NCBI GenBank assembly: GCA_017654935.2
Contig: CM065689.1
Coordinates: 61,349,672-61,413,671 of the forward strand
From: Phymorhynchus buccinoides
Lineage: Eukaryota > Mollusca > Gastropoda > Neogastropoda > Raphitomidae
Direction: 5' to 3'
DNA: 64,000 bases
Shown in pieces: positions 1-64,000 of this stretch. Every line of letters begins with the position of its first letter. Position 1 is the stretch's first letter. The position numbers were made by a program, and so were the translations under genes. The notes beneath the pieces are model-generated. The model was not told the DNA's origin. It made no database searches and worked only from the letters and a program-made list of their open reading frames with translations.

Positions 1-415
1 ATAGAAAGGTTGTTATGAATGTTCTCTGTGTAGGATGTCAAATCTTTTTCGGACATTGTTACATGATTGTCAATGTATGGATGAGAAATGAATTTGCTGC
101 TGGTATTTGTATTGCAATTGATTCAAATGATTGAAAGGATTAATTTGATAATTACTTACTTTTCGTACTTTCAGTTGACAACCAATATATATAAAATGTT
201 AACGAATGTTAAATTATGTTAATTGTTTAGTGCCAAGTTTGATTCTTGATTCCTGATTAGCTTTTCTTTTGTTTGTTTTTGTGGAATTTACAGTATTTTC
301 TATTTAAGTATGCTATTGAATTCAATATGTGCGTCTTTCGTTATAAATGTATTGTCTTTTTGTAGTTTAAAAAAAAGTTGTTATTGCCAGAATTTGCTTG
401 AAAAGTGTTTTAATC
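1..415. other. AT-rich unique sequence
   Basis: AT-rich DNA without a convincing open frame, repeat or RNA gene. It leads directly into the first minisatellite. Confidence 0.5.
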
Positions 416-419
416 AGCG

Positions 420-1460
420 GTCTTTGGCCTAGCATTCCTGTCTTCTCTGTCCTGTGTGTACCCCCCTTTTCCTGATGATTCCATGTCTTTGGCCTAGCAT
501 TCCTGTCATTCCTGTCTTCTCTGTCCTGTGTGTACCCCCCTTTTCCTGATGATTTCATGTCTTTGGCCTGGCATTCCTGTCTTCTCTGTCCTGTGTGTAC
601 CCCCCTTTTCCTGATGATTTCATGTCTTTGGCCTAGCATTCCTGTCTTCTCTGTCCTGTGTGTACCCCCCTTTTCCTGATGATTTCATGTCTTTGGCCTA
701 GCATTCCTGTCTTCTCTGTCCTGTGTGTACCCCCCTTTTCCTGATGATTTCATGTCTTTGGCCTAGCATTCCTGTCTTCTCTGTCCTGTGTGTACCCCCC
801 TTTTCCTGATGATTTCATGTCTTTGGCCTAGCATTCCTGTCTTCTCTGTCCTGTGTGTACCCCCCTTTTCCTGATGATTTCATGTCTTTGGCCTGTCTTC
901 TCTGTCCTGTGTGTACCCCCCTTTTCCTGATGATTTCATGTCTTTGGCCTAGCATTCCTGTCTTCTCTGTCCTGTGTGTACCCCCCTTTTCCTGATGATT
1001 TCATGTCTTTGGCCTAGCATTCCTGTCTTCTCTGTCCTGTGTGTACCCCCCTTTTCCTGATGATTTCATGTCTTTGGCCTAGCATTCCTGTCTTCTCTGT
1101 CCTGTGTGTACCCCCCTTTTCCTGATGATTTCATGTCTTTGGCCTAGCATTCCTGTCTTCTCTGTCCTGTGTGTACCCCCCTTTTCCTGATGATTTCATG
1201 TCTTTGGCCTGGCATTCCTGTCTTCTCTGTCCTGTGTGTACCCCCCTTTTCCTGATGATTTCATGTCTTTGGCCTGGCATTCCTGTCTTCTCTGTCCTGT
1301 GTGTACCCCCCTTTTCCTGATGATTTCATGTCTTTGGCCTGGCATTCCTGTCTTCTCTGTCCTGTGTGTACCCCCCTTTTCCTGATGATTTCATGTCTTT
1401 GGCCTGGCATTCCTGTCTTCTCTGTCCTGTGTGTACCCCCCTTTTCCTGATGATTTCATG
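420..1460. repeat. 65-bp minisatellite, about 16 copies
   Basis: Near-identical 65-bp units containing CTTTGGCCTAGCATTCCTGT and CCCCCCTTTTCCTGATGATT follow one another head to tail. One early unit carries a small insertion and one unit near 890 lacks about 8 bases. The main variant is CCTAGC versus CCTGGC, and the CCTGGC form is concentrated in the last four or five units, so variants are clustered by position. The short antisense frame across the first units is a by-product of the repeat. Confidence 0.95.
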
Positions 1461-1539
1461 TTCAAAATATGGTGGAACCTCCCTTTTAAGACATTAAAGA
1501 AATCATTCAAAATAAGGTGGCAAATTGCGGTGTTTTTTT

Positions 1540-2185
1540 GGGGGGGCAATTTTTGTTCATTTTAGGAACTAATATAAATATAGATCTACATCAAATGTTA
1601 CACACTGATACAGAACATGACCCTGACCATTTATGCCAACAATTTGAACACTGTGTGAAGGCACTATGAAAATACGGAGTCCACCTAAAAAACATTCACA
1701 CGAAATCTTAACAGCCCCTCAACAGCGCTGGATTCAAGTACTGCATGGTGATGCTGATCATTTGTCCACTTTCCTAAGACATCAAAATATGTAATAAGCA
1801 TAACATTCTGAATCTTGTTAACTCGCATTCTTTATCTCATCAAACAATAGTAAAACAAATTCACAGGATCTCGCTTGAGACACAGAACGCGAATTAACAA
1901 CTCCGACATGCTCTTTTTTATGTCTTGTTGCACTCTTTGATGTCTTAGGAAAGTGGACAAATGATCAGCATCACCATGCAGTGCTTCAATCCAGTGTTGT
2001 TGAGGGGATAAGATTTTGTATAAGTTTTTTGGGCTGGATACCCTATTTTCATAATGCCTTCGCACAGTGTTCCAATTTGGCATGTATGGTCAGGGTAATG
2101 CACTGTATCACTATCAGTGTGCAACATTTCATGTAGATATCTTTATTAGTTCCTGAGAAACAGAATCGAACATAAATTGACCCCT
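1540..2185. repeat. Foldback (long inverted repeat) element, copy 1
   Basis: The two halves are inverted copies of each other. The segment around 1735-1795 with TGATGCTGATCATTTGTCCA recurs inverted at about 1930-1985, and the AGGAACTAAT block near 1564 recurs inverted near 2140-2155. Shorter inverted blocks continue toward the centre (about 1800-1910). The element has no coding capacity; two short minus-strand frames here are incidental. A second copy lies at about 25090-25562, so this is a dispersed family. It sits directly beside the 76-bp array. Confidence 0.8.
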
Positions 2186-2187
2186 GT

Positions 2188-3275
2188 GGGAGGGAGTTGT
2201 ATAAGGGAGGTAATTTTAATACTTACAAAGAAGAGCAATGTCTCAGAGAAGTATGTCTTAAGTGGGAGGGAGTTGTATAAGGGAGGTAATTTTAATACTT
2301 ACAAAGAAGAGCAATGTCTCAGAGAAGTATGTCTTAAGTGGGAGGGAGTTGTATAAGGGAGGTAATTTTAATACTTACAAAGAAGAGCAATGTCTCAGAG
2401 AAGTATGTCTTAAGTGGGAGGGAGTTGTATAAGGGAGGTAATTTTAATACTTACAAAGAAGAGCAATGTCTCAGAGAAGTAGGTCTTAAGTGGGAGGGAG
2501 TTGTATAAGGGAGGTAATTTTAATACTTACAAAGAAGAGCAATGTCTCAGAGAAGTAGGTCTTAAGTGGGAGGGAGTCTTATAAGGGAGGTAATTTTAAT
2601 ACTTACAAAGAAGAGCAATGTCTCAGAGAAGTATGTCTTAAGTGGGAGGGAGTCTTATAAGGGAGGTAATTTTAATACTTACAAAGAAGAGCAATGTCTC
2701 AGAGAAGTATGTCTTAAGTGGGAGGGAGTCTTATAAGGGAGGTAATTTTAATACTTACAAAGAAGAGCAATGTCTCAGAGAAGTATGTCTTAAGTGGGAG
2801 GGAATCTTATAAGGGAGGTAATTTTAATACTTACAAAGAAGAGCAATGTCTCAGAGAAGTATGTCTTAAGTGGGAGGGAGTCTTATAAGGGAGGTAATTT
2901 TAATACTTACAAAGAAGAGCAATGTCTCAGAGAAGTATGTCTTAAGTGGGAGGGAGTCTTATAAGGGAGGTAATTTTAATACTTACAAAGAAGAGCAATG
3001 TCTCAGAGAAGTATGTCTTAAGTGGGAGGGAGTCTTATAAGGGAGGTAATTTTAATACTTACAAAGAAGAGCAATGTCTCAGAGAAGTATGTCTTAAGTG
3101 GGAGGGAGTCTTATAAGGGAGGTAATTTTAATACTTACAAAGAAGAGCAATGTCTCAGAGAAGTATGTCTTAAGTGGGAGGGAATCTTATAAGGGAGGTA
3201 ATTTTAATACTTACAAAGAAGAGCAATGTCTCAGAGAAGTATGTCTTAAGTGGGAGGGAGTCTTATAAGGGAGGT
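2188..3275. repeat. 76-bp minisatellite, about 14 copies
   Basis: Units contain GGGAGGTAATTTTAATACTT and AAGAAGAGCAATGTCTCAGA. The first five units read GTTGTATAAGG, while later units read GTCTTATAAGG or ATCTTATAAGG. Two units early in the array have AGTAGGTC instead of AGTATGTC. This positional clustering indicates local spread of unit variants. The array lies wholly within the TA-flanked element. Confidence 0.95.
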
Positions 3276-3284
3276 TCCACTGTA

Positions 3285-3660
3285 GTTAACAATGTCATAT
3301 TTATCTCTTTTTCTCTCTCTCTCTCTTTAAATTGTGGTTCATGTAATTTATCAGATAATGTTTATTATCCTGTTCTTTAAACTGATCATTCGTAAATTCA
3401 TTAATATAATATTTATGTAAAAACTTTTTTTTTCTTTTAATGAAAAAACCTTGTCCATATTTTAGTATTTTAAAGTTTACTGCTTTATTTGTTCTTCTAC
3501 ATTCATTTTTAGGCACCAGAATCATAGTTAGGGCATTGTTAATATCAACAGATGAATTATGTCCAATACTTGTTTAGTAAGCATTGTTTATTTGTTAATG
3601 TCAACAAATTATGAATGATGTCGAATACTTTATTCTTATTTAGCGTTAACGATAGCTTCA
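3285..3660. other. AT-rich intergenic sequence
   Basis: Contains a CT-rich run near 3305-3330 and poly-T near 3424-3440. No gene, structured RNA or clear transposon was seen. Confidence 0.5.
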
Positions 3661-3664
3661 GAGC

Positions 3665-3977
3665 TTAATCTAGAGCGCGGGATTGGTAAAATCCCCCGAA
3701 ATTTTGTTCCTTCCCGCGATAATCGGCGCGGGGAGCGGGCCGAGTCCCGCACATTTGCAGAACGGCCCGCAGTTTTTACCGATCGATGCGGGAAGACCTT
3801 CGTCGTCTGCTAAACCCGTCGTCTGGACAAACTGAAAGATCAAGCAGGAGTGAAGGATTTCTTGACATTTCATTGGTTCTTGACAAAATGTTAGTGTTAA
3901 TCAACCAATCGCGTTCTTCTCGTTCTACCGACAGGAAGTTGCGAAAGTTTCGGCCGCCATCTTGAATATTCTTCAAA
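3665..3977 (+). promoter_or_regulatory. CpG-rich promoter-like region with CCAAT, ETS and YY1 motifs
   Basis: This stretch is far richer in G+C and CpG than its surroundings. It holds a forward CCAAT at 3905-3909 followed by CGCG, an inverted CCAAT (ATTGG) near 3682, an ETS-type ACAGGAAGTTG at 3931-3941 and a textbook YY1 core GCCGCCATCTT at 3953-3963. An ATG follows at 3978 in an AAAATG context. Clustering of ETS and YY1 sites next to a start site is typical of broadly expressed TATA-less animal promoters. Function is inferred from motifs only. Confidence 0.45.
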
Positions 3978-4180
3978 ATGAAGCGGGCAGGGACCCTGTT
4001 TGATTTAGATTTTCGCGGAGGCAAAGTGAAAAACAAAATCCTGTTCCAAGCGAGTGTGAAGACCTCGAAGTAAAGGCTTCTACATCTAAAACGTCAGAAA
4101 AGAATGACAACAGTGGCAGTGCAAAGGAACATCGGTTCGAAAGAGACTGGTTGAAAAAGTGGCCGAGGTGTTCAAGTCTG
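3978..4180 (+). pseudogene. Short coding segment downstream of the promoter, interrupted by a frameshift
   Basis: From the ATG at 3978 the frame reads MKRAGTLFDLDFRGGKVKN and then stops at 4071-4073. The +1 frame takes over from about 4030 and reads through ECEDLEVKASTSKTSEKND, then a block ending RFERDWLKKW near 4160. The switch falls at the A-run at 4028-4032, so one missing A (a real mutation or a sequencing error) would explain it. The charged serine/lysine linker followed by FERDWLKKW resembles the N-terminal region of hAT-derived zinc-finger proteins (ZNF862/KIAA1586-like), a weak family resemblance recalled from memory. Downstream it dissolves into G-rich sequence and a minisatellite, so it is a first exon or a broken copy. 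Confidence 0.35.
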
Positions 4181-4299
4181 TGTACGAGGGTGGGGGAGGT
4201 GATGGTTCTTGTGTATATGATGTGGGGTTGGATAGGGGGGAGTGCCCCCCTTTTCTTTTATATGAGGGGGGGGACTGCCCCCCTTTTTCAGAAATCCTA

Positions 4300-5075
4300 G
4301 ATTAAGCTCTGTAGCTTGTTTGACTTTGTTCTTGTCCATTGATAATGATGTCAGTTTTTGTAACTGCAATGCCAAGATGTGCAGAGAGCAGTTGTCCATT
4401 TGTGTTTAGATGGGGATGGCCACACAGAATGATGATTAGCCAGGGTGTGCAGAGGGCAGTTGTCCATTTGTGTTTAGATTTAGATGGGGATGGCCACACA
4501 GAATGATGATTAGCCAGGGTGTGCAGAGGGCAGTTGTCCATTTGTGTTTAGATGGGGATGGGCACACAGAATGATTAGCCAGGGTGTGCAGAGAGCAGTT
4601 GTCCTTTTGTGTTTAGATGGGGATGGCCACACAGAATGATGATTAGCCAGGGTGTGCAGAGAGCAGTTGTCCATTTGTGTTTAGATGGGGATGGCCACAC
4701 AGAATGATGATTAGCCAGGGTGTGCAGAGAGCAGTTGTCCATTTTGTGTTTAGATGGGGATGGGCCACACAGAATGATTAGCCAGGGTGTGCAGAGAGCA
4801 GTTGTCCTTTTGTGTTTAGATGGGGATGGCCACACTATGATGAGGGTGTAGTTTGTGTTTAGATGGGGATGGCCACACTATGATGAGGGTGTAGTTTGTG
4901 TTTAGATGGGGATGGCCACACAGAATGATGAGATGGGGATGGCCAGCCAGGGTGTGCAGAGAGCAGTTGTCCTTTTGTGTTTAGATGGGGATGGCCACAC
5001 TATGATGAGGGTGTAGTTTGTGTTTAGATGGGGATGGCCACACAGAATGATGAGGGTGTAGCCAGGGTGTCATAT
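4300..5075. repeat. 68-bp minisatellite with shortened derivative units
   Basis: Units contain TTTAGATGGGGATGGCCACA and AGCCAGGGTGTGCAGAGAGC. About seven full units run to roughly 4835. After that, about 43-bp derivatives with CACTATGATGAGGGTGTAG alternate with fuller ones. The short minus-strand frames are by-products. Confidence 0.9.
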
Positions 5076-5077
5076 TT

Positions 5078-5252
5078 TACAGACTATAAGGCGATACTTT
5101 TGTTTTGTCTTATACTGAGACCCCTGCGCCTTATGATGTGACTGATAATATAGTAAAAAAAACCTGTAATAACAAAATCTGAATTTTGTGTAAAATTTGG
5201 GGGGTGCGCTTATAATTAATCAGCCTTGTAGTCCGTAAAATACGGAGTCCTT
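5078..5252. mobile_element. MITE with about 22-bp terminal inverted repeats, copy 1
   Basis: The left end ATATTTTACAGACTATAAGG is matched by the inverted right end, TATTTTACGGACTACAAGGC when read on the minus strand. The interior is AT-rich and non-coding. A related but degraded copy lies at 15742-15845. Superfamily not assigned. It begins exactly where the 68-bp array ends. Confidence 0.65.
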
Positions 5253-5519
5253 TTTCTAACTATTGGTGTGGTGTGTGAGGGAGAGAGAGAAAGAGGAAAG
5301 ATGTTAGAATTGAATGACTCAGGCCCCTTTTTTTTAAAGTAATAAGGAATGGATGGATATGCAAGAGAGAGATTTCAGAATGCCTCAACTTGAATGATCA
5401 TTGTCTTATGGAATTAATTAAGTTGTATTCTTCCCATTCCTTATAATTATTCAGGCATTTATATGCTTCTGTATAATCTTTATGTACTAGGTTTATTGAT
5501 TATGTAAAGCACAGGCATT
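5253..5519. other. Unannotated AT-rich sequence
   Basis: Contains a short GA-rich run near 5280-5300. Nothing else recognisable. Confidence 0.4.
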
Positions 5520-6622
5520 CATATACTACTTAAAAGAATTCAAGGTCCACTCTCAAATTTGACGTGCTTCTTTGAAATGAAAACTGGTGCCACAAGTACA
5601 AACATTCTTCACCACATTTCACACGAACCGGTAAGATCAATTCTCAGACATGTTTTGGTCAATCATTCAGATGTTTCGCATCCAAACATGCTACACTAAC
5701 TCGAAAAAGAAACGCAAAATCCACCAAAATTGGCATTCCACTATATGCCTTTAGCTGAAAAAGCGAAAATGCGCACCACAAAAAATGCATTGCATGGTCA
5801 AAACATGTTTATGGTGAACACATTTCAGTGGGCTGATCAAACCAGCGAGTATTCATGGCTGCGTTACTGGGGCTTATTTCACCATGCCTCCAAGAGACAA
5901 ATGACTAGGCTGACATAAAGATGGCGCTATCTTGGCTGTGGGAAAGCGTGACTGTGAACATTCACTTTGATCACCTTTGAGTCGGTCTGCTAATGTTCAC
6001 AGAGCCACGCTTTCCTGGAGCCAAGCTAGCGCCATCTTTACATCAGCCTCTGTCGTTTGTTTCCTGGAGGCATGGTGAAATAAGCCCCAGTAACGCAGCC
6101 ATGAATACCCATTTGTTTGTTCAGCTGACTGACATGTGTTCACCATGAACATGTCCTGACCATGCCATGCAGGTGTTACCGTGCACATGCTTTTTGTTTG
6201 TTCAGCTGACTGACATGTGTTCACCATGAACATGTCCTGACCATGCCATGCAGGTTTTACCGTGCACATGCTTTTTGTTTGTTCAGCTGACTGACATGTG
6301 TTCACCATGAACACGTCCTGACCATGCCATGCAGGTTTTACCGTGCACGTGCTTTTTCGACTAAGGGCATAGGAAATAAGGCCAGTTTTCATGGTTTTTG
6401 CGTTTCTTTTTCGGGTTTGTGTACATAATTTATATTTATAGCATGTTCAGACAAAAAACATCTGAATAATTGGCAAGAACATATTGCTTGGGACATTATC
6501 TTACAGGTTCATATGAAATTTGATTTAACAAAATGTTTGTATTTGTGGTAGCAATTTGAATTTGAAAAAAGCGTAGCAAGTATGAGAGTGGCCCTTGAAT
6601 TCTTTTGAGTAGTGTATACACT
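5520..6622. repeat. Foldback element of about 1.1 kb
   Basis: The left arm (about 5520-5955) and right arm (about 5995-6622) are inverted copies. Examples are AAAAGAATTCAAGGTCCACT against the inverted AGTGGCCCTTGAATTCTTTT, and GAAAAAGAAACGCAAAA against its complement near 6395-6415. The loop is about 40 bp. The right arm carries three tandem copies of an about 81-bp segment (6100-6350) that is single-copy in the left arm, so tandem growth happened after the foldback formed. The 131-codon minus-strand frame is a by-product. No transposase is present. Confidence 0.75.
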
Positions 6623-6639
6623 TGATGCAGATCAACTGG

Positions 6640-6818
6640 TATGCAGATCAACGGGGGGGAGGGGGGGTTTGACCAAATGACAACTTTTTCGTTGCCACTG
6701 GGTTTAACGTGTGCTAAGTGGGGTTTGACCAATCGTGCACACTGGGTACCTCGGTTTATCGTCTCACAACTTTTTCGTTGCCACTGGGTTTAACGTGTGT
6801 TAAGTGCATGGGCACACG

Positions 6819-6849
<31 letters not shown>

Positions 6850-6925
6850 ACCATGTTCAGACCATAAGGCCTAGTGCAGACAGAGGGGAAAATCGCCTGT
6901 GCCTAGATTCGAACTGGGGTTTATT
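6640..6925 (-). mobile_element. tRNA-derived SINE fragment, minus strand
   Basis: On the minus strand, a GTTCGAAT box B-like motif near 6910 is followed by TTTCGGATGAGACGATAAAC and CGAGGTCCCGTGTG (6805-6850), then GGCAACGAAAAAGTTGT. The same core (CGGATGAGAC, AAACCGA, GTCCCGTGTGC) recurs in the SINE at 56.1-56.46 kb. An internal duplication repeats the CTCGGTTTATCGTCTCA and AACTTTTTCGTTGCCACTGG segments. The core is one I associate from memory with gastropod SINEs. Confidence 0.55.
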
Positions 6926-6977
6926 TTTGCATTGCACGTTACCTGTGTGCCACTGTGCACCTCGCTGCATCTCTGTA

Positions 6978-7467
6978 TGGGTTGGTGGCTGTTGGTATGA
7001 ATGCAGTGCGTTGGGCAATAAATGATTTCAACTGACAATGTTATGTGGTGTTTCTCTGTCATGGGTGTTTCTCTGTCTGGATTGGTGGCTGTTGGTATGA
7101 ATGCAGTGCATTGGGCAATAAATGATTTCAACTGACAATGTCATGTGGTGTTTGTCTGTGTGTGTGTGGGTTGGTGGCTGTTGGTATGAATGCAGTGCAT
7201 TGGGCAATAAATGATTTCAACTGACGTCATGTGGTGTTTCTATGTCTGTGTGTGGGTTGGTGGCTGTTGGTATGAATGCAGTGCGTTGGTGAATGAATAA
7301 TTTCAACTGACAATGTCATGTGGTGTTTGTCTGTGTGGGTTGGTGGCTGTTGGTATGAATGCAGTGCGTTGGGGAATAAATGATTTCAACTGACAATGTC
7401 ATGTGGTGTTTGTCTGTGTGGGTTGGTAGCTGTTGGTATGAATGCAGTGCGTTGGGGAATGAATGAT
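6978..7467. repeat. 82-100-bp minisatellite, six copies
   Basis: GTTGGTGGCTGTTGGTATGA recurs at 6981, 7080, 7170, 7256, 7338 and (with one change) 7422. Unit length varies through a GT-rich stretch. Each unit contains AATAAATGATTTCAACTGAC. Confidence 0.9.
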
Positions 7468-7811
7468 GTTTACCACCCTCATGTCTACCACCCTCAATCT
7501 GCTTTTTTCAGTTTTATGAACATAATCCTAGGCTGACCCTAGCCCTATCCCTTTCTCAAAACTGGCAGAATGTCTCTTCTCGGTGAACATTATCTCTAGA
7601 TGCGAACATTTGAGGGAGGGTGACTAAAATGCATGATAGCCGACAATTGTACATCATTATGACTATGATGTGTTCAGCGTCTTCTGACCTTCCAAGAGAG
7701 GTGTGTTTTTGGTACCAGCCACGAATGAAGAGAGCGAAGCTGGTAATGTTTTCGGTGGATTCTGAAGCCGATATCTATCTGACTATGTTAACTCGATAAC
7801 ATTTGAATGAA
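7468..7811. other. Unassigned sequence leading into a dispersed repeat
   Basis: From about 7680 this reads like the leader of the tandem block that follows (GAGGTGTGTTTTTGGTACCA and onward). No gene was recognised. Confidence 0.35.
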
Positions 7812-8300
7812 GGGACCTAGGACACTCTAAGTTGGCATGCGGATAGGTACTAAGAATATCTAAGCCAAGTTCGAAAATGGTCAAAGGTCAAGGTCACCAG
7901 AGCCGAAAATGCTGTTGAATACCTGGCAGGGACCTAGGACGCTCAAATTGTGCATGCGGATAGGTACTAAAGATATCTAGGCCAAGTTAAAAAATGGTCA
8001 AAGGTCAAGGTCACGAGTCGAAAATGCTGCTGAACACCTAGCATGATAACAGAGGGACCTAGGACGCTCACATTTTGCATGCAAAGAGGTACAAAAGATA
8101 TCTAGGCCAAGTTCAAAAATGGTCATAGGTCAAGGTCACTGGCACCAAAAATGCTGCCGGGCACCTGGCACGATGATTGAACGGAGCGATCTAGGACGCT
8201 CAAATTTTGCATGCAGATAGGTACTAAGAATATCTAGACCAAGTTTGAAAATCAAGTACTCATAGGTCAAAGGTCTAGGGCACTGGACACGAAAATGCTG
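7812..8300. repeat. About 120-bp repeat, four diverged copies, each with stacked nuclear-receptor half-sites
   Basis: Units start GGACCTAGGACGCTCAAATT near 7812, 7928, 8051 and 8184. Each carries ATATCTAGGCCAAGTT followed by a block such as GGTCAAAGGTCAAGGTCAC. Copies are clearly more diverged than those in the other arrays, so this is an older tandem or a mobile-element body. The AGGTCA motifs match the nuclear-receptor half-site consensus. Confidence 0.8.
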
Positions 8301-8729
8301 CCGCGCGGCTGGTGGTCTTGCATCTTAACGCTCTAGTTATGGGGGTTTTCTGTCTAGTCTTCTGGGCCGTACAGTGGCGTTGCTCCCACGCCGCTCATTC
8401 CGAGTCCCAATTCGCAACTACACCCTGGCGTTCAGGTCGCAGAATCCAAAACCAGCAATCCAAGGAGAGCGAATCTATGTTAGGCCGTCAGGGGGCAACC
8501 AACCGAGGAGACACTGCACTGCTGCTGAGTCACTTTGGTGGAGATCAGTGGAGCCTGTACACAGGACACCACCTACTAAGCCCCTACTGATGACAATATT
8601 GCCAGCATGAGTGAGGTCCTCCGAGGACACCACCATGTCCATCCACCGACTGATCCCCATGACTTTGACCCGAACGCACCAAGGGCATAAACTGGATTGG
8701 TAATCGAAACAGGTCACCACGTGAGCAGG
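8301..8729. other. Unassigned moderately GC-rich sequence
   Basis: Overlapping plus-strand frames of 78-92 codons exist, but I saw no recognisable domain, and the frames lack convincing composition. Left unannotated as a gene. Confidence 0.3.
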
Positions 8730-8734
8730 GCATG

Positions 8735-9862
8735 CAAGGCCACAGAATTTGAGAAAAAAATTAAAAATAATACTACTAATGGATATTTATTGTGCCATTT
8801 CTCCAAAGAGCTCAGAGCGCTTACAAAGTTAACTTTAGACAACAATAACAATAGTAATAAACACAAAACCTTCAGAAATATATATATATATATTAAATAC
8901 AAATCCGATACTTCACGCGTGCGCACACGTACACACACACACACAGAGAAAGACATTCATGCGTGTACCGAAATCATGAGTGCGACCCAGTCAGCCAACA
9001 CGGGTAGCAAAATGCAAACCGGACCAAACTGCCAGTCGTTCTGCCAACCTAGTCCAATCCACACCACACCACCCGCATCAACCGCCCAAGACGCACCCAC
9101 GACCACGGTACCAGGACCACACAGGGCTCGGTGCAGTTAGGAGTAAGACACACCCATGACCACGGTACCAGGACCAGACAGGGCTCGGTGCAGTTAGGAG
9201 TAAGACACACCCACGACCACGGTACCAGGACCAAACAGGGCTCGGTGCAGTTAGGAGTAAGACACACCCACGACCACGGTACCAGGACCACACAGGGCTC
9301 GGTGCAGTTAGGAGTAAGACACACCCACGACCACGGTACCAGGACCACACAGGGCTCGGTGCAGTTAGGAGTAAGACACACCCATGACTACGGTACCAGG
9401 ACCACACAGGGCTCGGTGCAGTTAGGAGTAAGACAGAGAGAAGAGGTGAGTTTTCAGCTGAGACTTAAAAAGAGGACAGAGTTTGCGCATGACGGACAGA
9501 GAAAGGTAGGCTGCTCCAGATCACAGGGCCAACGTAAGCAAACGCATGGCCTCCCTGGAACTTCTTGCGGTATTGTGGAACACGAAATATTCTTGTGTCA
9601 GCAGAGGAGTGGAGAGACCTGGAGGGAGTGTATAACTCAATGAGTTGACAGAGGTATGGAGGAGCGGTGTTATAAATTACATTGAAGCAGATGAGAGCAA
9701 TTTTGCAATGATTCCTGTGAGAGACAGGCAGCCAGTGCAGTTCAGACAGAAGAGGAGTGACATGCTCACGCCTAGAAGACCTGTATATTAAACGAGCAGC
9801 ACAATTCATTACTCTTTGGATTTTATCTGCATGCTTTTGTGGAAGACCAGCCAGATTGATGA
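8735..9862 (-). mobile_element. 5'-truncated LINE (L2/CR1-like), C-terminus and 3' UTR
   Basis: On the minus strand, about 9862-9425 encodes the C-terminal part of a non-LTR reverse transcriptase protein. Recognisable blocks are KIQRVMNCAARLIYRS, then LLSELHWLPVSHRNHCKIAL, PPYLCQLIELYTPSRSLHSS and, near the end, KSQLKTHLFSLSYS before the stop. This layout is typical of L2/CR1-type elements. The 3' UTR runs to about 8735 and ends with AAGCGCTCTGAGC and an AATAAATA-type A-rich tail, also typical of the group. A 57-bp minisatellite occupies the stop codon region and proximal 3' UTR. The catalytic RT domain is missing through 5' truncation. Confidence 0.75.
9080..9435. repeat. 57-bp minisatellite at the end of the LINE frame, about six copies
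   Basis: Units contain CACGACCACGGTACCAGGAC and GGCTCGGTGCAGTTAGGAGT. The first minus-strand unit carries the LINE stop codon (TCTTACTCCTAA), and every unit repeats it. Since 57 is divisible by three, other frames stay open and yield spurious proteins of about 110-170 codons on both strands. Confidence 0.9.
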
Positions 9863-9889
9863 TTGATGGAAATGAAGCAGATGGCAATG

Positions 9890-10165
9890 ATGATGATGAT
9901 GCTATGGAGTTCCGTATCAGTCTGAGACTACGTGACAGGGCTGTATTCTACACGTCCTTTTCTAATAATAACTTGATGAAAATGTATGACGCACTTACCT
10001 CCCGATAAAACCAGGAGCCCAAGGCGTTTACAATGACAAATAGTTAAAAGTTAAAAGTAGTAATAAAAGACTTCATATAAGCGTCATAAAATATTTACAT
10101 AGCACTCAATTCATAAATCGACACATGCACACGCACACACAAACATAACCAAATGTCTACGCATC
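9890..10165. other. Probable second LINE 3' tail fragment and AT-rich sequence
   Basis: On the minus strand, GTAAACGCCTTGGGCTCCTG near 10020-10035 has the form of an L2/CR1 3' UTR end. The remainder is AT-rich. Low-confidence reading. Confidence 0.3.
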
Positions 10166-10475
10166 CTCCCATTTGTACAGAGAAAACCACACCTATAAAC
10201 ACCTAATACATGCGCACGCGCATACGCGCAAATACATCACACACACGAGCGTAGTCCCTCATTCCCCTCACCCCTCGTCTCACACACCCCCATACCACTC
10301 ACGCCCCGCCACCCCCCCCCCCCCCCCACAACCCTCCTCCCTCCCCACATACACAACAACACACACACACATTCACACACACTACACACACACACACAGA
10401 CGCACACACACTGGCGTGAACACACACACACACACACACATCATACAAGGTGCCCAGTCATACACACAAATATAA
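10166..10475. repeat. CA-rich and C-rich low-complexity tract
   Basis: Imperfect (CA)n with a run of about 17 C residues near 10310. Frames through it are compositional artefacts. Confidence 0.9.
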
Positions 10476-10745
10476 TGATATCCTGGTGTTAAGCAGGCCC
10501 GAGAAGTACAGACACCTGCAGTGTTGGTTGTGAAATTAGAGCAACACTCTCAGAATCGCATCCGTTAAGCGGATGAAGCTCGACTGTGGTTTCAGGCTTC
10601 CCATTGAGCTCTAAACATGGAACATTCTTTAACCACATCTATCCTACTCCAGTTGTTGGTTGTTGGCTTACCCTGGCTAAAAGACTCCAGGGATGATCCC
10701 AACAGCCGAAGCACTTGAACATAAATGCATCAGTTAGGGACCGTC
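10476..10745. other. Unique sequence between low-complexity DNA and the 50-bp array
   Basis: Contains a small inverted repeat (GCATCCGTTAAGCGGATG near 10560). No gene recognised. Confidence 0.4.
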
Positions 10746-10746
10746 T

Positions 10747-12415
10747 TAGAGTACCCTGCCACGTGTTTAGCCACACTGGTCTTCAGGGAATCCTGCTCCA
10801 GTAAGTTCAGTAGTTTAGGGGTATAGGTCGCTTAGGTACCCCGCCACGTGTTTAGCCACACTGGGTCTTGGGAGGGAATCCTACTCCAGTACCCCGCCAT
10901 GTGTTTAGCCACACTGGGCACGTGTTTAGCCTCACTGGGCATGTGAATCCTACTCCAGTACCCTGCCACGTGTTTAGCCACACTGGGTCTGGGGGAATCC
11001 TACTCCAGTACCCTGCCACGTGTTTAGCCACACTCTTGGGGAATCCTACTCCAGTACCCTGCCACGTGTTTAGCCACACTGGGTCTAGGGGAATCCTACT
11101 CCAGTACCCTGCCACGTGTTTAGCCACACTGGGTCTGGGGGAATCCTACTCCAGTACCCTGCCACGTGTTTAGCCACACTGGGTCTGGGGGAATCCTACT
11201 CCAGTACCCCACCATGTGTTTAGCCACACTGGGTCTAGGGGAATCCTACTCCAGTACCCCACCATGTGTTTAGCCACACTGGGTCTTGGGGAATCCTACT
11301 CCAGTACCCCACCATGTGTTTAGCCACACTGGGTCTACGGGAATCCTACTCCAGTACCCCACCATGTGTTTAGCCACACTGGGTCTACGGGAATCCTACT
11401 CCAGTACCCCACCATGTGTTTAGCCACACTGGGTCTAGGGGAATCCTACTCCAGTACCCCACCATGTGTTTAGCCACACTGGGTCTGGGGGAATCCTACT
11501 CCAGTACCCTGCCACGTGTTTAGCCACACTGGGTCTAGGGGAATCCTACTCCAGTACCCCACCATGTGTTTAGCCACACTGGGTCTGGGGGAATCCTACT
11601 CCAGTACCCCACCATGTGTTTAGCCACACTGGGTCTGGGGGAATCCTACTCCAGTACCCCACCATGTGTTTAGCCACACTGGGTCTAGGGGAATCCTACT
11701 CCAGTACCCCACCATGTGTTTAGCCACACTGGGTCTGGGGGAATCCTACTCCAGGGTGTTTAGCCACACTGGGTCTAGGGGAATCCTACTCCAGTACCCC
11801 ACCATGTGTTTAGCCACACTGGGTCTAGGGGAATCCTACTCCAGTACCCCACCATGTGTTTAGCCACACTGGGTCTAGGGGAATCCTACTCCAGTACCCC
11901 ACCATGTGTTTAGCCACACTGGGTCTAGGGGAATCCTACTCCAGTACCCTGCCATGTGTTTAGCCACACTGGGTCTAGGGGAATCCTACTCCAGTACCCC
12001 ACCATGTGTTTAGCCACACTGGGTCTAGGGGAATCCTACTCCAGTACCCTGTCATGTGTTTAGCCACACTGGGTCTAGGGGAATCCTACTCCAGTACCCC
12101 ACCATGTGTTTAGCCACACTGGGTCTAGGGGAATCCTACTCCAGTACCCCACCATGTGTTTAGCCACACTGGGTCTAGGGGAATCCTACTCCAGTACCCT
12201 GCCACGTGTTTAGCCACACTGGGTCTAATCGGGAATCCTACTCCAGTACCCCACCATGTGTTTAGCCACACTGGGTCTAGGGGAATCCTACTCCAGTACC
12301 CTGCCATGTGTTTAGCCACACTGGGTCTAGGGGAATCCTACTCCAGTACCCCACCATGTGTTTAGCCACACTGGGTCTTGGGGGAATCCTGCTCCAGTAA
12401 GTTCAGTAGTTTAGG
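10747..12415. repeat. 50-bp minisatellite, about 33 copies
   Basis: Units contain GGGAATCCTACTCCAGTACC and GTGTTTAGCCACACTGGGTC. The same flank, AATCCTGCTCCAGTAAGTTC followed by AGTAGTTTAGG, occurs at both ends (10790-10822 and 12386-12415). The array looks like expansion of a single unit inside a duplicated flank. Variation concentrates at CCCCGCCACGTG and its CpG-lost derivatives CCCTGCCACGTG and CCCCACCATGTG. Confidence 0.95.
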
Positions 12416-12890
12416 CTGCTTGACACAGGTGCAGCTACATTGGAGTGTAAATGAGAGAAGGGGAAATAATCGTGTCCTAACAATTAGGAGAAATATACCA
12501 TCCACTCTTTCTATCATGTCTCAACAACAACATAGCATGCAGCATGCACACACACACACATAAGAAACCACACAGGCTGTTGTTATGTTGTAAAGGAATG
12601 CTTTGGTACTGGTGACACAATTGACAAATAACAACAATAAAGCTACATAACTTTTTTTATACATTAAAAGCAAAATGCCAACCATTGCTGAAATAAATAT
12701 TTTTAAAAATAAATGATAATCAAATCACAAGGTAACCAAGTACTATTGGAGGGACTTTAAAAGGATCTATTTTTCCAATTAAAAAAGGGGGGGGGGGGGG
12801 GAACAAAATGTACAAGTAATTTAACAAAGCCAAAGTTAGTGACCTATGTCTGGGCAGTTTTTCTCTTATCTACAGGTGCCTTGAACTTTC
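12416..12890. other. AT-rich unique sequence with a poly-G run
   Basis: Includes a short CA tract near 12545 and a poly-G run near 12787-12801. No gene seen. Confidence 0.5.
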
Positions 12891-12899
12891 AAGTTGTCA

Positions 12900-13495
12900 T
12901 ATGTCGTCTTGTCATTTCTTAAAGAGCAACTCTGACGGATGCGTTTTTGTAAGAAACATGTCCAGATCACCAGGAAAACACCCTTTACAGAGATGCAACA
13001 CTGACTTTGCTCCGGTTTCATAGAAATCGAACCGTCAAATTGTCGATTCCCCCTTGGCAGAGGTGCTGGAAGTCAAATTCTTTCACCCAAAGAGAAGGCG
13101 TGTGCTGTCTCTTTTCTAATGGCCGCCAAATCGTTTGCACAAAACGTTCACAATACAAGCCTTTTTTTTCTTTCTTTTTTTAAATTTTGTATACAGATTA
13201 TCAAAAGGAGTTTCGCTCACAACAAAGGAAACATCCAATTTTTGTTTTTACTGCACTACCAAAAAAAGAAAACGCTTCAACAACAACGAGTGACCTCCAC
13301 CCACCCCATCCAAAATGGCTACTCTCTCCGGCATCTCCGCCAAGGAGGAATCGCCGTTTTGACGGTTTAATTTATAGGAAACCAGAGCAAAGTGAGTGTT
13401 CCGATCCTTGAAAAGGCTGTCTTTCTGGTGATCTCCATGTGTTTCTTGCAAAACCTCCTCCGTCAGGGTGCCCCTTGAACAGTGATTCCTCAATG
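12900..13495. repeat. Foldback element of about 0.6 kb
   Basis: The left arm (about 12915-13075) contains AGAAACATGTCCAGATCACC and ACTTTGCTCCGGTTTCATAG. The right arm (about 13325-13480), read on the minus strand, gives AGAAACACATGGAGATCACC and CTTTGCTCTGGTTTCCTATA. Further matched blocks lie on both sides, CTGACGG outside and CCTTGGCAGAGGTGC/CCTTGGCGGAGATGC inside. The loop is about 250 bp. Frames of 74-105 codons in it have no recognisable domain. Confidence 0.7.
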
Positions 13496-13768
13496 GGTAT
13501 TCACTCATTGATGGATAACCTCTACTTAAACTCTTAAAAGGAGCTAAATGTTTTGCATATTCCAATCAAAATAGACATACACTGTAGCAGTAACATTTTG
13601 TGGCCAAAACGTTATTGTCAGTTGAGATTTTGATGACCGCTAATACAATGTGCTACTCCTTGCTCTCAGCACCAGGGTTCTAAACAATTTCTAATCATGG
13701 AGTCATTCGATGGAATGATCTACCCTGGTGAAGCCAAAATCAGTGCTGCATGTCAGCGATAAACACCT
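13496..13768. other. Unique sequence without recognised features
   Basis: No convincing coding or repeat content. Confidence 0.4.
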
Positions 13769-15362
13769 AGCACCCCGTCCCCACCCTGCACACAGACACC
13801 TCAACACCTAGCACCCCATCCCCACCCTGCACACAGACACCTCAACACCTAGCACCCCATCCCCACCCTGCACACAGACACCTCAACACCTAGCACCCCA
13901 TCCCCACCCTGCACACAGACACCTCAACACCTAGCACCCCATCCCCACCCTGCACACAGACACCTCAACACCTAGCACCCCATCCCCACCCTGCACACAG
14001 ACACCTCAACACCTAGCACCCCATCCCCACCCTGCACACAGACACCTCAACACCTAGCACCCCATCCCCACCCTGCACACAGACACCTCAACACCTAGCA
14101 CCCCATCCCCACCCTGCACACAGACACCTCAACACCTAGCACCCCATCCCCACCCTGCACACAGACACCTCAACACCTAGCACCCCATCCCCACCCTGCA
14201 CACAGACACCTCAACACCTAGCACCCCATCCCCACCCTGCACACAGACACCTCAACACCTAGCACCCCATCCCCACCCTGCACACAGACACCTCAACACC
14301 TAGCACCCCATCCCCACCCTGCACACAGACACCTCAACACCTAGCACCCCATCCCCACCCTGCACACAGACACCTAGCACCCCATCCCCACCCTGCACAC
14401 AGACACCTCAACACCTAGCACCCTATCCCCACCCTGCACACAGACACCTCAACACCTAGCACCCCATCCCCACCCTGCACACAGACACCTAGCACCCCAT
14501 CCCCACCCTGCACACAGACACCTCAACACCTAGCACCCTATCCCCACCCTGCACACAGACACCTCAACACCTAGCACCCCATCCCCACCCTGCACACAGA
14601 CACTCAACACCTAGCACCCCATCCCCACCCTGCACACAGACACCTAGCACCTAGCACCCCATCCCCACCCTGCACACAGACACCTAGCACCTAGCATCCC
14701 CACCCTGCACACAGACACCTCAACACCTAGCACCCCATCCCCACCCTGCACACAGACACCTCAACACCTAGCACATCCCCACCCTGCACACAGACACCTA
14801 GCACCTAGCACCCCATCCCCACCCTGCACACAGACACCTCAACACCTAGCACCCCATCCCTACCCTGCACACAGACACCTCAACACCTAGCACCCCATCC
14901 CCACCCTGCACACAGACACCTCAACACCTAGCTCCCCATCCCCACCCTGCACACAGACACCTCAACACCTAGCACCCCATCCCCACCCTGCACACAGACA
15001 CCTAGCACTCCATCCCCACCCTGCACACAGACACCTAGCACCCCATCCCCACCCTGCACACAGACACCTCCAGCACCCCACCCCATCCCCACCCTGCACA
15101 CAGACACCTAGCACTCCATCCAGACACCTCAACACCTAGCACCCCATCCCCACCCTGCACACAGACACCCTGCTCACAGACACCTAGCACCCCATCCCCA
15201 CCCTGCACACAGACACCTAGCACCCCATCCCCACCCTGCACACAGACACCTAGCACCCCATCCCCACCCTGCACACAGACACCTCAACACCTAGCACCCC
15301 ATCCCCACCCTGCACACAGACACCTAGCACCCCATCCCCACCCTGCACACAAACACCTTAAC
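13769..15362. repeat. 41-bp minisatellite, about 39 copies
   Basis: Units contain CACCTAGCACCCCATCCCCA and CCCTGCACACAGACACCTCA. The first about 14 units are near-identical 41-mers. From about 14370 onward, 33-bp units lacking CTCAACAC and other irregular units become frequent, so the right half is the older or less homogenised part. Confidence 0.95.
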
Positions 15363-15723
15363 ACCTGACAAAGCATGTTCTTCAAAGACAAAGTAAACAG
15401 TCTGATGTATGAATAGTGGTGCTCACGGTTTAACACTGACAAAGCATGTTCTTCAAAGACAAAGTAAACAGTCTGATGTATGAATAGTGGTGCTCACGGT
15501 TTAACACTGACAAAGCATGTTCTTCAAAGACAAAGTAAACAGTCTGATGTATGAATAGTGGTGCTCACGGTTTAACACTGACAAAGCATGTTCTTCAAAG
15601 ACAAAGTAACTCAACAGTCTGATGTATGAATAGTGGTGCTCACGGTTTAATACTGACAAAGCATGTTCTTCAAAGACAAAGTAAACAGTCTGATGTATGA
15701 ATAGTGGTGCTCACGGTTTAACA
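15363..15723. repeat. 71-bp minisatellite, five copies
   Basis: Units contain CTGACAAAGCATGTTCTTCA and GATGTATGAATAGTGGTGCT. One unit has a 4-bp insertion (GTAACTCAACAG). It directly abuts the 41-bp array with no spacer. Confidence 0.95.
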
Positions 15724-15741
15724 AGAAACGAGGTGTTCAGT

Positions 15742-15845
15742 GCCGTAGTTCACGGACTACAAGGCGATTCTAATTATAAAGCCACACCCTCAATTTAACA
15801 ACAAAACTGAATTAAAACACACACAGGGCGCAATATATTATAGGG
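15742..15845. mobile_element. Truncated MITE related to the element at 5.1 kb
   Basis: CACGGACTACAAGGCGATTC followed by TAATTATAAAG matches, in inverted orientation, the right end of the 5078-5252 MITE, and the AAAACTGAATT interior also matches. The opposite end is degraded (GGGCGCAATATATTATAGGG). The 42-bp array begins immediately after it. Confidence 0.5.
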
Positions 15846-15861
15846 CGCATGCAAAGTGATC

Positions 15862-16480
15862 GAACAAAAGCAAACAATAGATCAATAATCACATGTTCAA
15901 AATCAACAAAAGCAAACAATACATCAATAATCACATGTTCAAAATCAACAAAAGCAAACAATAGATCAATAATCACATGTTCAAAATCAACTACATCAAA
16001 CAATAGATCAATAATCACATGTTCAAAATCAACAAACATCAAACAATAGATCAATAATCACATGTTCAAAATCAACTACATGTACAAACAACAGATCAAT
16101 AATCACATCAAAATGCAACACATAGATCAATAATCACATGTTCAAAATCAACAACAGACAAACAATAGATCAATAATCACATGTTCAAAATCAACAACAT
16201 CAAACAATAGATCAATAATCACATGTTCAAAATCAACAAAAGCAAACAATAGATCAATAATCACATGTTCAAAATCAACTACATCAAACAATAGATCAAT
16301 AATCACATGTTCAAAATCAACTACATCAAACAATAGATCAATAATCACATGTTCAAAATCAACTACATCAAACAATAGATCAATAATCACATGTTCAAAA
16401 TCAACTACATCAAACAATAGATCAATAATCACATGTTCAAAATCAACTACATCAATCACAATAGATCCAATAATCACAAG
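15862..16480. repeat. 42-bp minisatellite, about 15 copies
   Basis: Units contain AACAATAGATCAATAATCAC and ATGTTCAAAATCAACTACAT. Because 42 is divisible by three, an antisense frame repeating a 14-residue peptide stays open; it is not a gene. Variation is in the last 8-10 bases (AACAAAAGC, AACTACATC, AACAACATC). Confidence 0.95.
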
Positions 16481-16499
16481 GCAGCATGTGCAATTTCTG

Positions 16500-19400
16500 T
16501 GACGGACATCATCAACGGTGTGCAGACAACACAATAGATGTACAGACAATATCAGACATGACAGTGTACAGACAACACAATGACAGTGAACAGACAACAT
16601 AACAATGATGGTGTGGTGTGCAGACAACATAACAATGACAGTGTACAGACAACATCAACAATGACGGTGTACAGACAACATAACAATGACGGTGTACAGA
16701 CAACATAACAATGACGGTGTACAGACAACATAACAATGATGGTGTACAGACAACATAACAATGAACAGACAACATAACAATGATGGTGTACAAACACAAC
16801 ATAACAATGATGACAGTGTACATCACAATGACAACATAGACAATGACAGTGTACAGACAACATAACAATGACAGTGTACAGACAACATAACAATGATGGT
16901 GTACAGACAACATAACAATGACAGTGTACAGACAACATAACAATGACAGTGTACAGACAACATAACAATGATGGTGTACAATGACAACAGACAACAAATG
17001 ACAGTGTACAGACAACATAACAATGACGGTGGTACAGACAACATAACAATGACAGTGTACAGACAACATAACAATGTGACAGTGTACAGACAACATAACA
17101 ATGACAGTGTACAGACAACATAACAATGACAGTGTACAGACAACATAACAATGATGGTGTACAGACAACATAACAATGACAGGTGTACAGACAACATAAC
17201 AATGACAGTGTACAGACAACATAACAATGACGGTGTACAGACAACATAACAATGACAGTGTACAGACAACATAACAATGATGGTGTACAGACAACATAAC
17301 AATGACGGTGTACAGACAACATAACAATGATGGTGTACAGACAACATAACAATGACGGTGTACAGACAACATAACAATGATGGTGTACAGACAACATAAC
17401 AATGACAGTGTACAGACAACATAACAATGATGGTGTACAGACAACATAACAATGACATGTGTACAGACAACAAATGACATGTACAGACAACATAACAATG
17501 ACGGTGTACAGACAACATAACAATGACAGTGTACAGACAACATAACAATGACAGTGTACAGACAACATAACAATGACAGGTGTACAGACAACATAACAAT
17601 GACAACAGACAACATAACAATGACATAACAATGGTGTACAGACAACATAACAATGACGGTGTACAGACAACAACATAACAATGACGGTGTACAGACAACA
17701 TAACAATGACAGTGTACAGACAACATAACAATGACAGTGTACAGACAACATAACAATGACGGTGTACAGACAACACAACAATGACAGTGTACAGACAACA
17801 TAGACAATGACAATGATGGTGTACAGACAACACAATGTACAGACAACATAACAATGATGGTGTACAGACAACATAACAATGACAGTGTACAGACAACATA
17901 ACAATGATGGTGTACAGACAACATAACAATGACGGTGTACAGACAACATAACAATGACAAGACAACATAACAATGACGGTGTACAGACAACATAACAATG
18001 ACAGTGTACAGACAACATAACAATGACGGTGTACAGACAACATAACAATGATGGTGTACAGACAACATAACAATGATGGTGTACAGACAACATAACAATG
18101 ACGGTGTACAGACAACATAACAATGACGGTGTACAGACAACATAACAATGACAGTGTACAGACAACATAACAATGACGGTGTACAGACAACATAACAATG
18201 ACAGTGTACAGACAACATAACAATGATGGTGTACAGACAACATAACAATGACGGTGTACAGACAACATAACAATGACACAGACAACATAACAATGATGGT
18301 GTACAGACAACATAACAATGACGGTGTACAGACAACATAACAATGACAGTGTACAGACAACATAACAATGACGGTGTACAGACAACATAACAATGACGGT
18401 GTACAGACAACATAACAATGATGGTGTACAGACAACATAACAATGATGGTGTACAGACAACATAACAATGATGGTGTACAGACAACATAACAATGATGGT
18501 GTACAGACAACATAACAATGACGGTGTACAGACAACATAACAATGACAGGTGTACAGACAACATAACAATGACGGTGTACAGACAACATAACAATGACGG
18601 TGTACAGACAACATAACAATGATGGTGTACAGACAACATAACAATGACGGTGTACAGACAACATAACAATGACGGTGTACAGACAACATAACAATGATGG
18701 TGTACAGACAACATAACAATGACGGTGTACAGACAACACAACAATGACAGTGTACAGACAACATAACAATGACGGTGTAACATGACGGTGTACAGACAAC
18801 ATAACAATGACGGTGTACAGACAACATAACAATGACAGTGTACAGACAACATAACAATGATGGTGTACAGACAACATAACAATGACGGTGTACAGACAAC
18901 ATAACAATGACGGTGTACAGACAACATAACAATGACAGTGTACAGACAACATAACAATGACGGTGTACAGACAACATAACAATGACGGTGTACAGACAAC
19001 ATAACAATGACGGTGTACAGACAACATAACAATGACAGACAACATAACAATGATGGTGTACAGACAACATAACAATGACAGTGTACAGACAACATAACAA
19101 TGACAGTGTACAGACAACATAACAATGATGGTGTACAGACAACATAACAATGACGGTGTACAGACAACATAACAATGATGGTGTACAGACAACATAACAA
19201 TGACGGTGTACAGACAACATAACAATGATGGTGTACAGACAACATAACAATGACAGTGTACAGACAACATAACAATGACGGTGTACAGACAACATAACAA
19301 TGACGGTGTACAGACAACATAACAATGATGGTGTACAGACAACATAACAATGATGGTGTACAGACAACATAACAATGACGGTGTACAGACAACATAACAA

Positions 19401-22400
19401 TGACAGACAACATAACAATGATGGTGTACAGACAACACAACAATGACAGTGTACAGACAACATAACAATGACGGTGTACAGACAACATAACAATGACGGT
19501 GTACAGACAACACAACAATGACGGTGTACAGACAACATAACAATGACAGTGTACAGACAACATCACAATGACGGTGTACAGACAACATAACAATGACAGT
19601 GTACAGACAACATAACAATGACGGTGTACAGACAACATAACAATGATGGTGTACAGACAACATAACAATGACGGTGTACAGACAACATAACAATGACGGT
19701 GTACAGACAACATAACAATGACGGTGTACAGACAACATAACAATGACAATGACGGTGTACAGACAACATAACAATGACGGTGTACAGACAACATAACAAT
19801 GATGGTGTACAGACAACATATACAATGACAGTGTACAGACAACATAACAATGACAGTGTACAGACAACATAACAATGATGGTGTACAGACAACATAACAA
19901 TGACGGTGTACAGACAACACAACAATGACGGTGTACAGACAACATAACAATGACAGACAACATAACAATGACGGTGTACAGACAACATAACAATGACAGT
20001 GTACAGACAACATAACAATGACGGTGTACAGACAACACAATGAACAATGACAGTGTACAGACAACATAACAATGACAACAGACAACATAACAATGATGGT
20101 GTACAGACAACATAACAATGACGGTGTACAGACAACATAACAATGACGGTGTACAGACAACATAACAATGACGGTGTACAGACAACACAATGACGGTGTA
20201 CAGACAACATAACAATGACGGTGTACAGACAACATAACAATGACGGTGTACAACATAACAATGACGGTGTACAGACAACATAACAATGATGGTGTACAGA
20301 CAACATAACAATGACGGTGTACAGACAACATAACAATGACGGTGTACAGACAACATAACAATGATGGTGTACAGACAACATAACAATGACGGTGTACAGA
20401 CAACATAACAATGACGGTGTACAGACAACATAACAATGACGGTGTACAGACAACATAACAATGACGGTGTACAGACAACATAACAATGACGGTGTACAGA
20501 CAACATAACAATGACGGTGTACAGACAACATAACAATGACAGTGTACAGACAACATAACAATGACGGTGTACAGACAACATAACAATGACAGTGTACAGA
20601 CAACATAACAATGACGGTGTACAGACAACATAACAATGACGGTGTACAGACAACATAACAATGACAGTGTACAGACAACATAACAATGACGGTGTACAGA
20701 CAACATAACAATGACGGTGTACAGACAACATAACAATGACGGTGTACAGACAACATAACAATGATGGTGTACAGACAACATAACAATGACGGTGTACAGA
20801 CAACATAACAATGACGGTGTACAGACAACATAACAATGACGGTGTACAGACAACATAACAATGATGGTGTACAGACAACATAACAATGACAGTGTACAGA
20901 CAACATAACAATGATGGTGTACAGACAACACAACAATGACGGTGTACAGACAACATAACAATGACGGTGTACAGACAACATAACAATGATGGTGTACAGA
21001 CAACATAACAATGACGGTGTACAGACAACATAACAATGACGGTGTACAGACAACATAACAATGATGGTGTACAGACAACATAACAATGACAGTGTACAGA
21101 CAACATAACAATGACGGTGTACAGACAACATAACAATGACGGTGTACAGACAACACAACAATGACGGTGTACAGACAACACAACAATGACAATGTGTACA
21201 GACAACATAACAATGACGGTGTACAGACAACATATGATGGTGTACAGACAACATAACAATGACGGTGTACAGACAACATAACAATGACGGTGTACAGACA
21301 ACATAACAATGACGGTGTACAGACAACATAACAATGACGGTGATGGTGTACAGACAACATAACAATGACGGTGTACAGACAACATAACAATGACGGTGTA
21401 CAGACAACATAACAATGACGGTGTACAGACAACATAACAATGATGGTGTACAGACAACATAACAATGACTGTGTACAGACAACATAACAATGACGGTGTA
21501 CAGACAACATAACAATGACGGTGTACAACAACATAACAATGATGGTGTACAGACAACATAACAATGACGGTGTACAGACAACATAACAATGACGGTGTAA
21601 CAGACAACATAACAATGACGGTGTACAGACAACATAACAATGACGGTGTACAGACAACATAACAATGACGGTGTACAGACAACATAACAATGACGGTGTA
21701 CAGACAACATAACAATGATGGTGTACAGAACATAACAATGACGGTGTACAGACAACATAACAATGACGGTGTACAGACAACATAACAATGACGGTGTACA
21801 GACAACATAACAATGACAGTGTACAGACAACATAACAATGACGGTGTACAGACAACATAACAATGATGGTGTACAGACAACATAACAATGACGGTGTACA
21901 GACAACATAACAATGACGGTGTACAGACAACATAACAATGACGGTGTACAGACAACATAACAATGACGGTGTACAGACAACATAACAATGACGGTGTACA
22001 GACAACATAACAATGACGGTGTACAGACAACACAATGACGGTGTACAGACAACATAACAATGACGGTGTACAGACAACATAACAATGACGGTGTACAGAC
22101 AACATAACAATGACAACAGACAACATAACAATGACGGTGTACAGACAACACAACAATGACGGTGTACAGACAACATAACAATGACAGTGTACAGACAACA
22201 TAACAATGACGGTGTACAGACAACATAACAATGACGGTGTACAGACAACATAACAATGACGGTGTACAGACACAAATGACATAACAATGAATGGTGTACA
22301 GACAACATAACAATGACGGTGTACAGACAACATAACAATGACGGTGTACAGACAACATAACAATGATGGTGTACAGACAACATAACAATGACGGTGTACA

Positions 22401-23865
22401 GACAACATAACAATGATGGTGTACAGACAACATAACAATGACGGTGTACAGACAACATAACAATGATGGTGTACAGACAACATAACAATGACGGTGTACA
22501 GACAACACAACAATGACGGTGTACAGACAACATAACAATGACGGTGTACAGACAACATAACAATGACGGTGTACAGACAACATAACAATGACGGTGTACA
22601 GACAACATAACAATGACGGTGTACAGACAACATAACAATGATGGTGTACAGACAACATAACAATGACGGTGTACAGACAACATAACAATGACGGTGTACA
22701 GACAACATAACAATGACGGTGTACAGACAACATAACAATGACGGTGTACAGACAACATGAACAATGACGGTGTACAGACAACATAACAATGACGGTGTAC
22801 AGACAACATAACAATGACAGTGTACAGACAACATAACAATGATGGTGTACAGACAACATAACAATGACGGTGTACAGACAACATAACAATGACGGTGTAC
22901 AGACAACATAACAATGACGGTGTACAGACAACATAACAATGACGGTGTACAGACAACATAACAATGACGGTGTACAGACAACATAACAATGACGGTGTAC
23001 AGACAACATAACAATGACGGTGTACAGACAACATAACAATGACGGTGTACAGACAACATAACAATGACAGTGTACAGACAACATAACAATGACGGTGTAC
23101 AGACAACATAACAATGACGGTGTACAGACAACATAACAATGACGGTGTACAGACAACATAACAATGACGGTGTACAGACAACATAACAATGACGGTGTAC
23201 AGACAACATAACAATGACGGTGTACAGACAACATAACAATGACGGTGTACAGACAACATAACAATGACGGTGTACAGACAACATAACAATGATGGTGTAC
23301 AGACACAGACACATAACAATGACGGTGTACAGACAACATAACAATGACGGTGTACAGACAACATAACAATGACGGTGTACAGACAACATAACAATGACGG
23401 TGTACAGACAACATAACAATGACGGTGTACAGACAACAATGAACAGATGACGGTGTACAGACAACATAACAATGATGGTGTACAGACAACATAACAATGA
23501 CGGTGTACAGACAACATAACAATGACGGTGTACAGACAACATAACAATGACGGTGTACAGACAACATAACAATGACGGTGTACAGACAACATAACAATGA
23601 CGGTGTACAGACAACATAACAATGACGGTGTACAGACAACATGGTGTACAGACAACATAACAATGACATTCATGTACAGACAACATAACAATGACGGTGT
23701 ACAGACAACATAACAATGACAGTGTACAGACAACATAACAATGATGGTGTACAGACAACACAACAATGACGGTGTACAGACAACATAACAATGATGGTGT
23801 ACAGACAACATAACAATGACGGTGTGGTACAGACAACATAACAATGACGGTGTACAGACATTAAA
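16500..23865. repeat. 25-bp satellite, about 290 copies
   Basis: Basic unit ACAATGACGGTGTACAGACA plus ACATA, repeated for about 7.4 kb. The main variable site is the CG in GACGGTG, which appears as CG, CA or TG. The left third is irregular, with many partial units. The right end (about 22.9-23.3 kb) is almost uniform in the CG form. Three minus-strand frames remain open for 1,000 to 2,400 codons because the unit lacks stops in any frame. Their cysteine-rich 25-residue periodic products are artefacts. Confidence 0.97.
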
Positions 23866-23989
23866 ACAAATACATAACATGCTATGGATGGATTTGACTT
23901 TGTTTCATTCTTTAGCATGACGACTGCCATATAACATATATACCAACAGAACCTACTTGGTATCCCCACTGCCCTTGTAAGGAGGAGAA

Positions 23990-24450
23990 GTGACAAAGTG
24001 TGGAAGGAGGATATGGGACCAAGTAACCTTTACTGATGAAATCAAGATAAAAGTTGACAAAATTCAGCATGTGTATGTCAGGATAAGAGCCAATAAAGAA
24101 GCCTTACTAGCACACATCAAGCCATATTCAAACCAAGTCACGGTAACTTTGATGCTCTGGTAAGCTGTTTTCTAGCCCATTAATAGATCCGATTGTGTTT
24201 GTCGATTAAAATATGAACAATGAGCTGTGTATCTGGATGCTGGATGAAAACCTGAACCTGTATATCCCCACAGACTTGGTCAAGATTCAATAATGAAAAA
24301 TGACACTAGCCCACTTTGACTTTATGAAGCGTTTGCAGTCACGAGATTAAAGGGAAAGAAAACAATCACGACATCCATGCGACTGACATAGAGTCCAGAT
24401 CTAAATCTGATCAAAATAAATAAAAAATACGGCTGATTTCTGTTGAAAAG
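23990..24450 (+). pseudogene. Decayed Tc1/mariner-like transposase
   Basis: A stop-free block from 24023 to about 24166 reads VTFTDEIKIKVDKIQHVYVR, then RANKEALLAHIKP and a segment ending TLMLW. This corresponds to the region of Tc1-type DD34E transposases around the first catalytic Asp, here retained in FTDE. After several stops and shifts, SPDLNLIKI appears near 24392-24418, matching the SPDLNPIENLW block. The expected catalytic Glu position reads Lys. The protein is therefore inactive. The 25-bp array ends about 120 bp upstream. Confidence 0.75.
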
Positions 24451-24650
24451 AAAACAGTGAGGGGGTTGTGTTTAAATGGTCAAAATTTAGGACTGCATCT
24501 GATTTTTACGGGGTGTACACACTATGACGTCATCATAGCCACCTAAAACATGATTCTTAGAAGATCCGTAGAGTGTAGACAGTGAAATATCACCACCCCA
24601 AATGCTAAGGCGATCAAGAAATTAACCAATTATCCATGATAAAACGACAC
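24451..24650. other. Unassigned sequence after the transposase relic
   Basis: May include the remaining 3' part of the Tc1-like element. No terminal repeat identified. Confidence 0.3.
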
Positions 24651-24652
24651 AA

Positions 24653-25080
24653 ACAAGTGGACCAAGACTGTACCTGATGTCGGCTAAGATGCAGATCAAC
24701 ACCCCCTGTCAAAGTGGACCAAGACTGTACCTGATGTCGGCTAAGATGCAGATCAACACCCCCTGTCAAAATGGACCAAGACTGTACCTGATGTCGGCTA
24801 AGATGCAGATCAACACCCCCTGTCAAAGTGGACCAGACTGTACCTGATGTCGGCTAAGATGCAGATCAACACCCCCTGTCAAAGTGGACCAAGACTGTAC
24901 CTGATGTCAGCTAAGATGCAGATCAACACCCCCTGTCAAAGTGGACCAAGACTGTACCTGATGTCGGCTAAGATGCAGATCAATACCCCCTGTCAAAGTG
25001 GACCAAGACTGTACCTTGTCAGCTAAGGTGCAGACACACTGTCAAAGTGTTCGGAGGGCAGATCAATACCCCCTGTCATT
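24653..25080. repeat. 57-bp minisatellite, about seven copies
   Basis: Units contain AAGTGGACCAAGACTGTACC and GATGCAGATCAACACCCCCT. The last two units are degraded and run into the foldback copy that follows. Confidence 0.95.
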
Positions 25081-25089
25081 GTACCTTAT

Positions 25090-25562
25090 TGCATGTTCGG
25101 AGGGGAATTTTGTTTACTTTTGTTTCTCAGGAACTAATAAAGATATTTACATGAAATTTTGCACACTGATACAATGCATTACTCTGTCCATTTTAAGCCA
25201 ACTTTGAAGACTATGTGATGGCATTAGGAAAGTATGGAGTCCAACTAAAAACAATCCCCTCAACAGCACTGGATTGAAGCACTGCATAGTGATGCTGATC
25301 ATTTGTCCACTTTCCTTAGACATCAAAGAGTGCAACTAACATAAAATTTATCATCTCTGAGTAGCTAACTTGCATTCTTTGTCTCAAGTAAGATCAAGTG
25401 AATTTTCACTATTGTTTGATGAAACAAAGAATGCGGGTTAAGAACTCAGAGATTCTGAATTTTGTGTTACTTGCACTCTTTGATGTCTAAGGAAAGTGGA
25501 CAAATGATCAGCATCACTATGCAGTGCTTCAATCCAGTGCTGTTGAGGGGATAAAACATCAT
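25090..25562. repeat. Foldback element, copy 2, truncated at the 72-bp array
   Basis: Shares CAGGAACTAATAAAGATATT, CTGATCATTTGTCCACTTTC and CAGCACTGGATTGAAGCACT with copy 1 at 1.54-2.19 kb. The left arm is complete, but the right arm stops after GTTGAGGGGATAAAACATCA, where copy 1 continues for about 180 bp. The truncation point is the first base of the 72-bp satellite. Confidence 0.8.
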
Positions 25563-28500
25563 TTCACCATCATCATGCACAACAAACTGAAGACATTAGA
25601 GGAGGGGTGTTAACTTCCCTTATGTCAAATGGACCAGTGTCACCATCATCATGCACAACTGAAGACATTAGAGGAGGGGTGTTAACTTGCCTTATGTCAA
25701 ATGGACCAGTTTCACCATCATCATGCACAACTGAAGACATTAGAGGAGGGGTGTTAACTTCCCTTATGTCAAATGGACCAGTGTCACCATCATCATGCAC
25801 AACTGAAGACATTAGAGGAGGGGTGTTAACTTGCCTTATGTCAAATGGACCAGTTTCACCATCATCATGCACAACTGAAGACATTAGAGGAGGGGTGTTA
25901 ACTACCCTTATGTCAAATGGACCAGTTTCACCATCATCATCCACAACTGAAGACATTAGAGGAGGGGTGTTAACTACCCTTATGTCAAATGGACCAGTGT
26001 CACCATCATCATGCACAACTGAAGACATTAGAGGAGGGGTGTTAACTTGCCTTATGTCAAATGGACCAGTTTCACCATCATCATGCACAACTGAAGACAT
26101 TAGAGGAGGGGTGTTAACTACCCTTATGTCAAATGGACCAGTTTCACCATCATCATGCACAACTGAAGACATTAGAGGAGGGGTGTTAACTTGCGTTATG
26201 TCAAATGGACCAGTTTCACCATCATCATGCACAACTGAAGACATTAGAGGAGGGGTGTTAACTTGCCTTATGTCAAATGGACCAGTTTCACCATCATCAT
26301 GCACAACTGAAGACATTAGAGGAGGGGTGTTAACTTCCCTTATGTCAAATGGACCAGTTTCACCATCATCATGCACAACTGAAGACATTAGAGGAGGGGT
26401 GTTAACTTCCCTTATGTCAAATGGACCAGTTTCACCATCATCATGCACAACTGAAGACATTAGAGGAGGGGTGTTAACTTCCCTTATGTCAAATGGACCA
26501 GTTTCACCATCATCATGCACAACTGAAGACATTAGAGGAGGGGTGTTAACTACCCTTATGTCAAATGGACCAGTTTCACCATCATCATGCACAACTGAAG
26601 ACATTAGAGGAGGGGTGTTAACTTGCCTTATGTCAAATGGACCAGTTTCACCATCATCATGCACAACAAACTGAAGACATTAGAGGAGGGGTGTTAACTT
26701 GCCTTATGTCAAATGGACCAGTTTCACCATCATCATGCACAACAAACTGAAGACATTAGAGGAGGGGTGTTAACTTCCCTTATGTCAAATGGACCAGTTT
26801 CACCATCATCATGCACACAACTGAAGACATTAGAGGAGGGGTGTTAACTTGCCTTATGTCAAATGGACCAGTTTCACCATCATCATGCACAACTGAAGAC
26901 ATTAGAGGAGGGGTGTTAACTACCCTTATGTCAAATGGACCAGTTTCACCATCATCATCCACAACTGAAGACATTAGAGGAGGGGTGTTAACTTGCCTTA
27001 TGTCAAATGGACCAGTTTCACCATCATCATCCACAACTGAAGACATTAGAGGAGGGGTGTTAACTACCCTTATGTCAAATGGACCAGTTTCACCATCATC
27101 ATCCACAACTGAAGACATTAGAGGAGGGGTGTTAACTACCCTTATGTCAAATGGACCAGTTTCACCATCATCATGCACAACTGAAGACATTAGAGGAGGG
27201 GTGTTAACTTCCCTTATGTCAAATGGACCAGTTTCACCATCATCATGCACAACAAACTGAAGACATTAGAGGAGGGGTGTTAACTACCCTTATGTCAAAT
27301 GGACCAGTGTCACCATCATCATGCACAACAAACTGAAGACATTAGAGGAGGGGTGTTAACTACCCTTATGTCAAATGGACGAGTTTCACCATCATCATGC
27401 ACAACTGAAGACATTAGAGGGGTGTTAACTTCCCTTATGTCAAATGGACCAGTTTCACCATCATCATGCACAACAAACTGAAGACAGTAGAGGAGGGGTG
27501 TTAACTACCCTTATGTCAAATGGACCAGTTTCACCATCATCATGCACAACAAACTGAAGACATTAGAGGAGGGGTGTTAACTACCCTTATGTCAAATGGA
27601 CCAGTTTCACCATCATCATGCACAACAAACTGAAGACATTAGAGGAGGGGTGTTAACTTCCCTTATGTCAAATGGACCAGTTTCACCATCATCATGCACA
27701 ACTGAAGACATTAGAGGAGGGGTGTTAACTACCCTTATGTCAAATGGACCAGTTTCACCATCATCATGCACAACAAACTGAAGACATTAGAGGAGGGGTG
27801 TTAACTACCCTTATGTCAAATGGACCAGTGTCACCATCATCATGCACAACTGAAGACATTAGAGGGGTGTTAACTTCCCTTATGTCAAATGGACCAGTTT
27901 CACCATCATCATGCACAACAAACTGAAGACATTAGAGGGGTGTTAACTACCCTTATGTCAAATGGACCAGTTTCACCATCATCATGCACAACAAACTGAA
28001 GACATTAGAGGAGGGGTGTTAACTACCCTTATGTCAAATGGACCAGTTTCACCATCATCATGCACAACAAACTGAAGACATTAGAGGAGGGGTGTTAACT
28101 TCCCTTATGTCAAATGGACCAGTTTCACCATCATCATGCACAACAAACTGAAGACATTAGAGGAGGGGTGTTAACTTGCCTTATGTCAAATGGACCAGTT
28201 TCACCATCATCATGCACAACTGAAGACATTAGAGGAGGGGTGTTAACTACCCTTATGTCAAATGGACCAGTTTCACCATCATCATGCACAACTGAAGACA
28301 TTAGAGGAGGGGTGTTAACTACCCTTATGTCAAATGGACCAGTTTCACCATCATCATGCACAACTGAAGACATTAGAGGAGGGGTGTTAACTTGCCTTAT
28401 GTCAAATGGACCAGTTTCACCATCATCATGCACAACTGAAGACATTAGAGGAGGGGTGTTAACTTGCCTTATGTCAAATGGACCAGTTTCACCATCATCA

Positions 28501-31500
28501 TCCACAACTGAAGACATTAGAGGAGGGGTGTTAACTACCCTTATGTCAAATGGACCAGTTTCACCATCATCATGCACAACTGAAGACATTAGAGGAGGGG
28601 TGTTAACTTGCCTTATGTCAAATGGACCAGTTTCACCATCATCATGCACAACTGAAGACATTAGAGGAGGGGTGTTAACTTGCCTTATGTCAAATGGACC
28701 AGTTTCACCATCATCATGCACAACTGAAGACATTAGAGGAGGGGTGTTAACTTGCCTTATGTCAAATGGACCAGTTTCACCATCATCATGCACAACTGAA
28801 GACATTAGAGGAGGGGTGTTAACTACCCTTATGTCAAATGGACCAGTTTCACCATCATCATGCACAACTGAAGACATTAGAGGAGGGGTGTTAACTTGCC
28901 TTATGTCAAATGGACCAGTTTCACCATCATCATGCACAACTGAAGACATTAGAGGAGGGGTGTTAACTTCCCTTATGTCAAATGGACCAGTTTCACCATC
29001 ATCATGCACAACTGAAGACATTAGAGGAGGGGTGTTAACTACCCTTATGTCAAATGGACCAGTTTCACCATCATCATCCACAACTGAAGACATTAGAGGA
29101 GGGGTGTTAACTTGCCTTATGTCAAATGGACCAGTTTCACCATCATCATGCACAACAAACTGAAGACATTAGAGGAGGGGTGTTAACTTCCCTTATGTCA
29201 AATGGACCAGTTTCACCATCATCATGCACAACAAACTGAAGACATTAGAGGAGGGGTGTTAACTTGCCTTATGTCAAATGGACCAGTTTCACCATCATCA
29301 TGCACAACTGAAGACATTAGAGGAGGGGTGTTAACTTCCCTTATGTCAAATGGACCAGTTTCACCATCATCATGCACAACTGAAGACATTAGAGGAGGGG
29401 TGTTAACTTGCCTTATGTCAAATGGACCAGTTTCACCATCATCATGCACAACTGAAGACATTAGAGGAGGGGTGTTAACTTCCCTTATGTCAAATGGACC
29501 AGTTTCACCATCATCATGCACAACTGAAGACATTAGAGGAGGGGTGTTAACTACCCTTATGTCAAATGGACCAGTTTCACCATCATCATGCACAACTGAA
29601 GACATTAGAGGAGGGGTGTTAACTTCCCTTATGTCAAATGGACCAGTTTCACCATCATCATGCACAACAAACTGAAGACATTAGAGGAGGGGTGTTAACT
29701 ACCCTTATGTCAAATGGACCAGTTTCACCATCATCATGCACAACTGAAGACATTAGAGGGGTGTTAACTTCCCTTATGTCAAATGGACCAGTTTCACCAT
29801 CATCATGCACAACAAACTGAAGACATTAGAGGAGGGGTGTTAACTACCCTTATGTCAAATGGACCAGTTTCACCATCATCATGCACAACAAACTGAAGAC
29901 ATTAGAGGAGGGGTGTTAACTACCCTTATGTCAAATGGACCAGTTTCACCATCATCATGCACAACAAACTGAAGACATTAGAGGAGGGGTGTTAACTACC
30001 CTTATGTCAAATGGACCAGTGTCACCATCATCATGCACAAAACTGAAGACATTAGAGGAGGGGTGTTAACTACCCTTATGTCAAATGGACCAGTGTCACC
30101 ATCATCATGCACAACAAACTGAAGACATTAGAGGAGGGGTGTTAACTACCCTTATGTCAAATGGACCAGTGTCACCATCATCATGCACAACTGAAGACAT
30201 TAGAGGGGTGTTAACTTCCCTTATGTCAAATGGACCAGTTTCACCATCATCATGCACAACAAACTGAAGACATTAGAGGAGGGGTGTTAACTACCCTTAT
30301 GTCAAATGGACCAGTTTCACCATCATCATGCACAACAAACTGAAGACATTAGAGGAGGGGTGTTAACTACCCTTATGTCAAATGGACCAGTTTCACCATC
30401 ATCATGCACAACAAACTGAAGACATTAGAGGAGGGGTGTTAACTACCCTTATGTCAAATGGACCAGTTTCACCATCATCATGCACAACAAACTGAAGACA
30501 TTAGAGGAGGGGTGTTAACTACCCTTATGTCAAATGGACCAGTTTCACCATCATCATGCACAACTGAAGACATTAGAGGAGGGGTGTTAACTTCCCTTAT
30601 GTCAAATGGACCAGTTTCACCATCATCATGCACAACTGAAGACATTAGAGGAGGGGTGTTAACTACCCTTATGTCAAATGGACCAGTTTCACCATCATCA
30701 TGCACAACAACTGAAGACATTAGAGGAGGGGTGTTAACTACCCTTATGTCAAATGGACCAGTTTCACCATCATCATGCACAACTGAAGACATTAGAGGAG
30801 GGGTGTTAACTACCCTTATGTCAAATGGACCAGTTTCACCATCATCATGCACAACTGAAGACATTAGAGGAGGGGTGTTAACTTCCCTTATGTCAAATGG
30901 ACCAGTTTCACCATCATCATGCACAACTGAAGACATTAGAGGAGGGGTGTTAACTTGCCTTATGTCAAATGGACCAGTTTCACCATCATCATGCACAACT
31001 GAAGACATTAGAGGAGGGGTGTTAACTTGCCTTATGTCAAATGGACCAGTTTCACCATCATCATGCACAACTGAAGACATTAGAGGAGGGGTGTTAACTT
31101 GCCTTATGTCAAATGGACCAGTGTCACCATCATCATGCACAACTGAAGACATTAGAGGAGGGGTGTTAACTTGCCTTATGTCAAATGGACCAGTTTCACC
31201 ATCATCATGCACAACTGAAGACATTAGAGGAGGGGTGTTAACTTTCCTTATGTCAAATGGACCAGTTTCACCATCATCATGCACAACTGAAGACATTAGA
31301 GGAGGGGTGTTAACTTGCCTTATGTCAAATGGACCAGTTTCACCATCATCATGCACAACTGAAGACATTAGAGGAGGGGTGTTAACTTCCCTTATGTCAA
31401 ATGGACCAGTGTCACCATCATCATGCACAACTGAAGACATTAGAGGAGGGGTGTTAACTTGCCTTATGTCAAATGGACCAGTTTCACCATCATCATGCAC

Positions 31501-34500
31501 ACAACTGAAGACATTAGAGGAGGGGTGTTAACTTGCCTTATGTCAAATGGACCAGTTTCACCATCATCATGCACAACAAACTGAAGACATTAGAGGAGGG
31601 GTGTTAACTTGCCTTATGTCAAATGGACCAGTTTCACCATCATCATGCACAACAAACTGAAGACATTAGAGGAGGGGTGTTAACTTGCCTTATGTCAAAT
31701 GGACCAGTTTCACCATCATCATGCACAACTGAAGACATTAGAGGAGGGGTGTTAACTTCCCTTATGTCAAATGGACCAGTTTCACCATCATCATGCACAA
31801 CTGAAGACATTAGAGGAGGGGTGTTAACTTGCCTTATGTCAAATGGACCAGTTTCACCATCATCATGCACAACTGAAGACATTAGAGGAGGGGTGTTAAC
31901 TTGCCTTATGTCAAATGGACCAGTTTCACCATCATCATGCACAACTGAAGACATTAGAGGGGTGTTAACTTCCCTTATGTCAAATGGACCAGTTTCACCA
32001 TCATCATGCACAACAAACTGAAGACATTAGAGGAGGGGTGTTAACTTCCCTTATGTCAAATGGACCAGTGTCACCATCATCATGCACAACAAACTGAAGA
32101 CATTAGAGGAGGGGTGTTAACTACCCTTATGTCAAATGGACCAGTTTCACCATCATCATCCACAACTGAAGACATTAGAGGAGGGGTGTTAACTACCCTT
32201 ATGTCAAATGGACCAGTTTCACCATCATCATGCACAACAAACTGAAGACAGTAGAGGAGGGGTGTTAACTACCCTTATGTCAAATGGACCAGTTTCACCA
32301 TCATCATGCACAACAAACTGAAGACATTAGAGGAGGGGTGTTAACTACCCTTATGTCAAATGGACCAGTGTCACCATCATCATGCACAACAAACTGAAGA
32401 CATTAGAGGAGGGGTGTTAACTTCCCTTATGTCAAATGGACCAGTGTCACCATCATCATGCACAACTGAAGACATTAGAGGAGGGGTGTTAACTTCCCTT
32501 ATGTCAAATGGACCAGTGTCACCATCATCATGCACAACAAACTGAAGACATTAGAGGAGGGGTGTTAACTACCCTTATGTCAAATGGACCAGTTTCACCA
32601 TCATCATGCACAACTGAAGACATTAGAGGGGTGTTAACTTCCCTTATGTCAAATGGACCAGTTTCACCATCATCATGCACAACAAACTGAAGACATTAGA
32701 GGGGTGTTAACTACCCTTATGTCAAATGGACCAGTTTCACCATCATCATGCACAACTGAAGACATTAGAGGAGGGGTGTTAACTACCCTTATGTCAAATG
32801 GACCAGTTTCACCATCATCATGCACAACAAACTGAAGACATTAGAGGAGGGGTGTTAACTTCCCTTATGTCAAATGGACCAGTTTCACCATCATCATGCA
32901 CAACAAACTGAAGACATTAGAGGAGGGGTGTTAACTACCCTTATGTCAAATGGACCAGTTTCACCATCATCATGCACAACTGAAGACATTAGAGGAGGGG
33001 TGTTAACTTCCCTTATGTCAAATGGACCAGTTTCACCATCATCATGCACAACTGAAGACATTAGAGGAGGGGTGTTAACTACCCTTATGTCAAATGGACC
33101 AGTTTCACCATCATCATGCACAACTGAAGACATTAGAGGAGGGGTGTTAACTACCCTTATGTCAAATGGACCAGTTTCACCATCATCATGCACAACTGAA
33201 GACATTAGAGGAGGGGTGTTAACTTGCCTTATGTCAAATGAACCAGTTTCACCATCATCATGCACAACTGAAGACATTAGAGGAGGGGTGTTAACTTCCC
33301 TTATGTCAAATGGACCAGTTTCACCATCATCATGCACAACTGAAGACATTAGAGGAGGGGTGTTAACTTCCCTTATGTCAAATGGACCAGTGTCACCATC
33401 ATCATGCACAACTGAAGACATTAGAGGAGGGGTGTTAACTACCCTTATGTCAAATGGACCAGTTTCACCATCATCATCCACAACTGAAGACATTAGAGGA
33501 GGGGTGTTAACTTGCCTTATGTCAAATGGACCAGTTTCACCATCATCATGCACAACTGAAGACATTAGAGGAGGGGTGTTAACTACCCTTATGTCAAATG
33601 GACCAGTTTCACCATCATCATCCACAACTGAAGACATTAGAGGAGGGGTGTTAACTACCCTTATGTCAAATGGACCAGTTTCACCATCATCATCCACAAC
33701 TGAAGACATTAGAGGAGGGGTGTTAACTTGCCTTATGTCAAATGGACCAGTTTCACCATCATCATGCACAACTGAAGACATTAGAGGAGGGGTGTTAACT
33801 TCCCTTATGTCAAATGGACCAGTGTCACCATCATCATGCACAACTGAAGACATTAGAGGAGGGGTGTTAACTTGCCTTATGTCAAATGGACCAGTTTCAC
33901 CATCATCATGCACACAACTGAAGACATTAGAGGAGGGGTGTTAACTTGCCTTATGTCAAATGGACCAGTTTCACCATCATCATGCACAACAAACTGAAGA
34001 CATTAGAGGAGGGGTGTTAACTACCCTTATGTCAAATGGACCAGTTTCACCATCATCATCACACAACTGAAGACATTAGAGGAGGGGTGTTAACTACCCT
34101 TATGTCAAATGGACCAGTTTCACCATCATCATCCACAACTGAAGACATTAGAGGAGGGGTGTTAACTACCCTTATGTCAAATGGACCAGTTTCACCATCA
34201 TCATCCACAACTGAAGACATTAGAGGAGGGGTGTTAACTTGCCTTATGTCAAATGGACCAGTGTCACCATCATCATGCACAACTGAAGACATTAGAGGAG
34301 GGGTGTTAACTACCCTTATGTCAAATGGACCAGTTTCACCATCATCATGCACAACTGAAGACATTAGAGGAGGGGTGTTAACTTCCCTTATGTCAAATGG
34401 ACCAGTGTCACCATCATCATGCACAACAAACTGAAGACATTAGAGGAGGGGTGTTAACTTCCCTTATGTCAAATGGACCAGTGTCACCATCATCATGCAC

Positions 34501-35957
34501 AACAAACTGAAGACATTAGAGGAGGGGTGTTAACTACCCTTATGTCAAATGGACCAGTTTCACCATCATCATGCACAACTGAAGACATTAGAGGAGGGGT
34601 GTTAACTTCCCTTATGTCAAATGGACCAGTTTCACCATCATCATGCACAACAAACTGAAGACAGTAGAGGAGGGGTGTTAACTACCCTTATGTCAAATGG
34701 ACCAGTTTCACCATCATCATGCACAACAAACTGAAGACATTAGAGGAGGGGTGTTAACTACCCTTATGTCAAATGGACCAGTTTCACCATCATCATGCAC
34801 AACAAACTGAAGACATTAGAGGAGGGGTGTTAACTACCCTTATGTCAAATGGACCAGTGTCACCATCATCATGCACAACAAACTGAAGACATTAGAGGAG
34901 GGGTGTTAACTACCCTTATGTCAAATGGACCAGTTTCACCATCATCATGCACAACTGAAGACATTAGAGGAGGGGTGTTAACTACCCTTATGTCAAATGG
35001 ACCAGTTTCACCATCATCATGCACAACAAACTGAAGACATTAGAGGGGTGTTAACTACCCTTATGTCAAATGGACCAGTTTCACCATCATCATGCACAAC
35101 AAACTGAAGACATTAGAGGAGGGGTGTTAACTTCCCTTATGTCAAATGGACCAGTTTCACCATCATCATGCACAACAAACTGAAGACATTAGAGGAGGGG
35201 TGTTAACTTCCCTTATGTCAAATGGACCAGTTTCACCATCATCATGCACAACAAACTGAAGACATTAGAGGAGGGGTGTTAACTTGCCTTATGTCAAATG
35301 AACCAGTTTCACCATCATCATGCACAACAAACTGAAGACATTAGAGGAGGGGTGTTAACTTGCCTTATGTCAAATGGACCAGTTTCACCATCATCATGCA
35401 CAACTGAAGACATTAGAGGAGGGGTGTTAACTACCCTTATGTCAAATGGACCAGTTTCACCATCATCATGCACAACAAACTGAAGACATTAGAGGAGGGG
35501 TGTTAACTTCCCTTAAGTCAAATGGACCAGTTTCACCATCATCATGCACAACAAACTGAAGACATTAGAGGAGGGGTGTTAACTTGCCTTATGTCAAATG
35601 GACCAGTTTCACCATCATCATGCACAACTGAAGACATTAGAGGAGGGGTGTTAACTACCCTTATGTCAAATGGACCAGTTTCACCATCATCATGCACAAC
35701 AAACTGAAGACATTAGAGGAGGGGTGTTAACTACCCTTATGTCAAATGGACCAGTTTCACCATCATCATGCACAACAAACTGAAGACATTAGAGGAGGGG
35801 TGTTAACTACCCTTATGTCAAATGGACCAGTTTCACCATCATCATCCACAACTGAAGACATTAGAGGAGGGGTGTTAACTACCCTTATGTCAAATGGACC
35901 AGTTTCACCATCATCATGCACAACAAACTGAAGACATTAGAGGAGGGGTGTTAATTA
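25563..35957. repeat. 72/76-bp satellite with higher-order structure, about 140 units
   Basis: The core unit contains CTGAAGACATTAGAGGAGGG, GTGTTAACTTCCCTTATGTC and CAAATGGACCAGTTTCACCA. Units come as 72 bp, 76 bp (extra ACAA before CTGAAG) and 68 bp (missing GAGG). A three-state site (ACTTCC, ACTTGC, ACTACC) and smaller variants (GTTTC/GTGTC, ATGCAC/ATCCAC) mark individual units. Runs of 72-bp units keep both strands open and generate frames of about 120-360 codons; 76-bp units end them. The pattern of long, medium and short frames recurs four times at about 2.4-kb spacing, showing a higher-order repeat. Confidence 0.95.
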
Positions 35958-36000
35958 CGCCAGAAAATTTTTATTAGTAAATTCAGTCACTAATTCCTAG

Positions 36001-36500
36001 NNNNNNNNNNNNNNNNNNNNNNNNNNNNNNNNNNNNNNNNNNNNNNNNNNNNNNNNNNNNNNNNNNNNNNNNNNNNNNNNNNNNNNNNNNNNNNNNNNNN
36101 NNNNNNNNNNNNNNNNNNNNNNNNNNNNNNNNNNNNNNNNNNNNNNNNNNNNNNNNNNNNNNNNNNNNNNNNNNNNNNNNNNNNNNNNNNNNNNNNNNNN
36201 NNNNNNNNNNNNNNNNNNNNNNNNNNNNNNNNNNNNNNNNNNNNNNNNNNNNNNNNNNNNNNNNNNNNNNNNNNNNNNNNNNNNNNNNNNNNNNNNNNNN
36301 NNNNNNNNNNNNNNNNNNNNNNNNNNNNNNNNNNNNNNNNNNNNNNNNNNNNNNNNNNNNNNNNNNNNNNNNNNNNNNNNNNNNNNNNNNNNNNNNNNNN
36401 NNNNNNNNNNNNNNNNNNNNNNNNNNNNNNNNNNNNNNNNNNNNNNNNNNNNNNNNNNNNNNNNNNNNNNNNNNNNNNNNNNNNNNNNNNNNNNNNNNNN
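36001..36500. other. Assembly gap (500 N)
   Basis: A run of exactly 500 N placed shortly after the end of the 72-bp satellite, so its true length is unknown. Translated frames spanning it are meaningless. Confidence 1.
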
Positions 36501-36579
36501 TGGGCCTCAGGCCGGAAACGCAATAAGAAGAAGAATCCTGTGTCCCCAACTCTTTCTTTTCCACTCACTCTTCTTTTTT

Positions 36580-37075
36580 CATGTTGATAGAATTTCTAGT
36601 GTGACCCGGTCTCTCCCCCTCCCCCCTGTTTTCTACTCACTCTTCTTTATTCATTTTGATAGAATTTCTAGTGTGACCCTGTCTCCCCCCCCTCCTCCCT
36701 TTTCCACTCACTCCTGCAGGATCTTGCTGTCGGTGGTCTGGGGGTTCAAGTCAATAGAATCTCTAGCATTACAGACTGTTTTCCACTCACTCCTCTTTAT
36801 TCATGTTGATAGAATCTCTAGCATTACAGACTGTTTTGTTGATAGAATCTCTAGCAGTACAGACTGTTTTCCACTCACTCCTCTTTATTCATGTTGATAG
36901 AATCTCTAGCAGTACAGACTGTTTTCCACTCACTCCTGTTTATTCAAGTTAATAGAATCTCTAGCATTACAGACTGTTTTGTTGATAGAATCTCTAGCAG
37001 TACAGACTGTTTTCCACTCACTCCTCTTTATTCATGTTGATAGAATCTCTAGCATTACAGACAGTTTTCCACTCA
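36580..37075 (-). repeat. 55-bp array built from the exon 3 donor of the AP-1 mu gene
   Basis: Read on the minus strand, each unit contains GGAGTGAGTGGAAAACAGTC followed by TAATGCTAGAGATTCTATCA. The real exon 3 ends ..CTGCAGGA with donor GTGAGTGG, followed by the same intron bases. A copy at about 36703-36745 additionally carries 34 bases of the exon 3 3' end. About nine units, some shortened to about 33 bp. The array occupies the start of intron 3. Confidence 0.85.
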
Positions 37076-37076
37076 C

Positions 37077-37207
37077 TCCTGCAGGATCTTGCTGTCGGTG
37101 GTCTGGGGGTATCCAAAGTCCATCACTTCGTCCAGCAGTTCGTAGATGATGACAAAGTTGTCACGGATGCTCTCCTCCTCCAGCTCCTTGAAATACTCCA
37201 CAAAGAT
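37077..37207 (-). CDS. AP1M1: AP-1 mu coding exon 3
   Basis: 131 bases beginning IFVEYFKELEEESIRDN and ending GYPQTTDSKILQ plus two bases of a Glu codon, followed by a perfect donor GTGAGTGG. The acceptor is ATTGTCTGTGCAG. Its first 24 bases and acceptor are the seed of the 40/44-bp array on one side. Its donor is the seed of the 55-bp array on the other side. Confidence 0.93.
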
Positions 37208-40200
37208 CTGCACAGACAATGTTAGCGCTCCTTGAAATACTCCACAAAGATCTGCACAGACAATGTTAGCGCTCCTTGAAATACTCCACAAAGATATGTA
37301 CAATGTTAACGCTCCTTGAAATACTCCACAAAGATCTGTACAGACAATGTTAACGCTCCTTGAAATACTCCACAAGATCTGTACAGACAATGTTAACGCT
37401 CCTTGAAATACTCCACAAAGATCTGTACAGACAATGTTAACGCTCCTTGAAATACTCCACAAAGATCTGTACAGACAATGTTAGCGCTCCTTGAAATACT
37501 CCACAAGATCTGTACAGACAATGTTAACGCTCCTTGAAATACTCCACAAGATCTGTACAGACAATGTTAACGCTCCTTGAAATACTCCACAAAGATCTGT
37601 ACAAACAATGTTAACTCTCCTTGAAATACTACACAAAGAACTGTACAGACAATGTTAACTCTCCTTGAAATACTCCACAAAGATCTGCACAGACAATGTT
37701 AGCGCTCCTTGAAATACTCCACAAAGATCTGTACAGACAATGTTAGCGCTCCTTGAAATACTCCACAAAGATCTGTACAGACAATGTTAACTCTCCTTGA
37801 AATACTCCACAAAGATCTGTACAGACAATGTTAACGCTCCTTGAAATACTCCACAAAGATCTGTACAGACAATGTTAACGCTCCTTGAAATACTCCACAA
37901 GATCTGTACAAACAATGTTAACGCTCCTTGAAATACTCCACAAAGATCTGTACAATGTTAACGCTCCTTGAAATACTCCACAAAGATCTGTACAATGTTA
38001 ACGCTCCTTGAAATACTCCACAAAGATCTGTACAGACAATGTTAACGCTCCTTGAAATACTCCACAAGATCTGTACAATGTTAACGCTCCTTGAAATACT
38101 CCACAAAGATCTGTACAGACAATGTTAACTCTCCTTGAAATACTCCACAAAGATCTGTACAATGTTAACTCTCCTTGAAATACTCCACAAAGATCTGTAC
38201 AGACAATGTTAACTCTCCTTGAAATACTCCACAAAGATCTGTACAATGTTAACGCTCCTTGAAATACTCCACAAAGATCTGTACAATGTTAACGCTCCTT
38301 GAAATACTCCACAAAGATCTGTACAGACAATGTTAGCGCTCCTTGAAATACTCCACAAAGATATGTACAATGTTAACTCTCCTTGAAATACTCCACAAAG
38401 ATCTGTACAATGTTAACGCTCCTTGAAATACTCCACAAAGATCTGTACAATGTTAACTCTCCTTGAAATACTCCACAAAGATCTGTACAGACAATGTTAA
38501 CGCTCCTTGAAATACTCCACAAAGATCTGTACAATGTTAACGCTCCTTGAAATACTCCACAAAGATCTGTACAATGTTAACTCTCCTTGAAATACTACAC
38601 AAAGAACTGTACAATGTTAACTCTCCTTGAAATACTCCACAAAGATCTGTACAATGTTAACTCTCCTTGAAATACTCCACAAAGATCTGTACAATGTTAA
38701 CGCTCCTTGAAATACTCCACAAAGATCTGTACAATGTTAACTCTCCTTGAAATACTCCACAAAGATCTGTACAGACAATGTTAACTCTCCTTGAAATACT
38801 CCACAAGATCTGTACAGACAATGTTAACTCTCCTTGAAATACTCCACAAAGATCTGTACAATGTTAACTCTCCTTGAAATACTCCACAAAGATCTGTACA
38901 GACAATGTTAACGCTCCTTGAAATACTCCACAAAGATCTGTACAATGTTAACGCTCCTTGAAATACTCCACAAAGATCTGTACAATGTTAACGCTCCTTG
39001 AAATACTCCACAAAGATCTGTACAGACAATGTTAACTCTCCTTGAAATACTCCACAAAGATCTGTACAGACAATGTTAACTCTCCTTGAAATACTCCACA
39101 AAGATCTGTACAATGTTAACTCTCCTTGAAATACTCCACAAAGATATGTACAATGTTAACTCTCCTTGAAATACTCCACAAAGATCTGTACAGACAATGC
39201 TAACGCTCCTTGAAATACTCCACAAAGATCTGTACAATGTCAACTCTCCTTGAAATACTCCACAAAGATCTGTACAATGTTAACTCTCCTTGAAATACTC
39301 CACAAAGATCTGTACAATGTTAACTCTCCTTGAAATACTCCACAAAGATCTGTACAGACAATGTTAACTCTCCTTGAAATACTCCACAAAGATCTGTACA
39401 ATGTTAACTCTCCTTGAAATACTCCACAAAGATCTGTACAATGTTAACGCTCCTTGAAATACTCCACAAAGATCTGTACAATGTTAACGCTCCTTGAAAT
39501 ACTCCACAAAGATCTGTACAATGTTAACGCTCCTTGAAATACTCCACAAAGATCTGTACAATGCTAACGCTCCTTGAAATACTCCACAAAGATCTGTACA
39601 ATGTTAACACTCCTTGAAATACTCCACAAAGATCTGTACAGACAATGTTAACTCTCATTGAAATACTCCAAAAGATCTGTACAGACAATGTTAACTCTCC
39701 TTGAAATACTCCACAAAGATCTGTACAGACAATGTTAACGCTCCTTGAAATACTCCACAAAGATCTGTACAGACAATGTTAACTCTCCTTGAAATACTCC
39801 ACAAAGATCTGTACAATGTTAACACTCCTTGAAATACTCCACAAAGATCTGTACAATGTTAACTCTCCTTGAAATACTCCACAAGATCTGTACAGACAAT
39901 GTTAACTCTCCTTGAAATACTCCACAAAGATCTGTACAATGTTAACTCTCCTTGAAATACTCCACAAGATCTGTACAGACAATGTTAACTCTCCTTGAAA
40001 TACTCCACAAAGATCTGTACAGACAATGTTAACTCTCCTTGAAATACTCCACAAAGATCTGTAGACAAAGATCTGTAGACAATGTTAACTCTCCTTGAAA
40101 TACTCCACAAAGATCTGTACAATGTTAACTCTCCTTGAAATACTCCACAAAGATCTGTACAATGTTAACTCTCCTTGAAATACTCCACAAAGATATGTAC

Positions 40201-43200
40201 AATGTTAACGCTCCTTGAAATACTCCACAAAGATCTGTACAATGTTAACTCTCCTTGAAATACTCCACAAAGATCTGTACAATGTTAACGCTCCTTGAAA
40301 TACTCCACAAAGATCTGTACAATGTTAACTCTCCTTGAAATACTCCACAAAGATCTGTAGAGACAATGTTAACGCTCCTTGAAATACTCCACAAAGATCT
40401 GTACAATGTTAACGCTCCTTGAAATACTCCACAAAGATCTGTACAATGTTAACGCTCCTTGAAATACTCCACAAAGATCTGTACAGACAATGTTAACTCT
40501 CCTTGAAATACTCCACAAAGATCTGTACAGACAATGTTAACGCTCCTTGAAATACTCCACAAAGATCTGTACAATGTTAACTCTCCTTGAAATACTCCAC
40601 AAAGATCTGTACAATGTTAACTCTTCTTGAAATACTCCACAAAGATCTGTACAGACAATATTAACGCTCCTTGAAATACTCCACAAAGATCTGTACAGAC
40701 AATGTTAACTCTCCTTGAAATACTCCACAAAGATCTCTACAATGTTAACTCTCCTTGAAATACTCCACAAAGATCTGTACAATGTTAACGCTCCTTGAAA
40801 TACTCCACAAAGATCTGCACAGACAATGTTAACGCTCCTTGAAATACTCCACAAAGATCTGTACAATGTTAACTCTCCTTGAAATACTCCACAAAGATCT
40901 GTACAATGTTAACTCTCCTTGAAATACTCCACAAAGATCTGTACAATGTTAACTCTCCTTGAAATACTCCACAAAGATCTGTACAGACAATATTAACGCT
41001 CCTTGAAATACTCCACAAAGATCTGTACAGACAATGTTAACTCTCCTTGAAATACTCCACAAAGATCTGTACAGACAATGTTAACGCTCCTTGAAATACT
41101 CCACAAAGATCTGTACAGACAATGTTAACTCTCCTTGAAATACTCCACAAAGATCTGTACAATGTTAACTCTCCTTGAAATACTCCACAAAGATCTGTAC
41201 AATGTTAACTCTCCTTGAAATACTCCACAAAGATCTGTACAATGTTAACGCTCCTTGAAATACTCCACAAAGATCTGTACAATGTTAACTCTCCTTGAAA
41301 TACTCCACAAAGATCTGTACAGACAATGTTAATGCTCCTTGAAATACTCCACAAAGATCTGTACAATGTTAACTCTCCTTGAAATACTCCACAAAGATCT
41401 GTACAATGTTAACTCTCCTTGAAATACTCCACAAAGATCTGTACAATGTTAACGCTCCTTGAAATACTCCACAAAGATCTGTACAGACAATGTTAACTCT
41501 CCTTGAAATACTCCACAAAGATCTGTACAGACAATGTTAACTCTCCTTGAAATACTCCACAAAGATCTGTACAATGTTAATGCTCCTTGAAATACTCCAC
41601 AAAGATCTGTACAGACAATGTTAACTCTCCTTGAAATACTCCACAAAGATCTGTACAGACAATGTTAACTCTCCTTGAAATACTCCACAAAGATCTGTAC
41701 AGACAATGTGAACGCTCCTTGAAATACTCCACAAAGATCTGTACAATGTTAACTCTCCTTGAAATACTCCACAAAGATCTGTACAATGTTAACTCTCCTT
41801 GAAATACTCCACAAAGATCTGTACAATGTTAACTCTCCTTGAAATACTCCACAAAGATCTGTACAATGTTAACGCTCCTTGAAATACTCCACAAAGATCT
41901 GTACAGACAATGTTAACTCTCCTTGAAATACTCCACAAAGATCTGTACAGACAATGTTAACGCTCCTTGAAATACTCCACAAAGATCTGTACAATGTTAA
42001 CTCTCCTTGAAATACTCCACAAAGATCTGTACAAGGTTAACTCTTCTTGAAATACTCCACAAAGATCTGTACAGACAATGTTAACGCTCCTTGAAATACT
42101 CCACAAAGATCTGTACAGACAATGTTAACTCTCCTTGAAATACTCCACAAAGATCTCTACAATGTTAACTCTCCTTGAAATACTCCACAAAGATCTGTAC
42201 AATGTTAACGCTCCTTGAAATACTCCACAAAGATCTGCACAGACAATGTTAACGCTCCTTGAAATACTCCACAAAGATCTGTACAATGTTAACTCTCCTT
42301 GAAATACTCCACAAAGATCTGTACAATGTTAACTCTCCTTGAAATACTCCACAAAGATCTGTACAATGTTAACTCTCCTTGAAATACTCCACAAAGATCG
42401 GTACAGACAATATTAACGCTCCTTGAAATACTCCACAAAGATCTGTACAGACAATGTTAACTCTCCTTGAAATACTCCACAAAGATCTGTACAGACAATG
42501 TTAACGCTCCTTGAAATACTCCACAAAGATCTGTACAGACAATGTTAACTCTCCTTGAAATACTCCACAAAGATCTGTACAATGTTAACTCTCCTTGAAA
42601 TACTCCACAAAGATCTGTACAATGTTAACTCTCCTTGAAATACTCCACAAAGATCTGTACAATGTTAACTCTCCTTGAAATACTCCACAAAGATCTGTAC
42701 AATGTTAACTCTCCTTGAAATACTCCACAAGATCTGTACAGACAATGTTAATGCTCCTTGAAATACTCCACAAAGATCTGTACAATGTTAACGCTCCTTG
42801 AAATACTCCACAAAGATCTGTACAATGTTAACTCTCCTTGAAATACTCCACAAAGATCTGTACAATGTTAACTCTCCTTGAAATACTCCACAAAGATCTG
42901 TACAATGTTAACGCTCCTTGAAATACTCCACAAAGATCTGTACAGACAATGTTAACTCTCCTTGAAATACTCCACAAAGATCTGTACAGACAATGTTAAC
43001 TCTCCTTGAAATACTCCACAAAGATCTGTACAATGTTAACTCTCCTTGAAATACTCCACAAAGATCTGTACAGACAATGTTAACTCTCCTTGAAATACTC
43101 CACAAAGATCTGTACAGACAATGTTAACTCTCCTTGAAATACTCCACAAAGATCTGTACAATGTTAACTCTCCTTGAAATACTCCACAAAGATCTGTACA

Positions 43201-46200
43201 ATGTTAACTCTCCTTGAAATACTCCACAAAGATCTGTACAATGTTAACGCTCCTTGAAATACTCCACAAAGATCTGTACAGACAATGTTAACTCTCCTTG
43301 AAATATTCCACAAGATCTGTACAGACAATGTTAACGCTCCTTGAAATACTCCACAAAGATCTGTACAATGTTAACTCTCCTTGAAATACTCCACAAAGAT
43401 CTGTACAATGTTAACTCTCCTTGAAATACTCCACAAAGATCTGTACAGACAATATTAACGCTCCTTGAAATACTCCACAAAGATCTGTACAGACAATGTT
43501 AACTCTCCTTGAAATACTCCACAAAGATCTCTACAATGTTAACTCTCCTTGAAATACTCCACAAAGATCTGTACAATGTTAACGCTCCTTGAAATACTCC
43601 AAAAAGATCTGCACAGACAATGTTCACGCTCCTTGAAATACTCCACAAAGATCTGTACAATGTTAACTCTCCTTGAAATACTCCACAAAGATCGGTACAG
43701 ACAATGTTAACGCTCCTTGAAATACTCCACAAAGATCTGTACAGACAATGTTAACTCTCCTTGAAATACTCCACAAAGATCTGTACAATGTTAACTCTCC
43801 TTGAAATACTCCACAAAGATCTGTACAATGTTAACTCTCCTTGAAATACTCCACAAAGATCTGTACAATGTTAACGCTCCTTGAAATACTCCACAAAGAT
43901 CTGTACAATGTTAACGCTCCTTGAAATACTCCACAAAGATCTGTACAGACAATGTTAACTCTCCTTGAAATACTCCACAAAGATCTGTACAGACAATGTT
44001 AACTCTCCTTGAAATACTCCACAAAGATCTGTACAATGTTAACGCTCCTTGAAATACTCCACAAAGATCTGTACAGACAATGTTAACTCTCCTTGAAATA
44101 CTCCACAAAGATCTGTACAGACAATGTTAACTCTCCTTGAAATACTCCACAAAGATCTGTACAGACAATGTTAACGCTCCTTGAAATACTCCACAAAGAT
44201 CTGTACAATGTTAACTCTCCTTGAAATACTCCACAAAGATCTGTACAATGTTAACTCTCCTTGAAATACTCCACAAAGATCTGTACAATGTTAACGCTCC
44301 TTGAAATACTCCACAAAGATCTGTACAGACAATGTTAACTCTCCTTGAAATATTCCACAAGATCTGTACAGACAATGTTAACGCTCCTTGAAATACTCCA
44401 CAAAGATCTGTACAATGTTAACTCTCCTTGAAATACTCCACAAAGATCTGTACAATGTTAACTCTCCTTGAAATACTCCACAAAGATCTGTACAATGTTA
44501 ACGCTCCTTGAAATACTCCACAAAGATCTGTACAAGGTTAACTCTCCTTGAAATACTCCACAAAGACTGATCTGCACCAGTGTGTGAGAAAGCCAGACTG
44601 ATGATGATCAGACAGCAGTGATCTCCCCGCACCAGTGTGTGAAGAAAGGCAGACTGATGATGATCAGACAGCACTGATCTCCCCGCACCAGTGTGTGAAG
44701 AAAGGCAGACTGATGATGATCAGACAGCACTGATCTCCCCGCACCAGTGTGTGAAGAAAGGCAGACTGATGATGATCAGACAGCAGTGATCTCCCCGCAC
44801 CAGTGTGTGAAGAAAGGCAGACTGATGATGATCAGACAGCACTGATCTCCCCGCACCAGTGTGTGAAGAAAGGCAGACTGATGATGATCAGACAGCACTG
44901 ATCTCCCCGCACCAGTGTGTGAAGAAAGGCAGACTGATGATGATCAGACAGCAGTGATCTCCCCGCACCAGTGTGTGAAGAAAGGCAGACTGATGATGAT
45001 CAGACAGCAGTGATCTCCCCGCACCAGTGTGTGAAGAAAGGCAGACTGATGATGATCAGACAGCACTGATCTCCCCGCACCAGTGTGTGAAGAAAGGCAG
45101 ACTGATGATGATCAGACAGCACTGATCTCCCCGCACCAGTGTGTGAAGAAAGGCAGACTGATGATGATCAGACAGCACTGATCTCCCCGCACCAGTGTGT
45201 GAAGAAAGGCAGACTGATGATGATCAGACAGCACTGATCTCCCCGCACCAGTGTGTGAAGAAAGGCAGACTGATGATGATCAGACAGCAGTGATCTCCCC
45301 GCACCAGTGTGTGAAGAAAGGCAGACTGATGATGATCAGACAGCACTGATCTCCCTGCACCAGTGTGTGAAGAAAGGCAGACTGATGATGATCAGACAGC
45401 AGTGATCTCCCCGCACCAGTGTGTGAAGAAAGGCAGACTGTGCAGGTCGGGGTTAGTCCCCGGGGACAGCTCTTGCTTGGATACTAAAAAAAAATGGTAT
45501 ATGGTCTGCTTTATAAAAACAAATGTTTTTTAAATAGTTATTGGCCCAGTCTCCTGCCTTTTTTGAAAAAAATCTTCCAAATAATGACCAGTGAAAATTG
45601 AAAACCGGACACATACGTACCTTAACCATTATGGCCATATGACCTGGGAACGCAGAAGAAGAAGTACTTGATGTGCATGAAGGCGATGTTATGATAATAT
45701 TGACATACATTAATAATAAATGTCTACCTGCACCAGCTTGTGAAGGAAGGCAAAGACAATGGCCACGTTGGCGTTCTTCCTGGAGGTGGCCACTAGGTAC
45801 AGGTTGTTGTACTTGATGTACATGAAGGTGGCGTTGCCGTGGGAGATGATGGGGGTCGCGTTGTTCTCGTCCTCCCCCTCCATCACCAATGGCATGAACT
45901 TGTCGATCACCGACATGTCAATGTCGCCGCGGTAGTTCCGGCATATCAACACCTGGGTGAACAACAGTCAACATAATACAGATTTATATGACGTTACATT
46001 TTGATGCATAAATGTGCTGAGGTCGGTTGGTCCAATTGTTGACCTTACTTTTACTGTTTGCTTGCTGTCAACAGGTGAATGACGGGTGGCTGGTTGCTTT
46101 ACTGAAGACATGAAGATGCAGGTTAGACAACAGACCTATATAGATGCACTTCTCAATCAACATTTTTTTAAAGGACGTTTGCATGTTTAAATATAAAAAA

Positions 46201-46439
46201 TTTAAAAAAAACAAAAAAACGCAACAATAAAATACTGTCTAAAGACTTAAAAAAGACACAGCATACAGAACTAAGCAAATGCATACATGAATGATGTCTG
46301 AATCAAGCCACTAAATTAAGAAATGTCTTGTAAATATCCAGAGAATGCTCAGTTCACCTTTCCTTTCACATCCAGGATGTAGACTGCAGAGGCAGACATG
46401 GCAGTGCTGCTCCTTCCTCTCCTCTCCCACACCTGACAC
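37077..46439 (-). CDS. AP1M1: AP-1 complex subunit mu-1, 5' part of the gene (three coding exons)
   Basis: Clathrin adaptor AP-1 medium chain, which recognises tyrosine-based sorting signals on cargo at the trans-Golgi network and endosomes. The joined exons give about 132 residues starting MSASAVYILDVKGK, through LICRNYRGDIDMS and NNLYLVATSRKNANVAIVF, to FVEYFKELEEESIRDN and GYPQTTDSKILQ. This matches the N-terminal longin-like domain of metazoan mu-1, which is about 423 residues in full; mu-2 differs clearly here. All introns have GT-AG ends and phases fit (0, 0, then 2). The cargo-binding C-terminal domain is not in view; exon 4 must lie in the N gap or left of the window, making intron 3 possibly over 36 kb. 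An upstream 5' UTR exon is implied by an acceptor before the ATG exon. Intron 2 (about 8.5 kb) is nearly all tandem repeat. Confidence 0.93.
37208..44565 (-). repeat. 40/44-bp array of exon 3 acceptor plus exon start, about 175 copies
   Basis: On the minus strand each unit reads GTTAACATTGTCTGTACAG then ATCTTTGTGGAGTATTTCAA and GGAG: intron 3' end, AG acceptor, and the first 24 bases of AP-1 mu exon 3. Long units are 44 bp. Short units (40 bp) lack four bases (TCTG) of the polypyrimidine part. Units nearest the true exon share its private features (GCGCT instead of ACGCT, GTGCAG instead of GTACAG), for example at 37210-37290. Minor unit types include CTCTCC for CGCTCC. Short peptides ending IFVEYFKER in translated frames come from this. 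Confidence 0.95.
44566..45440 (-). repeat. 56-bp array resembling the exon 2/donor edge, about 15 copies
   Basis: Units contain GATCTCCCCGCACCAGTGTG and TGAAGAAAGGCAGACTGATG. The plus-strand segment CTCCCCGCACCAGTGTGTGA matches CTACCTGCACCAGCTTGTGA at the exon 2 3' end (45725-45744); over 29 aligned positions 24 agree. One unit near 45353 has CCTGCACC like the exon. The array lies inside intron 2, between the 40/44-bp array and exon 2. Confidence 0.8.
45441..45727 (-). other. Unique 5' part of intron 2
   Basis: Ordinary AT-rich intron sequence between exon 2 and the 56-bp array. A short frame in it has no recognised domain. Confidence 0.6.
45728..45952 (-). CDS. AP1M1: AP-1 mu coding exon 2
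   Basis: 225 bases, exactly 75 codons, acceptor TTGTTCACCCAG and donor GTAGACA. Encodes VLICRNYRGDIDMS through EDENNATPIISHGNATFMY, YNNLYLVATSRKNANVA and FAFLHKLVQ, colinear with vertebrate mu-1 residues about 15-89. Intron 1 (45953-46357, 405 bp) is ordinary unique sequence, the only intron here without an array. Confidence 0.93.
46358..46439 (-). CDS. AP1M1: AP-1 mu exon with start codon (CDS 46358-46399, 5' UTR 46400-46439)
   Basis: ATG at 46399-46397 in a GCACTGCCATGT context opens MSASAVYILDVKGK (42 bases), ending at donor GTGAAC (46357 down). Immediately upstream are 40 bases of UTR and a strong acceptor, the pyrimidine-rich TTGTTGTTCTTCCTGTTGCAG-type tract with its AG at 46440-46441. 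The exon therefore starts with GTGTCAGG at 46439. The acceptor and UTR bases are the template unit of the 70-bp array upstream. Confidence 0.88.
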
Positions 46440-48712
46440 CTGCAACAGGAAGAACAACAAGTGAAAACTGACAGTGCTGCTCCTTCCCCTCTCACACCTG
46501 ACACCTGCAACAGGAAGAACAACAAGTGAAAACTGACAGTGCTGCTCCTTCCTCTCCTCTCCCACACCTGACACCTGCAACAGGAAGAACAACAAGTGAA
46601 AACTGACAGTGCTGCTCCTTCCCCTCTCACACCTGACACCTGCAACAGGAAGAACAACAAGTGAAAACTGACAGTGCTGCTCCTTCCTCTCCTCTCCCAC
46701 ACCTGACACCTGCAACAGGAAGAACAACAAGTGAAAACTGACAGTGCTGCTCCTTCCTCTCCCCTCCCACACCTGACACCTGCAACAGGAAGAACAACAA
46801 GTGAAAACTGACAGTGCTGCTCCTTCCTCTCCTCTCCCACACCTGACACCTGCAACAGGAAGAACAACAAGTGAAAACTGACAGTGCTGCTCCTTCCTCT
46901 CCTCTCCCACACCTGACACCTGCAACAGGAAGAACAACAAGTGAAAACTGACAGTGCTGCTCCTTCCCCTCTCACACCTGACACCTGCAACAGGAAGAAC
47001 AACAAGTGAAAACTGACAGTGCTGCTCCTTCCCCTCTCACACCTCCCACCTGCAACAGGAAGAACAACAAGTGAAAACTGACAGTGCTGCTCCTTCCTCT
47101 CCCACACCTCACACCTGCAACAGGAAGAACAACAAGTGAAAACTGACAGTGCTGCTCCTTCCTCTCCTCTCCCACACCTCCCACCTGCAACAGGAAGAAC
47201 AACAAGTGAAAACTGACAGTGCTGCTCCTTCCTCTCCCACACCTCACACCTGCAACAGGAAGAACAACAAGTGAAAACTGACAGTGCTGCTCCTTCCTCT
47301 CCTCTCCCACACCTCACACCTGCAACAGGAAGAACAACAAGTGAAAACTGACAGTGCTGCTCCTTCCTCTCCTCTCCCACACCTCACACCTGCAACAGGA
47401 AGAACAACAAGTGAAAACTGACAGTGCTGCTCCTTCCTCTCCCCTCCCACACCTCACACCTGCAACAGGAAGAACAACAAGTGAAAACTGACAGTGCTGC
47501 TCCTTCCCCTCCCACACCTGACACCTGCAACAGGAAGAACAACAAGTGAAAACTGACAGTGCTGCTCCTTCCCCTCTCACACCTGACACCTGCAACAGGA
47601 AGAACAACAAGTGAAAACTGACAGTGCTGCTCCTTCCTCTCCCCTCCCACACCTCCCACCTGCAACAGGAAGAACAACAAGTGAAAACTGACAGTGCTGC
47701 TCCTTCCTCTCCCCTCCCACACCTCCCACCTGCAACAGGAAGAACAACAAGTGAAAACTGACAGTGCTGCTCCTTCCTCTCCCCTCCCACACCTCACACC
47801 TGCAACAGGAAGAACAACAAGTGAAAACTGACAGTGCTGCTCCTTCCTCTCCCCTCCCACACCTCACACCTGCAACAGGAAGAACAACAAGTGAAAACTG
47901 ACAGTGCTGCTCCTTCCTCTCCCCTCCCACACCTGACACCTGCAACAGGAAGAACAACAAGTGAAAACTGACAGTGCTGCTCCTTCCTCTCCCCTCTCAC
48001 ACCTCCCACCTGCAACAGGAAGAACAACAAGTGAAAACTGACAGTGCTGCTCCTTCCTCTCCCCTCCCACACCTCCCACCTGCAACAGGAAGAACAACAA
48101 GTGAAAACTGACAGTGCTGCTCCTTCCTCTCCCACACCTCACACCTGCAACAGGAAGAACAACAAGTGAAAACTGACAGTGCTGCTCCTTCCTCTCCTCT
48201 CCCACACCTCACACCTGCAACAGGAAGAACAACAAGTGAAAACTGACAGTGCTGCTCCTTCCTCTCCCCTCTCACACCTCCCACCTGCAACAGGAAGAAC
48301 AACAAGTGAAAACTGACAGTGCTGCTCCTTCCTCTCCCCTCTCACACCTCCCACCTGCAACAGGAAGAACAACAAGTGAAAACTGACAGTGCTGCTCCTT
48401 CCTCTCCCCTCTCACACCTCCCACCTGCAACAGGAAGAACAACAAGTGAAAACTGACAGTGCTGCTCCTTCCTCTCCTCTCCCACACCTCACACCTGCAA
48501 CAGGAAGAACAACAAGTGAAAACTGACAGTGCTGCTCCTTCCTCTCCCACACCTCACACCTGCAACAGGAAGAACAACAAGTGAAAACTGACAGTGCTGC
48601 TCCTTCCTCTCCCACACCTCACACCTGCAACAGGAAGAACAACAAGTGAAAACTGACAGTGCTGCTCCTTCCTCTCCCCTCCCACACCTCCCACCTGCAA
48701 CACGTAGAAAAA
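46440..48712 (-). repeat. 70-bp array of the AP-1 mu ATG-exon acceptor and 5' UTR start, about 33 copies
   Basis: On the minus strand each unit contains CACTTGTTGTTCTTCCTGTT, GCAG, then a UTR-like GTGTCAGGTGTGGGAGAGG and GAAGGAGCAGCACTG. The bases flanking the real ATG exon are the same sequence. Variants affect TGTCAGG/TGTGAGG/TGGGAGG and the number of GGAGA repeats, so units are 60-70 bp. The unit furthest from the exon (about 48690-48722) is strongly diverged. Overlapping minus-strand frames of 60-343 codons are artefacts. Confidence 0.95.
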
Positions 48713-48722
48713 ACAAAAAGTG

Positions 48723-49015
48723 AAAAATGCCCAGCACTCTGTTTGCCTTTGATGTTACGCTCTCTATAATGTCTATAATGACATAGTGCATCCAAGCTCA
48801 AGTCTTTCTGGATTATTATGATTGAAATTGCAATTATTATTTTCCTTTCGCATGCAAATGCAACCTAACTAAAGAAATAAATATTTGGATGGGACATTTT
48901 ATAAGCCGCGAGGCTTAGCAGAAGCCAGTGCCTTTACTACTACTACTACTACTATTACTACTACTACTACTACTACATGTTGATGTCCAGGTATTTGACA
49001 GATAATACTGTGTCC
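48723..49015. other. Unique sequence with a (TAC)n microsatellite
   Basis: AT-rich sequence. A (TAC)n run lies at about 48936-48976. It would lie in the 5' UTR intron or upstream region of the AP-1 mu gene. Confidence 0.6.
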
Positions 49016-52000
49016 AGGGTGTGGCCATGCAGACCTGTGTAGTGGTGGCTATATCATATGTGTCCAGGGAGTGGCCATGCAGACCTGTGTAGTGGTGGCT
49101 GCATGTGTCCAGGGTGTGGCCATGCAGACCTGTGTAGTGGTGGCTATATCATATGTGTCCAGGGTGTGGCCATGCAGACCTGTGTAGTGGTGGCTATATG
49201 TGTCCAGGGTGTGGCCATGCAGACCTGTGTAGTGGTGGCTATATCATATGTGTCCAGGGTGTGGCCATGCAGACCTGTGTAGTGGTGGCTATATCATATG
49301 TGTCCAGGGTGTGGCCATGCAGACCTGTGTAGTGGTGGCTATATGTGTCCAGGGTGTGGCCATGCAGACCTGTGTAGTGGTGGCTACATGTGTCCAAGGT
49401 GTGGCCATGCAGACCTGTGTAGTGGTGGCTACATGTGTCCAAGGTGTGGCCATGCAGACCTGTGTAGTGGTGGCTATCATGTGTCCAAGGTGTGGCCATG
49501 CAGACCTGTGTAGTGGTGGCTACATGTGTCCAAGGTGTGGCCATGCAGACCTGTGTAGTGGTGGCTATGTGTCCAAGGTGTGGCCATGCAGACCTGTGTA
49601 GTGGTGGCATGTGTCCAAGGTGTGGCCATGCAGACCTGTGTAGTGGTGGCTATATGTGTCCAAGGTGTGGCCATGCAGACCTGTGTAGTGGTGGCTATAT
49701 GTGTCCAAGGTGTGGCCATGCAGACCTGTGTAGTGGTGGCTATATCATATGTGTCCAAGGTGTGGCCATGCAGACCTGTGTAGTGGTGGCTATATGTGTC
49801 CAAGGTGTGGCCATGCAGACCTGTGTAGTGGTGGCTATATGTGTCCATGGTGTGGCCATGCAGACCTGTGTAGTGGTGGCTATATGTGTCCAAGGTGTGG
49901 CCATGCAGACCTGTGTAGTGGTGGCTATATCATATGTGTCCAAGGTGTGGCCATGCAGACCTGTGTAGTGGTGGCTATATCATATGTGTCCAGGGTGTGG
50001 CCATGCAGACCTGTGTAGTGGTGGCTATATGTGTCCAAGGTGTGGCCATGCAGACCTGTGTAGTGGTGGCTATATCATATGTGTCCAAGGTGTGGCCATG
50101 CAGACCTGTGTAGTGGTGGCTATATGTGTCCAAGGTGTGGCCATGCAGACCTGTGTAGTGGTGGCTATATCATATGTGTCCAAGGTGTGGCCATGCAGAC
50201 CTGTGTAGTGGTGGCTATATCATATGTGTCCAGGGTGTGGCCATGCAGACCTGTGTAGTGGTGGCTATATCATATGTGTCCAGGGTGTGGCCATGCAGAC
50301 CTGTGTAGTGGTGGCTATATCTATATGTGTCCAGGGTGTGGCCATGCAGACCTGTGTAGTGGTGGCTATATCATATGTGTCCAGGGTGTGGCCATGCAGA
50401 CCTGTGTAGTGGTGGCTATATGTGTCCAGGGTGTGGCCATGCAGACCTGTGTAGTGGTGGCTATATGTGTCCAGGGTGTGGCCATGCAGACCTGTGTAGT
50501 GGTGGCTATATGTGTCCAGGGTGTGGCCATGCAGACCTGTGTAGTGTGGTATGTGTCCATGGTGTGGCCATGCAGACCTGTGTAGTGGTGGCTATATGTG
50601 TCCAGGGTGTGGCCATGCAGACCTGTGTAGTGGTGGCTATATGTGTCCAGGGTGTGGCCATGCAGACCTGTGTAGTGGTGGCTATATGTGTCCAAGGTGT
50701 GGCCATGCAGACCTGTGTAGTGGTGGCTATATGTGTCCATGGTGTGGCCATGCAGACCTGTGTAGTGGTGGCTATATGTGTCCATGGTGTGGCCATGCAG
50801 ACCTGTGTAGTGGTGGCTATATCATATGTGTCCAAGGTGTGGCCATGCAGACCTGTGTAGTGGTGGCTACATGTGTCCAGGGTGTGGCCATGCAGACCTG
50901 TGTAGTGGTGGCTATATCATATGTGTCCAGGGTGTGGCCATGCAGACCTGTGTAGTGGTGGCTATATGTGTCCATGGTGTGGCCATGCAGACCTGTGTAG
51001 TGGTGGCTATATGTGTCCAGGGTGTGGCCATGCAGACCTGTGTAGTGGTGGCTATATCATATGTGTAGGTGTGGCCATGCAGACCTGTGTAGTGGTGGCT
51101 ACATGTGTCCAAGGTGTGGCCATGCAGACCTGTGTAGTGGTGGCTACATGTGTCCAAGGTGTGGCCATGCAGACCTGTGTAGTGGTGGCTATATGTGTCC
51201 AAGGTGTGGCCATGCAGACCTGTGTAGTGGTGGCTACATGTGTCCAAGGTGTGGCCATGCAGACCTGTGTAGTGGTGGCTATATGTGTCCATGGTGTGGC
51301 CATGCAGACCTGTGTAGTGGTGGCTATATGTGTCCAAGGTGTGGCCATGCAGACCTGTGTAGTGGTGGCTATATGTGTCCATGGTGTGGCCATGCAGACC
51401 TGTGTAGTGGTGGCTATATGTGTCCAAGGTGTGGCCATGCAGACCTGTGTAGTGGTGGCTATATGTGTCCAAGGTGTGGCCATGCAGACCTGTGTAGTGG
51501 TGGCTATATGTGTCCAGGGTGTGGCCATGCAGACCTGTGTAGTGGTGGCTATATATATGTGTCCAAGGTGTGGCCATGCAGACCTGTGTAGTGGTGGCTA
51601 TATGTGTCCATGGTGTGGCCATGCAGACCTGTGTAGTGGTGGCTATATGTGTCCAGGGTGTGGCCATGCAGACCTGTGTAGTGGTGGCTATATGTGTCCA
51701 AGGTGTGGCCATGCAGACCTGTGTAGTGGTGGCTATATGTGTCCAGGGTGTGGCCATGCAGACCTGTGTAGTGGTGGCTATATGTGTCCAGGGTGTGGCC
51801 ATGCAGACCTGTGTAGTGGTGGCTATCATATGTGTCCAGGGTGTGGCCATGCAGACCTGTGTAGTGGTGGCTATATGTGTCCAGGGTGTGGCCATGCAGA
51901 CCTGTGTAGTGGTGGCTATATGTGTCCAGGGTGTGGCCATGCAGACCTGTGTAGTGGTGGCTATATGTGTCCAGGGTGTGGCCATGCAGACCTGTGTAGT

Positions 52001-54472
52001 GGTGGCTATATGTGTCCAGGGTGTGGCCATGCAGACCTGTGTAGTGGTGGCTATATGTGTCCAGGGTGTGGCCATGCAGACCTGTGTAGTGGTGGCTATA
52101 TGTGTCCAGGGTGTGGCCATGCAGACCTGTGTAGTGGCTATATGTGTCCAGGGTGTGGCCATGCAGACCTGTGTAGTGGTGGCTACATGTGTCCAGGGTG
52201 TGGCCATGCAGACCTGTGTAGTGGTGGCTATATGTGTCCAAGGTGTGGCCATGCAGACCTGTGTAGTGGTATGTGTCCAAGGTGTGGCCATGCAGACCTG
52301 TGTAGTGGTGGCTATATGTGTCCAAGGTGTGGCCATGCAGACCTGTGTAGTGGTGGCTATATGTGTCCAGGGTGTGGCCATGCAGACCTGTGTAGTGGTG
52401 GCTATATGTGTCCAGGGTGTGGCCATGCAGACCTGTGTAGTGGTGGCTCATATGTGTCCAGGGTGTGGCCATGCAGACCTGTGTAGTGGTGGCTATATGT
52501 GTCCAAGGTGTGGCCATGCAGACCTGTGTAGTGGTGGCTATATGTGTCCAGGGTGTGGCCATGCAGACCTGTGTAGTGGTGGCTATATGTGTCCAGGGTG
52601 TGGCCATGCAGACCTGTGTAGTGGTGGCTCATATGTGTCCAGGGTGTGGCCATGCAGACCTGTGTAGTGGTGGCTATATGTGTCCATGGTGTGGCCATGC
52701 AGACCTGTGTAGTGGTGGCTATATCATATGTGTCCAGGGTGTGGCCATGCAGACCTGTGTAGTGGTGGCTATATGTGTCCAAGGTGTGGCCATGCAGACC
52801 TGTGTAGTGGTGGCTATATGTGTCCAAGGTGTGGCCATGCAGACCTGTGTAGTGGTGGCTATATGTGTCCAGGGTGTGGCCATGCAGACCTGTGTAGTGG
52901 TGGCATATGTGTCCAGGGTGTGGCCATGCAGACCTGTGTAGTGGTGGCTATATGTGTCCAGGGTGTGGCCATGCAGACCTGTGTAGTGGTGGCTATATGT
53001 GTCCATGGTGTGGCCATGCAGACCTGTGTAGTGGTGGCTATATGTGTCCATGGTGTGGCCATGCAGACCTGTGTAGTGGTGGCTATATGTGTCCAAGGTG
53101 TGGCCATGCAGACCTGTGTAGTGGTGGCTATATGTGTCCATGGTGTGGCCATGCAGACCTGTGTAGTGGTGGCTATATGTGTCCAGGGTGTGGCCATGCA
53201 GACCTGTGTAGTGGTGGCTATATGTGTCCAGGGTGTGGCCATGCAGACCTGTGTAGTGGTGGCTACATGTGTCCAAGGTGTGGCCATGCAGACCTGTGTA
53301 GTGGTGGCTATATGTGTCCAAGGTGTGGCCATGCAGACCTGTGTAGTGGTGGCTATATGTGTCCAAGGTGTGGCCATGCAGACCTGTGTAGTGGTGGCTA
53401 TATGTGTCCAAGGTGTGGCCATGCAGACCTGTGTAGTGGTGGCTATATGTGTCCAAGGTGTGGCCATGCAGACCTGTGTAGTGGTGGCTATATGTGTCCA
53501 AGGTGTGGCCATGCAGACCTGTGTAGCTATATGTGTCCAGGGTGTGGCCATGCAGACCTGTGTAGTGTGTATGTGTCCAAGGTGTGGCCATGCAGACCTG
53601 TGTAGTGGTGGCTATATGTGTCCAGGGTGTGGCCATGCAGACCTGTGTAGTGGTGGCTATATGTGTCCAGGGTGTGGCCATGCAGACCTGTGTAGTGGTG
53701 GCTATATGTGTCCAGGGTGTGGCCATGCAGACCTGTGTAGTGGTGGCTATATCATATGTGTCCAGGGTGTGGCCATGCAGACCTGTGTAGTGGTGGCTAT
53801 ATGTGTCCAAGGTGTGGCCATGCAGACCTGTGTAGTGGATGTGTCCAGGGTGTGGCCATGCAGACCTGTGTAGTGGTGGCTATATGTGTCCAGGGTGTGG
53901 CCATGCAGACCTGTGTAGTGGTGGCTATATGTGTCCAGGGTGTGGCCATGCAGACCTGTGTAGTGGTGGCTATATGTGTCCAAGGTGTGGCCATGCAGAC
54001 CTGTGTAGTGGTGGCTATATGTGTCCAAGGTGTGGCCATGCAGACCTGTGTAGTGGTGGCTATATGTGTCCAGGGTGTGGCCATGCAGACCTGTGTAGTG
54101 GTGGCTATATGTGTCCAAGGTGTGGCCATGCAGACCTGTGTAGTGGTGGCTATATGTGTCCAAGGTGTGGCCATGCAGACCTGTGTAGTGGTGGCTATAT
54201 CATATGTGTCCAGGGTGTGGCCATGCAGACCTGTGTAGTGGTGGCTATATGTGTCCAAGGTGTGGCCATGCAGACCTGTGTAGTGGTGGCTATATGTGTC
54301 CAGGGTGTGGCCATGCAGACCTGTGTAGTGGTGGCTATATGTGTCCAAGGTGTGGCCATGCAGACCTGTGTAGTGGTGGCTATATGTGTCCAAGGTGTGG
54401 CCATGCAGACCTGTGTAGTGGTGGCTATATGTGTCCAAGGTGTGGCCATGCAGACCTGTGTAGTGGTGGCTA
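49016..54472. repeat. 45/50-bp satellite, about 120 copies
   Basis: Units contain GTGTGGCCATGCAGACCTGT and GTAGTGGTGGCTATATGTGT. Unit length is 45 or 50 bp (extra ATATC before ATATG), with rare 42-49-bp units. The main variable base is in CCAGGG/CCAAGG/CCATGG. Unit length divisible by three keeps several frames open on both strands (up to about 520 codons). The periodic CPGCGHADLCSGGY-type peptide looks like a zinc-binding motif but is incidental. Confidence 0.96.
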
Positions 54473-54588
54473 TTGGTCCAGTGGTGTTCTGCTCCTGGAC
54501 ACACGCAGGTCTGCGCTTTGGGGGATGGAACTCAATGTCCCAACTCCTTTCCCTCCTGCAAGGTAATGGAAATCCTGTTGCAGCTGGT
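54473..54588. other. Unique flank of the 45-bp satellite
   Basis: Contains CTGGACACACGCAGGTCTGC, an imperfect inverted relative of the satellite unit, and CCTGCAAGGTAATG near 54554, a donor-like site on the plus strand. No gene assigned. Confidence 0.35.
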
Positions 54589-54889
54589 TTAACCCCTTCA
54601 TTGCCAAGCCCGTTTCTGGTTCTGAGGCAACTATTTGACCAGCCATTTTAGGTTGCAAAGTCTATCGCAAATACGGCTGAAAAAAGTGCATTATATTATA
54701 TACTTTTCTGAAAGGGAATTATCATTTGAGAACACTCTCACATGCATTCAAACATACTGCGAAAAGCATATGGATAGAAAAAGGGAAACTTACAATAACC
54801 CTATCATGATGGACATTTCTGTGACGGGGCAGTTTATAGGTCACCGGAAGTTGACGGAAATATCTGTGACGGAGCAGTGAAGAGGTTAA
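54589..54889. mobile_element. piggyBac-like MITE flanked by TTAA
   Basis: TTAA at 54589-54592 and 54886-54889 bracket about 293 bp. The inner ends are inverted partners (ACCCCTTCATTGCC left; ACCTCTTCACTGCTCC on the minus strand at right). TTAA duplications and C-rich ends are typical of piggyBac-type elements. No transposase. Confidence 0.65.
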
Positions 54890-54928
54890 ATGATCATGCC
54901 GGCATGGTGTTCTTGGATTACCGCGTTC

Positions 54929-55168
54929 TCAATTTACGTGCGCATGCGCAAAATTGAGACAGTAATCTCATAACGTACCATAATGTTCAAGTCTTCAACT
55001 ATTATTTTTGGTGTATTTGATGGTTTCAGGTTAGGGTTAGGGTTAGGAATAGGGTTTGGGATAGGGTTAGGGATAGGTCTAGGGTCAGTTCAGTGCTGAA
55101 TACACAAAAAATAAAAGTTGATGGTATGCTATGCTTAATCTCACCCATGTGCGCATAATTTGAGAACA
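54929..55168. repeat. Foldback MITE-like palindrome with a telomere-like loop
   Basis: Left arm blocks GTTCTCAATTTACGTGCGCA and TTTTTGGTGTATTTGATGG are matched inverted at right by TGCGCATAATTTGAGAAC and TGCTGAATACACAAAAAATA. The loop (about 55027-55085) is TTAGGG-type repeat, including three exact GGTTAG units and degenerate ones such as GGATAGGG. Confidence 0.7.
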
Positions 55169-55309
55169 AAATCAAGCCTAGAATATTTGGGGGTTTTATT
55201 ATTACACCGAGACATAAGTTATATTTGCTCATACCATATGTATAATCTCCCAAAAAGTTCAGGAGCTGAGTGATCAATACATCCATCATAACTCGCGAAG
55301 TCTATGTAT

Positions 55310-55325
55310 GCGTGTGTGTGTGTGT

Positions 55326-55398
<73 letters not shown>
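55310..55398. repeat. (TG)n microsatellite
   Basis: Nearly pure TG dinucleotide run of about 88 bases. Confidence 0.98.
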
Positions 55399-55650
<252 letters not shown>

Positions 55651-55911
55651 TAGGGGCAGATCTTAGGGGGGTTTCACAGGTTTCCGGAAACCCCCCTTTG
55701 CCCCAAGCATGTACTTTATACAATGTTAAAAAGCAAGAAAATTGCTGATTTTCTGCTTTTAACAATCACTCAATTGCACAAATTTCCAGGAGCTTCACCC
55801 CCTGGGCCCTACAAGGCCACTACACCTTAACCCAGGAACTATGCAGCTCCCTGGATTCCCCCAGGAACAACACCCCCCCCCCCCCCCTATGAATCATTTG
55901 GTCCGCCCCTG
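55651..55911. mobile_element. hAT-like MITE inserted in a TG repeat
   Basis: The ends are TAGGGGCAGATC (left) and, on the minus strand, CAGGGGCGGACC (right), 9 of 12 positions agreeing and of the CAGGGGCGG type common in hAT elements. TG repeat lies on both sides, consistent with insertion into it; an 8-bp duplication cannot be resolved within the microsatellite. The interior has an AAACCCCCC/GGGGGGTTT palindrome near 55665-55698 and a poly-C run near 55871. Confidence 0.55.
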
Positions 55912-55937
55912 ATGTGTGTGTGTGTGTGTGTGTGCTT

Positions 55938-55978
55938 AAGGTAGATGACGAACACGGCAAGTGTTCATCATCTACCTT
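55938..55978. other. Compact 18-bp-stem hairpin
   Basis: AAGGTAGATGACGAACAC (55938-55955), loop GGCAA, then GTGTTCATCATCTACCTT (55961-55978): 17 of 18 stem positions pair. Function unknown. Confidence 0.8.
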
Positions 55979-56099
55979 TTCCTTCATACATTATTGTGTT
56001 TCCTTTCATACCACAGGAGAAAAGGAAAACAAATAGAACTATCACTTTTTAGTATCAGTGTCTTTAAATCCACAATATTCAGGACTGATAATAGAGAAC

Positions 56100-56460
56100 A
56101 TGCTTCTTCTTTCTTCTTCTTCTTCCAATTGGGGATGTTTATCCTGCCCTGCGCCCAAAGTCTTCATTTAGACTGCTAGTGGCGCACAGGATGCATGCTT
56201 TGTGAGTTCGTGTCATCCATTCCACCGGCACACACAGCCTACTCGTACCGAACAGTGAAATGGGCTTTAAAGTGCGCGCAAGATCATGTGCGTGCGTTTG
56301 CACACGGGACTTCGGTTTTAGGTCTCATCCGAAGGACCAGGAAATAGGAGTACAGTATATTTCCCAAGGATACAACACCATGACCAGCTGGGTTCGAACC
56401 AGTGCACTTGCAAGTTTACCCGTTGGATTACGAGCTGCGACTCTAACCAACCGCATGCTC
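56100..56460 (-). mobile_element. tRNA-derived SINE, minus strand, nearly full length
   Basis: Read on the minus strand it starts near 56460 with GAGCATGCGGTTGGTTAGAG (tRNA-like A-box region). A consensus B box GGTTCGAACC follows at 56391-56400, then the core CCTTCGGATGAGACC and AAACCGAAGTCCCGTGTGC near 56300, and a tail ending CATCCCCAATTGG with (GAA)n at 56101-56136. The core matches the copy at 6.8 kb. It abuts the LINE fragment to its right. Confidence 0.7.
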
Positions 56461-56960
56461 AGAGTTCCTTCTTTCCCCGGACAATCAGGGAGTGGAACGA
56501 CCTGCCTACATCAGCAGTGGAGGCCAGAACTCTAGAGAGTTTTGCAGCCAGAGTCTGGAAGCACCTGAATGGACACCCGCCTGCTGCACCCGTCATGCCT
56601 GATGGCCCCACTTAGGGGTCAATGGGATAGCAACCCAAACTTTCTTTTCCTTCCCCCTCCCCCCTTTCTCTTCTGCTTTTGCTTGTTGCTGGAAGTGGGG
56701 CCTGTTCCCGGCTGAACTGGGGGGTTTAATGGTCTTAACCCAGTGCAAGCACTTAATCCTTTATTTTTTTATCTGTCCCTCTTCTGTCTAACTCTAACTT
56801 AGAGTCTAAGGCCTAACTTTTCAGTTTCTTCTCAGGCTTTGAGCTTCTCAGGCTTTGAGCCTTTTCTTTCGGCATAAGTGGTAGAACCTCCCGGTTCCGT
56901 GGCAAAATAATCAGAGTTGATTGTGGCCACGCACAGCGAAGAAGAAGAAGAAGAAGACGC
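56459..56960 (+). pseudogene. LINE 3' fragment (C-terminus and 3' UTR)
   Basis: Plus-strand frame QSSFFPRTIREWNDLPTSAV followed by EARTLESFAARVW and a stop near 56612 is the C-terminal signature of the same class of non-LTR element as the larger copy at 57.2-59.7 kb. The 3' UTR ends in (GAA)n at 56938-56956. All reverse transcriptase sequence is missing. The upstream limit coincides with the SINE. Confidence 0.75.
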
Positions 56961-57164
56961 TTACACACACACATAGTCACAGTGACATACTGCTTTGGGA
57001 GTATGTGTGTGCGTAAGCATGCGTGTGCATGGGAGAAGGGGCATAGGCCCATGATAGGGTGACTGTTCAAATGTTATTATGCACAGCTAATTATAAAAAT
57101 ATAACGATGATGATTATGGCCCATAATTATAATAAAATTATAGGCAAAATCATTCAATATAATA

Positions 57165-59745
57165 ACTACGAGACCAGGAAACTGATCAGGAGAAGAGACA
57201 GGCTGTACAAGCGGTGGAAGAAGAGTGGACGTGAAGAGCTACAGGCGAAAATGAAGGTCCTCAAGCGCCACATCCAACGCCGACTCCGTAGGGCATATTG
57301 GACCTACACAGAGCAGCTGATGGAGGAGGAAGAGGGCAGCTCCGCTACCAAGAAGAAGTTCTGGTCGTACGTGAAGGCGAAGAGAACCGAGGCAGCAGGC
57401 GTTTCCTCACTCAAAGTTGATGGAAGGCTAGTGACCGACGCCAAGGAACGGGCAGAAGTACTGAATAGGCAATTTCAATCGGCCTTCAGCCCTAGAACAC
57501 CCTTCACAGCTGAAGAATTCACCGCCAGAACCAACCTCAGCTCAAACCATGAAGGCCCATCCTGCAGCTCCATCAATATCACAGAGGAGGGTGTAAGGAA
57601 TCTGCTGAGGCAACTGGACCCAGCAAAAGCTCCAGGCCCTGATGGCATCAGTCCCAGGATACTCCGAGAGCTAGCAGACGAGATTGCCCCAGCCCTTACA
57701 TTGCTCTACAGATCATCCATCTCTTCAGGTGTAGTACCACAAGACTGGAGGACTGCCCATGTTACCCCTGTATTCAAAAAAGGGGAGAGGTACAGGCCAG
57801 AAAATTATCGCCCGATATCCCTCACCAGCATCCCATGTAAGCTCATGGAACACATTCTTGTGAGCACTATCATGGGTTTCACAGAAGAACACGACATCAT
57901 CTGCCAGGAGCAACACGGCTTCCGAAAAGGCCGGTCCTGTGAGAGCCAGCTTCTTGGGCTTGTGAATGAACTCACCGACAACTTGGAGAAGGGGAAACAA
58001 ACTGACGCACTCGTCATGGACTTCTCCAAGGCCTTCGATAAGGTGTCCCATGGTGTCCCAGATGGATTCAGAACTTCCTGGCAGACCGCAGACAGGCTGC
58101 TGTTGTTGTTGAATGAGCTAGGTCCGAATTTGTACCAGTTGAGTCAGGGGTCCCCCAAGGATCCGTCCTTGGACCCTCATTGTTTCTCCTGTACATCAAC
58201 GACCTACCGCAAGACCTCATAGCAACAACATGTCTGCATGCTGATGACACCATGCGCCACAAAACAGTCACCACTCCCACTGACCAACAGGATCTCCAGC
58301 ATGACCTTGACAAGCTTGCAGACTGGGAGTCAAAATGGTTCATTAATTTCCACCCTGACAAATGCCAGTCCATCCATTTCACAAGGAAAAAAACCACCAT
58401 CATGAGCCAATACCAACTTCATGGCCACACCTTGTTCAATGCTGACGAGAAAAAGTATCTGGGAGTCACCATGTCAAAAGATCTGCGCTGGGACTCCCAC
58501 ATCACTAACATCATCAACAAATCCAACAAGACGCTCGGCTTCATAAGACGAACACTGAAAGTCTGGAGCATCAAAACTAAGGAAAGAGCATTCTTCGCCC
58601 TCGTACGACCATCACTCGAATACGCTTGCAGTATATGGGACCCCTACACCAGCAAAAATGTGAACAAAATCGAAGCTGTTCAACGGAGGGCGGCACGCTG
58701 GGTGGTCAACCACCATCGAAACACATCCAGCGTGGAGACTATGTATCAGCAGCTAAACTGGTCCCCACTCTCCCAGCGTGGAGACTATGTATCAGCAGCT
58801 AAACTGGTCCCCACTCTCCCAGCGTAGAAGGAAGGCCCGCCTCACCATCCAGCGTGGAGACTATGTAGCAGCAGCTAAACTGGTCCCCACTCTCCCAGCG
58901 TGGAGACTATGTATCAGCAGCTAAACTGGTCCCCACTCTCCCAGCGTAGAAGGAAGGCCCGCCTCACCATCCAGCGTGGAGACTATGTATCAGCAGTTAA
59001 ACTGGTCCCCACTCTCCCAGCGTAGAAGGAAGGCCCGCCTCACCATCCAGCGTGGAGACTATGTATCAGCAGCTAAACTGGTCCCCACTCTCCCAGCGTA
59101 GAAGGAAGGCCCGCCTCACCATCCAGCGTGGAGACTATGTATCAGCAGTTAAACTGGTCCCCACTCTCCCAGTGTAGAAGGAAGGCCCGCCTCACCATCC
59201 AGCGTGGAGACTATGTACCAGCAGCTAAACTGGTCCCCACTCTCCCAGCGTAGAAGGAAGGCCCGCCTCACCAACTGGAGAGTTGGTGATCAACTCCACC
59301 AGGAAGCCAACCCCCAACCCCCCAACAAGATCAACCCGCTCCCTGCATGCTAAGTCTTACCAGCTGCCGGCATGCAGGACTCTGTACCGCCAGCAGTCTT
59401 TCTTCCCTCGCACCATTGCTGAGTGGAACGCACTTCCACCAGTGGCAGTTTCATCAGCCACGGTGGAAGCCTTCAAGAACCAAATCTAAATTCCCCCTCC
59501 CCCCCCCCCACCTCCTCCCCTTCAAACCCTAGTCCCCCCCCCCCCCCCCCCACTCCAGTGCCCCCCTCCCCCCCACTCCCTTCCCTACCAATCTGAAAAT
59601 GAGACTCATCATACCCTAGAAGTGACACTGAAACCTGATGGACTGTATCTTAACATGCGCAGAACCCTTCTCATTTTATTTTTATTTTTTATATATCATC
59701 AGAATCTTCAAATCGATGAAGGCGGATGATTGATGGAAGAAGAAC
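57165..59745 (+). pseudogene. 5'-truncated LINE reverse transcriptase, broken and with an internal tandem expansion
   Basis: The frame from about 57165 encodes the region before and including the reverse transcriptase domain: LIRRRDRLYKRWKKSG, then PAKAPGPDGISPRILREL, ENYRPISLTSIPCKLMEHIL and motif A with VMDFSKAFDKVSH (58010-58050). A deletion and frameshift follow near 58050. The next frame carries a stop near 58110, then GVPQGSVLGPSLFLLYINDL and motif C as HADDT (58237-58251), then KYLGVTMSKDLRWDSHI and RPSLEYACSIWDPYTSKN. At 58726 the sequence enters a 547-bp tandem expansion that destroys the frame. The C-terminal FFPRTIAEWNALP block resumes at about 59400. The 3' end near 59735-59745 is GAA-rich. 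Jockey/CR1-type non-LTR family by overall motifs; exact clade not determined. Confidence 0.85.
58726..59272. repeat. 76/46-bp minisatellite inside the LINE coding region, eight units
   Basis: GCGTGGAGACTATGTATCAG (with small variants) starts at 58730, 58776, 58852, 58898, 58974, 59050, 59126 and 59202, giving spacings 46, 76, 46, 76, 76, 76, 76. The 46-bp form results from joining two CCAGCGT occurrences within the ancestral coding sequence. Both lengths leave remainder 1 on division by three, so every extra unit shifts the frame. Confidence 0.95.
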
Positions 59746-60340
59746 AAGAACTTATTTTTTAATTAATCAACATCACCAATTCATGGAAAGGAGGGGACTC
59801 ATTAGAAAATGTGTCCCTCCTTTCCATGACAACTATATGTTTGCATACCTTAAGTCTGCAGCGGGCTTGCTGAAGAGAGAGAGTTGCACTTTCAGCTCAA
59901 ATTACCAGTAGTCTGAAAATTTAGCAGTCGACAGTGCGGTCATCACAGGAAATAGAAAATTAAGCTTTGAAAACATACGCATGCGCACAGTATAACAATA
60001 AACTACATTACTTCCGATCATGGCGCGAACCTCAAAAATATGACTACAGGCAGTCTACTAAATCGAGTGCTTTAATATAAGAAACGTATTTTCTTTTATT
60101 TGTTGTAAGTGTTTTACAAAAGTTCGCTGTTAACTCTGGAGTTTGATAATCATTCTATTATACCGAATACTAGGCGGCTATGAGGGCAAAAGTATAGTTT
60201 ATTCCCCCCAATACACATGCACTGATACAGTAATTGTAGTTGATACACTGTTGTTGGCCTGGTAGTGGTAGTGGACATGGTAGCAGAAACCAAGTTATAT
60301 CTTTTTCTTTCTTTTCCCTATAGCAACCGCAGTCACTGCT
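59746..60340. other. AT-rich sequence without recognised genes
   Basis: Contains an ATGCGCAC/GCGCGAAC-like segment near 59980-60030 and no coding or repeat structure that I can support. Confidence 0.4.
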
Positions 60341-60439
60341 GACTATTATGTCGCTGTAAATATTTGGGAGGATCTACGTGAATGCGCAAGACAGCAAATT
60401 ATCAAGAAGAAGAAAGTGGACAGGAGAAAAAGAAGAAAT

Positions 60440-61141
60440 ATATAGAAAGCTTGGCCCAGCCAGGCAGGTCCCGCTAATCGGTCCCTAACATGATGCTGCG
60501 CCAAGCGAGAGAATGACCCAGCCAGCCAGGTCCCGCTAATCGGGGCCCCAACGTGATGCCGCGTCATGGAGGTCACACTTGACGTATTCCTGAAGCGGCG
60601 CAGGGCAAATCTTGCAGCTCTCCTCTGGACCGCTTCGATTTTGTCGTCTTGCTGTTGGTGAGGGTCCCACACTGTGGAGGCGTATTCCAATATGGGACGC
60701 ACAAATGCCTTGTAGGCTCTTTCCCCGATGGTCTGCCAGGGAACTGATCTTAAGGCTTCTTCTCAAAAACCTGAGAGTCTTGTTGGCCTTTGAGCAGACG
60801 TGCTGGATATGTTTTTTCCAGCTCAGATCTTTACAGATGGTAACTCCCAGGTATTTTGCGGAGTCCACCGTTTCGAGCAAGTGGCCATGGAGCGTGTACC
60901 TGCTTTCCTGCGTCTGTCTTCTTCTGGTAACAGGTAAGGTGGTGCATTTGTCAGGATGAAATGCCATGTCCCAGCTCTTCTCCCACTCAGCAAGCTGATG
61001 GAGGTCATGCTGTAGCTGATCATGGTCCTGAGGCGCCGCTACCACTCTATACACTGCAGTGTCGTCAGCAAAGAGACGGGTTGGTGATGTCACCTTGTCT
61101 GGCACTGGCAGGTCATTGATGTATGCCAGGAAGAGGCATAT
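60440..61141 (-). pseudogene. LINE reverse transcriptase fragment, minus strand, frameshifted
   Basis: Minus-strand translation from 61141 gives LFLAYINDLPVPDK, then motif C in RLFADDTAVYR (61050-61078), WDMAFHPDKCTTLPVTRR, TVDSAKYLGVTICKDLSW and RFLRRSLKISSLADH. A frameshift near 60730 moves to another frame with RPILEYASTVWDPHQQQ, DKIEAVQRRAARFALRRF and RNTSSVTSM. The fragment lacks motifs upstream of LYINDLP and the protein C-terminus. After RNTSSVTSM a segment of about 70 bp containing AGCGGGACCTGGCTGG is duplicated. Related to, but distinct from, the plus-strand copy at 57-59 kb. Confidence 0.8.
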
Positions 61142-61309
61142 ATAGTCTTTGATGGTAGGTACTAGGTAGGTAGGTAGGGACAGGCTTTCATAGCCATAGG
61201 CCTCGCAGCCTATATAACGTCCCCTCTTTGAATGAGTACTTTTAAGAATTATTTGTTTGTTTGTTGGTCTGGCTGCACACCTATAAATAATAATGTTCAA
61301 TACTATCCA

Positions 61310-62330
61310 TTAATCAAAATCACAAAAAAGATCTTTGAATCTTGGACTTGTATCCAAAAGGTTCTTGAATGTATTAGTATTAGGTGCAAATTTCATGTTA
61401 GATGATAAACAATTCCAGTGATTAGCAACTCTGTGAATAAGAAAATTTTCTTTTATTAGTTCTACAATACTTCAATTACTTGACAAATTTTACTCTCAGA
61501 ATTTCTGGTGTCAGTATAATAGTAACATGTGAAACACAAAAGATGGAATCAATTGAATATATTATCTATACCATTGAAAATGTTGTATGCCTGAATAAGG
61601 TCCCCTCTCACTGAGAGTCTCAGTCTTCTTCCTTGCAGAGAATGTAAATTCAAATAGCATAGCCTTTCATAATAACTTAAATAAGTCAAATTTCTACATT
61701 CTTTAAGTAGTTTTGTGGCACACCTTTTGACTTTTTCTGTTTGTATAGACTGTCACTTTAGTTTAAAAATGGATTCCATATTATGTTAGCATACGCCAAA
61801 TGAGGTCGAACAAAGGATTTATAAAGTTTCAGAAACACATCTTTATTCAAATTAGTTGACAAATAACAAAAACTTCTCTTAATAATACCCAACATTTGAT
61901 TTGCTTTGTTTACTACTCTCTGAATATGAGAATCAAAGGTCAATTTATTATCGAATGTCACACCTAAATCTTTCTCTTCTATCAGTGGCTTTATCTGATG
62001 TGGTCCATCATTATATTTCATGAAATATGCACAACCTTGATTAGAGCGGCCAAGGTGCAAGACACCACATATAGACACATTAAAATATAAATTCCAAGTG
62101 TTCAACCACTCTTGTAACTTATACTATAGATATCACTTTGAATAATAGAACTATTAGAAGCCTTATTGAAAATCTTAGTATCATCTGCAAAAATATTACA
62201 ACTACTGAGCACTGAGTCTGGCAGATCATTAATGAATATTGTAAATAAAACAGGACCAAGAATGCTGCCCTGGTGAATTCCACTTAAAACATCTATTTTA
62301 CGCGATTTATTCTGTCCTACATGTGAAGGT
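61310..62330 (-). pseudogene. Second LINE family: reverse transcriptase 3' half, minus strand, degraded
   Basis: Minus-strand blocks in order: GIHQGSILGPVLFTIFINDL and NIFADDTKIFNK (about 62280-62160), WLNTWNLYFNVS, KDLGVTFDNKLTFDSHI, NKANQMLGIIKRSFCY, LKLYKSFVRPHLAYANIIWN (to 61765), GDLIQAYNIFNGIDN, and a C-terminus IHRVANHWNCLSSNM then NTFKNLLDTSPRFKDLF before a TAA at 61312-61310. Several stops and shifts separate the blocks. AT-rich compared with the other LINEs, so a different family. Confidence 0.8.
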
Positions 62331-63055
62331 ATGGACCCTACACAACACTTGCATTATCATCAATCTACGATCCATGCACAGTGACAGTATCTTTTAATTA
62401 ACTGCACACAATGCTTCAAGTCTTAAAGCTTTGTGCATCTTTAACCTTTACCAGACTTCCTGGGTTGCCCACGACCCAGAGACACAAAAACTGTTATATC
62501 TCAAAACTATTTAAGCAATTGTCATGAAATTTCATGACTTTATCAAAAACGTTAATGGCTTTGCGTGTCTTAAATTTCATTAATGTGTATAAAATACAAA
62601 TGACGTAATATGATGAGGTTAAAAGGCAATCAGTAGCTTTAGAAAAGGTACAAAGAAGCCAGAAGGGCAACAAAATTAGTGAAAGCGTGCAAGGATAAGA
62701 CTTATACTTATAGTGACTCATAGTGAAACGGATTATTCGTAGCACCGGTCATCAGTCATTGACTGATATAATTGTGAAATGACCTATTGTTTTTGCCTGC
62801 AAGAGGTCATATGACTTATTATGTTTGCTTCTTGTCTGTGATCAACTTTAAGGATTTTGATGTGCACTGCGACTGATTCCATAGTGATCAGATACTGAGA
62901 TAGAGTTCTTCTTCTCTTGAGGGCCCACGGTCAATGAGCTGACCACTCTGGCTCCTAGTTAGGTGAAACAATAGAATGTACAATCATTGCCCTATTTTTA
63001 CTGTATATTGCATAGTAGTACTGTACTAACTTTTCTAATGCATAACAAATAAAAA
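62331..63055. other. AT-rich sequence, possible small TTAA-flanked MITE
   Basis: TTAACCTTTACCAGACTT near 62440 and an inverted TGATGAGGTTAA near 62622 could bound an about 180-bp piggyBac-like MITE, but the inverted match beyond TTAACC is poor. A perfect short palindrome ATCAGTCATTGACTGAT lies near 62750. No gene. Confidence 0.3.
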
Positions 63056-63540
63056 TATCCATGTCATTGTTTGAACATGCAGTCTGTGATAGAGCGTGAC
63101 ACTGTGAATGACTGCAACAGTGTCCTAGAACTAGTAGAAGTAGAAAACAGTTGTCCATGTCATTGTTTGAACATGCAGTCTGCGATAGATTGTGAAACTG
63201 TGAATGACTGCAACAGTGTCCTAGAACTAGTAGAAGTAGAAAACAGTTGTCCATGTCATTGTTTGAACATGCAGTCTGTGATAGAGTGTGAAACTGTGAA
63301 TGACTGCAACAGTGTCCTAGAACTAGTAGAAGTAGAAAACAGTTGTCCATGTCATTGTTTGAACATGCAGTCTGTGATAGAGCGTGACACTGTGAATGAC
63401 TGCAACAGTGTCCTAGAACTAGTAGAAGTAGAAAACAGTTGTCCATGTCATTGTTTGAACATGCAGTCTGTGATAGAGCGTGACACTGTGAATGACTGCA
63501 ACAGTGTCCTAGAACTAGTAGAAGTAGAAAACAGTTGTTT
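63056..63540. repeat. 96-bp minisatellite, five copies
   Basis: Units contain CATTGTTTGAACATGCAGTC and GACTGCAACAGTGTCCTAGA. Because 96 equals 32 codons, frames of 163 and 167 codons stay open on opposite strands. Neither has the look of a real protein. Variants: TCTGTGATAGAGCGTGACAC versus GATAGATTGTGAAAC and GATAGAGTGTGAAAC. Confidence 0.93.
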
Positions 63541-63689
63541 CACTCAGGTTGTATTTCCTTTTTTTAATTTATGACTTATTGTTTTTAGTTAGAGGGGATC
63601 TAATTTACGTAATCTTGATGATGTAAATTTTAATGACTTTTTCATTAAAAGTACATAGATAAAACAAGAAATAGTAATGGTAAGTTGTT

Positions 63690-63865
63690 TCTTAACAGAT
63701 CCAATACTAACAGTGACTTACTAACACACGCAAACTGTTTTTTACTCACCGTGTTGTTCAGATGTGGAATAATCTACCAATTAACATTTTTTAAAATGCA
63801 CCTAACATTAACGAACTCAAAAATCTTTTGGACGAAAACCCAAATTTGAAAACAAGATTTTAAAG
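63690..63865 (+). pseudogene. C-terminal fragment of the AT-rich LINE family
   Basis: Plus-strand reading gives SNTNSDLLTHANCFFTHRVV then QMWNNLPINIF and, after a one-base shift, APNINELKNLLDENPNLKTR before TTTTAA. It corresponds to the C-terminus of the minus-strand element at 61.3 kb but lies in the opposite orientation. Confidence 0.6.
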
Positions 63866-64000
63866 TTTTGATAAATAAAGTCATTCCTAAAAATAAAAAT
63901 AAATAAAAAAATACTTTTTGATTTGTTATATTTTAATCACACCATTTAAAGCAAACCACTTTAATAAAAACATAAATATATTTTTTAAAAGTCAAATTCA
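63866..64000. other. AT-rich end of window
   Basis: Contains A-rich (AAATA)n-like sequence that could be the tail of the preceding LINE fragment. Nothing else seen. Confidence 0.4.

Follow-up and report, generated by a model that had tools for sequence, protein, structure and literature searches.

Tandem arrays built on splice junctions in an AP-1 mu gene and in other genes of a probable mollusc

The stretch of DNA analysed here, hereafter the window, comprises 64,000 bases (G000:C10:61349672-61413671) of a 2.12-Gb genome; the contig measures 62.5 Mb and ends about 1.1 Mb away. On its minus strand the window contains exons 1-3 of an AP-1 mu gene. The 133-aa product of these exons matches AP-1 mu-1 over its full length (E 1.5e-65); a Pfam search of the individual short exons gave no family. 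Beyond exon 3 the assembly is interrupted by a scaffold gap, and no exon from exon 4 onward was found to the left of it (window 1-36000). The arrays in that part were considered as occupants of the later AP-1 mu introns, a reading that was rejected as exons 4+ were not found there, and they are excluded from every junction count. Arrays were located with TRF; in the following list, as in the text, a slash within a motif marks the junction.

46402..48709, minus strand: 70-bp array, 33.8 copies (TRF), with a polypyrimidine-TTGCAG/G putative acceptor in its units
46439(?)-46358, minus strand: exon 1, 5' edge uncertain (putative acceptor), ATG at 46399
46358..46399, minus strand: coding part of exon 1, MSASAVYILDVKGK
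45728..45952, minus strand: exon 2, 225 nt, with an array at neither edge
44574..45440, minus strand: 56-bp array, 15.5 copies (TRF), a degenerate version of the exon 2 donor edge with GG in place of GT
37184..44566, minus strand: 40/44-bp array (TRF), 177 units parsed, exon 3 acceptor with 24 nt from the start of that exon
37077..37207, minus strand: exon 3, 131 nt
36556..37081, minus strand: composite donor array, 55/88/143-bp plus 72-bp, exon 3 donor GA/GTGAGTGG, 8 copies of GAGTGAGT
36754-37081, minus strand: 143-bp (55/88) array (TRF)
36712..36745, minus strand: additional copy of the 3'-terminal 34 nt of exon 3, within the donor array
36556-36713, minus strand: 72-bp array (TRF)
36001..36500, no strand: scaffold gap, 500 N

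According to the original prediction, four arrays in this gene are templated on its own exon-intron boundaries, and TRF places all four where they had been described. At exon 3 both arrays repeat their junctions as claimed. Units of the 40/44-bp array span the acceptor together with the beginning of the exon; they contain base variants, and CAG/ATC is intact in 165/177 of them. Past the nearest units the array shows no clear gradient of the kind that selection against cryptic acceptors would produce, and that idea was rejected. Units of the 55-bp donor array contain 5 nt of exon followed by GTGAGTGG. The 70-bp array, assigned to the acceptor of the ATG exon, does span the polypyrimidine-AG (34 copies of TTGCAGG) and includes 38 nt of the 5' untranslated sequence between that AG and the ATG, stopping 3 bp short of the latter; the AG is a putative acceptor. 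A polypyrimidine-AG is likewise present ~34 nt ahead of the ATG in an old paralog of the gene on another chromosome (the C2 paralog). In the case of the 56-bp array, the claimed match to the exon 2 donor edge stands as a resemblance (20/23 aligned positions agree with the end of exon 2, and 0/2000 shuffled units score as high), but the GT is altered, the donor GGTGCAGGT is retained in 0/15 counted units, and the array is displaced by ~290 bp into intron 2, out of contact with the true exon 2 donor. In AP-1 mu, units hold the junction and between 5 and about 45 nt of exonic sequence, and the true junction is the copy adjoining the intact exon, namely, the last copy in acceptor arrays and the first in donor arrays.

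The whole window is saturated with arrays: 25 array clusters occupy 43,942/64,000 bases (69%), counting periods of at least 10 and excluding di- and trinucleotide arrays. This density favours random seeding as an alternative, whereby arrays are dense everywhere, those at exon edges are the ones noticed, and a duplication across a junction is tolerated no differently from one within an intron, with no preference involved. For the window junctions, 5 arrays lie in 1511 collapsed bases, giving a random point a coverage probability of 0.216; 3/6 junctions are covered (P about 0.12), a weak excess. By themselves, the window data leave non-random seeding unproven.

A second assembled AP-1 mu locus, copy A, is located at C10:61.96-62.00 Mb (99.2% identity over 2.5 kb of flanking DNA). 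The analysis covered about 300 kb overall, partly masked: C10:61936000-62099999, the C2 paralog and the sequence to the left of the window. Copy A has exons 1-8 in open frame, with exons 4-8 at C10:61958635-61985224; exons 9 and 10 were not found within the stretch covered. Each junction was represented by a 45-nt probe, and further junction-crossing copies were sought within 6 kb. Such copies are present at 10/16 junctions of copy A, including one weak case. They number 33 at the acceptor of exon 1 (if that acceptor is real), 142, 6 and 1 at the acceptors of exons 3, 4 and 7, and 2, 5, 2, 74 and 10 at the donors of exons 3, 5, 6, 7 and 8, respectively, the weak case being a single copy at the donor of exon 2. 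At the remaining exon 5 acceptor, a 49-bp array (90 hits) abuts the junction and is confined to the intron side; the donors of exons 1 and 4 and the acceptors of exons 2, 6 and 8 (5/16) have no extra copies detectable with these probes within 6 kb. The predicted templating on exon-intron boundaries is thus also true for exons 4-8 of copy A and, as described below, for other genes. In the C2 paralog only 2/17 junctions are crossed, both at exon 4. Here 18 probes were run, of which the one at the stop-codon end of exon 10 corresponds to no junction and was excluded; exon 7 was not found, leaving its two junctions outside the count, and the probes for the acceptors of exons 1 and 10 were 1-2 nt out of register. 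Because copy A and C2 differ in this respect (10/16 versus 2/17, P 0.004), the repeat-rich region matters. The exon 4 acceptor arrays have units of 86 bp in copy A and 94/81 bp in C2, and since the unit ends differ, as judged by eye, the two arrays look independent.

Seeding was simulated by cutting each array to one unit and placing the units at random in the collapsed gene, a junction being touched when covered or at a distance of up to 3 bp. In copy A, TRF arrays touch 8/16 junctions versus 1.57 expected given the present non-array DNA, and 0/20000 simulations reached as many (P<5e-5), which argues against random seeding. C2 fits it better, with 2 junctions touched versus 0.69 expected (P 0.15). 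The outcome for copy A depends on intron size at the time of seeding. With introns of 200 bp, 7/16 junctions are expected to be touched and the probability of at least 8 is 0.37, as random seeding would have it; the probability falls to 0.09 at 300 bp and 0.007 at 500 bp, and at 800 and 1500 bp it does not exceed 0.0002. The introns of C2, our guide to the ancestral size, measure 0.9-2.7 kb today, a range that speaks against random seeding.

Repeats of this kind are called mirages, the founding paper on which is reportedly Canestro 2002. As far as the available text of PMC3087553 and PMC3902484 goes, amphioxus mirages are minisatellite-like tandem copies of intron-exon boundaries, either donors or acceptors, which vary in copy number, in many cases keep the splice signals intact, and are described in Adh3, the globins BflGb6 (6 and 3 units) and BflGb9, troponin C (TnC) and PGBD5. 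The arrays of AP-1 mu belong to the same class, and the earlier statement that no class of repeats defined in this way had been described was wrong. Here too the tandem units span the exon-intron boundary, with part of the intron and part of the exon, and both 5' and 3' boundaries are affected. The differences are in host and scale: the mirages described in those sources are from cephalochordates, have few copies and involve one or two junctions per gene, whereas the probable mollusc studied here has up to 177 units (7.4 kb) and 10/16 affected junctions in one gene copy, in addition to other genes. Mirage-type arrays are far larger here than in amphioxus and seem to be common in this genome. 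Outside cephalochordates, no junction-defined arrays were found in the literature within reach of the search, which most subscription papers lie beyond; in the accessible part of a cone snail gene-structure paper, the intron repeats reported are simple repeats only. Thus, as far as our searches show, the probable molluscan host, the arrays of up to 177 units and the involvement of most junctions of one gene copy are new. Two other phenomena are related. Variable internal tandem repeats of human segmentally duplicated genes include boundary minisatellites that can alter gene structure, but, in the available text of PMC2812944, half of them are in the coding sequence of recent paralogs and no junction-defined class is distinguished. 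The second is intron gain by tandem duplication, exemplified by potato RdRp, in the accessible account of which a boundary-crossing duplication created an intron. There, as here, duplication across the intron-exon boundary copies the splice signals, and one proposal, in the text available, views amphioxus mirages as a route to new introns. By contrast, no new intron is seen in AP-1 mu, where copy A and C2 have common intron positions in exons 1-6 and 8; given these matching boundaries, no intron position changed among those exons.

Arrays crossing junctions are also found in other genes. A Pfam myosin-head search of the genome gave 68 exon matches, and 20 loci from the best 35 of the 68 were picked before their sequence was seen and analysed with 180 bp on each side. 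Some of these loci may be paralogs. By direct alignment with a relaxed complexity filter, 9/40 myosin junctions, in 8/20 loci, are crossed by a tandem copy, excluding L036, where the copy terminates 7 nt inside the intron, and L052, which is weak; BLAST detects 10/40, and an over-strict complexity filter 7/40. The filter was relaxed after known cases had been seen to be missed, and the controls, points taken from the C2 region, were scored again under the relaxed setting. This raised them from 14 to 24/800 outside the gene and from 26 to 28/800 at intronic points clear of the exon 4 mirage, the value for all introns being 125/800. Compared with these controls, which come from one locus (C2), the myosin rate gives Fisher P of 8e-6, 2e-5 and 0.17, respectively, the excess over intronic points outside the exon 4 mirage counting against random seeding. 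Consistent with the latter, however, array coverage is flat around the myosin junctions (12/40 at -150, 12/40 at 0 and 10/40 at +60), and because of this flatness short windows cannot separate a preference for junctions from repeat-rich introns. Among haemocyanin genes, 1/4 scored junctions, from 2/3 loci, is crossed: the acceptor of L054, with an 88-bp unit, in an array that BLAST missed and TRF shows. The edges of L055 are undefined, and this locus enters no count. Outside C10, 12/61 junctions are crossed in all. The haemocyanin beta-sandwich domain PF14830 is molluscan; its 19 matches in this genome make the host a probable mollusc. It has 0 in 14 control genomes, which are no real control for it, as the myosin head also gives 0 there.

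We consider it very probable that the arrays are mirages, namely, minisatellites that originated when about 40-180 bp across a splice junction were duplicated in tandem, and that have grown into the intron. That the pattern is seen again at exon 4 of C2, in genes for myosin and haemocyanin and at most copy A junctions points in this direction. A replication or repair error would duplicate a segment across the junction, and unequal exchange or slippage may then enlarge the array. Exon definition would keep splicing at the site beside the intact exon, leaving the intron-side copies neutral. Selection would remove duplications within the coding sequence and tolerate the junction-spanning ones, the extra copies of which would land on the intron side.

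Whether junctions are preferred start points, as originally proposed, is a separate matter. In favour are the touched junctions of copy A and the myosin rate relative to the two lower controls; against are the control from all C2 introns (125/800), the C2 simulation and the assumption of 200-bp introns. The view that junctions are seeded more often than deep-intron sites is therefore supported, not settled, and we hold it less firmly than the mirage interpretation. Random seeding, which shares the evidence set out above on either side, is possible but somewhat doubtful. As to the broader reading that, genome-wide in this molluscan lineage, tandem duplication has real hot spots at exon-intron junctions, with ~1 junction in 5 carrying its own copies and with independent reseeding in paralogs, the chances appear to us even.

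Three further explanations are much less probable. Close to the end of C10 the locus occurs more than once; some of its copies are separated by 500-N gaps, and one copy is rich in indels, so that noisy or collapsed reads might be thought to have produced the arrays or the duplicated locus. Yet identical units recur in separately assembled copies, like structures are found on other chromosomes, and there are base variants among the units; an assembly artefact is accordingly highly unlikely. Slightly less likely still is a functional exon duplication, in which the units would serve as alternative or mutually exclusive mini-exons or as recursive splice sites. The intact splice signals (CAG/ATC in all but a few units of the 40/44-bp array, the TTGCAGG copies and those of GAGTGAGT) would suit such a role, but each unit holds one exon edge only, the donor is lost from all 15 counted units of the 56-bp array, the unit lengths (40/44, 55, 70, 80, 86) are not bound to multiples of three, and amphioxus mirages are reported, in the text available, with normal mRNA. 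Finally, the window near 44575 reads as the end of exon 2 joined to the start of exon 3, but copies A and B are without that join, apparently a deletion variant in the window copy, making it hardly conceivable that the 56-bp array and its neighbour are the trace of a spliced, cDNA-like exon 2-exon 3 insertion.

Under the mirage interpretation, repeats known so far from a few amphioxus genes occur here in several genes of what is seemingly a different phylum. This makes testable the idea of splice junctions as fragile sites for tandem duplication, the choice by the spliceosome of the right acceptor among up to 177 near-identical ones, and the frequency with which junction arrays turn into new introns. 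If the hot-spot reading is true, splice junctions would be a source of minisatellites, and the arrays a large natural test of how splicing chooses among >100 copies of a site.

Over the coding sequence of exons 1-6 and 8, copy A and C2 are identical at 298/324 aa, and a dN/dS of 0.062 indicates that AP-1 mu is under strong purifying selection (dN/dS 0.06). This value, together with the shared exon boundaries, implies that the arrays did not stop the gene from being kept, and splicing presumably copes with them, to which the open frame of copy A across exons 1-8 lends indirect support. Between the window copy and the second assembled copy, the 70-bp array has the same copy number (33.8 in both), the 56-bp array has 15.5 and 16.1 copies, and a 45-bp array 120 and 103. 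The two assembled copies with differing array lengths may be alleles or duplicates.

In the 40/44-bp array (37184-44566, minus strand), whose unit covers the acceptor and the first 24 nt of AP-1 mu exon 3, variation is lower in the exonic columns than in those of the intron. Among 156 units, one two-state column being excluded, 8 changes fall in the 24 exonic columns and 26 in the 12 intronic columns, both counts ignoring kinship between units.

Arrays can also lie close to splice junctions without crossing them. Such is the case at L044 (G000:C14:59943396-59943932), one of the sampled myosin-head loci, where a 47-bp array stops 9 nt short of the acceptor and a 37-bp array begins about 19 nt past the donor. 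The contig ends about 20 kb away from this myosin exon.

Tandem arrays outside any recognised exon (TRF, window coordinates)
16539-23860, 25/50-bp unit, about 147 copies when counted as 50-bp units
25562-35954, 72-bp unit, 141.7 copies

For the array at 25562-35954, ORF starts judged by eye suggest a higher-order period of about 2.4 kb.

Reverse transcriptase ORF fragments (window coordinates)
57047-58827, RVT_1 E 3.1e-12 for 57047-58222
60346-61309, identity judged by eye from the ORF
61758-62353, identity judged by eye from the ORF

The 46/76-bp tandem copies found by TRF at 58724-59273 start within an ORF resembling reverse transcriptase, in its 3' portion, and thus tandem duplication affects coding sequence of mobile elements as well.

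The AP-1 mu locus is present several times near the C10 end (G000:C10:61936000-62099999, together with the window gap at 36001-36500), namely as copy A (the second assembled copy), a partial copy, an inverted copy and an indel-rich copy. Some of these are separated by 500-N gaps, and the multiple copies look like unmerged haplotype contigs. The sequence join across the window gap is doubtful.
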